IMG/VR virus record: IMGVR_UViG_3300020192_000026
Coordinates: 1-40,183 of that record
DNA length: 40,183 nucleotides
Origin: a virus
Strand: one strand, 5' to 3'
Under the pieces are notes generated by a model that saw only the letters and a program-made list of their open reading frames with translations, had not been told where the DNA came from and did not search any database. The position numbers were made by a program, and so were the translations under genes. Each line of letters starts with the position of its first letter. Position 1 is the first letter of the stretch. Shown piece after piece: positions 1-40,183 of the stretch.

Positions 1-27
1 CATTTAGGTTGTGTTAGGCGATGCCCT
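1..27 (+). other. Right half of an attC-like site at the contig edge
   Basis: GTTAGGC at 13-19 matches the integron R' consensus GTTRRRY exactly. The bases after it (GATGCCCTTCT) resemble those after the complete site ending near 1199 (GGCTGCCCTTCT), and an A-rich leader follows. The left arm is missing. The other contig end carries a left half (TAAC at 40144-40147), but the two halves pair poorly when joined, so they may not be the two sides of one site. Confidence 0.5.
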
Positions 28-180
28 TCTCAAAAAATTACTTAGTAACAATTTAAAACAAACACAAAACTATCAATAAACGATGAACTTAATTAGAAGC
101 ACGAAGCTACATATTACCACTGAACCGCCAATTTTGGTTAGGTGCTGTTATAAGCCGTTTTTCTTCACAACTCTAAAAAA
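28..180 (+). other. Degenerate cassette without a convincing ORF, ending in an attC right arm
   Basis: A leader like those of the other cassettes (AACAATTTAAAA near 48-60) is followed by only a short frame from 92 that runs through the following site, so I do not call a gene. GTTATAAGCC at 147-156 looks like an attC R' end and is followed by GTTTTTCTTC, as at 850 and 39440. No matching left arm is visible upstream. This is probably a truncated cassette body that kept its right attC arm. Confidence 0.4.
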
Positions 181-402
181 ATGAAAATTTACACAATCGA
201 ACACAAAAATTTTGAATATGATGTCTATATGGGTCACGTAATTGTAGCTAACTCTGAATCAGAGGTAAGAGAAATTTCTAAAAAGAAATCTGCTGATGAA
301 GGAAAAGAGGTATGGGAAACAGCAAAAGTTGAAGAGTGCGGCAACTATACTTGTCATAGAACTGAACCATTCATATTAATGTCTGATTTTCGGGCTGGTT
401 AA
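181..402 (+). CDS. Cassette-encoded hypothetical protein (73 aa)
   Basis: The family is not recognised. The 73-aa protein has mixed charge (KIYTIEHKNFEYDVYMGH at the start), no membrane segment and three cysteines in the C-terminal third. Its short N-terminal beta-rich pattern recalls small single-domain proteins often found in gene cassettes. The start is the first ATG after an A-run leader. It lies between an attC right arm (147-156) and a half attC site (405-437), the expected position of a cassette gene. No promoter of the usual type is visible directly upstream, so expression probably relies on read-through along the array. Confidence 0.75.
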   Translation: MKIYTIEHKNFEYDVYMGHVIVANSESEVREISKKKSADEGKEVWETAKVEECGNYTCHRTEPFILMSDFRAG

Positions 403-404
403 AA

Positions 405-437
405 TGGCTTATAACACCTGTATATACGCAAGTTTTT
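405..437 (+). repeat. Half (collapsed) attC site, copy 1
   Basis: TAAC at 412-415 is followed by ACCTGTATATACGCAAG and GTTTTT, then the leader of the next ORF. The same arrangement occurs near 1575 and 39690. It has the left (R''-L'') arm of an attC but no right arm or R' box, so the genes on each side are fused into one unit that should not be separable by IntI at this point. Confidence 0.55.
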
Positions 438-459
438 AAAAATCACAACTTTAAAAAAA

Positions 460-756
460 ATGAAAATAGAAAACGAAAACGGCAATTTAGCCAAACCGAT
501 GTTAGGCGATGTTCCTTTCACGGATTGCGATGGTAACCCAATTTTTATTGGAAATATGATAGAACAACAAAATTTTAACGGAGAAGAATACATTGCAAGA
601 TATGAAGTTGCCGTTGATGAGTCTGATGGTGAAATTTGCTTATTTATGATTTCAGGAAACAAAAAAGCAATGAAAACAAGAGGGTATTCAGCATTTTCAA
701 GCGTAATTAATGGCAAACTTCGTAAAGGGCGAGTTGTTTGTCGGAATATCACCTAA
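460..756 (+). CDS. Cassette-encoded hypothetical protein (98 aa)
   Basis: The family is not recognised. The 98-aa protein is acidic in its first two-thirds and basic at the C-terminus. It contains a G-D-V-P-F-T-D-C-D-G segment near residues 16-25 and looks like a single globular domain without signal or membrane segments. The stop codon TAA (754-756) lies inside the R'' box of the following attC, typical of integron cassettes, where the gene ends within or next to the recombination site. It shares an upstream half-site with the preceding ORF, so 181-756 may move as one two-gene cassette. Confidence 0.78.
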   Translation: MKIENENGNLAKPMLGDVPFTDCDGNPIFIGNMIEQQNFNGEEYIARYEVAVDESDGEICLFMISGNKKAMKTRGYSAFSSVINGKLRKGRVVCRNIT

Positions 757-848
757 CGTTTTGCATATATACGAGGTACGCCAAACGATAAATTTCAAAT
801 TATAAACAAAAGCTTGTAGGCGTATCTTGTATATACGCTGTTATATGC
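751..848 (+). repeat. Complete attC-type site
   Basis: ACCTAAC at 751-757 matches the R'' consensus RYYYAAC exactly and GTTATATGC at 840-848 is the R' end. The left arm (754-782) and right arm (819-843) are near-perfect inverted repeats sharing TATATAC and GTACGCC/GGCGTAT segments. The left arm has extra unpaired bases (GTTTTG against a short AG), which are the extrahelical bases expected of an attC folded as single-stranded DNA. The centre is about 36 nt of variable AT-rich sequence. Confidence 0.85.
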
Positions 849-875
849 TGTTTTTCTTTAACAAAAATATAAAAA

Positions 876-1130
876 ATGATAATATACGGTAGTACACAAT
901 GGGTTGACCCATCAGAGAACAGAGAGTGGTACTCTTTAGAAGTGATAAATCAATGGGATTGGAAAACTTCCCCCATTTGTTTTCAAACTTTAGATGGAGG
1001 TCATTTGATTTCATATTGCTTAAATAAAAACACATCGATAAATGAATCACAATATACGAGAGAAGAAATTATTGAATTGACACAAGAAATGAAAGACGAA
1101 CTTGTAACAATGGGGTATCGCTTAAAATAG
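876..1130 (+). CDS. Cassette-encoded hypothetical protein (84 aa)
   Basis: The family is not recognised. The 84-aa protein is rich in tryptophan and tyrosine at the N-terminus (GSTQWVDPSENREWYSLEV) and ends in an acidic amphipathic helix (TREEIIELTQEMKDELVTMG). It has no signal or membrane segment. The stop at 1128-1130 is one base before the next attC, and the start lies 28 bases after the preceding R' box, the tight packing typical of an integron cassette. Codon use is AT-rich like the rest of the window, so base composition alone does not mark it as foreign. Confidence 0.8.
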   Translation: MIIYGSTQWVDPSENREWYSLEVINQWDWKTSPICFQTLDGGHLISYCLNKNTSINESQYTREEIIELTQEMKDELVTMGYRLK

Positions 1131-1131
1131 C

Positions 1132-1199
1132 ATATAACGTTTTGCAAGTAGGCGTTAGGTTTGCTTTTCGCAAACTTACGCTTACTTGCTGTTATCGGC
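1132..1199 (+). repeat. Complete, compact attC-type site
   Basis: This is the clearest site in the window. The left arm is 1135-1164 and the right arm 1170-1194, separated by a five-base loop (TTTTC). TAAC pairs with GTTA at the ends, then GCAAGTA, GCG, TA and GTTTGC pair along the stem, with GTTTT and single-base bulges unpaired on the left arm. GTTATCGGC at 1191-1199 is the R' end. About 68 bp is within the normal attC size range. Confidence 0.87.
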
Positions 1200-1241
1200 T
1201 GCCCTTCTTAGGAATTAATATTAACAATTTAAAATAAACAG
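1200..1241 (+). promoter_or_regulatory. Conserved cassette leader
   Basis: After the R' box comes GGAATTA then AACAATTTAAAATAAA, and the ATG at 1242. Near copies occur at 39028-39058 and 39450-39476, and a partial one near 46-62. The shared block lies between attC and ATG, so it probably acts as an unstructured A-rich 5' UTR for translation in a host that does not use Shine-Dalgarno pairing. No complete TAnnTTTG promoter is present. Confidence 0.5.
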
Positions 1242-1565
1242 ATGAATAATACAGCACTAATAAAAACAATACAAGACATTAAGGAATATGTAAAATCTAT
1301 AAATACTCCTGACAATAAAGTCTATCAGGAAAATGAATTACTAATAATGTCTTGTTTTTCAAAAGCAATGGAATTAATGGAAGCAAACTTGCCATTAGAG
1401 CAAAAACAAATATCAGATGCAGTTGATGATACGCAAAATATGCTAATAATTAATGATATTATTGTCGCAACATTGGGAGATGAAGGGTCTTTAGGTCAGC
1501 ATTATTTCAAGACTAAATATAATGTTAAAGGTAATTATAGTATTAGTCGGTTGCTCGATTCTTAG
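1242..1565 (+). CDS. Cassette-encoded hypothetical protein (107 aa)
   Basis: The family is not recognised. The 107-aa protein is largely helical by composition: residues 1-60 form leucine/isoleucine/methionine-rich amphipathic helices (IKTIQDIKEYV, ELMEANLPLEQ) and the C-terminus is more polar (HYFKTKYNVKGNYSISRLL). No signal or membrane segment is seen. The gene starts just after a complete attC and conserved leader and stops next to a half attC site (TAAC 1575-1578), so it is the last clear cassette before ordinary phage genes begin. Confidence 0.78.
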   Translation: MNNTALIKTIQDIKEYVKSINTPDNKVYQENELLIMSCFSKAMELMEANLPLEQKQISDAVDDTQNMLIINDIIVATLGDEGSLGQHYFKTKYNVKGNYSISRLLDS

Positions 1566-1568
1566 GGT

Positions 1569-1600
1569 TGCCGCTAACACCTGTATATACGCAAGTTTTT
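1569..1600 (+). repeat. Half (collapsed) attC site, copy 2
   Basis: GCCGCTAAC followed by ACCTGTATATACGCAAG and GTTTTT, with no right arm. The CCGCTAAC flank is the same as at the complete site near 39305, while the sequence to its right matches copies 1 and 3. It marks the junction between the cassette array and the phage gene block starting at 1630. Confidence 0.55.
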
Positions 1601-1629
1601 AAAAAATCATAAATTCAACAAACATAAAA

Positions 1630-1743
1630 ATGAAAAATGTTAGGGATTCTTTAAAAGAGTTAAAAAAAATACAAGCAAACCGAATGAGCGAGGCGGTTCA
1701 AATACACAAAGGAAACGAATGCAAACTATTAATAGACAAGTGA
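1630..1743 (+). CDS. Small basic hypothetical protein (37 aa)
   Basis: A short helical, lysine-rich frame (MKNVRDSLKELKKIQANRMS...) begins at the first ATG after the third phage-like leader and stops one base before the ATG of the next gene, which suggests co-translation with it. Bases 1642-1691 match 39891-39940 at 49 of 50 positions, in the same reading frame as the C-terminal part of the ORF at 39765. It may be a trimmed copy of that gene or, under a prophage reading, half of a duplicated attachment core. Function unknown. Confidence 0.5.
   Translation: MKNVRDSLKELKKIQANRMSEAVQIHKGNECKLLIDK
1642..1691 (+). repeat. 50-bp direct repeat, left copy
   Basis: Identical to 39891-39940 except one base (A at 1683, G at 39932). 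Both copies encode RDSLKELKKIQANRMS in frame. It could be a duplicated gene segment within the cassette array or an attL/attR-like core if the window is an integrated prophage. Confidence 0.8.
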
Positions 1744-1744
1744 A

Positions 1745-2110
1745 ATGATTGACATATTCAAAGCAAATAGCTCGATGGAAGTTGTTCTAAGGTTAACAGA
1801 GGAAGAAGTGGTTACCTATCGAGATCATAAAGCGCAAAATAAAAGATTGCAGCAATACTTAATTAATAAAAAACCACTTTACCTGCATAGGGGCGGATAT
1901 ATAACGCCAAAGTTATTAAAGAATCAAATACGATTTCCCGAACTCAAAAAAAGGCTTGAAATCTTGAAAAAACACATCCCAAAGCGATATATGGGCATTG
2001 TTTTGTATAAATTCCCAACCGCACACGCATTAAAAGTAAGGCAAGTTGTAGGAGGAACGCTGCAAAATATCCAAATTCTTGAGATGCTAGAAAGCATATT
2101 TATTAAATAA
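1745..2110 (+). CDS. Hypothetical basic phage protein (121 aa)
   Basis: The family is not recognised. The 121-aa protein is strongly basic in its second half (KKRLEILKKHIPKRYMG), with a pattern of helices and short strands, no membrane segment and no cysteines. The composition would fit a nucleic-acid-binding protein, but no named motif is seen. The start is the ATG one base after the stop of the 37-aa ORF, suggesting a two-gene unit. A good Bacteroidota promoter directly after its stop separates it from the methyltransferase group. Confidence 0.75.
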   Translation: MIDIFKANSSMEVVLRLTEEEVVTYRDHKAQNKRLQQYLINKKPLYLHRGGYITPKLLKNQIRFPELKKRLEILKKHIPKRYMGIVLYKFPTAHALKVRQVVGGTLQNIQILEMLESIFIK

Positions 2111-2121
2111 TTGAAACATAA

Positions 2122-2153
2122 TTTGTTTATCAAATATATCAGTGTTACGTTTG
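2122..2153 (+). promoter_or_regulatory. Bacteroidota-type promoter for the modification gene group
   Basis: TTTG at 2122-2125 and TACGTTTG at 2146-2153 match the -33 TTTG and -7 TAnnTTTG elements with a 20-bp spacer. An A-rich leader of about 50 bases runs to the ATG at 2208. Confidence 0.65.
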
Positions 2154-2207
2154 CATAAGAAAATTCAGTAATCAACTCAAACAATTTAAACAAAAAACAC
2201 CAAAATT

Positions 2208-2408
2208 ATGATGCCAAAAATAGGTCTAGGATATGGAAAACCAATAAAGCTACATGAAGCAATCGGAAAGAATTTAACGGATTACAAGCGAAGGGGATTG
2301 TTTGGCTACGATGCTGCAGAAACCAATAGGACACTTGGGTATGTGTTTATTGAAGACGAAATTGATGTTGATTTTAAGCCCACTAGCATTCCAAACGATG
2401 AACTGTGA
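2208..2408 (+). CDS. Small hypothetical protein (66 aa)
   Basis: The family is not recognised. The 66-aa protein is glycine-rich at the N-terminus (IGLGYGKPIKLHEAIGKN) and acidic at the C-terminus. The start is uncertain by one codon because two ATGs are adjacent (2208 and 2211). It is the first gene after the promoter at 2122-2153 and sits three bases before the methyltransferase start, so the two are probably made together. Whether it helps the methyltransferase is unknown. Confidence 0.7.
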   Translation: MMPKIGLGYGKPIKLHEAIGKNLTDYKRRGLFGYDAAETNRTLGYVFIEDEIDVDFKPTSIPNDEL

Positions 2409-2411
2409 CCA

Positions 2412-3059
2412 ATGCAATACAAAGTACTGAATAATTACGCTTGTTTGGGTGGGAATCGTTTATTATGGGATAATTGCCATGTAACTGCCATAGAACTAGA
2501 CCCCGAACTTGCGAGGTTATACCAAGAGCGTTTTCCAAATGATACAGTAATCATTGCAGATGCTCACCAATATCTCCTGGACCATTACAAAGAATTTGAT
2601 TTTATTTGGAGTTCGCCACCATGTCCTAGTCACAGCAGAATGAGAAAAATAAATACTGGAGAGGGGAAAAGAAAATCTAAGGCATCATTTCCCGATATGA
2701 AACTTTATGAAGAGATTATTTTTTTAGATAACTTTTTTGATGGTAAATATTGTATTGAAAATGTAATCCCTTATTACGAGCCATTAATACCTGCAAAAAA
2801 ACGAGGTCGCCATTTATATTGGACAAACTTTAATTTACCAGGTGATTTAGGAGATAGAAAGATAGATAATTTTATTTATGCTAAAACAAAAGAATTATGT
2901 GAGTTTCATAAAATTGATATTTCAAGTTATAAAGGAGAGCAAAGGATGGATAAAATAGCTAGAAACCTGGTTGATTACGAAGCTGGAAAAACCATATTTG
3001 ATACCGCTCGCGAAATCTTTGAAAAATCTAAAAACAATCAAGTATCTTTATTTAACTAA
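2412..3059 (+). CDS. Short C5-cytosine-like DNA methyltransferase
   Basis: Predicted S-adenosylmethionine-dependent DNA cytosine methyltransferase of the compact phage type. Motif I-like residues are near 7-16 (NNYACLGGN), an acidic residue for cofactor ribose binding lies in AIELDP (26-31), the catalytic PPC is at 69-71 (Cys71), ENV is at 116-118 and RGRHLYW at 131-137 resembles the motif VIII arginine segment. At 215 aa it is much shorter than typical 300-400-aa enzymes, with little room for a target-recognition domain. It stands upstream of a ParB-like protein and a TET-associated-type glycosyltransferase, suggesting its methyl groups feed a base hypermodification pathway rather than simple restriction protection. 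Family assignment is fairly firm; the pathway is inference. Confidence 0.82.
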   Translation: MQYKVLNNYACLGGNRLLWDNCHVTAIELDPELARLYQERFPNDTVIIADAHQYLLDHYKEFDFIWSSPPCPSHSRMRKINTGEGKRKSKASFPDMKLYEEIIFLDNFFDGKYCIENVIPYYEPLIPAKKRGRHLYWTNFNLPGDLGDRKIDNFIYAKTKELCEFHKIDISSYKGEQRMDKIARNLVDYEAGKTIFDTAREIFEKSKNNQVSLFN

Positions 3060-3115
3060 TCATGCGATAAAGAGGTTCTTTCGAACAAAAAATCATAATT
3101 CAAACTAAAATCAAA

Positions 3116-3298
3116 ATGATACACTTTGTAATTGGAATAATAGTAGGGATTTTTAACGTAATAGGGTTTTATCTCATATATCGAATGTATAATTATCCAA
3201 TATGCCCAATGGAATTTATGGCAATTGGGGTCGTAATTAGCCTAATATTTACACTTTCCTCATATATTTTAGAAAAAATCGAAAACAATGAACTATAA
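3116..3298 (+). CDS. Small two-helix membrane protein (60 aa)
   Basis: A 60-aa hydrophobic protein with two predicted transmembrane helices, about residues 3-22 (VIGIIVGIFNVIGFYLIYR) and 34-52 (FMAIGVVISLIFTLSSYIL), joined by a short polar loop. Function unknown; small membrane proteins of this kind in phages are sometimes superinfection-exclusion or lysis factors, but nothing here decides that. A 25-base piece of its 3' end (3274-3298) is duplicated just downstream at 3320-3344. Confidence 0.7.
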   Translation: MIHFVIGIIVGIFNVIGFYLIYRMYNYPICPMEFMAIGVVISLIFTLSSYILEKIENNEL

Positions 3299-3351
3299 CC
3301 AAAACCAAACTGAAATCGTAAAAATCGAAAATAATTAACTATAATTGTGAA

Positions 3352-3924
3352 ATGGTAATAGAAGTAAAACAACTTAGCGATTTAAAGCCAGCTCCGTACA
3401 ACCCTAGAACATCGACAGCAAAGCAAGAAACGCACTTAAAAGCGTCACTTGAAAAGTTTGGAGTTGTTGAGCCTATTGTGTTTAACAAACAAACAGGATA
3501 TACTGTAGGGGGGCATTTTCGCATAAGGGAACTGAAAAAGTTAGGGTACAAAGAAATTGAGTGTGTAATAGTTGATTTGAATGAGGCAGACGAAAAGGAG
3601 TTAAATATTCGATTGAATGCTAATACAGGTGCGTGGGATTGGGATGCACTAGCCAATGAATGGGAGGCAGAGGATTTAACAGAGTGGGGGTTGGATATAC
3701 CTAATTATAGTTTAGGTATTGCAGAAAATACAATGGACGAAGAAGATATTGATATTGAACAGGAATTTGATGCAGTAGGTAACTCAGCAGGACAACAAAG
3801 AGTAGTATTTGTTTTCGATGGGCCAGAAGAAGCCGAAAGTTATTTAAATAGGTTTCCTGAATTACCACTAAAAAAAATGAACATGGCATGGCAGATAAAT
3901 CTAACAACTACCCAATCTATATAA
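3352..3924 (+). CDS. ParB/sulfiredoxin-fold nuclease-domain protein
   Basis: The N-terminal 80 residues are a ParB-like domain: NPRT near 17-20, an alpha-helical segment, and GGHFRIRELKKLGY at 53-66, in place of the GERR/GxxR loop that binds nucleotide or phosphate. The remainder is acidic (DEEDIDIEQEFD) and without a helix-turn-helix, so it is not a full plasmid-partition ParB. Stand-alone ParB-like domains of this kind are common in phage DNA-modification islands, where ATPase or kinase-like roles have been proposed. It overlaps the glycosyltransferase gene by 37 bases, strong evidence for one operon and linked function. Confidence 0.85.
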   Translation: MVIEVKQLSDLKPAPYNPRTSTAKQETHLKASLEKFGVVEPIVFNKQTGYTVGGHFRIRELKKLGYKEIECVIVDLNEADEKELNIRLNANTGAWDWDALANEWEAEDLTEWGLDIPNYSLGIAENTMDEEDIDIEQEFDAVGNSAGQQRVVFVFDGPEEAESYLNRFPELPLKKMNMAWQINLTTTQSI

Positions 3925-4661
3925 TATCTAAAGGGCGTTATGAAAAAACATTAACAGCTGATATTTTTAAAAATAATAATATACCTTTTTTAATTGCAGT
4001 AGAGCCACAGGAATATGATTTATATTGCAATAAACTAGGAACTGAATATGTTTTAAAACTTCCATTCGCAAATCTAGGACTTGGGAGTTATCCTGCGAGA
4101 AACTACTGTTGGGAACACGCAAAAGCAAAAGGCTATAAATATCATTGGCTTTTTGACGACAATATACAGTATTTTGGAAAGTGGATTAATGGGAAAAGAA
4201 AAAAAGCCGAAAGCGTTTTGGATGCGTTGCTTTATGTAGAAAATTATATCGTTAAAAACAACATAACAATAGGAGGGTTTGAAGAACCAAATTTTGTAGT
4301 TAAACCACCACTAAGACCGTTTAAAATTAATTGCCACGTTTATTCTGCAATGTTAATTAAAAACAATATTCCATATCGCTGGAGACTAAAATACAATGAA
4401 GATATAGATTTATGTCTGCAAGTATTGCATAACGGTGGTAGTACGGCAAGTTGTGTGTATTACATGGCAGACAAAGTAAGTACAGCAGTAAAACAAAAGG
4501 GTGGAAATCAAACTGAATTATATAAAGGAAACACACCCGAAAAGAATTTACTTAAAGCTAAAATGTTAGAAGCTGTTTGGCCTCAATACGCAAAAACAGT
4601 TATTAGATTTAATAGACATCATCATTTAATAAATTGGAAAATATTTAATAAAAAATATTGA
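3888..4661 (+). CDS. TET-associated-type glycosyltransferase (TAGT-like)
   Basis: Predicted GT-A-fold glycosyltransferase of the TET-associated family, whose members are proposed to add sugars to hydroxymethylated bases in phage DNA. Signature segments are YIISKGRY (11-18), VEPQEYD (38-44), LGSYPARNY (65-73) and HWLFDDNI (86-93), the last carrying the acidic metal-binding residues; YNEDIDLC further on resembles the catalytic-side acidic motif. The start at 3888 overlaps the ParB-like gene. Usual partners are a methyltransferase and a TET/JBP dioxygenase; the first is at 2412 but no dioxygenase is visible in the window, so the nature of the acceptor base is open. Confidence 0.82.
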   Translation: MADKSNNYPIYIISKGRYEKTLTADIFKNNNIPFLIAVEPQEYDLYCNKLGTEYVLKLPFANLGLGSYPARNYCWEHAKAKGYKYHWLFDDNIQYFGKWINGKRKKAESVLDALLYVENYIVKNNITIGGFEEPNFVVKPPLRPFKINCHVYSAMLIKNNIPYRWRLKYNEDIDLCLQVLHNGGSTASCVYYMADKVSTAVKQKGGNQTELYKGNTPEKNLLKAKMLEAVWPQYAKTVIRFNRHHHLINWKIFNKKY

Positions 4662-4693
4662 TAATGTTAAATAAACTTTGTATATATTTATAA

Positions 4694-4921
4694 ATGAAAA
4701 CAAAAAGAGACAAAACTAGAGACTTGATTCGTGATAACGAAACAAAAAAAGCATTAAAAAACTGTAAGGGCTTTGATTTAATATACAGTAAAAATGAAAT
4801 AAGAATAATATCTATTGCCTATGAATGTTTTTCGGGTAATGAAGCATTTTATAAGGCTTTAGGCGTTAATACGGACGAGGCAAAGGAACAAGCAAAAGAG
4901 TTGCTAAATAAAATGATGTAA
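4694..4921 (+). CDS. Small hypothetical protein (75 aa)
   Basis: The family is not recognised. The 75-aa protein is basic at the N-terminus (KTKRDKTRDLIRDNETKKALKN) and mixed helical later, with a C-terminal segment (TDEAKEQAKELLNKMM) that should form an amphipathic helix. No membrane segment. It sits between the glycosyltransferase and the small terminase, 20 bases before the latter, and so may belong to the packaging operon. The N-terminal composition would suit nucleic-acid binding, but this is weak evidence. Confidence 0.65.
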   Translation: MKTKRDKTRDLIRDNETKKALKNCKGFDLIYSKNEIRIISIAYECFSGNEAFYKALGVNTDEAKEQAKELLNKMM

Positions 4922-4941
4922 CAACGAAAATACAGCGAAGA

Positions 4942-5304
4942 ATGATAAACAACCCAAAGCACATGGACAACCTTAAAAACTTTCCAAAAGGAGTAAGCGG
5001 AAACCCAAAAGGTGCACCCAAAACAAAGCTTCTCAAAGATGTTTTAACAGCTGAACTGCAGACAGAAAGTAATGGTATTGATAAATTAACCGCTATCATA
5101 AACAAGCTTACCACGATGGCGGTTAAGGGAGATTTGAACGCAATAAAAGAGGTATTGGATAGGTATGCAGGGAAATCAACTCAACATACAGACATAACCA
5201 CAAAAGGCGATAAAGTAGAAGCAGTGAATTTATCTAGCTTAACAGATGCACAACTCAGAAGCCTGGTTGAAATCCAAGCCGCAATCGGAATTAGCCAAAC
5301 GTAA
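4942..5304 (+). CDS. terS: Terminase small subunit candidate (DUF5681-type)
   Basis: Predicted DNA-recognition subunit of the packaging motor. The FPKGVSGNPKGAPK segment near residues 14-27 is the glycine/lysine-rich N-terminal signature of the DUF5681 family found next to phage large terminases. A helical middle part follows (KLTAIINKLTTMAVKGDLNAIKEVLDRYAGK), the usual core of this group. It overlaps the large terminase gene by 59 bases if that gene starts at 5246. An in-frame ATG at 4963 (MDNLKN) is an alternative start. The assignment rests on the motif and on the neighbour. Confidence 0.78.
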   Translation: MINNPKHMDNLKNFPKGVSGNPKGAPKTKLLKDVLTAELQTESNGIDKLTAIINKLTTMAVKGDLNAIKEVLDRYAGKSTQHTDITTKGDKVEAVNLSSLTDAQLRSLVEIQAAIGISQT

Positions 5305-6817
5305 TTTTTTAGATTTTATTCGATACACTAAGCCAGATTATCAGTTTAACTGGCATCACTCGCTATTAATCGACTATTTGCAAAAGTTTATTGATGGCGA
5401 AATTAAGCGTTTATTGGTATTTATGCCCCCTCAGCATGGCAAATCAGAACTTGTTAGTAGGCGTTTGCCAGCTTATTTGTTAGGTAAAAACCCCAAAACA
5501 AAGATAGTATTGGCTTCGTATTCTAGTACATTAGCAAGCTCTTTCAATAGGGATTGTCAAAGGATAATTGACACTTCAGAGTATCATAATGTGTTTCCCG
5601 AGACGTTCCTAAACAGTTCAAATATCGTAACAGTATCAAAGAACTATTTAAGAAACTCCGAAATATTTGAAACGGTTGGACATGGTGGTTTTTTAAAAAC
5701 TGTAGGGGTGGGCGGTTCTTTAACAGGAACTCCTGCCGATATTGCAATTATAGACGATCCAGTTAAAGACAGCATAGAAGCGACAAGTTCGACATATCAA
5801 GTACGTAATTGGAATTGGTATAATGATGTTCTGTTTACTCGTACGCATAATAACAGCCAAATCTTGCTCACGCAAACCCGTTGGGATGAAAACGACCTTT
5901 CGGGATTGCTAATTAAGGCAATGCAAGAGGGGAAGGGAGAGAAATGGACTATACTAAGTCTTCCCGCCATCAAAGAAACTGCAACAAATGAAGGCGATCC
6001 TCGTGAGGTTGGGGAAGCGCTATGGGCAGATAGGCACTCGTTAAGCAAGTTATTAACGGTTAAATCACAATCTATCAGAACTTTTGCAGCATTATTCCAG
6101 CAAGACCCAAAGCCAACCGAAACAGGCGGAGAATTTTATAAACAGTTCAAAATACATAAGCATACTGGTAATTGCGTGTATGATAGTAATCTTGCAATTC
6201 ACTTAACTTTCGATTTTAACGTGAATCCTTATATGTCAGCGTCAATCTGGCAAATATCCAATAAAAACACGTATTGTGTCGGTGAAATCACAGCCAAATC
6301 CCCGAATAATACAACTATGGGGGTATGTAAGGAGTTTATAAGGATGTATCAAGGACATGAAGCAGGTCTATTTATTTATGGAGACCCAAGTGGAATGAAG
6401 CAAGACACCCGTAGTGAAAAGGGATTTAATGATTATCGTATAATTTTAACCGATTTGGCAAAATTTAAGCCTCACATGAGGGTTGCAAAGTCAGCTCCAA
6501 GCGTAGTAGGTAGGGCAAACTTTATCAATACGGTGCTAGAAAAAGAGATTTTTGGTATAAAAATTGAGATAAATACTAAGTGCGTGAATCTTATTGCAGA
6601 TATGGCTTATACTAAAGAAGCATCAGACGGAACTAAGTTAAAAGAAAAGGGAAAATCTCTTGAAAGTGGAGCTACATACGAAAAATGGGGCCATTTTTCG
6701 GATGGTTTTGAGTATCTTATCTGTAGTGCCTTTGCTGCTGAATATACCCAATACCAACAAGGAGGTATTTCTCCACGAATCAACACTGGTAAAACCGCTT
6801 TCAGAAATTCTTTTTAA
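5246..6817 (+). CDS. terL: Terminase large subunit
   Basis: DNA-packaging ATPase and nuclease. The Walker A variant PPQHGKSE is at residues 61-68 and the Walker B strand with acidic pair DIAIIDDP at 165-172. The C-terminal RNase H-like nuclease shows its acidic residues in LTFDFN, IYGDPSG and HFSDGFEY. At 523 aa it has normal length for the group. The start codon at 5246 lies inside the small terminase gene; residues before the conserved segment FLDFIRYTKPDYQF are not needed for the family, so a later start is possible. Packaging type (headful or site-specific) cannot be told from sequence alone. Confidence 0.96.
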   Translation: MHNSEAWLKSKPQSELAKRNFLDFIRYTKPDYQFNWHHSLLIDYLQKFIDGEIKRLLVFMPPQHGKSELVSRRLPAYLLGKNPKTKIVLASYSSTLASSFNRDCQRIIDTSEYHNVFPETFLNSSNIVTVSKNYLRNSEIFETVGHGGFLKTVGVGGSLTGTPADIAIIDDPVKDSIEATSSTYQVRNWNWYNDVLFTRTHNNSQILLTQTRWDENDLSGLLIKAMQEGKGEKWTILSLPAIKETATNEGDPREVGEALWADRHSLSKLLTVKSQSIRTFAALFQQDPKPTETGGEFYKQFKIHKHTGNCVYDSNLAIHLTFDFNVNPYMSASIWQISNKNTYCVGEITAKSPNNTTMGVCKEFIRMYQGHEAGLFIYGDPSGMKQDTRSEKGFNDYRIILTDLAKFKPHMRVAKSAPSVVGRANFINTVLEKEIFGIKIEINTKCVNLIADMAYTKEASDGTKLKEKGKSLESGATYEKWGHFSDGFEYLICSAFAAEYTQYQQGGISPRINTGKTAFRNSF

Positions 6818-6834
6818 TCTTTTTTGAATTATAA

Positions 6835-6864
6835 TTTGTAAATCAAATTAATTGGTTACTTTTG
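6835..6864 (+). promoter_or_regulatory. Bacteroidota-type promoter after terL
   Basis: TTTG at 6835-6838 and TACTTTTG at 6857-6864 with an 18-bp spacer, followed by a short A-rich leader and the ATG at 6886. It should start transcription of the 6886-8074 accessory genes. Confidence 0.55.
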
Positions 6865-6885
6865 TGAACAATTAAACAAAAAATA

Positions 6886-6999
6886 ATGACAGAGTTAGAA
6901 TCGCTAATACTAAAAATATACTACATAATAGTGCCAGTGTACGCAATATTGGTCGTCCACTCAATTATGCAAAAAATTAAATCGGTTAAAAAATCATAA
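6886..6999 (+). CDS. Very small single-helix membrane protein (37 aa)
   Basis: A 37-aa frame that begins 21 bases after a good promoter -7 element. Residues 8-27 (ILKIYYIIVPVYAILVVHSI) form one probable transmembrane helix, followed by a basic tail (KIKSVKK), so the C-terminus should face the cytoplasm. The last 37 bases of the gene are repeated exactly at 7311-7348, without the rest of the gene. Function unknown. Confidence 0.55.
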   Translation: MTELESLILKIYYIIVPVYAILVVHSIMQKIKSVKKS

Positions 7000-7000
7000 A
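6962..7000 (+). repeat. Direct repeat of a gene end, copy 1
   Basis: The stretch from AATTATGCAAAAAATTAAAT to AAATCATAAA (about 38 bp) recurs at 7310-7348. Copy 1 is the true 3' end of the 37-aa gene; copy 2 lies in an intergenic spacer. Confidence 0.85.
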
Positions 7001-7002
7001 CT

Positions 7003-7272
7003 ATGAAAAACCAAAAACAAATAGGCATACTGATTTTAGTCTTACTGTCATGCACGGGGTGTGCAGATGTGACGCCACACGTAGAGACATACGGATTTTG
7101 GCATGGTCTTTGGCATGGATTTATATTCCCTTTGAGTTTTATTGTAAGTTTATTTATGGAAAATGTTGCAGTTTACGCTTGTGATAACAATAGAGGATGG
7201 TATAATTTTGGATTTTTACTTGGTTCGGGTACATCTGTAATAAGGTTTATAATACCAAGCAGCAAAAAATAA
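7003..7272 (+). CDS. Small lipoprotein-like membrane protein
   Basis: The N-terminus has a lipoprotein-type signal: basic start, hydrophobic stretch IGILILVLLS and a lipobox-like LLSC with Cys16, with a second cysteine at 20. The body has YGFWHGLWHGFIFPLSFIVSLF and WYNFGFLLG, which I recognise as a conserved pattern of small proteins in Bacteroidota and Firmicutes whose function is not known to me. A second membrane segment spans about residues 38-54. Exposure at the envelope would suit a role in host-surface change or exclusion of other phages, but that is inference. Confidence 0.7.
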   Translation: MKNQKQIGILILVLLSCTGCADVTPHVETYGFWHGLWHGFIFPLSFIVSLFMENVAVYACDNNRGWYNFGFLLGSGTSVIRFIIPSSKK

Positions 7273-7350
7273 GAGGATGGAAAAAATAATTCAATACACT
7301 TTAAGTTGTAATTATGCAAAAAATTAAATCGGTTAAAAAATCATAAATTC
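7271..7350 (+). pseudogene. Mosaic of two duplicated gene fragments
   Basis: Bases 7271-7303 repeat the first bases of the gene at 7790 (AAGAGGATGGAAAAAATAAT and onward through CACTTTAA), and 7310-7348 repeat the end of the gene at 6886. Joined, they give a short frame starting at ATG 7276 that stops early. This looks like the scar of a gene whose middle was lost after tandem duplication, and shows that gene ends recombine in this accessory block. Confidence 0.65.
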
Positions 7351-7377
7351 AATTGACATACACTTATAATTAAAACT

Positions 7378-7785
7378 ATGCAAAAATACAGAATGTGGAA
7401 TCAAACCACAATAAAAACAGATAGAGGCACGTATATCCATGATATTGCAATGGTTATGTCATGTTTAACACAACAAATGTTGTTTGATGAAAGCCCAGAA
7501 AACCCACTTGGGCATAACCACATTGGTGACGGAAGTAGATTTGCCCAATATACGGGATTTAAGGACAAGAACGGTAGGGAGATTTACGAAGGTGATGTTA
7601 TAGGTGATTGGACTGATTGCGATGGCATAATGAAACAAAGCAAATACACTGTTTTTATGGATGCAGAGCATGGACAGTGGATGCTAGACTATGTTGTTAA
7701 CCAAAAAAGGGTGTGGGCAGTGCCGTTATTTAGTGAACTGCGAGATTATGAGTATGAGGTAATTGAACAAAACGCTAAACTTTAA
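7378..7785 (+). CDS. YopX-like phage protein
   Basis: Matches the YopX pattern, a family widespread in phages and prophages with no settled function: RMWN at the N-terminus, YTGFKDKNGREIYEGDVI around residues 59-76 as the core signature, and a C-terminal WAVPLFSELRDYEYEVIEQN resembling the usual E-v-IGNIYEN ending. At 135 aa it has normal length. Its stop lies just before the next ATG (7790), so it is translated together with the small gene that follows. Confidence 0.85.
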   Translation: MQKYRMWNQTTIKTDRGTYIHDIAMVMSCLTQQMLFDESPENPLGHNHIGDGSRFAQYTGFKDKNGREIYEGDVIGDWTDCDGIMKQSKYTVFMDAEHGQWMLDYVVNQKRVWAVPLFSELRDYEYEVIEQNAKL

Positions 7786-7789
7786 GAGG

Positions 7790-8074
7790 ATGGAAAAAAT
7801 AATTCAATACACTTTAAAAGGAAGCTTTTGCCAAACAGTTATAATGCCTTCGGACTCTCGAATAATTGATATTCAAATTAATAATTTAGGGGTTTTAACG
7901 ATGTGGGCTATTTGCGATACTTCCACCGAAGAAATTGAGGTTAAAATAAACAAGTACGCTTCAGGGTATGTATTTAAAGACAATAATGTAAAAGATGTTT
8001 ATATCGCCACTGTTATCGCCAATGTTCAAGAAAACAGAATTGCATGGCATTTCTTTATGAATCACGAAATATAA
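7790..8074 (+). CDS. Small conserved phage protein (94 aa, DUF7352-like)
   Basis: The sequence begins MEKIIQYTL and contains VIMPSDSRIIDIQINNLGVLTMWAICDT, a pattern shared by small phage proteins with an l-P-x-g-a-x-i-l segment followed by a tryptophan-containing strand; I assign it tentatively to DUF7352. I use the ATG at 7790 rather than the longer frame starting at 7763, because the first bases of this gene are duplicated at 7271 starting just before the same ATG, and because it follows directly on the stop of the YopX-like gene. Function unknown. Confidence 0.68.
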   Translation: MEKIIQYTLKGSFCQTVIMPSDSRIIDIQINNLGVLTMWAICDTSTEEIEVKINKYASGYVFKDNNVKDVYIATVIANVQENRIAWHFFMNHEI

Positions 8075-8083
8075 CTCGATGTA

Positions 8084-8100
8084 AATAATTCCTTTTAGCA
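8084..8100 (+). repeat. 17-bp direct repeat flanking the HTH gene, copy 1
   Basis: AATAATTCCTTTTAGCA is identical to 8566-8582. The two copies bracket the HTH gene and its promoter region, so this 480-bp block may be an inserted module or share one regulatory site at both ends. Confidence 0.8.
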
Positions 8101-8117
8101 AACAAGACTACAGAAAT

Positions 8118-8162
8118 AACTGTTTCGACTGGTTTGACCGATTCGACTGGTTTGACTGGTTT
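8118..8162 (+). repeat. 9-bp tandem repeats
   Basis: Five units in a row: AACTGTTTC, GACTGGTTT, GACCGATTC, GACTGGTTT, GACTGGTTT. There is no ORF through it. GC content is higher than its surroundings. It could be a protein-binding array or simple slippage. Confidence 0.8.
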
Positions 8163-8193
8163 ACCTGTCGGTCGTTTCGGGCTTAAATTAACG

Positions 8194-8332
8194 CACTAAA
8201 ATAGTGTTATTTTTTAGCTACCTAACCCATTGATTTTCAGCATATTAAGGCATGTATAAGCAAATATACAAACATACAGTTAATTAAATCATTAATTATC
8301 AAGTAGTTAATGCTATTTTAGTGTATATTTGC
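8194..8332. promoter_or_regulatory. Divergent promoter/operator region upstream of the HTH gene
   Basis: TATATTTG at 8324-8331 is a good -7 element for the + strand gene. GCAAATATAC at 8260-8269 is its exact inverse (GTATATTTGC, 8323-8332) and could be a minus-strand -7. CACTAAAATAG at 8194-8204, part of the palindrome CACTA-AAA-TAGTG, is the exact inverse of CTATTTTAGTG at 8313-8323, which abuts the + promoter. Paired operator sites about 118 bp apart would permit looping. No minus-strand ORF of useful length lies to the left. Confidence 0.55.
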
Positions 8333-8353
8333 TCATATCTAATAAAAAAAAAT

Positions 8354-8536
8354 ATGGAAAATTCAGATTTCAGATTCATGCCAATACTAGAGTTATTCGC
8401 CAAGAGGATAATATCTAAGCCTACATTTTATGCACACGTACGAAGCGGTAAAATTACCATGTATAAATTAGGTGACCGCTCTTTCGTAGACAAAAAGGAG
8501 TTTGAAGCCTCTTTTGAAAAAGTATCGATGTCATAA
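8354..8536 (+). CDS. Small helix-turn-helix DNA-binding protein (excisionase/AlpA-like)
   Basis: A 60-aa protein with the layout of the winged HTH_17 family: LFAKRIISKPTFYAHVRSGKITMYKLGDRSFVDKKEFEASF, where the S-KPTFYAHVRSGKI part is the helix-turn-helix and YKLGDRSFVDKKEF the wing and last strand. This family includes phage excisionases and AlpA-type regulators. I use ATG 8354, after the A-run, because the longer frame from 8321 overlaps the promoter -7 element. It is surrounded by palindromes, so it may regulate itself. With no integrase in the window, a regulatory role is more likely than excision. Confidence 0.75.
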   Translation: MENSDFRFMPILELFAKRIISKPTFYAHVRSGKITMYKLGDRSFVDKKEFEASFEKVSMS

Positions 8537-8565
8537 ACGAGTTCCTGCACCAAGATGCGGTAATT

Positions 8566-8625
8566 AATAATTCCTTTTAGCATAATTTAATGATTACTTT
8601 TGTAAAAGTTGTAATTATGCTAAAA
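8566..8625 (+). promoter_or_regulatory. Promoter enclosed by a 13-bp perfect inverted repeat
   Basis: TTTTAGCATAATT at 8575-8587 and AATTATGCTAAAA at 8613-8625 are exact inverses. Between them lies TACTTTTG (8595-8602), a -7 element for the structural operon starting at 8633. The left part is also the second copy of the 17-bp repeat (8566-8582). The core TTTAGCATAA recurs at 12781 and 15394, before other late genes. Confidence 0.65.
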
Positions 8626-8632
8626 ATAGGAT

Positions 8633-9514
8633 ATGTATTTAAGACCGATTGACTACCTTACTTTTATTCAAGATGCACAACGAGCGCAAATTGTAGGCAA
8701 TAATGATAGCGTGCGAATAGTCGCTGAGCAAACAGCACAAGAAGAAATGCTTAGTTATCTGTCGCAAAAATATGACACTGAGCGAGAATTTAGAGACTTG
8801 AATATTTACAATCCAAACGTATCTTATAAGGCACTTGACAGAATTTATCTTGATGGTTCGACATGGGCTGCAAGTTCTTACAATGCAAACACAATAATTA
8901 TACACATCGGTTTGGCTTACATTGCACTAGTCAATACGACTACAAGCCCACTAGACCAAGTAAGCGATTGGTTTTATTTAGGTAAACAGTACGATATGTT
9001 TTACGCTAAACTACCTAAGCCAGAGTTTAACTACAAAAACAACTACACTTTTAATGATGAGGTTTTTTGGAAAGATAAAACTTGGGTAGCAAACCAAGGC
9101 AGTAGGGCGCAGTCGCACTTTGGCAATATACAAGATGCCTACAGAGAAAATATAGGCTTATCAAACGTAGCACCGACCGATTCAGGCAATCAGCATTTTG
9201 CCTATTGGAAAACACCAACCGACTACGCAGTCCCAACAAATACACTCCCAACAAATCTAAGTTTTTGGACTTCTGGAGATGGTCGTTCGCAGCAATTAAA
9301 GATGTACTTAATTTTCATTACTATATTCAGAATCGCTCGAAGAATCGCACCAAACAACGTCCCCGCACGCTATGAAGCTGATTATAACGAAACCATCGAG
9401 TGGCTAAAAATGGCTGCAAAGGGAGAAATAACAGCAAATTTGCCTTTAATTCAACCTAAACAAGGGCAAAGGGTACGATTTGGGGGGATGGTTAAACACG
9501 TTAATTTCTACTAA
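8633..9514 (+). CDS. Head-tail connector, gp36/DUF1320-like, with an insertion
   Basis: The two ends match the DUF1320 (Mu gp36-like) connector pattern: YLRPIDYLTFIQ and VAEQTAQEEMLSYLSQKYD at the start, then IFRIARRIAPNNVPARYEADYNETIEWL and AAKGEITANLPL at the end. The usual family is about 140 aa; this protein has 293, because some 100 residues (roughly 90-210, rich in aromatic residues and asparagine) lie between the halves. The insertion has a W-x-K/W-x-x-N pattern like surface-exposed virion domains. It heads the operon with the portal, only three bases before the latter. Confidence 0.72.
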   Translation: MYLRPIDYLTFIQDAQRAQIVGNNDSVRIVAEQTAQEEMLSYLSQKYDTEREFRDLNIYNPNVSYKALDRIYLDGSTWAASSYNANTIIIHIGLAYIALVNTTTSPLDQVSDWFYLGKQYDMFYAKLPKPEFNYKNNYTFNDEVFWKDKTWVANQGSRAQSHFGNIQDAYRENIGLSNVAPTDSGNQHFAYWKTPTDYAVPTNTLPTNLSFWTSGDGRSQQLKMYLIFITIFRIARRIAPNNVPARYEADYNETIEWLKMAAKGEITANLPLIQPKQGQRVRFGGMVKHVNFY

Positions 9515-9517
9515 AAA

Positions 9518-11053
9518 ATGAATCAATTACAAAAAATAGGCACAGGAATTAGAACCGCTGCCAAAAACTTTTTAAATGTAGGCACGACTTACAAGGAAAA
9601 AAGCCCGAAAAACATCAATTCTTATCTCTCGAAAACGCAAATGTTTAGAGAAAGAATAGATTTGCAAGGGTTTAAAGAAGCGTTAAATGAGGCAGAAAGA
9701 CAAATATTGCCTTACAGGGTAAAGCTCAACAAAGTGTACAATCAGTGCATTTTAAATGACCATGTTTCTTCTTGCATAAAGAGAAGAACTAGCCTTACAA
9801 CCTTAAAAAACTTTCAAATAGTAGACCAATCTGGCAAAGAAAATGAAGTAGTTACCAAAATGTTTACTAACAAGGGCTGGTTTAAAGACTTTATGAGGTA
9901 TGCTTTGGAAGCACAATATCATGGTTATAGCCTCATTCAGTTGGGCGATATTGAAAAGGGCGAACTAAAAGATACTACAATTGTTAGGAGACGAAACGTA
10001 AGCCCAGACAGGACCATGTTTTCGAATATTGAGTATATGCCGGGCGGTTTTAATTTTATTGAGGATGAAGAATTTGCAAAATGGAGCGTCTACATTAAAA
10101 CTCCAAGCGACATAGGAGAGTCAATTTGTGGGTATGGACTATTGCTTAAAGTAGCATTGTTGGAGATATTTCTGAGGAACAACTTAACGTTTAATGCTAA
10201 TTATGTAGAACTATTTTCGCAACCTATCCGATGGGCTAAGACCGATAAACTAGAGGGTGCTGAATATGATAGCTTAGAGGCTTCTATGCGTGATATGGGT
10301 AATAGTGCCTATATTATCACGTCTATGATGGAGGAAATTGAGCTATTAAATAATAATGGAGGTGGTGCTGGATTTAAAGCTTATGAATCTTTTCAGTCCA
10401 GATTAGAGGGAGGCATAACTAAGTACATACTAGGACATTCGAGTGCATTAGATGCCGTGGCAGGCAAATTAGGAAGCAGTGATGATATTTTAAAAGCACT
10501 TGACGATTGCGAAAAAGAGGATGCGCAGTTTATGGCTATGATTGTGAATGATATTCTTTTTGATAAGTTAAGAGGTTTAGGGTACAATATACCCTTAGGT
10601 TTAACTTTTCAGTTTAAAAATGACAAAGAGGTATTGCAGGCACGTAAAGCGGAAAACGATATAAATTTGGTTGAGGCTAGCGTTTATAAGACAATTTTAG
10701 AGGCAGGTGGCACTCCAGATTGGGAAATGTTTACAGAAAGAACGGGCGTAAAAATGGCTACGGCAGGAGAAGATTTAATCGACAATGGGGTACCCGTAAA
10801 ACAAGATATTGAAGCTGAAGCAAGGGCATCATTAAGGGGGAGTGTCGGTGGTGTAACGGGAATATTGAGCTTACAAGCGAGTGTTAGTCAAGGTATTACA
10901 TCTTTTGAGGCAGCGGTTAGTTTGCTTGAAATCGTTTACGGCTATGATACGGAGTCGGCTAAAATGATTTTAGGACAGCCTAAGCCTGCACCAGCATTAC
11001 CAACAGGGCAGCCTGCAAAAATAAAAGAAGCGTTAAATAAATTGTATATTTAA
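9518..11053 (+). CDS. Portal protein (DUF935, Mu gp29-like)
   Basis: Predicted dodecameric portal through which DNA enters the capsid. Typical DUF935 parts are ILNDHVSSCIKRRTSL near residues 76-91, GYSLIQLGDI near 140-150, the long IRW-x-K region with EGAEYDSLEASMRDMGNSAY, and ITKYILGHSSALDAVAGKLGS near 300-320. At 511 aa the length is normal. It is followed without a gap (the stop and start overlap at 11053) by the MuF gene, the classic Mu-like order. The C-terminal 80 residues are alanine-rich and helical. Confidence 0.93.
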   Translation: MNQLQKIGTGIRTAAKNFLNVGTTYKEKSPKNINSYLSKTQMFRERIDLQGFKEALNEAERQILPYRVKLNKVYNQCILNDHVSSCIKRRTSLTTLKNFQIVDQSGKENEVVTKMFTNKGWFKDFMRYALEAQYHGYSLIQLGDIEKGELKDTTIVRRRNVSPDRTMFSNIEYMPGGFNFIEDEEFAKWSVYIKTPSDIGESICGYGLLLKVALLEIFLRNNLTFNANYVELFSQPIRWAKTDKLEGAEYDSLEASMRDMGNSAYIITSMMEEIELLNNNGGGAGFKAYESFQSRLEGGITKYILGHSSALDAVAGKLGSSDDILKALDDCEKEDAQFMAMIVNDILFDKLRGLGYNIPLGLTFQFKNDKEVLQARKAENDINLVEASVYKTILEAGGTPDWEMFTERTGVKMATAGEDLIDNGVPVKQDIEAEARASLRGSVGGVTGILSLQASVSQGITSFEAAVSLLEIVYGYDTESAKMILGQPKPAPALPTGQPAKIKEALNKLYI

Positions 11054-11784
11054 TGGACTACTCAGAGTCGCAAATCGAGGCACTTTTAGATAGTATTTGG
11101 GCTGGCAAAACAAATGTAAAAAACTTGCCTTTGGGCTTATACGAGGCGATTGCAGTGTACTTAGTCAAGGGCGTCGATTTAGGCTTTAATACAGGCAAAA
11201 CCAAGATTATTGATAGCATACTACTAGAAGAATTAAGGCTCAATACGTACCTCTTTGCTGGAGCCAAAACATTTAACTATGTTTTATCAGCACAAATTCT
11301 AGTTGATGAGCAAAGATTAATTGGCAAAAAAGAGTTTATAGAATTGGCACGAACTCAGTACGATTTACACAATGATACATGGCTAAAGGCTGAATATGAC
11401 ACAGCTATTGGGCAGGCACAAACCGCTAGAGAGTGGAGCGACATCAAAGAATTGGGATTGGAAATGGTGGAATATGTTACCGTAGAAGACCCCAATACAG
11501 ATGAGGCGTGTAGAATAAAAAACGGTGTAATAAGAAGCGTAAACGACCCATTCTGGGATACCGAAAGCCCATTAACGCATTATAATTGCAGGTGCTTAAT
11601 AAGGGGCGTTTATGAGGGTAAAGAAACTCCAATACCTAAAAATCTAATACCAAATCAAAGTATTTTCGCAGGTAATCCGGGTAAGGCAGGCGAAATATTT
11701 AACAACAAGCATCCGTATTTTGCTGAAATACCAAATCAATATGGGAAATTAGCTAAAGAAAATTTTAACCTACCATTACCATGA
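11053..11784 (+). CDS. MuF-like head morphogenesis protein
   Basis: Minor head protein of the SPP1 gp7 / Mu gpF family, associated with the portal and with early capsid assembly. The diagnostic segment is near residues 155-185: VTVEDPNTDEACRIKNGVIR, then PLTHYNCRCLIRGVYEG, with the paired cysteines of the family. The 243-aa protein is the short type with no toxin domain at its C-terminus. It overlaps both the portal gene and the next gene, so this is a tightly coupled cluster. Confidence 0.92.
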   Translation: MDYSESQIEALLDSIWAGKTNVKNLPLGLYEAIAVYLVKGVDLGFNTGKTKIIDSILLEELRLNTYLFAGAKTFNYVLSAQILVDEQRLIGKKEFIELARTQYDLHNDTWLKAEYDTAIGQAQTAREWSDIKELGLEMVEYVTVEDPNTDEACRIKNGVIRSVNDPFWDTESPLTHYNCRCLIRGVYEGKETPIPKNLIPNQSIFAGNPGKAGEIFNNKHPYFAEIPNQYGKLAKENFNLPLP

Positions 11785-12230
11785 AACAAGGATTTGGTGA
11801 TACGTTTAAAAAAAAGCTTGAGGCGTTCAATGCACTCAAGCAAAATCTGCCTAAGCTGTTAGGCACGGAAGCAAAAAACAACTTCCAAGACAATTTCACA
11901 AAACAAGGCTTTGAGGGGGATAAATGGACTGAGGTGCAACGTAGAATTGAAGGAACAAACGCGTATAAATACCCAAAAACAACAGGCTTAGGGCGTAGAA
12001 CTAAAGCGATATTATCGGGTACGGGGAAACTCAAAAAAGACATTCAAGTGAAAACCACCTCTTTTGGTAAAACAATTGTTGGTACGAGTTCTTTGACTAG
12101 CAAATACGCAACATTCCACAATGAAGGGGAAGACAATATACCACAGCGCCAATTTATTGGCAGGTCAAAGAATCTTGAAAAGAAACTAAAACACATTATA
12201 AATACAGAACTTAAAAAACTATTCAAATGA
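11781..12230 (+). CDS. Virion morphogenesis protein (Mu gpG-like)
   Basis: Predicted tail-completion or morphogenesis protein of the Mu gpG family. The pattern is an N-terminal helical part with NNFQDNFTKQGFEGDKWTEVQRR, then LSGTGKLKKDIQVKTTSFGKTIVGTSSLTSKYATFHNEGEDNIPQRQFIGRS, where Y-A-x-x-H-N-E-G and the P-Q-R-x-F-I-G turn are the signature. Length (149 aa), strongly basic character and position between MuF and a tail-completion candidate all agree. Confidence 0.88.
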   Translation: MKQGFGDTFKKKLEAFNALKQNLPKLLGTEAKNNFQDNFTKQGFEGDKWTEVQRRIEGTNAYKYPKTTGLGRRTKAILSGTGKLKKDIQVKTTSFGKTIVGTSSLTSKYATFHNEGEDNIPQRQFIGRSKNLEKKLKHIINTELKKLFK

Positions 12231-12742
12231 AAGCACTCTATCAAGCAATATTAACTAAGCTATCTGAGCTAGTTACAAATGATACTATCAAATATCGCAA
12301 TGTGTGGAATAATCAGCATCGAAGAATTTTAGAAGATAAGCCCGACTTTTACCCATTCAATTTTCCAGCAGTTTTTGTTGAGATACTAAACCCTGTTAAT
12401 ATTATTCAGCTAGGAGTTGATGAAACGGGGCGAAACGGCCAGCTATACGATAGATTAGTAGTTAGATTCCATTTGTTGCATCAATTATTTGATAGTGGAG
12501 ATGGCGATTTGGATAAAAATTTAGAAGTTTATGATACCAAAGGAGCGTTGAATGACATTTTTAATAAGTGGCAAACAGCAGGTTCAAGTACATTTATGCG
12601 AATTTCAGAGGAGCAAGACTTTGACCACGGCAATATTTCGCATTATATTCAAGATTACTTGACTAGCTTTGTAGAGTTTCCAACGGATATTTCGATTGCA
12701 GCATTGCCTATTGATATTACAGGTCAATGGAATTTTGACTAA
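12227..12742 (+). CDS. Tail-completion/terminator candidate
   Basis: No family is recognised with certainty. The 171-aa protein resembles tail terminator or joining proteins in length and layout: FNFPAVFVEILNP near residues 42-54, a central strand-rich part (LYDRLVVRFHLLHQLF) and a C-terminal FPTDISIAALPIDITGQWNF. The position after gpG and before baseplate genes, with a four-base overlap to gpG, supports that role. Other uncharacterised head-tail adaptors cannot be excluded. Confidence 0.55.
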   Translation: MKALYQAILTKLSELVTNDTIKYRNVWNNQHRRILEDKPDFYPFNFPAVFVEILNPVNIIQLGVDETGRNGQLYDRLVVRFHLLHQLFDSGDGDLDKNLEVYDTKGALNDIFNKWQTAGSSTFMRISEEQDFDHGNISHYIQDYLTSFVEFPTDISIAALPIDITGQWNFD

Positions 12743-12828
12743 ATAAATAGACTTAGATTTGCATGTAGCCAAATTTAAAATTTAGCATAAACCAACAAAA
12801 GCGTTGTAGTGTCATGTTATTTTGTGGC
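12743..12828 (+). promoter_or_regulatory. Spacer with promoter-like element and TTTAGCATAA motif
   Basis: TAGATTTG at 12754-12761 looks like a -7 element with TTTG at 12734-12737 upstream (16-bp spacer, shorter than usual). TTTAGCATAA at 12781-12790 is the motif also found at 8577 and 15394. It breaks an otherwise overlapping gene cluster. Confidence 0.4.
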
Positions 12829-13686
12829 ATGGCACGAACCACAGCGCAAATAAAGGCTTTAATAGTCGCAGCAATCCAAGCTGACACTACTCTTTCGGTA
12901 AAATTAACGTCTCCAAGCTCGGTTGCTATTTGGAACTTATTTGCTTTTGTCGTAGCCCAATCAATCAACATTTTAGAGCAACTTGTTGACCTTTTTAAAG
13001 TCGATATTGAAGAAATAGCTTTGCGCAGCTATTACGGAACATCGCTTTGGTGGAAGCAACAAATGTTGAAGTTTCAATATTCCGCAACAAATCCTCAGGT
13101 CATCCAAATAATTAATAATGTTATCGGGTACCCTATCGTTAATACAGATTTAAACCTAATTACTACGTGTTCTATCACTAGGTCTGAGGGTGCAATAATT
13201 ATCAAAACAGCGCAGGGCACGATTGGAGCATATTTTCCATTGACTAGTCTAATGTTGACAGCTGCACAAAACTATGCTGAAGCAATTATGCCCTCTGGAG
13301 AAACACCAACCGTAATCTCTATCAATGCAGATAAATTATACATCCAAGCGGACATTTATTTTTTAGGCCAATTCGTAAGCACAGCTGTTAAGGCAAATGT
13401 GATTTTGGCAATCAATACCTACTTATCTGATATAGATTTCAACGGAACCATTTTTGTGGCAAAAATTCAAGATGCGATACAGGGCGTTTTGGGCGTTAAG
13501 GATGTTGTAATTAAAAACATAACAGCCCGCAGCGATGCTCAAACAATCGCAACGGGAACAAATCTTGTCCTGAATGGCACGGTAACTAATGCAAGCAGAT
13601 TATACTCAACTTTTGCAGGGTATATTATTGGCGAAACAACAGCCTCATTCACGTTAAATGACACCTTAACCATGATAGCGGAATGA
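12829..13686 (+). CDS. Baseplate J-like protein
   Basis: Predicted baseplate wedge protein of the gpJ / Mu gp47 class in its Bacteroidota form. The N-terminus MARTTAQIKALIVAAIQAD and a following helical part (LFAFVVAQSINILEQLVDLFK) precede a strand-rich section and the characteristic region KANVILAINTYLSDIDFNGTIFVAKIQDAIQGVLGVKDVVIKNI (about residues 186-230). I start at ATG 12829 because the residues in front of it in the longer frame add nothing conserved. A four-base overlap joins it to the next gene, which is in the gpI position. Confidence 0.8.
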   Translation: MARTTAQIKALIVAAIQADTTLSVKLTSPSSVAIWNLFAFVVAQSINILEQLVDLFKVDIEEIALRSYYGTSLWWKQQMLKFQYSATNPQVIQIINNVIGYPIVNTDLNLITTCSITRSEGAIIIKTAQGTIGAYFPLTSLMLTAAQNYAEAIMPSGETPTVISINADKLYIQADIYFLGQFVSTAVKANVILAINTYLSDIDFNGTIFVAKIQDAIQGVLGVKDVVIKNITARSDAQTIATGTNLVLNGTVTNASRLYSTFAGYIIGETTASFTLNDTLTMIAE

Positions 13687-14195
13687 GTTTTTACGATGTA
13701 AATTATGATTTGGTTGTTGATAGGATTTCACCACCATACAAAAGGAAAAATATATTTCTGGCATATCTCAATGCCTTATTGTCTCCCTTACAATCGTTAC
13801 ACATTGGGCTTTTTACAACATACAGAAATGATGTTTTAAAACGGCTACAGTATAATAGTCAAAGACTAAAATTAGAGCAAACTTTAAACGAGGTTTTCAA
13901 CAATGGAAATCCTTTTCGGATCAATATTTCACAAAGTCAACAACGGTTATTTGGTTTTAAGTTTTCGGAAAATTCAGTGATAAAATACGGATATAAAGCT
14001 ACAGAAGTAATCGCCCCGTCCCTAATTCTTTACGGCTCAAAATACAATGAGGTTGCATTTGTTGATTTTACAGTTAACATTCCGAGCAACATTTCTTCTT
14101 TTAACCCAAACTTTGAACTCTCAAATTTAACAGCCTTAGTGAATGCTTTAAAGTTTGTGGGCAAAAGATACAACACAATTATTTATACGATATGA
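13683..14195 (+). CDS. Baseplate protein in the gpI position
   Basis: A 170-aa protein directly after the J-like gene and directly before a fibre gene, the position of tail protein I (Mu gp48-like), which links baseplate and fibre. The sequence has KRKNIFLAYLNALLSPLQSLHIGLF near residues 20-44 and then a strand-rich half; I do not see a decisive family motif. Both junctions overlap by four bases, so it is co-translated with its neighbours. Confidence 0.6.
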   Translation: MSFYDVNYDLVVDRISPPYKRKNIFLAYLNALLSPLQSLHIGLFTTYRNDVLKRLQYNSQRLKLEQTLNEVFNNGNPFRINISQSQQRLFGFKFSENSVIKYGYKATEVIAPSLILYGSKYNEVAFVDFTVNIPSNISSFNPNFELSNLTALVNALKFVGKRYNTIIYTI

Positions 14196-15178
14196 AAAAA
14201 TTATTAACAAGTTTTACGGGTGGTCAACCAATTTTCTATCCCGATGATTTAGAACATATTCAAATAGGGCTACTTGAATCTATCGTTGAAATTGTAAAGA
14301 CAAATCTAGTAACGCCCACTGATCCAAACATTTTGAACGGTACTGTGGTAACTGCATCTGCTGTAGGCATCTCAACTACTGCGGGTTCAATCTATTGGAA
14401 TGGCGAAGTTTATTTGGTCGATGCGCAAAGCTTAGTAGGTTTTGGTCAGCTTTATTGGCAAATTGTAGAAACCTTTTTGGCTTTTAATCCCGTGCAATTT
14501 GCGGATGGGAACAACAGAAATATCCATGCGATTAGAAAGTTAGGTATTACTTACACAGATCCTCTTGCAAATGGGTTTTTACACTCAAATTTAAAAATAT
14601 TCCAAAGTATTGCTTCTGTAAGTGCATCTATTGCGGCCGAGCAAAATCTAAGATTAGTAAACGACAATTTAGAGATTGCAACAAGGTCTAGTGCAGACGC
14701 AAACTTACAAGCGAATATTAACTCACAGACAGCCATTAGGCTTGCACAAGACACCGCTTTACAGGTAAATATTGCTGCCGAAGCAGCCTCACGAGCATCT
14801 GCTTTATTGCTAAAGATGGATATTGCAAAAGTAGAGTATTTGTTAAGTGATATTGTATCTGTAAGTGTTGGCACATTAATAAACACGACAGAGATGTTTA
14901 TTACACGTAGCCCTAACGGCTTCGTTCATTGGCAGGGCAGGTTTATCTACGAAGCGTCTGGCATTCCCGTATTGACAATAACAGGGGCCTTTAGCTCTTT
15001 ACGGCCAAACCGATCGATTGACCTGTTAGGCTATATATATTCTGGCGTGTTAAATGTATTGGTAAGAATAAATATAACAACAACGGGAGAGATAACATTT
15101 ACAGCCCCTTTTGGAATTGGCAACCTAGCAGGAACCAGCGGAATAATATATTTCAACGTGTCATATTACAACACCTAA
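14192..15178 (+). CDS. Tail fibre protein (proximal cluster)
   Basis: A 328-aa fibre-like protein. The N-terminal 130 residues are a baseplate-attachment type domain (LLTSFTGGQPIFYPDDLEHIQIG, SIYWNGEVYLVDAQ). Residues about 145-205 form an alanine-rich heptad region (AAEQNLRLVNDNLEIATRSS, ADANLQANINSQTAIRLAQD), which should be a trimeric coiled coil. The last 120 residues are strand-rich (FVHWQGRFIYEASGIPVLTI) and probably form the distal head. It ends the first late cluster; its stop overlaps that of a minus-strand ORF. Confidence 0.8.
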   Translation: MKKLLTSFTGGQPIFYPDDLEHIQIGLLESIVEIVKTNLVTPTDPNILNGTVVTASAVGISTTAGSIYWNGEVYLVDAQSLVGFGQLYWQIVETFLAFNPVQFADGNNRNIHAIRKLGITYTDPLANGFLHSNLKIFQSIASVSASIAAEQNLRLVNDNLEIATRSSADANLQANINSQTAIRLAQDTALQVNIAAEAASRASALLLKMDIAKVEYLLSDIVSVSVGTLINTTEMFITRSPNGFVHWQGRFIYEASGIPVLTITGAFSSLRPNRSIDLLGYIYSGVLNVLVRINITTTGEITFTAPFGIGNLAGTSGIIYFNVSYYNT

Positions 15179-15330
15179 TCGTCTATACATTCGGGGTGTT
15201 TTAGATGATAAGACACCACTCTTCGGAGATAATCAGCCTCTTTTTCATTTCGAAGTAAGAGTTTCCAAGATTTTAACTGCCCCCAATTAAGGTAAGTACA
15301 TAATCTGCGTTTCATCACGTCCGATGCCAT
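15175..15330 (-). CDS. Small convergent ORF beside the repeat array (51 aa)
   Basis: A 51-aa minus-strand frame from ATG at 15330 that stops at 15175, inside the stop of the fibre gene. It is basic and helical (MKRRLCTYLNWGQLKSWKLL then RNEKEADYLRRVVSYHLKHP), a composition that would suit a DNA-binding protein, but no known motif is certain. Its upstream region is the repeat array at 15349-15440, divergent from the protease gene. That arrangement is what one expects of a regulator controlling a divergent operon, but the size leaves doubt whether it is translated. Confidence 0.45.
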   Translation of the reverse strand: MASDVMKRRLCTYLNWGQLKSWKLLLRNEKEADYLRRVVSYHLKHPECIDD

Positions 15331-15348
15331 GTTGTGCTTAATTTAAAA

Positions 15349-15440
15349 GTTAGACACGTCTAAAATAAATGTTAGACAAAGCTAATAAAAAAGTTTAGCA
15401 TAAACTTTAAAAATGTTTAGACAAATATAAATATTTGTAC
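15349..15440 (+). promoter_or_regulatory. Four repeats at exact 22-bp spacing before the capsid operon
   Basis: GTTAGACA at 15349, GTTAGACA at 15371, GTTTAGCA at 15393 and GTTTAGACA at 15415 begin exactly 22 bp apart, two helical turns. The first is part of the palindrome TTAGAC-AC-GTCTAA (15350-15363), the third of GTTTA-GCA-TAAAC (15393-15405), and the fourth runs into the perfect inverted repeat ACAAATAT-AA-ATATTTGT (15421-15438) directly before ATG 15441. This looks like cooperative binding sites for an activator or repressor of late transcription. Confidence 0.65.
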
Positions 15441-16535
15441 ATGAATTTCGAATACACTGTTAATGTCGAATCTGATGAGCCAATAATGCTTATTAACAAG
15501 CATATCGGGATAGACGAGGAAGGCAATGAGGGTATTATGGGTGCAAAGTTTGAAAGAGAACTTTTGCAGCTCGATTCTATGGGTAAAAAACGTGTTAATG
15601 TTTACATAAATAGCACGGGCGGGAGCGTAATCGATGGGATGAGTATCTACCAATCTATTATAAACTCCAAAGTATCGGTCGATACTTATTGTACAGGAAT
15701 TGCAGCATCAATCGCAGGTGTAATTTTCCAAGCTGGCAAAAATAGAATCATGGCTGATTACGGTGTCATCATGATGCACGATCCGAGCGGTGGTTCAAAA
15801 AAAGCATTAGGGGCTTTTAAGGATGCGATTATCACAATGATTCAAAGGGGCTGTGGAATGTCAAACGAGGCTATTTCGGATTTAATGAAGCGTGAAAGTT
15901 GGATAATGGCAAATGAAGCAAAGGAGTTGAACCTTTGCACGGTCGTAGAAAATTCTACTTTTAAAAACCTAGACACATCGAATATCACAATGGCTTGGAA
16001 AGAAGCTAATAAAATTTTGAACAAAACTTTACCAATAAAAACAAAATCCAAAATGGAAGATTTAAAAAAAATAAACAACAAACTAGGGCTTAATGAAGAA
16101 GCGTCTAGCGAATCTACTTTGAAAGCAATTGAAGACGTGATGAACGCCTCAACACACATGAAAGGCAAGCTAAAAGAAATGGAGGATGCCTTAAATGCTA
16201 AAAAAATTGAGTGTGAAAATGCTGAAAAAGCATACAACGAGTTCAAAACCAAGATGGACGATAAGGACAAAGCAGAGAACGAATTTAAAGCTGAAAACAT
16301 GGTTTTGGATGCTATCAAAGTTGGAAAAATTAAAGCCGAAGCCAAAGACAGTTGGAAAAACCTTGCAGTTATTGACTTTGAAGGCACAAAAAATGCTTTA
16401 GAAGGAATCGCAGGAAACGCAAAAGCTGTAAGAATTACAGATGCAGTAAGCACTGCCGCTGATCCGTTTTCAGGAGCGACATCAGCATCAATGGAAATGG
16501 CTAGAATTGCTAATAAACTAAAATTTAAAATTTAA
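15441..16535 (+). CDS. ClpP-like prohead protease fused to scaffold
   Basis: Capsid maturation protease with a C-terminal scaffold. The N-terminal 180 residues are ClpP/S14-like: VYINSTGGSVIDGMSIYQSI (54-73), nucleophile Ser90 in TGIAASIAG and His113 in IMMHDPSGG; WIMANEAKELNLC follows the usual A-x-E-A-x-x-L-G-L position. The acidic third residue is not assigned. Residues about 195-310 are charged coiled coil (KIECENAEKAYNEFKTKMDD) typical of scaffolds. I start at ATG 15441 rather than TTG 15435. It precedes the major capsid gene by 12 bases, as in other phages using this fusion. Confidence 0.9.
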   Translation: MNFEYTVNVESDEPIMLINKHIGIDEEGNEGIMGAKFERELLQLDSMGKKRVNVYINSTGGSVIDGMSIYQSIINSKVSVDTYCTGIAASIAGVIFQAGKNRIMADYGVIMMHDPSGGSKKALGAFKDAIITMIQRGCGMSNEAISDLMKRESWIMANEAKELNLCTVVENSTFKNLDTSNITMAWKEANKILNKTLPIKTKSKMEDLKKINNKLGLNEEASSESTLKAIEDVMNASTHMKGKLKEMEDALNAKKIECENAEKAYNEFKTKMDDKDKAENEFKAENMVLDAIKVGKIKAEAKDSWKNLAVIDFEGTKNALEGIAGNAKAVRITDAVSTAADPFSGATSASMEMARIANKLKFKI

Positions 16536-16547
16536 TCAACAAAAAAA

Positions 16548-17546
16548 ATGGCATTAGAAATCCAAGCAACCAAATTCGCTGGTGAATTTGCAGAACAATT
16601 AATTATCCCTGCAATAGCAGAATGTACGACAATGCAGAAGGGCATTGCGTATTTTAAAGATGGAATTGTCTTTAAAGAAAATGTAGGCAGAATAGACTTT
16701 TCAGCTCCTTTCCAGCCGGACGTTGCTACTCCATCCGCAGCTGGTGGAGTGTCAAAATTCACCGTTTCAGAACGTGAATTATTTCCTCAGCCTATCATGT
16801 TGTATGATGAATTTGATCCCAATGACTATGCCGCACACGTTTTAGGGCGTGAATTGCAAGACAGAATTATAGGGAGGGGATTGCCCGCAACTGCCGAAAC
16901 AGCAATGATGTCAGTGGCTTTAGGCCGCGCAATGGAACAACTAGATATTAATATCTGGCAGTCTTCTTTGGCATTCGCAGCTACTTCAAGTCCATCGGAT
17001 GAAAAGTATCAACGCCAATATTGGAATGGTTTGATGCAGAAAATTTTGAGTACTGCAAACGAAGCGGAATCGTGCGTATTTATCGCTGGTGCAATTCCTT
17101 TGACAAGCTCCAATATTATCGCGCAAATGCAAGCGGTTAAAAACCAAGCTCCAAAGGCTTTGCTTTCGAAAGCAAATAGGTTCCAGAGATTGAAGTTTGT
17201 TGTAAGCACGACCACCGAGCAAATTATGCAAGATGCGTACACTAACACGTCTTTCAAGAATAATGATACATCTGAAAGAGGTATTGAAAAGTTCCAAGGA
17301 TATGAAGTGGTTTCAATTTACGGTTTGCCAGATAACACCATTTTGTTCGGAGAATTCACAATGGATTTGTCTTCAAATCTTTGGGTTGGTTTGAACTCAA
17401 AACAAGATTTGTTTATTGAAATAAATCGCACGCAAAACAACTCTAAGTTGTGGTATATTTTAGCACGTATGAAGTTTGACACTCAAATTGCATGGGCTAG
17501 ACAGTTGGTATGTTACACAACTGAAACATTGGCATTGTATCAATAG
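16548..17546 (+). CDS. Major capsid protein
   Basis: Predicted HK97-fold shell protein, 332 aa. It follows the protease/scaffold gene and precedes a strong terminator, the usual place for the most expressed structural gene. Consistent parts are GRIDFSAPFQPDVATPSAAGGVSKFTVSERELF near residues 45-80 (arm and extended loop), a central helix (PLTSSNIIAQMQAVKNQAPKALL) and FEGYEV-like KFQGYEVVSIYGLPDNTILFGEF in the last third. There is no fused decoration domain. The assignment rests on order, length and overall pattern. Confidence 0.85.
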   Translation: MALEIQATKFAGEFAEQLIIPAIAECTTMQKGIAYFKDGIVFKENVGRIDFSAPFQPDVATPSAAGGVSKFTVSERELFPQPIMLYDEFDPNDYAAHVLGRELQDRIIGRGLPATAETAMMSVALGRAMEQLDINIWQSSLAFAATSSPSDEKYQRQYWNGLMQKILSTANEAESCVFIAGAIPLTSSNIIAQMQAVKNQAPKALLSKANRFQRLKFVVSTTTEQIMQDAYTNTSFKNNDTSERGIEKFQGYEVVSIYGLPDNTILFGEFTMDLSSNLWVGLNSKQDLFIEINRTQNNSKLWYILARMKFDTQIAWARQLVCYTTETLALYQ

Positions 17547-17556
17547 TAAACTTTTG

Positions 17557-17585
17557 ACAGCCCTAAATTTGGGGCTGTTTTTTCT
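17557..17585 (+). terminator. Rho-independent terminator after the capsid gene
   Basis: ACAGCCC (17557-17563) pairs with GGGCTGT (17572-17578) around the loop TAAATTTG, followed by a T-rich run. It should end or reduce capsid transcription before the tail genes. Confidence 0.85.
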
Positions 17586-17613
17586 TATCATAAATTAAAA
17601 AAAAACAAAAAAA

Positions 17614-18078
17614 ATGAAAAAATCAATCTTTCTTTTAGTCGCATTAATAGGCTTGGTCCTTTGTTCTTTTGCTCAAATTATCCAGCCTCGAACTTGGCAA
17701 GGTATTAAAAACAACCAAGACAATACGGGTAAGAGTTTCTCTTACGGCTACGTGTCAGTCACAGGGACATCAGTAACAATAACAGGGGCAAATCTGAATT
17801 ATAACCATACAACTGTCTACGTGAATAGTTCGGCATCAGCAACAATAAACGGTTTTAATTTGCGAAACGGGCAATTGGGTGATGCGGTGCGAGTTATATT
17901 CAATACAGCGGCAGGAACTAATCTTTATACGTTTCAAAACTTACCACTTACAGCAACTGGCTTTAGATTTAATACAGCGGGCGTAGTAACAGTTGCTGGA
18001 ACAAAGAATGCAACTATTTTATTGATACACAACGGCAGAAATGGCTATGTAGAGTCAGGCAGATTTATCGAACCATAG
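17614..18078 (+). CDS. Secreted protein encoded between capsid and tail genes
   Basis: A 154-aa protein with a clear Sec signal peptide: basic KKS, hydrophobic IFLLVALIGLVLC and a cleavage site near SFA-Q (residue 20/21). The mature part is strand-rich with many Thr, Asn and Gly (GYVSVTGTSVTITGANLNYN), like a small beta-sandwich or surface-binding domain, and ends GRNGYVESGRFIEP. Virion proteins do not need a signal peptide, so it may be exported to the periplasm or cell surface, or the hydrophobic end may have another role in the particle. It starts a new unit after the terminator and sits two bases before the next gene. Confidence 0.8.
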   Translation: MKKSIFLLVALIGLVLCSFAQIIQPRTWQGIKNNQDNTGKSFSYGYVSVTGTSVTITGANLNYNHTTVYVNSSASATINGFNLRNGQLGDAVRVIFNTAAGTNLYTFQNLPLTATGFRFNTAGVVTVAGTKNATILLIHNGRNGYVESGRFIEP

Positions 18079-18080
18079 CC

Positions 18081-18296
18081 ATGCTAGAAAAACTAAAAGA
18101 AGCACTTATACTTTTGCCACACGTGACAGAAGTATGGGCTAACAATGAAACGTTTTACTTGCAAAATCCCAATAAAGTAGGGTTTGAAAAGCTAAGTAGA
18201 AAAGAGGTTTTAGACAAAGAAACCGAAGAAGAGGAGCTTAACAGGCTCGTAAAAGAGGAAGAAGAATTAGTAATAAAAACACCTAAAAGGAAATAA
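18081..18296 (+). CDS. Small acidic hypothetical protein (71 aa)
   Basis: The family is not recognised. The protein starts with a folded-looking part (ALILLPHVTEVWANNETFYLQNP) and ends in a highly charged helix (DKETEEEELNRLVKEEEELV) with a basic tail. Small proteins of this kind often sit just upstream of tail sheath genes in Bacteroidota phages and are thought to be structural or assembly factors. The gene lies between the secreted protein and the sheath with gaps of two bases on each side, so it is surely expressed with them. Confidence 0.72.
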   Translation: MLEKLKEALILLPHVTEVWANNETFYLQNPNKVGFEKLSRKEVLDKETEEEELNRLVKEEEELVIKTPKRK

Positions 18297-18298
18297 AA

Positions 18299-19813
18299 AT
18301 GTCGTTATCTAGTGTAATCTTTATAAAGAATGCAAACGGTACGGGGGGCGTATTGCCGGGCGAAGATTTCATTACAGGCTTTGTCACCTATACAGACGTT
18401 TTGCCTAGCGGTTTTAGTTCGGTGGCACGAGTAAAAGAAGTGTTTTCATTGCCCGAAGCTGAAGCGTTGGGTATTGTTGGAGATTATTCCGACGAAACAA
18501 AAGCAACTGGTAATTTAGCTATTTCTGCAATCGGAGCAAATGGCGATACAGTTGTAATTAGTGTAATTGAGTGGAATAAGACAGTAGTTTTAGGAACGTA
18601 CACTAAAGTTGCAGGAGATACAACTCCTACACTAATAGCCACAGCCGTAAGGGCTGCAATTAACGCCCTAACAGGCGTGCATGGATATATTGCAACTGGT
18701 TCTGGGGTAAACGTGGCACCAACTGCAAGGGCTGGCATGGGTGTATTTCTTAACGGAACATCGAAATTAACAGCGGTATTTACAGGAACTTTGGCAGGTA
18801 CATTAACCGATTTTAGCGGTGGTGTTGCATCGGTTTTAAAACCTATTCACTACCATATTCAAGAATATTTCAGAGCAAACCCAAAAGGCGATTTATATGT
18901 AGGATTATATCCAGTACCAGTAGGTGCGTACGATTTTACAGAAATTCAAACCGTTCAACAGTTTGCAAATGGCAAAATCAAACAAATAGGTGTGTACTAT
19001 AAAGCAACTCAAACATCTACACACGTAACAGCGGCTCAAGCAGTTGCTACAGCATTAGAGGTGTTAAATATGCCTATGGTGATTGGTATTTCAGGCGATT
19101 GTTCAGCAACAACTATCGGAGCGCTAACAGACTTAGCTACACTAACTGCACCACAAGTGTTTATTAACGTTGGTCAAGATGGTGCGAATATTGGTAACGA
19201 CATTTTCCGTTCAATGGCTAAGTCTATAGGCTCAATAGGCGCTCAATTAGGCACTATATCTAAATCTGCTGTTAGTCAAAGCATTGCAGAAGTAGGGGCT
19301 TTTAATGTAGTAACGGGAGCGGAACTTGATGTGATTGCGTTTACAACGGGCGAACTTTATTCCGCACAATCTCAAACAGCTTTAGGTAATTTAGAGAATA
19401 AAAAATATACTTTTCTTGTAAAGCAACAGCCGGGTCTTGCGGGTTCATATTGGAATTATGCATATACAGCAGTTACGCTTGCAAACGATTTTAGTACGAT
19501 TGAACGCAATAGAACGATCTATAAGGCTATTCGAGGTGGAAGAGTTGCATTATTACCTTTGTTAAATGCAAGATTGACTTTAAATGCAAACGGAACACTA
19601 ACGCCTCAAAGCATAGAAGGGTATAAGTCTGTTTTAGAGCCAGGATTAGATGACATGCAAACATCAGGTGATTTAAGCGGGTCAGGAATTGTGATTAACC
19701 CAGCTCAAAATGTACTAGCGACTAGCAAGGTAGCAATAACTTTAAAGTTGTTAGGCGTGGTAATTGGTAAGGATATAGAGATAGGAATTGGTTTTGTAGC
19801 AAAATTAACATAA
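18299..19813 (+). CDS. Contractile tail sheath protein
   Basis: The 504-aa protein has the layout of phage tail sheaths: an N-terminal strand region, a variable insert (residues about 60-180), the core with QVFINVGQDGANIGNDIFRSMAKSIGSIGAQLG, and the C-terminal domain RTIYKAIRGGRVALLPLLNARLTLNANGTL ending in AITLKLLGVVIGKDIEIGIGF. The order sheath, then tube, then chaperone pair, then tape measure is diagnostic of a myovirus. It establishes that the tail is contractile. Confidence 0.9.
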   Translation: MSLSSVIFIKNANGTGGVLPGEDFITGFVTYTDVLPSGFSSVARVKEVFSLPEAEALGIVGDYSDETKATGNLAISAIGANGDTVVISVIEWNKTVVLGTYTKVAGDTTPTLIATAVRAAINALTGVHGYIATGSGVNVAPTARAGMGVFLNGTSKLTAVFTGTLAGTLTDFSGGVASVLKPIHYHIQEYFRANPKGDLYVGLYPVPVGAYDFTEIQTVQQFANGKIKQIGVYYKATQTSTHVTAAQAVATALEVLNMPMVIGISGDCSATTIGALTDLATLTAPQVFINVGQDGANIGNDIFRSMAKSIGSIGAQLGTISKSAVSQSIAEVGAFNVVTGAELDVIAFTTGELYSAQSQTALGNLENKKYTFLVKQQPGLAGSYWNYAYTAVTLANDFSTIERNRTIYKAIRGGRVALLPLLNARLTLNANGTLTPQSIEGYKSVLEPGLDDMQTSGDLSGSGIVINPAQNVLATSKVAITLKLLGVVIGKDIEIGIGFVAKLT

Positions 19814-19820
19814 AAAAAAC

Positions 19821-20243
19821 ATGGCAAATATATTAATATTAGGGGTAAATTATTCGTGGGGAGATTTATCTCTTATCATGTTTGGAGTGCCGATAAGCGG
19901 TTTTGGAGGTATTGAAGTAAAGTCATCTCAAGTAAAAACAAATGAGCCAGGCGCTGGGAACGAGGCAGTAAGTCGTGGACGTGGGCTAATTACCTACGAT
20001 TGCTCAATTAAAGGCTTGTTTTTGGACGAGTTAAGGCCAATTAGAGCAGCGGCTCCTAATGGCTCCTTACTTCAAATTGCACCTCAGAACATTAAATTGT
20101 TACTAGTTTCGACTAATGGCATTCCTGTGATTATCACGCTGAAGAATGCTGAATTTCTAGAAGACCCATTTAGTGCAACGGTTGGAGATACAAAACTAGT
20201 TGTCGACATTCCTTTAATTATATCAGGCATAGACTATAGATAA
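19821..20243 (+). CDS. Tail tube protein
   Basis: A 140-aa strand-rich protein directly after the sheath, the expected tube subunit of a contractile tail. The pattern SWGDLSLIMFGVPISGFGGIEVKSSQVKTNEPGAGNEAVSRGRG near residues 11-54 is common among Bacteroidota phage tube proteins, and YDCSIKGLFLDELRPIRAA continues the fold. No fused domains. The assignment rests on order and on this glycine-rich N-terminal segment. Confidence 0.85.
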   Translation: MANILILGVNYSWGDLSLIMFGVPISGFGGIEVKSSQVKTNEPGAGNEAVSRGRGLITYDCSIKGLFLDELRPIRAAAPNGSLLQIAPQNIKLLLVSTNGIPVIITLKNAEFLEDPFSATVGDTKLVVDIPLIISGIDYR

Positions 20244-20245
20244 AC

Positions 20246-20650
20246 ATGGAAATAACACACGAAAATTTAGAGATAAAGAAAAAAGAAGCCTCTGAAAAGC
20301 TTGAAAAAAAAAGGCTTGAAATTCAAGAAGATTTGAATTGTTTGGTTTATGCATTTCAGATTGTAGATAAAGATATGAATCCAGTTGATTTGTTTTTTAA
20401 AGCTCCAGATAGAAATGTAGGCTTAACAATAATTTCTGCATACCAAGGGCAAAACATCGCAAAGGCTAATCAATTACTAATGGAATTGTGCTTTTTGAAA
20501 GACGAAAGCGACCCCAGAATTAGCCAAGAACAAGTGCCTTTTGAGAAAAAAGCTGAATATGATGCGCTGTATTATGGTGCTGTAAAAGTTTCATCAAACA
20601 TTATTACGCTGTATGGCGAAATGCAAGCCCTTGAAATAAAAAAAAAATAG
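20246..20650 (+). CDS. Tail assembly chaperone, upstream frame
   Basis: A 134-aa helical, charged protein between the tube and the tape measure, the place of the gpG-type chaperone in lambda and of Mu gp41. Central segments are FFKAPDRNVGLTIISAYQGQNIAKANQLLMELCFL, typical of chaperones that coat the tape measure. It ends in EIKKK followed by TAG, where the three lysine codons form part of a run of ten A residues (20638-20647), a slippery site. See the next entry for the frameshift extension. Confidence 0.78.
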   Translation: MEITHENLEIKKKEASEKLEKKRLEIQEDLNCLVYAFQIVDKDMNPVDLFFKAPDRNVGLTIISAYQGQNIAKANQLLMELCFLKDESDPRISQEQVPFEKKAEYDALYYGAVKVSSNIITLYGEMQALEIKKK

Positions 20651-20817
20651 CTAAATACAAGATTACTAACGAGAGCGGGTTCGGGCAGATTTGGGATGCG
20701 CGAATCCGTTTTTATTTTAAGGTAAATCCAAAAAGTTTGACAGATGACGAATGGCATGAGGCAATAGGACAACTTAAATTTATGTTAGAAGAAACCAACA
20801 AAATGACGTTTGAGTAA
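20635..20817 (+). CDS. Frameshift extension of the tail chaperone (-1 frame)
   Basis: The -1 frame is open only from 20635 (a TGA lies at 20632-20634), has no ATG near its start, and continues from ATA at 20647 for 56 codons to TAA at 20815-20817. It reads IAKYKITNESGFGQIWDARI and ends in LEETNKMTFE, a sensible globular sequence with W-x-A-R and Y-F pairs. Ribosomes slipping back one base on the ten-A run would make a chaperone fusion of about 190 aa, the equivalent of lambda G-GT or Mu gp41-42. Its stop overlaps the ATG of the tape measure (20817). Confidence 0.75.
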   Translation, partial: NKKKIAKYKITNESGFGQIWDARIRFYFKVNPKSLTDDEWHEAIGQLKFMLEETNKMTFE

Positions 20818-22577
20818 TGGCAGAAAATGTAGAATATCATATCAATCTAAAGGATGCTGATTTTGCAAAAGGCATGGGTAGTGCTAATGCATCGGCCGGT
20901 CAGTTGGATGGGAAAATGAAAGGTTTAAATCTTTCAACAAGCACATTGACAAATGCCGTAAAAGGGTTAGGTTTGGCTTTTGGCGCAATGGCAATTATCA
21001 ACTATGGCAAAGGTGCGGTCGCAGCGTTTCAAACAGCAGGTCAAGCGAATGCACAACTAAAAGCAGGTATAGAAAGTACGGGAGGCATAGCAGGAATGAC
21101 TTTTGAGGAACTAACTAAACAAGCCGAAGAGTTCGCACAAGTTAGTTTGTTAGACGATGACAAAATCAAAAATGCACAAGCTCAATTACTGACATTTACA
21201 GGAATAACAAAAGCAAATTTTAAGGAAACCACACAAGCAGCCCTTGACATGAGTGCCAAAATGGGTGGTGATTTGCAAGGTGCATCGATTTTGATTGGCA
21301 AAGCATTGAGCAACCCAGCGGAAGGTCTAAGTGCACTGACTAGAGTGGGTGTTAAATTTACTGAAGAGCAACAAAAAACAATTAAAACATTAGTAGCCAG
21401 CGGTGATGTAATAGGTGCACAAGCTATAATGCTAAAAGAGCTGCAAACCGAATTTGGAGGGGCTGCAAAGGCTGCATCAGAAGCTGAAGGTTCTGGCTTA
21501 ATTATGTTTCAAAAAAGGATGGATGAGGTGCAGGAAAGCATCGGCGGAATGATAGTAAAAGGGCTTGATTTGGTTATGCCAGCCTTAAATAGTTTCGCGG
21601 AAACAGTCGAGGGAACAGTTAGTTTTTTGCGAGAATATAGCGCTGAAATTAAAGGGCTTGCCATCGGATATGCAACATATACAGGTATAATGCTAGTTTA
21701 CAATGGTGTTTTGGCAGCCTCTACTTTTATTAGTGCAGCAAATTTAGCAATAACAAAAGGTATTACTACGGCAAGTTTTTTACAAACTGGCGCAATTGCA
21801 GGGCTATCACTAGCACAAAAAATTTATTCAGTCGCTACAGGGCAAGCGACCATGGCACAAGTTGGATTGAACTTAGCAATGAGCATTAACCCAGCGGTAG
21901 CAATAGCGGGAGGAATTGCCATTTTAGTTGCAGGTGTCGTAATTGCATGGAATAAATTCGAAGGATTTAGGGGTGTTGTTTTGGGCGTTTGGGATGTTAT
22001 TAAGTCGGTCGGCAGCTCAATAGGTGCATTTTTTGAAGCGGTTACCACACGCGATTTCAGTAAAATGAAGGGTATTGACCTAACTAAGTCTTTCGAAGTT
22101 GGATATACGGGCGGTGTTGATGACTTTCGAAAAGAAAAAGCAGACAAAGAAAGCAAAAACACACCAGAAAACGCACAAAAAGCCGTTTTATTGGCACAGA
22201 AAGAAAACAAAATTGACTCTGTAGGAGAGCTTGAAGCGGTAATAAAAGACTTAAAAACGCAATTCAAAAACGAAACAGATGAAAAAAAGAGAGGCGAAAT
22301 AAAAGGCAAAATCAATGACTTTCAGTCCCAGCTTGATAAAATGCTAGGTAAAAGCTTAGCAAAAAATAGTGGTAGTGGAGGCATGGGAACGGGAACTAAA
22401 ATAGTAGCTGCTGCCCCTCAAAACTTCTATACAAATATTGGTTCGGTAGTCAAAGATTTTAACATCAAAACAGAAAGTTTAAACAACTTGACATTTGAGC
22501 AAATACGTAACATGGTGGGCAGCGTGCTAATGAGTGCGGTTAATGATAGTCAAAGAATTGCGGGGGTAAATTCATAA
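20817..22577 (+). CDS. Tail tape measure protein
   Basis: A 586-aa protein which sets tail length and passes through the tube. It has an alanine- and glycine-rich helical N-terminus (MGSANASAGQLDGKMKGL), a typical tape-measure motif GASILIGKALSNPAEGLSALTRVGVKFTEEQQ near residues 160-190, hydrophobic stretches around 275-390 (INPAVAIAGGIAILVAGVVI) that could enter the host membrane, and a charged coiled-coil region near 440-510. If the common ratio of about 0.15 nm per residue holds, the tail is short, below 100 nm. No lysozyme or peptidase domain is seen. Confidence 0.93.
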   Translation: MAENVEYHINLKDADFAKGMGSANASAGQLDGKMKGLNLSTSTLTNAVKGLGLAFGAMAIINYGKGAVAAFQTAGQANAQLKAGIESTGGIAGMTFEELTKQAEEFAQVSLLDDDKIKNAQAQLLTFTGITKANFKETTQAALDMSAKMGGDLQGASILIGKALSNPAEGLSALTRVGVKFTEEQQKTIKTLVASGDVIGAQAIMLKELQTEFGGAAKAASEAEGSGLIMFQKRMDEVQESIGGMIVKGLDLVMPALNSFAETVEGTVSFLREYSAEIKGLAIGYATYTGIMLVYNGVLAASTFISAANLAITKGITTASFLQTGAIAGLSLAQKIYSVATGQATMAQVGLNLAMSINPAVAIAGGIAILVAGVVIAWNKFEGFRGVVLGVWDVIKSVGSSIGAFFEAVTTRDFSKMKGIDLTKSFEVGYTGGVDDFRKEKADKESKNTPENAQKAVLLAQKENKIDSVGELEAVIKDLKTQFKNETDEKKRGEIKGKINDFQSQLDKMLGKSLAKNSGSGGMGTGTKIVAAAPQNFYTNIGSVVKDFNIKTESLNNLTFEQIRNMVGSVLMSAVNDSQRIAGVNS

Positions 22578-22581
22578 GAAA

Positions 22582-23256
22582 ATGGCAGAAACGATAATAA
22601 ATGTGGCGACTGATCCAGTCGGTTCAGCGAAAAATATAAATACAGAAAGTGCTGCACTAGTCGGTGTCGGGGTTGCTGTTGGGCAGGCAAAACAACTAAT
22701 CTATCTCCCGCAAATTGTCGTCGGAAGAAACAGGGCGAATAATATCGTATTGCCACAAAAATCGCAACAATTAGACAATTCGAATATTGATGAATTAAGT
22801 CTACGATCTGCACTAGGAACAAGGGTTTATAGTAATATTCTATTCAAGGGCGGGAGTTATTTAGACGCTGAAACAGGCGAACAAGTTACCTATTTCCCTT
22901 TAAGAATTGATACAGTTTTGATTGACGTTGCAAATCAAAAGGATATTGTGCGGACTGCCATAAAAGGCAAAGAATACACGGTTAAAGAGTATATTTCGAG
23001 CGGTGATACTGCCATAACAATTACGGGTAAAATCGTAAGCACAGGCATTAATAAGTACCCGCGTAGCGATGTGCAAAAATTGATTAAACTGAGTAATGTA
23101 CCGCAGGCAATTGAGGTGGAATCATGGGTATTAGCGCAAGAAGGTGTCTTTTATATTGTGATTAAATATATCGATAAGCCTCAAACAGCAGGCTCGTTTA
23201 GCGAACAAGCATTTACTATTCAGGCATATAGCGATCCTCCTTTAAATTTGTTCTAA
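22582..23256 (+). CDS. Tail protein after the tape measure (DUF6046-like)
   Basis: A 224-aa protein in the place of the LysM-type or gp43-type tail protein that links tube end and hub. I place it tentatively with DUF6046, common in Bacteroidota phages: GTRVYSNILFKGGSYLDAETGEQVTYFPLRIDTVLIDV and KEYTVKEYISSGDTAITITGKIV, then YPRSDVQKLIKL and IEVESWVLAQEGVFYIVIK. The E-Y-I-x-x-G-D segment is the best-conserved part as far as I recall. It directly abuts the hub gene. Confidence 0.7.
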   Translation: MAETIINVATDPVGSAKNINTESAALVGVGVAVGQAKQLIYLPQIVVGRNRANNIVLPQKSQQLDNSNIDELSLRSALGTRVYSNILFKGGSYLDAETGEQVTYFPLRIDTVLIDVANQKDIVRTAIKGKEYTVKEYISSGDTAITITGKIVSTGINKYPRSDVQKLIKLSNVPQAIEVESWVLAQEGVFYIVIKYIDKPQTAGSFSEQAFTIQAYSDPPLNLF

Positions 23257-24429
23257 ATGTTGCGACCTATATCAAAGTTTACAATTACGCAAGTACCTAA
23301 CAAAGCTTTCCCAAATCGGAATAAAGTCTTTGTTTTTTCGCATTGCATAAATTTTAAAGCGACTTCTACATGGCAAAATATGGCAGATACAGGGGAATTA
23401 ATAATACCCTTAAAAGTGCCAGTTTTGGATTCTGATACGCAAGGAAAGGTTTATTTCGATGGTAAAAGCCTAGTTTCAAATGCGAATACAAACCCCTTTT
23501 TTGTGAGAGGCGATAAAATAAAAGTTGAATTAGGGTACATTTATTTGACAGAGCAAGGCGAAAAAAAACAAATCGAAACCGTGTTTATTGGGTACATAAC
23601 CGCTATTGAGGTTAAAGAACAAGTACGATTTTCATTAATGGATGAAATGTATATTATGCAGCAAACCTTAGCAAAAAAAAAGACGTATAAAAACGTTACT
23701 TTAAGGACATTATTGCTTGACCAAATCGGAGATAAATATCAAATTTCTAAATCTGTTATCGATGCAAAGTTAGGTGATTTTGTAATCGACACAAGTAACG
23801 GAGCGATTACGCTTGCAGAAGTTTTGCAAGAAATTAGAGATACTTACAAGATTGAAACTTTCTTTAGATTTCTAAACGATGGAAGCTCAATATTATACGG
23901 AACTGGCTTTGTTTATTATCCAGATTTTCGTTTTGGGAACCGCTCAAAAACTCCCTTGGTTTTCGCTTTTCAGCAAAATATCATTTCTGATAATCTGGAG
24001 TGGCAATCAACCAAGGACGTAAGAATTAAGGTAATTGCAAAATCTACTAATATTGTAGAAACCAGTAAAACCAATGCGGATGGAAGTAAGCGAACCAAAA
24101 AAGAAATACTTACAGTAACGGTCGGAGATTTAGAAGGAGAAACCAGAACTATTAATAAGGTAGGCATTACAAGCGAATCGGAACTAAAAGAAATTGCGAA
24201 CGCAGAACTAAATAAGCTATATTACGAAGGATTTAAAGGCTCATTTTTGACCTTTGGTTTGCCTTTGGTTAAGTGGGGAATGGCTATCGAGCTACAAAAT
24301 AAGCAGCTAAAAGATTTAAACGGAATCTATCTAGTAAAATCGGTTGATTACGAATTTGGAACGGGTGGATATAGGCAAAATATTTCTTTACACATTAAAA
24401 TAGCTGATGGAGACTCAAAAATATACTAA
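23257..24429 (+). CDS. Baseplate hub protein (gpD/gp44-like)
   Basis: A 390-aa protein following the tail protein and preceding the spike candidate, the position of the trimeric hub (Mu gp44, P2 gpD, T4 gp27 equivalents). It has a strand-rich N-terminus with ATSTWQNMADTGELIIPLKVP and GDKIKVELGYI, a central part with VTLRTLLLDQIGDKY, and a C-terminus with GTGGYRQNISLHIKIADG, the usual closing strand of hub proteins. The gene overlaps the next by 23 bases. Confidence 0.83.
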   Translation: MLRPISKFTITQVPNKAFPNRNKVFVFSHCINFKATSTWQNMADTGELIIPLKVPVLDSDTQGKVYFDGKSLVSNANTNPFFVRGDKIKVELGYIYLTEQGEKKQIETVFIGYITAIEVKEQVRFSLMDEMYIMQQTLAKKKTYKNVTLRTLLLDQIGDKYQISKSVIDAKLGDFVIDTSNGAITLAEVLQEIRDTYKIETFFRFLNDGSSILYGTGFVYYPDFRFGNRSKTPLVFAFQQNIISDNLEWQSTKDVRIKVIAKSTNIVETSKTNADGSKRTKKEILTVTVGDLEGETRTINKVGITSESELKEIANAELNKLYYEGFKGSFLTFGLPLVKWGMAIELQNKQLKDLNGIYLVKSVDYEFGTGGYRQNISLHIKIADGDSKIY

Positions 24430-25042
24430 TAGGAATATTCGGGATTTTGTAAGGCAATTGGTAGACCCAAAGGCGCGCGAAACACCTTCGTTTGCATTTT
24501 GTACTGTTACGTTAGTGGATAAGGTAAACAAAACAATTGATTGTGAAGCGATAAATGAAGACAAAACAGAGTTTGTAAATGTGATGCTAAGCGCTGAGGC
24601 AAACGATTCGTTTAGTATTTACCCAGCGGTTGATTCAACTGTTTTGATCATGTTTACCTCGTTTTTGAAATTGGTAATTCTGATTGAGGAAGTTGAAAGC
24701 CTAGTATGTGACATTGATAAGAATCATTTCGAAATGGATAAGGATAAGTTTTTGATAAACAATAATGATACGATTATACAACTTGACAAGAACGGGGATA
24801 TAGTACTAAACGATGGGAGTTTTGATGGAATACCAATTTTAAACAAAATACAAGCAAATCTTGACAGTATAAAAAGCTATTTAGACACATTAAAAGCAGC
24901 TATATCAACAGGCATTAATGCTGTAGGAGTCAGCACAGCGGCAAGCGGAACGGTGGGAGCGACAGCATTTGACACAGCAATGTTAACTGCTATTATCAAT
25001 TTTGAAGACATGGAAAACACTAAAATAAAACACGGAATATGA
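24407..25042 (+). CDS. Baseplate spike/assembly protein (gp45/gpV-like)
   Basis: A 211-aa protein with the plan of a central spike: an N-terminal OB-like part (FAFCTVTLVDKVNKTIDCEAINEDKTEFVNVMLSAEAND), DSTVLIMFTSFLKLVILIEEVE, then a beta-helix-like needle region (INNNDTIIQLDKNGDIVLNDGSFDG) and a C-terminal helical tail with ILNKIQANLDSIKSYLDTL. The last part resembles the tail of Bacteroidota spike proteins. It starts inside the hub gene and overlaps the wedge gene by four bases. Confidence 0.78.
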   Translation: METQKYTNRNIRDFVRQLVDPKARETPSFAFCTVTLVDKVNKTIDCEAINEDKTEFVNVMLSAEANDSFSIYPAVDSTVLIMFTSFLKLVILIEEVESLVCDIDKNHFEMDKDKFLINNNDTIIQLDKNGDIVLNDGSFDGIPILNKIQANLDSIKSYLDTLKAAISTGINAVGVSTAASGTVGATAFDTAMLTAIINFEDMENTKIKHGI

Positions 25043-25335
25043 AAGCAAAAGACTTACTTTGGGATGGTGATTTGGTTATTGTGAACGGAGATTTCGCAAC
25101 GGGTGAATCTGATTTGCAGCACATACAGGACATTGTGGAAAGTTCTTTAGGACACTGGAAAGAGTTTCCTAGTGTTGGAGTAGGTGCAATTAGGTACCTA
25201 AATGGGCGTGATTTTGGAGGCTTGCAAAGTGAGGCATTAAACCAATTGGCAGCCGATGGGTATGTTAATAATTTGGTTGCTGAACAGCTAGAGACGGGCG
25301 AGTATTTGATTTTTGGTGAACGAAGCGATGGATAA
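25039..25335 (+). CDS. Baseplate wedge protein, gp25-like
   Basis: A 98-aa protein with the gp25/gpW (Mu gp46) pattern: LLWDGDLVIVNGDFATGESDLQHIQDIVESSLGHWKEFPSVGVGAI, where G-D-L-x-I-x-x-G-D-x-x-x-G-x-x-D-x-Q is the N-terminal signature and the E-x-P-x-x-G turn follows. It normally lies directly upstream of the J-like gene; here the J-like gene is 11 kb away at 12829, so the wedge module has been split. It overlaps the spike gene by four bases. Confidence 0.85.
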   Translation: MKAKDLLWDGDLVIVNGDFATGESDLQHIQDIVESSLGHWKEFPSVGVGAIRYLNGRDFGGLQSEALNQLAADGYVNNLVAEQLETGEYLIFGERSDG

Positions 25336-25822
25336 TTACAGAGTACCCGAAGGAGATAATATTTTTGATGTGGCACTAGCTACTTATGGCACTGTTGAAA
25401 ATGCCATACAGTTACTTATAGACAATAAAATCGATGGGCTAGATTTTGACTTAAAAGGCAAAGCGTTAACATTGAAGTTTGATGAAGCTTTGGTATTTCA
25501 GAAAGAATCTCCACTTGTAAAGCAAACGAAAAGCAAGACAATAACTACTCATATTGTGAGCGACGGACAGAGCTTATTCGATGTTGCTTTGCAAGTTGGG
25601 TACACTTTAGACTCAATAATTGAACTAGCACGTAAAAATTTTATTAGCATAAATGACAATTTAAGAAGTCAACAGGTTCTAAATTTCGATACAGAAAAGG
25701 TATTGTTTGTTCCTTTTTCGAACGAACTCCGAAAAACAAAATATATTATTAATACATCGCAGCCAAAGACAATCGCAGGGGCTAGTTTTGACGATTCATT
25801 TGGCGATTCTTTTGACAATTAA
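25328..25822 (+). CDS. Baseplate-associated protein with LysM-like repeats
   Basis: A 164-aa protein with two repeats of LysM type: YRVPEGDNIFDVALATYGTVENAIQLLIDN near residues 3-32 and THIVSDGQSLFDVALQVGYTLDSIIELARKN near 75-105, each followed by a strand segment. LysM-like domains of tail proteins can bind peptidoglycan or serve as structural adaptors at the hub. I start at ATG 25328 because the longer frame begins with TTG inside the wedge gene. The C-terminus is aspartate- and serine-rich (GASFDDSFGDSFDN). Confidence 0.78.
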   Translation: MDNYRVPEGDNIFDVALATYGTVENAIQLLIDNKIDGLDFDLKGKALTLKFDEALVFQKESPLVKQTKSKTITTHIVSDGQSLFDVALQVGYTLDSIIELARKNFISINDNLRSQQVLNFDTEKVLFVPFSNELRKTKYIINTSQPKTIAGASFDDSFGDSFDN

Positions 25823-25824
25823 AA

Positions 25825-27492
25825 ATGGCAGTATATAGCTTAATAGACTTAACAGCATCAATAACGGCGAAAGTTTTTCAGAACTCCAATAAATCTGTTT
25901 CGGGTGCGCAACTACAAGCAGCCCTTATCGATATTGCGCAAAGTTCTGTCAACAAGACTACCGATGCTGCATTGCTAGGGGGTGGGCTAAAAGATTATGT
26001 GACAAACAGGGTGTATTTGGCAGGGGAGGGGTGCTTTCAGTTAGGCAAAACTTACAGGGCAAACAAAGGCACAACGGGAGCGTTTAATGCAGCCGATTGG
26101 GATTTGTCGATTGTAACCAAGGCAGATGTTGCGTTAGGAAACGCAGACAATACAAGCGACTTAGGCAAGCCCGTGAGCACGGCGCAAGGGGTGGCAATAG
26201 CACTTAAAGAAGATTCATCCAACAAATCAAACGATGTTTTAGATTCTGCAAGCACTACAAAGTTTCCCGTTTGGGCTGCAATTTTAGCATATTTTACGGG
26301 TGCCAGAATTAGAACACTTTTAGGCATAACAACACTTTCAGGTAGCAATACTGGAGATCAAGATTTAGGCGGTTTGCAAGCCACTTTAGTAAGTGCGACA
26401 AACATTAAAACGATTAATAGCAGCTCAATACTAGGAAGCGGAGATTTAACAGTAACTGGCTTTGTGGCTGCAAGTGTGGCAGAAACCAACACAGGAACTG
26501 AAAATGCAAAAGGAGCAACGCCTTTGAGTTTAGAAACTTCTAAGTACCTAGGGCAAAGCGGTGCGAAACTTAGTGCAACCGCATCAGGAACTAACACCTA
26601 TACAGCTACAATTTCACCAGCAATAACGGCTTATGTGAATACTCACAGGTTTTTTGTCAGATTTACGAATGCTAATTCAGGTGCAGCAACTTTAAACCTC
26701 AATAGTTTAGGAGCTATCGCAATCGTAAAAAGCAGCAACGTAGCCTTAGTGACAGGAGATATTTTAGCAAATCAAATTCTTTGTGTAGCGTTTGATGGAA
26801 CTAATTTTCAAATTGTTGGTGGTGGTGGTGGTGGAGGTGGAAGTGTAGCAGCTGCAACAACATCCGCACTTGGTACTGTGCAACTTGATACAGATGCCAA
26901 TATTATTTCTAATACAAATCCAACACGAGTTGTTACAAGTGGTAATCTTGCAGCGTGGTGGACAGATGCAAAAACTAAAATACAAACATTTACCAATATT
27001 ATTACTTTTAGTGAGAGAGGAATATTTAATGGACAAAGCAGTACAAGAAGCCCTTTTGCAATTCCAAATTCGGCTACTGACATTACAAGTGGACAAGTTA
27101 ATGGAGATTTTAAGAATCTAAATGGTGTGCTTAGTTTCTTTAAAACAGCATATCGAAATTTCTTATTTATTACCGATAATCCCGATTTAGTAGGCACTGG
27201 GACAAGAGGTATACAGACAGATGCAACGGGTAATATTTCTACAATAGCATTTCAAAGTTTAATCACTGGTTCGGTTGCATTAGTGGCAGGTGTTGCCACT
27301 GTTACAATAACTGGACTTGCGAGCGCAACTAGCTTGGCTTTAGGAGTAACAATTACAACAGTCGGAGGAACGTTAGGAGTAGGATATACTTTAGTTTGTA
27401 CTACAAATACTTTGACAATTACAGCAGTAAATAGTACAGGCACAACGGTTACAACCGATACTTCTACTTTAAAATACATGGTACAGGTATGA
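25825..27492 (+). CDS. Tail fibre with polyglycine hinge
   Basis: A 555-aa fibre protein. The N-terminus (YSLIDLTASITAKVFQNSNK) would attach to the baseplate. The middle is repeat-rich in Thr, Ser, Ala and Gly, with an EGCFQLGKTYRANKGTTG segment and several fibre-type turns (GSNTGDQDLGG, STKFPVW). A run of seven glycines coded from about 26818 to 26838 forms a flexible hinge near residue 335; SVAAATTSALGTVQLDTDANIIS after it is a classic tail-fibre repeat. The C-terminus is strand-rich with valine/threonine. It overlaps the next gene by four bases. Confidence 0.85.
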   Translation: MAVYSLIDLTASITAKVFQNSNKSVSGAQLQAALIDIAQSSVNKTTDAALLGGGLKDYVTNRVYLAGEGCFQLGKTYRANKGTTGAFNAADWDLSIVTKADVALGNADNTSDLGKPVSTAQGVAIALKEDSSNKSNDVLDSASTTKFPVWAAILAYFTGARIRTLLGITTLSGSNTGDQDLGGLQATLVSATNIKTINSSSILGSGDLTVTGFVAASVAETNTGTENAKGATPLSLETSKYLGQSGAKLSATASGTNTYTATISPAITAYVNTHRFFVRFTNANSGAATLNLNSLGAIAIVKSSNVALVTGDILANQILCVAFDGTNFQIVGGGGGGGGSVAAATTSALGTVQLDTDANIISNTNPTRVVTSGNLAAWWTDAKTKIQTFTNIITFSERGIFNGQSSTRSPFAIPNSATDITSGQVNGDFKNLNGVLSFFKTAYRNFLFITDNPDLVGTGTRGIQTDATGNISTIAFQSLITGSVALVAGVATVTITGLASATSLALGVTITTVGGTLGVGYTLVCTTNTLTITAVNSTGTTVTTDTSTLKYMVQV

Positions 27493-28358
27493 TAATTATA
27501 AACAATAAATTAAGCGATTTTAATGGCAAAGCAGGGCTAAGACTAGACAATGTAGTACTAGAGTTTGCAAATAGATTTTATACAGATGGTGGAGTTTTGA
27601 CTACAAATGATTTTGTCGCACTTCATACTTTAGTAGCAAGTTATAAAAGTGAAAATCTATTTGATAAAGCTAAAAATTTGGCACATTATCCTTTTGTTGG
27701 AGGTAGCGGAAACGCTCAAAGTATTACTAATTTTAGACATAATTTGTGGTCAAGTTCTTTCAAGCTTACATCGGTAAATGTTACTGGTGCGATGTGTACA
27801 GCAAATGGATATGCAGGCAATGGTACATCTAGTTATTGGGATACAATGCTAATGCCATCAACAAGTTTGTTGCTAAACAACGTAGGCTTATCGTTTTATA
27901 AGTCTGTTTTTAATCTAACATCGTCTGCAAAGGCTGATATGGGTAATAGTGCTGCAGTATCAAGTACTATACAACTAACTGCTGGCTTTGACACATCAAA
28001 CAATGTTTTAGCATTTCAATCATATAGTGGCGTTAATTTAAGCGACATGGCTACTAAATTTAGTTCGCCGAGTTATTTAGGTTTTTGTAGCGGAAGTAAA
28101 TTGTCATCGTCAAGTATAAGTGTATATTTAAATGGAGTAAGAGAGGCGATTAGTACATCTATTATCAATCAAGGAACATTGCCAACAGAAAGTATTTTTT
28201 TGGGGTGTCGTAGGAATATTGGCACACCAATTTTGTTTTCAGATGCTAGATATACAATGTTTCAGATTTCAGAGGGGTATACATTAACCGAAGAAACTAA
28301 AAGATTTCAAATTCAACAAACATTTGAAAGAATGTTAAGCCGTGCTATAGAATTTTAA
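27489..28358 (+). CDS. Probable receptor-binding protein (lectin-like)
   Basis: A 289-aa protein co-translated with the fibre gene. After a helical N-terminus (FVALHTLVASYKSENLFDKAKNL) it has HYPFVGGSGNAQSITNFRHNLWSS and a strand-rich body ending RYTMFQISEGYTLTEETKRFQIQQTFE, a plan seen in concanavalin-like (LamG-like) domains at the tips of Bacteroidota phage fibres. The Y-P-F-V-G-G and F-Q-I-S-E-G-x-x-L-T-x-E segments recur in such proteins. It is the best candidate for host recognition, with the 14192 fibre as second. Confidence 0.68.
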   Translation: MIIINNKLSDFNGKAGLRLDNVVLEFANRFYTDGGVLTTNDFVALHTLVASYKSENLFDKAKNLAHYPFVGGSGNAQSITNFRHNLWSSSFKLTSVNVTGAMCTANGYAGNGTSSYWDTMLMPSTSLLLNNVGLSFYKSVFNLTSSAKADMGNSAAVSSTIQLTAGFDTSNNVLAFQSYSGVNLSDMATKFSSPSYLGFCSGSKLSSSSISVYLNGVREAISTSIINQGTLPTESIFLGCRRNIGTPILFSDARYTMFQISEGYTLTEETKRFQIQQTFERMLSRAIEF

Positions 28359-28375
28359 AAAATAAAAAATAAAAT

Positions 28376-28846
28376 ATGAAAACAATATTCTTAGATATTA
28401 ATAACAACACACAAAAAATAACTTCTGGTAACGTATTAGACAATACTGCTGTTTATGCTGATTACATCAAAAATGATATTGAAGTAATAAACGTTGGTGT
28501 AGAATTTACACTAAATGGAGATAATTTTAGAGCAATGGTAGACGATGGCAGGTTCTGCATTTCTCAATTAGTTTATAGCCTTGACATTAAAACATTTATC
28601 GAAACCAAGTCTGGTGCGTGGAAATTTGACAAGGTTGAAACATACAATCTTTCAAATACTAATGTATTTATTTATGACACATTAGATGCCAATTTTGGAA
28701 CACTTGTAAAAAATGGCGATACGATAGGTTGTGTTTCTGAATATCAATTTTTCCTAAACTGCATAGGCAAAGGAGTTTATCCTAATCCTTTCAAAATGAC
28801 ATTGTTTGATGCATTTGAAAACTTACTTAGAAGAATATTCGCATGA
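28376..28846 (+). CDS. Hypothetical protein after the receptor-binding gene (156 aa)
   Basis: The family is not recognised. The 156-aa protein is strand-rich in its first part (TIFLDINNNTQKITSGNVLDNTAVY) and aromatic in the second (FIETKSGAWKFDKVETYNL), and ends in a basic amphipathic helix (FDAFENLLRRIFA). It has no signal or membrane helix. Its place between receptor-binding protein and lysis genes, with an overlap of four bases to the next gene, would suit a fibre-tip or assembly protein; this is only inference. Confidence 0.72.
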   Translation: MKTIFLDINNNTQKITSGNVLDNTAVYADYIKNDIEVINVGVEFTLNGDNFRAMVDDGRFCISQLVYSLDIKTFIETKSGAWKFDKVETYNLSNTNVFIYDTLDANFGTLVKNGDTIGCVSEYQFFLNCIGKGVYPNPFKMTLFDAFENLLRRIFA

Positions 28847-29187
28847 AAGGAACACTACTATTAATTATCGCTATCGTTTTATTGGTAATTCTTTGCCCGC
28901 TATCCTATGTGTTTACGCTTATTTTTAGATTCAAAAGAATTGGCAGAATAAATGAAGATATGGCAATCATAATCGACCTTTTCGGGAACGTCTGCCTAGG
29001 ATCTCTTTTGAACGCTATAATCATTAAATCTGAATTTTATTATGCTTTTGGGAAAAGAGGCGATACGCTTTCAAAAGCTTTTGGAGAAAATCAAAAGATG
29101 CAATCGCTGACAAAATTTGGAGACAAAATTCGACAATTAATCGATTTCGGATTTGGTAAAAATCACTGTTTAGAAGCAACAATTTAA
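28843..29187 (+). CDS. Membrane protein at the start of the lysis group (114 aa)
   Basis: A 114-aa protein with one strong transmembrane helix at residues 3-25 (GTLLLIIAIVLLVILCPLSYVFT) and a second weaker hydrophobic segment near 45-60 (IDLFGNVCLGSLLNAII); the remainder is polar and basic. I recognise the C-terminal pattern (YYAFGKRGDTLSKAFGENQKMQSLT) as similar to small phage membrane proteins next to lysis genes in Bacteroidota, with no settled function. The start overlaps the previous stop. Confidence 0.72.
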   Translation: MKGTLLLIIAIVLLVILCPLSYVFTLIFRFKRIGRINEDMAIIIDLFGNVCLGSLLNAIIIKSEFYYAFGKRGDTLSKAFGENQKMQSLTKFGDKIRQLIDFGFGKNHCLEATI

Positions 29188-29220
29188 AAAAATGAACACA
29201 AAATAATTAAGACCCAATGA

Positions 29221-29397
29221 ATGGAATATTTCGAATTAATAAAAGCGATAAACGCAAAATACGGTGTATGGATTCAGGCAGCATCTCTATTGAGTTGGTT
29301 GGCGTGGAAGCTACCTGATTTAATAGATAAATGGTTTAAATTGTTAAAGAAAATAGGAGTAAAACGGCTAAAAAATTATGGCAATGAATCTAATTAG
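29221..29397 (+). CDS. Small amphipathic protein of the lysis region (58 aa)
   Basis: A 58-aa frame whose 3' end overlaps the start of the next gene by 20 bases. It has a tryptophan-rich hydrophobic stretch (GVWIQAASLLSWLAWKL) followed by a basic amphipathic helix (KWFKLLKKIGVKRLKN), a plan compatible with a small membrane-active or membrane-anchored protein such as a holin-like factor. There is a weak leader, but the overlap with the next gene and the absence of any other gene in this space support it. Confidence 0.6.
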   Translation: MEYFELIKAINAKYGVWIQAASLLSWLAWKLPDLIDKWFKLLKKIGVKRLKNYGNESN

Positions 29398-29869
29398 TTT
29401 CGCAAAAACAATATCGCAGGTCTTATTAATAGGCGCAACTATCGGTTCTGTCTCCTTGACACATGTAGAAAAAACAGAGCTAAAAGACAACGTAAAATCA
29501 TTAATAACACATAATGAAGGGCTTATAACGAACATTGAAGAATTAGAAATAAAACACAATGAGGCATTAGATATTCAAATAGCTAATTTGGAATATTTAA
29601 AGAAAACTCACAAGTCAGCTGTTAAAGACATAGTTGATAGTTTGAACAAAACCCACGAGTATAAGCTAAAGAAAATAGAGAATGACATCAAAGACTTATT
29701 TCCGATCCACGACACGATAGATTTTAAAGGCAATCATTACAATCCAATTAACAGAAGTTTAGAGTTTAACTTTACGAATAGGCAAAAAAGCAAGGTTAGA
29801 TTTGGCGATACGATTGCTCGTTACCACTCAGAATTATTAACAGATACGGCTAAAATAAATTACAAATGA
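29378..29869 (+). CDS. Membrane-anchored coiled-coil protein, spanin-like (163 aa)
   Basis: An N-terminal hydrophobic helix (residues 4-26, NLISFAKTISQVLLIGATIGSVS) precedes a long coiled coil (residues about 30-110, ELKDNVKSLITHNEGLITNI and onward) and a polar C-terminal domain. That plan is similar to an inner-membrane spanin, which would span the periplasm during lysis, but no outer-membrane partner is identified. Alternatively it may be an unrelated membrane scaffold. It overlaps both neighbours (29221 gene and 29866 gene), consistent with a lysis cassette. Confidence 0.62.
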   Translation: MAMNLISFAKTISQVLLIGATIGSVSLTHVEKTELKDNVKSLITHNEGLITNIEELEIKHNEALDIQIANLEYLKKTHKSAVKDIVDSLNKTHEYKLKKIENDIKDLFPIHDTIDFKGNHYNPINRSLEFNFTNRQKSKVRFGDTIARYHSELLTDTAKINYK

Positions 29870-30129
29870 ACCACCTTTTATCAACAGTAAAATCATTAAG
29901 CATTGGCTTTATAGGCACGGTGTTAGCTTGGCTAGATTTTGCTTGGGTACTTGCATACTTTCCGATTTTAGAGGCAGATATAAACTACTTAAATCTTTGG
30001 CTAGAGTTACTAGGCAGGGTGTTGTCGCTAGTATTTGTAGGGATGGCCATTTATTACTTACAATTAAACAGAAATAAAAAAAACAACAAAGAATTATTAA
30101 GAGATAAGCTAGCCGATTTGACATTATGA
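29866..30129 (+). CDS. Holin candidate, two transmembrane helices (87 aa)
   Basis: An 87-aa protein with two hydrophobic helices at about 12-34 (SIGFIGTVLAWLDFAWVLAYFPI) and 44-65 (LWLELLGRVLSLVFVGMAIYYL), and a basic C-terminal tail (NRNKKNNKELLRDK). Size, topology and position directly before the lysozyme gene (four-base overlap) fit a class II holin. A second candidate follows the lysozyme at 30637, so which one forms the lesion is open. Confidence 0.7.
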   Translation: MNHLLSTVKSLSIGFIGTVLAWLDFAWVLAYFPILEADINYLNLWLELLGRVLSLVFVGMAIYYLQLNRNKKNNKELLRDKLADLTL

Positions 30130-30659
30130 AAGCATCTGCAAACTGCATTAAGTTAATAGAAGGATTTGAGGGGTTGGTGCTGAAGCCATATCAAGACGAA
30201 AAAGGCATCTGGACAATTGGGCTAGGAACTACAATTTATCCAAGTGGGAAAAAGGTCACAAAGAATGACCCTGCAATAAGCAAAGAAATGGCATATAATT
30301 TAGCGTTAATCCATGTTGGGAAGGACGAAATAGTAGCTAAAAAATTAATCAAGTACGATTTAGAGCAGCATCAATTTGATGCCATAATGGCTTTTATGTA
30401 TAACGCAGGAACAACTCAGTTTCGAACTTCTACACTTCTGGAATTGATAAACATAAACCCAAAAGACCCTAAGATTTGGGGTGCTTTTTTGCTTTTTGAC
30501 AAAATTAAAATTGAAGGGGAATTTAAAAAATCTAAAGGGTTGTTTAGAAGGAGAAATGCCGAAGCCCATCTATATTTTAAAAATGAAATTAACTTTTATG
30601 CTGAATTATTAGAAATCACTGAAATGGCTTTGGCTGATGGTTTTGGCCACATTTACTAA
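30126..30659 (+). CDS. Endolysin, GH24 lysozyme
   Basis: Peptidoglycan muramidase of the T4-lysozyme family. The catalytic triad spacing is exact: Glu15 in LIEGFEG, Asp24 in YQDEKG and Thr30 in IWTIGLGTT (E-x8-D-x5-T). LEQHQFDAIMAFMYNAGTTQF is the following family motif and RRRNAEAHLYF the C-terminal one (R-R-x-x-E). No signal peptide, so release depends on a holin. At 177 aa it is normal length. It overlaps both candidate holin genes. Confidence 0.95.
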   Translation: MKASANCIKLIEGFEGLVLKPYQDEKGIWTIGLGTTIYPSGKKVTKNDPAISKEMAYNLALIHVGKDEIVAKKLIKYDLEQHQFDAIMAFMYNAGTTQFRTSTLLELININPKDPKIWGAFLLFDKIKIEGEFKKSKGLFRRRNAEAHLYFKNEINFYAELLEITEMALADGFGHIY

Positions 30660-30891
30660 TAATAGCTTTGTTTTGAATGGAGAAGAAATTGCAGGTTTTT
30701 CTTGGCGAAAAATAGCAGGGTTGGTCGCATTAGTAACGGCCGTATTACTTACTTTTAAAAACGCAGAAATATCTACGTATTTAAGTACTTTATATTCTTG
30801 GCAGTTGTTTGTTTTGCTATGCGTAGGGCTAATAACTGTGCCTCAACTGCTAGAAACTTTATCTTCAATTAAAACAAATAACCCAAAATAA
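30637..30891 (+). CDS. Second holin-like membrane protein (84 aa)
   Basis: An 84-aa protein with hydrophobic helices at about 25-42 (KIAGLVALVTAVLLTF) and 54-70 (WQLFVLLCVGLITVPQLL), overlapping the lysozyme gene by 23 bases. It may be an antiholin or second holin, or a product needed for release. It is the last gene before a terminator between the two convergent operons. Confidence 0.65.
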   Translation: MVLATFTNNSFVLNGEEIAGFSWRKIAGLVALVTAVLLTFKNAEISTYLSTLYSWQLFVLLCVGLITVPQLLETLSSIKTNNPK

Positions 30892-30940
30892 TACTTATAG
30901 CTACGGTTAGATTGTTTAGTTAAAATGGGTAAATTAAAGA

Positions 30941-30965
30941 AGCCTCAATTTTTGAGGTTTTTTTA
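30941..30965. terminator. Bidirectional terminator between convergent operons
   Basis: CCTCAA (30943-30948) pairs with TTGAGG around the loop TTT, with a T run on the + strand and AAAGAAG upstream. It lies between the end of the lysis genes (30891) and the end of the minus-strand nuclease gene (30963), so it can serve both directions. Confidence 0.75.
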
Positions 30966-31325
30966 TGCTTTAAAATAAGCTTTTACGCAATCAATCGCCT
31001 CATCTAAAGTGTAGCACACATGGCAATCGTAACCTTGTGCTTTTAGTTTTGCAATCCAATCTTTTTGCTCGGCTGTAGGCCCGTTGGGCTTGATTTTTAG
31101 CTCAATGAAAAGCCCATGAAAGTCATTAAATGGAATAGCAATAAAAATATCTGGAATGCCTTTTTTTACCCCTTCAGCTTTCAGTTTTGTGGCTACAGTT
31201 TTATTTCTAGCACCACCGTTTGGGATAGCAAATGCATGTTCATTCACTTCAGGGTACGCAATATTTAGGTATTGAAAAAAAGCAACTTGTAATCTGTGTT
31301 CTGGATCGTCTCTTTTAATTTTCAT
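30963..31325 (-). CDS. VRR-NUC domain nuclease
   Basis: A 120-aa stand-alone VRR-NUC protein (PD-(D/E)xK nuclease fold). Diagnostic residues are IPNGGARN near 34-41, the LKAEGVKKGIPDIFI segment with Asp59, and the GLFIELKIKPNGPTAEQ segment with Glu75 and Lys77; the ending YTLDEAIDCVKAYF is also typical. Phage members are linked to Holliday-junction or recombination-intermediate cleavage. I use ATG at 31325 because its AUG overlaps the preceding stop (TAATG) and a longer frame adds no conserved residues. Confidence 0.92.
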   Translation of the reverse strand: MKIKRDDPEHRLQVAFFQYLNIAYPEVNEHAFAIPNGGARNKTVATKLKAEGVKKGIPDIFIAIPFNDFHGLFIELKIKPNGPTAEQKDWIAKLKAQGYDCHVCYTLDEAIDCVKAYFKA

Positions 31326-31495
31326 TATAAGCCAAATAAATTGGAAATATATTGCTCGATTAATAGCCCTATTTGTCTTCTCGAGGCAAGCGGGTTTTGG
31401 TTTATTATGTATGCTTCGGCACACAAATAAATAGACAAAGCTTCTGAATTATGCCAGGTTTCAGTGTTAACAATTGGCGGTAAAGCAAAGATCAT
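31325..31495 (-). CDS. Small hypothetical protein coupled to the nuclease (56 aa)
   Basis: A 56-aa frame from ATG at 31495 (MIFALPPIVNTETWHNSEAL) ending in LIEQYISNLFGL, with its stop overlapping the nuclease start as TAATG. Such overlap implies translational coupling. It is probably a folded helical protein and has no membrane segment. The family is not recognised; phages often place small helicase-loader-like or nuclease-accessory proteins here, but there is no direct evidence. Confidence 0.6.
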   Translation of the reverse strand: MIFALPPIVNTETWHNSEALSIYLCAEAYIINQNPLASRRQIGLLIEQYISNLFGL

Positions 31496-31519
31496 GTAGT
31501 CATTGGGTAAAGTTAAAGA

Positions 31520-31861
31520 TTATAAGAAAGAGTAAGAGCCGAATTTTACAGTCATTGTGCTAGGCTCAAAATTAATGGGCGCGACTATGTTTGTGTCGTA
31601 GAAGTAACAAAAGAAGGGTATATCATTTACATAATAAACACATTCGTCTGCAGTAGCTAGTGTGTTTACTTCACATCTGCAATTTTCCTTCACAAAGGAT
31701 TCAAGTTCAATTTTTGTTTTAAATTCAAATCCTTTTCTTATCAACCCTTCGGTTAGAAGACCTTCTAAGTGTTTTAAATATCCTTCACACATCAAGCTCG
31801 TAATGTTGTTTAATATTTGAGAAGGGTCTAGTTGTTCTGAATCAAGTTCTAGTTTTATCAT
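31520..31861 (-). CDS. Hypothetical minus-strand operon protein (113 aa)
   Basis: The family is not recognised. The 113-aa protein starts with a helical part (LDPSQILNNITSLMCEGYLKHLEGLLTEGLIRKGFEF) and ends strand-rich (YYVNDIPFFCYFYDTNIVAP). Two cysteines close together (NCRC) might bind metal, but no clear motif is seen. It is in the middle of the minus-strand operon, 24 bases before the 56-aa gene. Confidence 0.72.
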   Translation of the reverse strand: MIKLELDSEQLDPSQILNNITSLMCEGYLKHLEGLLTEGLIRKGFEFKTKIELESFVKENCRCEVNTLATADECVYYVNDIPFFCYFYDTNIVAPINFEPSTMTVKFGSYSFL

Positions 31862-31904
31862 AATTTTAATTGATTAAAGTGTTAATTTGCAACTATTGTG
31901 AATT

Positions 31905-32099
31905 TCAGAACAGTTCATGCTTTTCTAAAAACTCCTTACAGAGGTTTCTGCAATTTTTTATACCTCCGTTTTTTGTAACGGTACATACCGGGGCATAAAA
32001 CTGAATTGGCATTACGGGTATAAGTGCTTTTTTTGCGCCAGCGTTTAGTCGTTTGCCGCCATTGTTTTTTCGACCATCTATTTTTTTCTCTTTTCCCAT
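31905..32099 (-). CDS. Small basic protein, GxRxxAGxKK type (64 aa)
   Basis: A 64-aa protein starting at MGKEKKIDGRKNNGGKRLNAGAKKALIPVMP. The N-G-G-K-R-x-N-A-G-x-K segment is a basic DNA-contact motif common at the N-terminus of small terminases and other phage nucleic-acid-binding proteins. The C-terminal part has two cysteines (APVCTVTKNGGIKNCRNLC) and a final helix (KEFLEKHELF). I use ATG 32099, after a promoter -7 element on this strand, instead of the longer frame. It is the first gene of the minus-strand operon and a regulatory or DNA-handling role is possible. Confidence 0.68.
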   Translation of the reverse strand: MGKEKKIDGRKNNGGKRLNAGAKKALIPVMPIQFYAPVCTVTKNGGIKNCRNLCKEFLEKHELF

Positions 32100-32103
32100 A
32101 GCA

Positions 32104-32111
32104 CAAAGATA
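32104..32111 (-). promoter_or_regulatory. Minus-strand promoter element
   Basis: Read on the minus strand this is TATCTTTG (TAnnTTTG), five bases before the ATG at 32099. A matching -33 TTTG is not obvious, so the transcript would be nearly leaderless. Confidence 0.5.
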
Positions 32112-32118
32112 GGCAAAC

Positions 32119-32147
32119 ATTTTGAATAATAAAATTATTTTCAAAAT
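32119..32147. promoter_or_regulatory. Operator-like inverted repeat between divergent operons
   Basis: ATTTTGAA at 32119-32126 and TTCAAAAT near 32140-32147 form an inverted repeat with an AT-rich centre. ATTTTGAAAATAATT, the inverse of 32133-32147, also occurs at 33089-33103, before another early gene. This lies between the minus-strand operon and the 32216 gene, the classic place for a switch operator. Confidence 0.5.
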
Positions 32148-32150
32148 AAA

Positions 32151-32182
32151 TTAGGATATTAAAATTGTAATAGATAGATTTG
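32151..32182 (+). promoter_or_regulatory. Early promoter module, copy 1
   Basis: TTAGGATATTAAAATTGTAA then TAGATAGATTTG: a 32-bp block repeated at 35146-35177 and 36446-36477, each 25-35 bases before an early gene. TAGATTTG at its end is a good -7 element. Confidence 0.7.
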
Positions 32183-32215
32183 CATATCAATTAACAATTT
32201 AACCAAAAAAAAGCA

Positions 32216-32671
32216 ATGAATAAAAGATTTAAAAGCCTAAAAAGTGTATCTGATATTGTAGATACAATGATTAAGGGATTGAAAAGAGAGTGGGTAACGA
32301 TAGACATGACAAGTTTTGGGTACAGCGAAAAAGGCATTTGCTTTGGTTGTGCTGCGACAAATACGCTATGTGAATTGATGAAAGAATCATTTTATGACAG
32401 TGAAATATACTCTAGAGAGGGCAAGTTTGGCTATGGCATAACCTCGCATGAACTTGAACTTTTTGAGGGAGCTATTGATGACCTTAGGAGGGGAGAAGTT
32501 GAAGATTTTTTGTGTAATTTGCAAAAAATTAGCCATTTATTCCGTTTTGAAATTCCAACCTTGGGGCAAATAGGGCACAAAGAGCTGCCAATAATGACAA
32601 CAGACACATGGAAAGAGGATATTATTTCTTACGAAGCATACAGAGACTACTTAATCAGCAAAAACTTATAA
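32216..32671 (+). CDS. Hypothetical early protein (151 aa)
   Basis: The family is recognised only as a type common in Bacteroidota phages and not named here. The 151-aa protein starts with a basic helix (NKRFKSLKSVSDIVDTMIKGLKREW) and contains CFGCAATNTLCELM with three cysteines, then EGAIDDLRRGEVEDFLCNLQ. No membrane segment. It is the first gene of the rightward early operon, behind promoter module copy 1, so it should be expressed soon after infection. Confidence 0.78.
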   Translation: MNKRFKSLKSVSDIVDTMIKGLKREWVTIDMTSFGYSEKGICFGCAATNTLCELMKESFYDSEIYSREGKFGYGITSHELELFEGAIDDLRRGEVEDFLCNLQKISHLFRFEIPTLGQIGHKELPIMTTDTWKEDIISYEAYRDYLISKNL

Positions 32672-32695
32672 TTTTATCAACAAAAAAACCATCTA

Positions 32696-32995
32696 ATGAC
32701 AACGCAAAAAGCAGATATTATCAAAACGTATTACAAAGGCACCTCTAGGGAGTTGCTATTAATACAACTAACAACTACCAACAGTAAGGGAATGATTCGC
32801 AAGCAGCTATATTATATGCCTGAGTTTGAAATTGATGCATTCATTGCTACATCGGATCAACTTTACATGGCCTTAATGAGCTACAGAAGGGTGCTGCATG
32901 ATGAATATGTGGTAATGCGTATAGTAAATTCTTTTTCAATCGGCATCATGTGTGCTATAGAAAGCATTACGTCACAATATAAACAAAATGGATAA
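32696..32995 (+). CDS. Hypothetical early protein (99 aa)
   Basis: The family is not recognised. The 99-aa protein has a strand-rich N-terminal half (IIKTYYKGTSRELLLIQLTT) and a helical C-terminal half (DEYVVMRIVNSFSIGIMCAIESI), with no membrane segment strong enough to call. It follows the 151-aa gene by 24 bases behind an A-rich leader, and no terminator separates them, so they are likely one operon. Confidence 0.7.
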   Translation: MTTQKADIIKTYYKGTSRELLLIQLTTTNSKGMIRKQLYYMPEFEIDAFIATSDQLYMALMSYRRVLHDEYVVMRIVNSFSIGIMCAIESITSQYKQNG

Positions 32996-33039
32996 TTTAA
33001 ACGGTGAACTTTCAAAAGAAGAATAAACCCCCGCCTTTT

Positions 33040-33189
33040 TGGTAGGCGTTGTTGGTAGCAGTTATTTATAATTATTCTAAATATAAGCATTTTGAAAATA
33101 ATTATAAATAAAAGATTGCATATATAAATAAAGGTCGTATCTTTATAACACAATTCAGCAACGAAGCTGAATTTAAAAACACTAAAGAC
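33040..33189 (+). promoter_or_regulatory. Inverted repeats, promoter and 5' UTR hairpin
   Basis: TTATTTATAATTATT (33062-33076) and AATAATTATAAATAA (33097-33111) form a 15-bp perfect inverted repeat around 20 bases. TATCTTTA at 33139-33146 looks like a -7 element. In the leader, AATTCAGC (33152-33159) and GCTGAATT (33166-33173) form an 8-bp perfect hairpin with loop AACGAA, 16 bases before the ATG. Together these suggest operator control plus an mRNA-level element for the 33190 gene. Confidence 0.58.
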
Positions 33190-33477
33190 ATGACAATTCA
33201 AATATTAAAAGACAACAAAGCAGAGATAATTAGTTTTATTACTGAAAACTTTGGAGCTGAGTATGTTAAAAAAGCAATGCAAGACATGGTTGAAAATATT
33301 GATGTTGTTTCATCTTCTGATATTGAAGTTTATTTAAATGAGTTTAAAGAATATTTTCAAGATGTTATTTACGAAATGTTCAAACCTAGAAAAGAAAGCA
33401 AATTAGCTTCTATGATGGCTAAAGCTCATGAAGACGAAAGATATAACATGATGACTAAAGACTGGGAAAAAATTTAA
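33190..33477 (+). CDS. Hypothetical acidic early protein (95 aa)
   Basis: The family is not recognised. The 95-aa protein is helical and acidic (AEIISFITENFGAEYVKKAMQDMVENI, IEVYLNEFKEYFQDVIYEMF) with a basic patch (KPRKESKLASMMAKAHEDER). Acidic helical early proteins sometimes mimic DNA or bind host factors, but no evidence decides. Its elaborate upstream region (15-bp inverted repeat, promoter, leader hairpin) suggests that its level matters to the phage. Confidence 0.72.
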   Translation: MTIQILKDNKAEIISFITENFGAEYVKKAMQDMVENIDVVSSSDIEVYLNEFKEYFQDVIYEMFKPRKESKLASMMAKAHEDERYNMMTKDWEKI

Positions 33478-33497
33478 TTATAACAAAACTAAACAAA

Positions 33498-33692
33498 ATG
33501 GAAAAATATAAAGGAATTAACTGGAAAGACGCAAAAGCATTAATAGACAATAAAGCTTTGCAAATCATTGGGTCTAACTATCATCAAATTAACAATCAGG
33601 GTGAATTCACTTTGTCAGAGAATGGTGAAAAACTCTTTAAAAGAAGGCATACAGCTCCAAAGGCAATATATGATTTAATAGCTAAAAAATAA
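33498..33692 (+). CDS. Small hypothetical protein (64 aa)
   Basis: The family is not recognised. The 64-aa protein is basic, with KYKGINWKDAKALIDNKALQIIGSNYHQIN at the N-terminus, followed by GEFTLSENGEKLFKRRHTAPKA. The N-x-x-Q-G-E-F-x-L-x-x-x-G-E-K segment suggests a small folded domain. It follows the 95-aa gene by 20 bases with a short leader and precedes the 57-aa gene directly, so it is part of the same transcript. Confidence 0.68.
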   Translation: MEKYKGINWKDAKALIDNKALQIIGSNYHQINNQGEFTLSENGEKLFKRRHTAPKAIYDLIAKK

Positions 33693-33693
33693 T

Positions 33694-33867
33694 ATGAACC
33701 GCCAAAATATAATAGTTCTAATTCCCCGGAATTCGGGGGAATTAGAATGCTTCGGGAACTTCAAAAAAATGTGTGAGGCTAAACAATTTCCGTACCATTC
33801 ATTGAAAATTAAACCGTTCCCAATCACGCATAAGGAGTTCATGATTTACAAAGTGCCGTTTTTATAA
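33694..33867 (+). CDS. Small conserved phage protein (57 aa)
   Basis: The frame reads MNRQNIIVLIPRNSGELECF, then GNFKKMCEAKQFPYHSLKIK and PFPITHKEFMIYKVPFL. G-N-x-K-x-x-C-x-x-x-x-x-P-Y-x-x-L-x-x-x-x-F-P and the ending y-K-V-P-F are a pattern I know from many small proteins in Bacteroidota phages and prophages, where they may be DNA-binding; function is not established. Inside it lies a 10-bp perfect inverted repeat (CTAATTCCCC 33718-33727, GGGGAATTAG 33736-33745), which may fold in the mRNA. Confidence 0.72.
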   Translation: MNRQNIIVLIPRNSGELECFGNFKKMCEAKQFPYHSLKIKPFPITHKEFMIYKVPFL

Positions 33868-33889
33868 TTGCAATCCGCAATTCAAAAAA

Positions 33890-34078
33890 ATGAATATCTT
33901 AAACGCCCCTTTTGCAAGTGCAAAGCAATGCTATGAAGCGTTATTACTTTCTAGTAATAGTGCTGAACAAGAGCGAATTTACATCCTCTTTAGAGTTAAT
34001 TTAATGAATTTTAAACGTAAACTAAATAAAAAAAATGAAGGAAAATCAAGAAATCGAACTGCTAAAAGCAGAAATTAA
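33890..34078 (+). CDS. Small hypothetical protein (62 aa)
   Basis: The family is not recognised. The 62-aa protein has a helical N-terminal half (SAKQCYEALLLSSNSAEQERIYILFRVNL) and a basic C-terminus (NFKRKLNKKNEGKSRNRTAK). It overlaps the next ORF (34035) by 44 bases in another frame. The last 15 residues lie over the start of that ORF, so its true C-terminus is fixed by the stop but its coding status is less sure than that of its neighbour. Confidence 0.5.
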   Translation: MNILNAPFASAKQCYEALLLSSNSAEQERIYILFRVNLMNFKRKLNKKNEGKSRNRTAKSRN

Positions 34079-34208
34079 TGAGAAAATTGCAATGCTAAAA
34101 GAACTTGCCAGCAAGGACCATATAAATGAGGGCATAAAAAAACTAATTCGCGAAGATATGAGGTATTATGAGCAAGAGATAAAAGATTTAAAAGAAAACT
34201 GTAAATAA
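34035..34208 (+). CDS. Small coiled-coil protein (57 aa)
   Basis: A 57-aa frame reading MKENQEIELLKAEINEKIAM, then LKELASKDHINEGIKKLIRE and DMRYYEQEIKDLKENCK. It is almost wholly helical with heptad spacing of leucine and isoleucine, so a coiled coil is likely. It follows an A-rich leader, the usual signal here. Function unknown. It is the last gene before the structured spacer and the replication initiator. Confidence 0.62.
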   Translation: MKENQEIELLKAEINEKIAMLKELASKDHINEGIKKLIREDMRYYEQEIKDLKENCK

Positions 34209-34312
34209 GTATTGTTACTATTTCCCTATAAATCAGCTAGTTATGAAAGTGGGTTTTGCCACATTTATAAAACCAAGTTTTCTTGGTTTTATAACTAACT
34301 GAAAATCAATAC
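34209..34312 (+). ncRNA. Structured intergenic element (candidate RNA or origin structure)
   Basis: A nested set of stems fills the spacer before the initiator gene: outer GTATTG (34209-34214) with CAATAC (34307-34312); next CAGCTAG (34234-34240) with CTAACTG (34295-34301), one mismatch; inside it GTGG with CCAC (about 34249-34262) and a 12-bp perfect hairpin TTATAAAACCAA (34265-34276) with TTGGTTTTATAA (34283-34294), loop GTTTTC. This makes a three-way junction when folded as RNA or single strand. It could act as a leader RNA, an attenuator, or part of a replication origin. No family is recognised. Confidence 0.5.
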
Positions 34313-34338
34313 TTTAAAAATAAAGCAAACGAAGCAAC

Positions 34339-35139
34339 ATGAAAGAGCTACCATATTTTAAGTTTTATTGTAATGCATGGATAACGGGAGATATTACTTC
34401 TTTAAGTTATGAAACGCAAGGATTATTTGTAAATCTTTGTGCCTTTTATTGGTCTAAAAACGGGGAACTTTATCTTACAAACTGCAAAAGAAAGTTCAAA
34501 GATTGCAAAGAATTATGTTTTACAGAGTTGATAGAATGCAACATAATTAAAGTCAAAGACGATAAAATAATAATTAATTTTCTTGATAAGCAAATAGAAG
34601 AAAGATTTCAAATGTCTAAAAACAACGCCTTAAACGGCTCTAAGGGCGGTATTGCAAAAGCGACCGCTAAGCAATTTTCTAGCGAAATTGTAGCGACCGC
34701 TAAGCTACCGCTAAGCGAAACTGTAGCGAAACCTAGCAATATAGAAGAGAAGAGAATAGAAGAGAAGAGAATAGAAGAGAGAAGAATAGAAGAGAATAGA
34801 GAAGAAAAGAAAAGAATAAAAGATAATATTAAATCAACTATTAGTATTGAAGAAAGAGAGCAAATTTTTTACAAAAATTTAACACACTACATTTCTAAAT
34901 ATGATAAGGATATGATTCGTGCTTTTTTTAATTACTGGTCTCAAAAAAATTCTTCAGCCACAAAAATGAAATTTGAAGATGAAAAATTCTTTGAAATCTC
35001 AAAAAGGCTAGTGACTTGGAAAAATAATGATAAGCCAAAAAATGTTCAATTCGCAAAGCCGATTAGAGAAAGCCCGCTTGATTTTGCAAAAAGCAGTTTA
35101 CTCGACTATGCAAAAAACAATCCCGAAATGATTTATTAA
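34339..35139 (+). CDS. Replication initiator-like protein (DUF1376/DUF4373 type)
   Basis: The N-terminal 90 residues have the plan of DUF1376/DUF4373 replication proteins: PYFKFYCNAWITGDITSLSYETQGLFVNLCAFYWSKNGEL, then FTELIECNIIKVKDDKIIINFLDKQIEER. The middle contains a tandem repeat (see separate entry) and a long charged helix of repeated I-E-E-K-R units. The C-terminal part (about residues 190-250) is a second helical domain (RAFFNYWSQKNSS) which in related phage proteins contacts the helicase loader or helicase. It is the leading replication gene here, comparable in plan to lambda O, with repeats inside the gene. Confidence 0.8.
   Translation: MKELPYFKFYCNAWITGDITSLSYETQGLFVNLCAFYWSKNGELYLTNCKRKFKDCKELCFTELIECNIIKVKDDKIIINFLDKQIEERFQMSKNNALNGSKGGIAKATAKQFSSEIVATAKLPLSETVAKPSNIEEKRIEEKRIEERRIEENREEKKRIKDNIKSTISIEEREQIFYKNLTHYISKYDKDMIRAFFNYWSQKNSSATKMKFEDEKFFEISKRLVTWKNNDKPKNVQFAKPIRESPLDFAKSSLLDYAKNNPEMIY
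34659..34740 (+). repeat. 33-bp tandem repeats inside the initiator gene
   Basis: AGCGACCGCTAAGC starts at 34659 and 34692, and AGCGAAA(T/C)TGTAGCGA at 34681 and 34714, each 33 bp apart, with a partial third unit (AGCGAAACC) from 34725. Each unit encodes 11 residues (ATAK...SE...V). They are directly followed by a purine-rich, easily melted tract of about 85 bases (34741-34825). The layout resembles phage origins with iterons inside the initiator gene. Confidence 0.7.
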
Positions 35140-35145
35140 AATAGT

Positions 35146-35177
35146 TTAGGATATTAAGATTATAATAGATAGATTTG
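35146..35177 (+). promoter_or_regulatory. Early promoter module, copy 2
   Basis: TTAGGATATTAAGATTATAA then TAGATAGATTTG, nearly identical to copies at 32151 and 36446. It lies just after the initiator stop and 26 bases before the 35203 ATG. Confidence 0.72.
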
Positions 35178-35202
35178 TAAAACATTTAACCAATCAAAAA
35201 AA

Positions 35203-35685
35203 ATGAAAACAGACATAGTAATTTCAGAATTAAAAGTAGGAGAAAAGCTTTTTTCTACAATATATGGCGAAATACAGTTTGATATAATATCAAATCTTAA
35301 AGGAGATGATTACCCAATTGAATGTAAAGATGAGCGCGGTTTTCGTTTTTATTTTACAATAGAAGGAATAGAGGGTAATGAAGACAAACTCCCTTCCCTT
35401 TTTAAAACTTCGCCTTTTAAAGAAACCGAAAGAGTGGTTATGGTTAAGGGTCATAACACAGATGATTATGTGCCACGTGTTTTAGTCTGCGTAAAAAATG
35501 GATTAGCGATTTGCTGGGCTAGGGCAGAAACGATTCAAGGTGCAAAAAACGTAACAATTACTCGCAATTGGGAGGTCTGGAAAGAAGCTGAAACAACTCC
35601 AGAATACGTTTATTTGACCGTTCAGGACATTTCAGAGGGTAAAGGAGTAGGGGTTAATCCGGATTTAATTAAAATGATTTTATAA
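35203..35685 (+). CDS. Hypothetical early protein (160 aa)
   Basis: The sequence is of a type common in phages but without a settled function: an N-terminal part with LKVGEKLFSTIYGEIQF and GFRFYFTIEG, and a second part with RVLVCVKNGLAICWARAETIQG and RNWEVWKEAE. The pattern of a beta-barrel-like start followed by a cysteine- and tryptophan-containing domain is seen in Bacteroidota phages near replication genes. Expressed from promoter module copy 2. Confidence 0.75.
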   Translation: MKTDIVISELKVGEKLFSTIYGEIQFDIISNLKGDDYPIECKDERGFRFYFTIEGIEGNEDKLPSLFKTSPFKETERVVMVKGHNTDDYVPRVLVCVKNGLAICWARAETIQGAKNVTITRNWEVWKEAETTPEYVYLTVQDISEGKGVGVNPDLIKMIL

Positions 35686-35696
35686 AAATTTTAGCG

Positions 35697-36449
35697 ATGC
35701 AAAACTTAGAATTACACAAACACGCAGAAACAGCCCAAAATCAAACTGAAATAGCTTTGGCAATAGTTGATAGCCCAAGGGTGTATATAATGCAGTCAGA
35801 CGCACTTAAAATGCACCTAGCGCAATTATCATTACGCATTCAGCTAGCACTAGGGCAAAGGGTATATGATTTGAATGGCTTTGTCGAGCTTTGGACGCTT
35901 TTTTTGCCTCTCTTTCAAGAGCACTATTCGCATTTGACACTAAAAATGATTTCGCATGCGGTCGATCTCAGTTTGTTGGGCGAGTTGGAAGGTTTTGTGT
36001 GGGTGACCTTCAAGCAGCAAGATTTTTTTGCAATGCTGAATGTGTATCGAAAAACCAAATTTCATACCATCATGGGTGCATATTATGAATCTCAAAAGCC
36101 TAAGGAAATCGAATTAAGCGCCGACCAAAAGCTTGAATTGGTAAAAAATGCGGTTAATTCAATTTATCAAAATTACATTCAAAACGGTAAAATTGATGTC
36201 TCAAAGGCATTGTTTGAAAGACTAGAGAAGGATAAATTTATTTCATTGACACTAGAAGAAAAAGAGGAAATGTTTTCAAGAAATCAAAAGATTTATATAG
36301 AAATGTGCCACAGAAAGTCACACAGGGAGAAAACAATAGCCGATTTACAAAATATTGATGCTCAATATATGTGCTACGCCGAGTGTATTACATCATTTTT
36401 TGACAAACATTTTAACGAAGGGAATTTAATAATTTATGAAATAGTTTAG
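35697..36449 (+). CDS. Hypothetical replication-region protein (250 aa)
   Basis: The family is not recognised with certainty. The 250-aa protein is wholly helical: residues 1-90 (LELHKHAETAQNQTEIALAI and RIQLALGQRVYDLNGFVELW), a W-V-T-F-K-Q-Q-D-F-F-A-M-L segment near 101-113, and a charged C-terminal half rich in lysine and glutamate. Helical proteins of about this size next to initiators and ERF proteins are often helicase loaders or primase partners; the evidence is only position. Its stop codon lies inside promoter module copy 3. Confidence 0.7.
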   Translation: MQNLELHKHAETAQNQTEIALAIVDSPRVYIMQSDALKMHLAQLSLRIQLALGQRVYDLNGFVELWTLFLPLFQEHYSHLTLKMISHAVDLSLLGELEGFVWVTFKQQDFFAMLNVYRKTKFHTIMGAYYESQKPKEIELSADQKLELVKNAVNSIYQNYIQNGKIDVSKALFERLEKDKFISLTLEEKEEMFSRNQKIYIEMCHRKSHREKTIADLQNIDAQYMCYAECITSFFDKHFNEGNLIIYEIV

Positions 36450-36477
36450 GATATTAAGATTTTAATAACTATATTTG
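36446..36477 (+). promoter_or_regulatory. Early promoter module, copy 3
   Basis: TTAGGATATTAAGATTTTAA then TAACTATATTTG; the -7 is TATATTTG (36470-36477). It overlaps the stop of the previous gene and precedes the ERF gene by 25 bases. Confidence 0.72.
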
Positions 36478-36501
36478 CATAACATTTAACCAATCAACAA
36501 C

Positions 36502-37134
36502 ATGGAAACGCTAATCAAAATACAAAACGAGATAAAAGTGCCCAAAGGGAATTTTAACTCGTTCGGGAAATACAAATACAGGTCATGCGAGGACATCTTA
36601 GAGGCTGCAAAGCCCATACTTTTAAAACACAAAGCAAGCCTAATAATAACCGACACAATCGAAATAGTAGGTACTCGTTTGTTCTTAAAAGCAACCACAT
36701 CACTAAATATAGAAGGGGTTGTTTTTACAAATAGCGGATTTGCTGAAATGCAAGAACATAAAGGCATGAGCCTAGAGCAGTGTACTGGAGCGGCATCTTC
36801 TTACGCGAGGAAGTATGCTCTAAATGGTTTGTTTTTGATAGACGAAACTCAACAAGATCCAGATAATGACAATATTAAGCCAAAACCTGAACAGACAAAG
36901 CCTGAACAGACAAAGCCGGCCAATAAAGAAGCAGTTCCAATGAGCGGATTTATGACAGAGGAAGAAAGAAACGAGATAATAAAGCTCCTTTCGCACCCTT
37001 TAATGTCAGATGTAAACGTAAAAAAGGGCAATGAATGGCTTTTAAATCTAAATAGCTCTGCCAATGCCAAAATAGTTATTCAAAGATATATTGACATTAT
37101 CGCACACGAAGAGTTCCAAGCAAACAAAGTATAA
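36502..37134 (+). CDS. erf: ERF-type single-strand annealing protein
   Basis: Recombinase that anneals complementary single strands during phage replication and genome circularisation. The ERF core spans residues 1-120: KIQNEIKVPKGNFNSFGKYKYRSCEDILEAAKPIL, and GMSLEQCTGAASSYARKYALNGLFLIDE with the A-x-S-Y-A-R-K-Y-A-L family signature. A linker with a threefold repeat of KPEQT follows (15-bp direct repeats in DNA), then a C-terminal helical tail (EEERNEIIKLLSHPLM). It has its own promoter module. Confidence 0.93.
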   Translation: METLIKIQNEIKVPKGNFNSFGKYKYRSCEDILEAAKPILLKHKASLIITDTIEIVGTRLFLKATTSLNIEGVVFTNSGFAEMQEHKGMSLEQCTGAASSYARKYALNGLFLIDETQQDPDNDNIKPKPEQTKPEQTKPANKEAVPMSGFMTEEERNEIIKLLSHPLMSDVNVKKGNEWLLNLNSSANAKIVIQRYIDIIAHEEFQANKV

Positions 37135-37161
37135 ATCAACGTAATCAATTAATCAATCAAC

Positions 37162-37380
37162 ATGGCAAATTATTTTAATTCTCTAAAAGTTAAAAAATCT
37201 AAATTTGGACTTTCTCTTTATGCAAAAGTAGAAACCCTTATAGCTGAAATTCAAAAGAATGAGAAAAACGGCTACATAAATTTAGAAATAAATGAACGAA
37301 AAGAGGTCGGTAAATATGGAGAAACGCACTCAGTAACTATTAATGATTTTGAACCTAGAAAACAAGACTTACCAATATGA
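37162..37380 (+). CDS. Small hypothetical protein next to ERF (72 aa)
   Basis: A 72-aa protein with YFNSLKVKKSKFGLSLYAKVETLIAEIQKNEKNGYINLEINERKEVG, a pattern like the small proteins that follow annealing proteins in Bacteroidota phages, possibly single-strand DNA-binding partners; this is weak. Strand-rich, basic. It starts 27 bases after ERF behind an A-rich leader and overlaps the next gene by four bases (ATGA), so it is part of the recombination operon. Confidence 0.7.
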   Translation: MANYFNSLKVKKSKFGLSLYAKVETLIAEIQKNEKNGYINLEINERKEVGKYGETHSVTINDFEPRKQDLPI

Positions 37381-37832
37381 GCTTTAAAGACATTGCGCTA
37401 GTAAATAGCAAAGACTTAACGAAATCGTTTTTCGAAAACAAAGCAGACGATTTATTTTTAGAGGTTGCAGAAGGACACGTAGATGTACTAGAAACTGATA
37501 TGCAGTTAAAAGCAATGTCGGAGGTGATCGATCTTACAAGAAAGAAAATAAAGCCTCTTTTGGTTGCTAAAATAGAGCGTGATAATACTAAGGAGTTATT
37601 CGGTTGCAAGATTGCATTAAGAAACGGAACTACGTTACTAGACTATAGTACTGATGCTGAATATGAAGCACTAAAGAAAAGCCTGTCAGATAGGAAGGAA
37701 TTGTTGGATATGGCTTACGATATGAGCTTGAAAGGGCTTAGGGCTTTTGACCCTATCAGCGGAGAGCAAATAGACGTAGTAGGTGTTAAATCGCACGGTG
37801 ATGGAGCTGTAAGCTACACATTTAAAAAGTAG
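37377..37832 (+). CDS. Hypothetical recombination-operon protein (151 aa)
   Basis: The 151-aa protein is helical in the first two-thirds (DVLETDMQLKAMSEVIDLTRKKIKPLLVAKIERD) and ends with KSHGDGAVSYTFKK. It lies in the place where phages with ERF often code for Gam-like or gp157-like proteins, and the helical N-terminal hairpin would suit such a protein, but no signature makes the case. Its start overlaps the preceding stop. Confidence 0.68.
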   Translation: MSFKDIALVNSKDLTKSFFENKADDLFLEVAEGHVDVLETDMQLKAMSEVIDLTRKKIKPLLVAKIERDNTKELFGCKIALRNGTTLLDYSTDAEYEALKKSLSDRKELLDMAYDMSLKGLRAFDPISGEQIDVVGVKSHGDGAVSYTFKK

Positions 37833-37851
37833 CCTTTTAAATTTTCAGAAA

Positions 37852-38226
37852 ATGAAAAAATTCACAGAAGCCGAGCAAAAGGCAAAGAGAAACGAATACA
37901 TGAAAGTGTATCGTTTTAACAATGCTGAAAAAGAAAAAGAAAAAGAAAAAGAACGAAAGAAGAAATACTACCTAGCTAGTCCCGAAAAATTCAAAGAACT
38001 GGCGAGAAAATATCGCTTAGCAAATCCAGAAAAGGTAAAAGAGGGATGTAAAAAATATCGTCAGTACCAAATGATTAATAATACGGAATTTTACGCAAAG
38101 AAACAACTTAACAGTAAAGGCTTTGCAAGCGAATCAATTAAAGAATACCCAATTTTATTAGAAGTGCAACAATTATTAATTAAAACACACAGATTAACAC
38201 ATTTTAAACAATTAAACTCCAAGTAA
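37852..38226 (+). CDS. Highly basic KYR-repeat protein (124 aa)
   Basis: The N-terminal half is strongly charged and repetitive: KEKEKEKERKKKYYLASPEK and FKELARKYRLANPEKVKEGC. The K/R-K-Y-x-x-x-N-P-E-K-x-K-E units resemble the DNA-binding N-terminal repeats found in many phage HNH endonucleases, but there is no HNH core here; the rest is a helical domain (YPILLEVQQLLIKTHRLTHF). It may be a DNA-binding protein or a remnant of such a nuclease. Confidence 0.68.
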   Translation: MKKFTEAEQKAKRNEYMKVYRFNNAEKEKEKEKERKKKYYLASPEKFKELARKYRLANPEKVKEGCKKYRQYQMINNTEFYAKKQLNSKGFASESIKEYPILLEVQQLLIKTHRLTHFKQLNSK

Positions 38227-38229
38227 ATT

Positions 38230-38433
38230 ATGAAAAACATCACAGATTTGAGAAACGAATTAGCGACAAATTACACTGAAATCAAAGCCGATAAAATGGC
38301 ACTTGACAAAGCAAAAGAATTAGCCAACACAGCAGGGAAAATGCTAACATCGCTGAAGGTCGAAATTGAGTACAACAAACTCAATTGTATTAAAACCAAA
38401 ATCGACTTCTTAGAGCAAACACCAGCGAAATAA
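38230..38433 (+). CDS. Small coiled-coil protein (67 aa)
   Basis: A 67-aa helical protein (NITDLRNELATNYTEIKADKMALDKAKELANTAGKMLTSLKVEIEYNKLN) with heptad spacing and one cysteine. Small coiled-coil proteins of this kind occur in the early operons of many phages and are uncharacterised. It sits three bases after the previous gene and three before the next, so it is surely co-transcribed. Confidence 0.7.
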   Translation: MKNITDLRNELATNYTEIKADKMALDKAKELANTAGKMLTSLKVEIEYNKLNCIKTKIDFLEQTPAK

Positions 38434-38436
38434 ATT

Positions 38437-38910
38437 ATGGATTACAGATTGGATCTCTACAATGCAGTAGAAAACTTTCAACAGCAAATGACTGATGGCG
38501 ATGCTCTGTTTATTATTTGCAATACCAAACAGGGAGACCTATTAGTTGGGTTGGATGTGGGTATTAATATCATATCGTCTGTACGAGCTAATGATAATGG
38601 CTATGTCAATATTGAAAATAAAGAGCCAAAAATCGTAAATGAACGGGCGAAAAGAATAGTTTTAAATATGGCAATAAACATACTTAGGACGGATGTTAAT
38701 TTGTTAAAGAAGTTTGATGTCGCTCGGGCTTCTCCGCTTTTAGAAGAACTTACACAAGCCCTTGAATTAGCGAAGTCTAAATTAAAAGTAGCTGAACAAG
38801 CATTGAATGATATTATCAAATGGGATGATGATTTGGAAGATGAATGGGGAGACCCAGGAGAAAGAGCTAATTCAGCTTTAGAAAAGATTATGATTTTGGA
38901 CGGTTTTTAG
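38437..38910 (+). CDS. Hypothetical protein at the phage/cassette border (157 aa)
   Basis: A 157-aa protein with a globular first part (DALFIICNTKQGDLLVGLDVGINIISSVRANDNGYV) and a helical C-terminal part (ELAKSKLKVAEQALNDIIKWDDDLEDEWGDPGERANSALEKI), the latter typical of small phage early proteins. It is the last gene of the early operon, and an attC-type site starts six bases after its stop. It may therefore be the first gene of the array (itself part of a cassette) or the gene next to which cassettes were inserted. Confidence 0.72.
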   Translation: MDYRLDLYNAVENFQQQMTDGDALFIICNTKQGDLLVGLDVGINIISSVRANDNGYVNIENKEPKIVNERAKRIVLNMAINILRTDVNLLKKFDVARASPLLEELTQALELAKSKLKVAEQALNDIIKWDDDLEDEWGDPGERANSALEKIMILDGF

Positions 38911-38916
38911 CCTTGC

Positions 38917-39012
38917 ACATAACGTTTTGCGGCTACCCGAAGGAGGAGAAATCGAAGCACCTACCCAAAATTAACCGCAGACCCCCCCTTTTAAGGGTAG
39001 GTGATGTTACCA
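38917..39012 (+). repeat. attC-type site at the border with the early operon
   Basis: TAAC (38920-38923) and GTTA (39006-39009) pair at the ends; CTACCC (38933-38938) pairs with GGGTAG (38995-39000) as the inner L boxes. The spacers (GTTTTGCGG and GTGAT) are unequal, giving extrahelical bases. The centre contains a further CTACCC and a C7 run. It is less perfect than those at 751, 1132 and 39304 but has the same plan. Confidence 0.68.
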
Positions 39013-39058
39013 CCAGTGCTTTTTAACGGAATTATTAACAATTTAAAATAAAAACAAT
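39013..39058 (+). promoter_or_regulatory. Conserved cassette leader
   Basis: CGGAATTATTAACAATTTAA and AATAAAAACAAT lie before the ATG, a near copy of 1208-1241 and of 39450-39476. This shared leader supports the cassettes having a common origin or common requirements for translation. Confidence 0.5.
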
Positions 39059-39298
39059 ATGAACGCAAAAGAAAAAGCAAGTGAAATGGTTGAAAAATAC
39101 CTAAACACAATTATTCACTTTCCATTCATTGATACAGAAGATGGTAATTGCATTGGAACTGGATATATGACACATAACTCGGCTGTGAGATGTGCAATAA
39201 CTTCAGTTGAAGAAATAATAAATCATTGCTCACAAGTCGAACCATATTTAGGAGTTGATTTTTGGAATGATGTCAAGTCGGAGTTGCAGTCCTTTTAG
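39059..39298 (+). CDS. Cassette-encoded hypothetical protein (79 aa)
   Basis: The family is not recognised. The 79-aa protein has NAKEKASEMVEKYLNTI at the start and HNSAVRCAITSVEEIINHCSQ in the middle, with three cysteines. The K-A-x-E-M-V-E-K-Y opening followed by an A-x-x-C-A-I-x-x-V-E-E-I-I segment is a pattern I have seen repeatedly in small cassette or phage proteins of Bacteroidota. It lies between two attC sites with the conserved leader, and its stop is six bases before the next R'' box: a textbook cassette. Confidence 0.82.
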   Translation: MNAKEKASEMVEKYLNTIIHFPFIDTEDGNCIGTGYMTHNSAVRCAITSVEEIINHCSQVEPYLGVDFWNDVKSELQSF

Positions 39299-39303
39299 GG
39301 TTG

Positions 39304-39438
39304 CCGCTAACGTTTTGCGTGTATAAGAAGTGGCGGAATTAAACTACAAAACTAACTTGAAGGCAATGCAGTTAAATATAGCACAAATGTTTATAAATAG
39401 CACTAAACCCGCCATTTTTTATACACGATGTTATATGC
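39304..39438 (+). repeat. Complete attC-type site
   Basis: The left arm 39308-39336 and right arm 39409-39433 are inverted repeats: TAAC with GTTA, GTGTATAA with TTATACAC and TGGCGG with CCGCCA, with unpaired GTTTT on the left arm and single mismatches. GTTATATGC (39430-39438) is the same R' end as at 840. The centre is about 72 nt, so the whole site is near 130 bp, comparable with long attC sites such as the Vibrio cholerae type. Confidence 0.86.
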
Positions 39439-39476
39439 TGTTTTTCTTTCGGAATTAACAATTTAAATAATAACAA

Positions 39477-39692
39477 ATGACACACAAAGAATTTCAAAAT
39501 CAAATCAAAGCAATTCCAAACTTAGAATTAGCTGAAAAGGCTCAATCTGCATTGAGTAAATTATGCTCAAGTGGTGGTGGAAGTTTCACAATGACAGTTC
39601 CGCCAAGATTAGATGATACTGATATTATCTTATCAGAGATTATAACTCGTTTTGAGTTGCTTCATTTGGAGGCTGTTCAAAATAGCATATAA
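39477..39692 (+). CDS. Cassette-encoded hypothetical protein (71 aa)
   Basis: The family is not recognised. The 71-aa protein has a helical start (HKEFQNQIKAIPNLELAEKAQSALSKLC), a SSGGGSFTMTVPPRLDDTD segment that looks like a flexible loop, and a final helix (ILSEIITRFELLHLEAV). The helix-loop-helix plan with a P-P-x-x-D-D-T-D turn is typical of small stand-alone cassette proteins. It follows a complete attC and leader, and its stop (TAA 39690-39692) forms part of a half attC site. Confidence 0.8.
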   Translation: MTHKEFQNQIKAIPNLELAEKAQSALSKLCSSGGGSFTMTVPPRLDDTDIILSEIITRFELLHLEAVQNSI

Positions 39693-39715
39693 CACCTGTA
39701 TATGCGCAAGTTTTT
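39685..39715 (+). repeat. Half (collapsed) attC site, copy 3
   Basis: GCATATAAC then ACCTGTATATGCGCAAG and GTTTTT, the same as the half-sites at 405 and 1569 except G for A at 39704. It lacks a right arm. TTAAAAAATCATAAATT follows, shared with copy 2 (1600-1616). Confidence 0.55.
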
Positions 39716-39764
39716 AAAAAATCATAAATTTAGCAATCAATGACAACACATTAAATAAACGAAA

Positions 39765-39977
39765 ATGTCAAGTACAGAATTATTTAAAAAACATTTTGGC
39801 GACCAATCAGCATCGGTTGACTTGAAACACCCAAACACAGAAAAGTTCTTTAGTGAACTAAATTATGAATGTTTATTAGAAGATAAACAAAGGGATTCTT
39901 TAAAAGAGTTAAAAAAAATACAAGCAAACCGGATGAGCGATGGGAATAGAAAGCACAATGACAGTAAAACGGAGTGA
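39765..39977 (+). CDS. Cassette-encoded hypothetical protein (70 aa)
   Basis: The family is not recognised. The 70-aa protein has STELFKKHFGDQSASVDLKH at the start and KKIQANRMSDGNRKHNDSKTE at the end. Its codons 43-58 are the second copy of the 50-bp repeat found in the 37-aa gene at 1630, in the same frame. It overlaps the next ORF by 20 bases. The pairing of an acidic/helical first gene and a small second gene could be a two-gene module such as a toxin-antitoxin pair, but no known family is visible. Confidence 0.68.
   Translation: MSSTELFKKHFGDQSASVDLKHPNTEKFFSELNYECLLEDKQRDSLKELKKIQANRMSDGNRKHNDSKTE
39891..39940 (+). repeat. 50-bp direct repeat, right copy
   Basis: Matches 1642-1691 at 49 of 50 positions. 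See the left copy for the two readings (duplicated segment or attachment-site core). Confidence 0.8.
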
Positions 39978-40146
39978 TGCAATAGCAATGCTTGAGCAAA
40001 AAAGAGTGGAAGTTTTTAAAAATGATTGTCAAGAAAGGTTGGCGGCTTTGCTATACGAACATAGAGAAAGTATTTTTGAGAACTACAATGTAGTCGAAGA
40101 TGATTTTGTAGGAGATGAATGGGAACGATGGAAGTTATACTGGTAA
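39958..40146 (+). CDS. Cassette-encoded hypothetical protein (62 aa)
   Basis: The family is not recognised. From ATG 39958 the protein is MTVKRSDAIAMLEQKRVEVFKNDC and onward, ending in VVEDDFVGDEWERWKLYW. It is acidic at the C-terminus and helical. An upstream in-frame ATG at 39940 is possible. It overlaps the previous gene by 20 bases, and its stop (TAA 40144-40146) lies in the TAAC of the last attC-like left half, so it ends the array at the contig edge. Confidence 0.65.
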   Translation: MTVKRSDAIAMLEQKRVEVFKNDCQERLAALLYEHRESIFENYNVVEDDFVGDEWERWKLYW

Positions 40147-40183
40147 CCAGTGCGTAGGCAATTTTATTTTATTACATTTAGGT
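40138..40183 (+). other. Left half of an attC-like site and contig end
   Basis: TAAC (40144-40147) follows the last ORF as in the other cassettes, then CAGTGCGTAGGCAATTTTAT to the end. The final nine bases CATTTAGGT are the same as the first nine of the window. Joining the ends gives an attC-like order (TAAC ... GTTAGGC), but the arms pair poorly, so circular joining is suggested and not proved. Confidence 0.45.

Follow-up and report, generated by a model that had tools for sequence, protein, structure and literature searches.

In the canonical integron, a cassette is inserted as a gene-attC unit with the crossover at G|TT (the bar marks the junction). The integrons of Spirochaetota (Treponema) carry a true IntI in reverse orientation. 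Searches of the IntegronFinder type require the IntI domain (PMC9668308), and a single complete integron, that of Salinibacter ruber, has been reported from the Bacteroidetes (PMC9024848). Cassette arrays that lack an integrase were described in 2023 on the virulent phages Polaribacter P12002L, Pseudoalteromonas PH101, and Tetrasphaera TJE1 (Qi et al. 2023, PMC9892861). No other study was returned when we searched the literature, with incomplete coverage, for integrons encoded by phages or jumbo phages. The initial annotation of the DNA analyzed here knew of no well-described attC array on a tailed Bacteroidota phage; P12002L is such a case and was already published.

A cassette array at the ends of a tailed phage genome

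The window, by which we mean the whole stretch of 40,183 bases that was analyzed, is a complete IMG/VR record (G000). It carries terminase, portal, tail sheath, and tape-measure genes, from which we take the virus to be a contractile-tailed phage. Array genes occupy both ends of the contig and are all on the + strand, with the right-hand part located 3' of an early-region gene (38437-38910) and the left-hand part 5' of a DNA-modification block (2412-4661). This block lies directly past the array and consists of a C5-methylase fragment (2412-3059), a ParB/methylase-like gene (3352-3924), and a glucosyltransferase-like gene (3888-4661). Exactly nine identical bases (CATTTAGGT) are present at 1-9 and 40175-40183, an overlap below the length of the usual end-repeat call. 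The location of the array at both ends together with this short overlap is compatible with, and does not prove, a circular or permuted genome cut within the array. We also observed a sequence of ~45 nt (AGGGATTCTTTAAAAGAGTTAAAAAAAATACAAGCAAACCG) at both 1640-1684 and 39891-39935, 3' of two attI-like junctions and with one copy in a truncated context, that is probably a duplication of the array end. An early-region gene (38230-38433) has a 60% identical relative at 5082-5276 of L175, a contig binned as a Bacteroidetes MAG. Since this relative stands ~30 nt 5' of an attC, the window gene may itself be an old cassette gene.

An array split between two contig ends with an overlap of just 9 bp could be host sequence that was joined to the phage through mis-assembly, and the strict attC pattern is common in Bacteroidota genomes too. 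However, both parts of the array pass unbroken into phage genes of the same strand. In addition, attC cassettes lie among the early genes, 5' of TerL, in related phages recovered from other samples (L005), and attCs occur together with TerL on many independent viral records. Mis-assembly is therefore very improbable.

Candidate attC sites were gathered from viral and genome contigs using the pattern TAACGTTTTGC-N30-60-GCTGTTAT and the palindromic ones were retained; matches in the genome contigs arose partly by chance, with approximately one third being non-palindromic. In the viral contigs, this pattern, the looser of two that were tried, matched at least 119 stretches, and the exact one, CATATAACGTTTTGC-N20-49-GTTATATGC, gave zero matches. 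A covariance model (R1) was then constructed from 42 attC sites of diverse sequence, none of which was taken from the window. In the arms of these sites 97.4% of cells were paired and there were 106 two-sided changes versus 32 in shuffles, figures that are inflated by the prior selection of palindromes.

Three sites of the window, all on the + strand, scored above background with R1. The background-level covariance scores that the initial annotation had named as a refutation were thus not observed with this purpose-built model. The best is at 1135-1195 (54.9 bits, E 1.4e-10), followed by 754-844 (45.3 bits, E 2.2e-8); these correspond to the palindromes reported at 1132-1199 and 751-848, and both are full attCs. 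The site reported as weaker at 38917-39012 is real as well. R1 places it at 38920-39010 (28.7 bits, E 1.3e-4) with a degenerate 3' side, and it starts the right-hand array 9 bp past the stop codon of the phage gene at 38437-38910. A fourth, long site of ~130-135 nt (39304/39308-39438, + strand) had been described as complete. It has the TAACGTTTTGC...GTTATATGC boxes and a long imperfect hairpin, with an inverted repeat (39318-39341/39404-39427) that is 83% complementary, and R1 matched it only in part (E 1.2) because its length of 135 nt exceeds the model. Outside the array no R1 match in the 40 kb was below E 0.4, and the match at E 0.44 was the antisense of the site at 1135. The further partial sites that had been proposed proved to be of two kinds. 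Those at 13 and 147 are true half sites on the + strand: a 3' half with the start box GTTAGGCGATGCCC (13-27) at the contig's left end, which forms a direct repeat (D4) with 500-520 and 1190-1210, and an attC 3' half (TTTTGGTTAGGTGCTGTTATAAGCC; 131-156) that has no 5' half and is identical over 31 nt (132-162) to an attC end in L074. The others are junctions of the form TAAC|ACCTGTATAT[AG]CGCAAG at 412, 1575, and 39690.

When folded as single-stranded DNA, the site at 1132-1199 was more stable than shuffles (z -5.6) and the other three sites had z values of -0.8 to -1.5. The case for attC is carried by the R1 scores and the pairing of unit ends rather than by single-strand stability. Three of the four hairpins are thus not clearly stabler than shuffles, and the palindromes are intergenic and on one strand, as could be said of ordinary hairpins or transcription terminators between small phage genes. 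Such hairpins would not account for the conserved TAACGTTTTGC...GCTGTTAT ends or for arms that covary across unrelated contigs, and they are contradicted by the pairing of unit ends and by the exchange of whole units at fixed junctions described below. We consider this explanation to be very improbable and the window sites to be almost certainly attC.

A CALIN contains at least two attCs on the same strand within a few kb and no integrase. The window has such attCs at 754-844 and 1135-1195, with a further one at its opposite end (38920-39010), and a PF00589 search of the whole 40 kb (E<=10) found no tyrosine recombinase. Judged by these sequence features and by the arm pairing below, the array holds as CALIN-like, with attC cassettes but no integrase on a tailed phage, and the integron-type cassettes recognized in the initial annotation stand.

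Cassette units and their orientation

The start and end arms of five units were compared over 16 positions and were complementary at 14 (147/412), 13 (501/754), 14 (840/1135), 12 (1191/1575), and 14 (39430/39690) of these. In all five units the start box pairs best, or tied-best, with its own end box. Pairing between start and end arms is a requirement of the circular form of a cassette and thus supports the identification of these units as cassettes.

The units contain six ORFs of unknown function on the + strand. In the right-hand part, ORF 39059-39298 (79 aa) has relatives in other viral contigs that bear attCs, including one with 63.5% identity that starts 40 nt past an attC in L300 (part of record G020, where TerL was also matched), and weaker ones in L125, L153, L048, L073, and others. 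The second ORF there is 39477-39692 (71 aa), where the box at 39430 pairs with the box ending at 39693 (14/16). The left-hand part contains ORF 181-402 (73 aa; complementary arms 146-161/401-416, I1), ORF 460-756 (98 aa; the start box lies inside it at 501 and pairs with the box ending at 757, 13/16), ORF 876-1130 (84 aa; arms 840-854/1124-1138, I2), and ORF 1242-1565 (107 aa; 1191 pairs with the box ending at 1578, 12/16). No window cassette ORF had a significant Pfam match. The array DNA had no real match in 50,697 named-phage records, with the sole match being 21 nt long and at chance level. The leader of ORF 1242-1565 (1187-1238) is 96% identical to sequence in L336, and the attC at 754-844 is 90-96% identical over ~90 bp to attCs of the unrelated viral contigs L292, L334, L358, L336, and L165. 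Among these are attCs located beside recombinases, with 91-92% identity in the phage contigs L334 and L358/L284 and 90% in L336. Common attCs and leaders combined with differing genes are the picture given by a cassette pool.

Exchange of cassettes was followed not in the window, which lacks a close relative, but in L005, an attC-bearing related phage found by a TerL search (its TerL is 63% identical to that of the window), and in L016 and L007, which are near-identical to L005 (91-95%). At a first site, L016 and L007 are empty and read GTGATAAC|GGTCAGC, and L005 has a unit of ~385 bp in which a full attC is followed by an ORF and then by CATTGGTTATAAC. At a second site, three different cassettes lie between the identical flanks TAAC| and |TCATCGCTACACGC, where L005 has an ORF of 111 aa, L016 has a methylase-like gene, and L007 has a methyltransferase-like one. 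Every gene at this second site has a palindrome at its 5' side and a TAAC at its end. The empty and filled states of the first site and the three-way difference at the second indicate that the mobile unit is attC-gene-TAAC with its junction at TAAC|. Thus, the same kind of site and the turnover that the initial annotation suggested looking for in related phages were both found, and the units of the three phages do not follow the canonical plan of gene-attC inserted at G|TT. We regard the reversed unit and the TAAC| junction in these relatives as very likely. The geometry of the boxes is canonical in reverse complement; it is the orientation of the gene that is turned round. A canonical insertion or deletion at G|TT was also tried for the L005 unit and did not produce the observed empty allele. 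The exchange targets in L005 and L016 are unlike the recombinase-linked phage attI described below, with matrix scores below -8.

In the window array the first element is a full attC directly 3' of a TAAC (38920), and at 39690, 1575, and 412 the closing TAAC gives way to sequence that is not attC. These edges agree with a unit of attC-gene-TAAC, which, with a junction at TAAC|, is probably the cassette unit of the window array too. Because the cassettes read in the same direction as the phage genes, their expression probably depends on the phage operon. Among 59 cassette proteins that we scanned, most had no match, and those that could be named were mainly DNA methylases plus one Lar-type restriction-alleviation protein. 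These contents would fit a role in counter-restriction in this small sample of 59 proteins, and the DNA methyltransferase cassettes of related arrays are probably counter-defence genes.

Compact recombinases in large phages and Bacteroidota

Among 46 viral records, five that bear attCs hold related recombinases of 265-268 aa (~267 aa), which are encoded on the same strand as the attC and 1-4 kb downstream of it. The TIGR02249 cut-off was exceeded in none of the 46 records. Below this cut-off the profile does not tell IntI from Xer, and all 14 control genomes matched; sub-threshold matches are therefore uninformative, and linkage and a tree were used in their place. Used by itself as a query against viral contigs, the recombinase yielded 146 relatives, and 80 loci were retained, some of which are near-duplicates. 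Around these loci R1 found 57 attCs in 34 loci. All 57 are on the recombinase strand and 56 are upstream of it, with the lone downstream attC located 7 kb past the recombinase in L391.

A conserved TAAC|TATTATATAT occurs ~40-70 nt 5' of the recombinase start. Of 78 loci, 74 had the looser motif TAAC/CAAC-N3-6-TATA no more than 130 nt upstream of the recombinase, versus 3.8% of background windows. In 20 pairs of loci the 50 nt to the right were at least 86% identical (100% in 8 pairs), but the 50 nt to the left were merely 18-58% identical. With a right flank that is conserved within phage groups and a left side that changes abruptly, TAAC|TATTATATAT looks like an attI beside its recombinase. 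These phage loci resemble canonical integrons in that a putative attI adjoins the recombinase and cassettes change there, on the 3' side of the array. The window has attI-like junctions only, with no attI next to an integrase. They follow the cassette-end TAAC on the + strand at 1575-1595 (ACCTGTATATACGCAAG; the right edge of the left-hand array), 412-432 (ACCTGTATATACGCAAG), and 39690-39710 (ACCTGTATATGCGCAAG), and rank third, fourth, and fifth among the 367 TAAC sites of the window with a weight matrix of phage attIs. Junction scores were 3.5 and 1.2 versus a mean of 14 for real phage attIs. The three junctions are copies of one sequence, so this evidence counts about once and their likeness to attI is modest.

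Viral contigs frequently contain this type of attC, and in large phages it is accompanied by a recombinase that the phage itself encodes. The module of attC array, attI (TAAC|TATTATATAT), and 267-aa recombinase on one strand was found in large viral contigs (L333-L412), for example L333, L336, L356, L367, and L386. All viral records are metagenomic; 14 of 50 recombinase records, which reach sizes of 362 kb, contain a terminase gene, and in several cases TerL, recombinase, and attC are on one record. The recombinase retains its catalytic residues and is ~45 residues short where IntI has its additional domain. This domain, near patch III, is lacking in both the phage enzymes and the Bacteroidota array enzymes. 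The best relative of the phage enzyme with a solved structure is the XerC-like 4a8e (5.6e-43), followed by IntI4 2a3v (1.5e-37). We infer that the enzyme is active and think it likely that the compact recombinase acts on these cassettes.

Bacteroidota genomes with this attC type (Fluviicola, Pedobacter, and others) have enzymes of 264-296 aa near their arrays. The chromosomal loci L323 (Fluviicola; 2800-15611), L326 (248-3500), L327, L328, L331, and L332 have a TAAC|T..TTATA-like site that separates the array side from the enzyme, which faces the array; two of these six bacterial sites score below zero with the phage attI matrix, so the likeness is partial. In a tree of these enzymes, those of the phages make up a single clade (100/100) that groups with the Bacteroidota array enzymes (87/80), apart from IntI and XerD; the long branches leave the deeper branching order uncertain. 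By this tree, the Bacteroidota array enzyme is the sister of the phage recombinase. Palindromic attCs with the same end motif were also present in contigs binned as Methanophagales/Methanoxibalbensis archaea (L169, L183, L185, L192, L225, L272, L274), which are probably the published archaeal cassettes.

These observations bear on a rival account of the window, namely that canonical host cassettes were captured once as a plain CALIN and were mobilized with canonical polarity by an ordinary IntI of the host. Five of six phage attCs tested worked with IntI1 and CALINs on virulent phages are known (PMC9892861), and the window has no integrase of its own. Against this, the units inserted in L005, L016, and L007 are attC-gene-TAAC and not gene-attC, and among 47 genomes with the attC pattern one had an IntI above the curated cut-off and 41 others had sub-threshold tyrosine recombinases only. 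We consider capture through a host IntI improbable.

Proposed mechanism and comparison with known integrons

Our preferred reading, which we hold with good confidence, is that the window carries an integrase-less array of a Bacteroidota/phage integron with reversed cassette polarity, the enzyme of which would be supplied in trans. It builds on the attC sites, the arm pairing, the exchange at fixed junctions, and the linkage of attC, attI, and recombinase that sequence comparison demonstrated above. A tyrosine recombinase from the host's integron or from a co-infecting large phage would join circular cassettes, with attC-gene-TAAC as the mobile unit, to TAAC| targets in the rightward operon of the phage. 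With this unit the genes would share the direction of the phage transcript and point to the attI/recombinase side, opposite to canonical cassettes. In the large relatives the same type of array would end at the attI TAAC|TATTATATAT with the gene for the likely enzyme immediately after it. The phage would gain a replaceable set of small accessory genes. We lean somewhat toward service in trans by the compact recombinase or its host sister enzyme in the case of the window.

On a broader scale, we have fair confidence that Bacteroidota and their phages share a distinct class of integron with a compact recombinase, an attI at the 3' end, and genes that point to attI. Giant phages would encode complete copies, and small phages such as that of the window would carry arrays that lack an integrase and are served in trans. 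Because they demand the IntI domain, current integron finders would see only CALINs of such a class. If the reading is correct, some phages run their own platform for cassette exchange rather than picking up stray cassettes, viruses as well as bacteria may use integron gene shuffling, and direct tests of cassette flow between phage and host become possible. The reading would also account for the near-absence of detected complete integrons from Bacteroidota despite their attC arrays, and would provide a natural enzyme without the IntI domain for asking what that domain does.

Within the incomplete coverage of our literature search, neither the compact enzyme with its 3' attI, nor the reversed unit, nor integrons of giant phages had been reported. 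The reversed unit, the compact recombinase with a 3' attI in large phages, and the sister enzyme and site in Bacteroidota thus look new. The window alone is a further case of the known integrase-less arrays of phages: like the CALINs of Qi et al., it has attCs and cassettes on a tailed phage with the integrase absent, and methyltransferase cassettes occur on their side in P12002L and MW202573. Unlike the related loci examined here, the virulent phages of that study were not reported to have a phage-borne integrase, an attI, or a reversed unit.

Canonical integrons (IntI, class 1, Vibrio type) resemble this system in having a tyrosine recombinase, an adjoining attI, palindromic attCs, one-gene cassettes, and paired end boxes. 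They differ in that the recombinase here is 267-300 aa long without the IntI additional domain, attI lies at the 3' end of the array with genes directed toward it, and the junction is TAAC| in the orientation of the gene. Treponema integrons likewise have an unusual integrase orientation and, by description alone, are set apart by a true IntI. Among XerC/XerD and the archaeal Xer-like proteins (4a8e, 5hxy), 4a8e is the nearest structure, and the XerD of Bacteroidota forms a clade separate from the phage and array enzymes.
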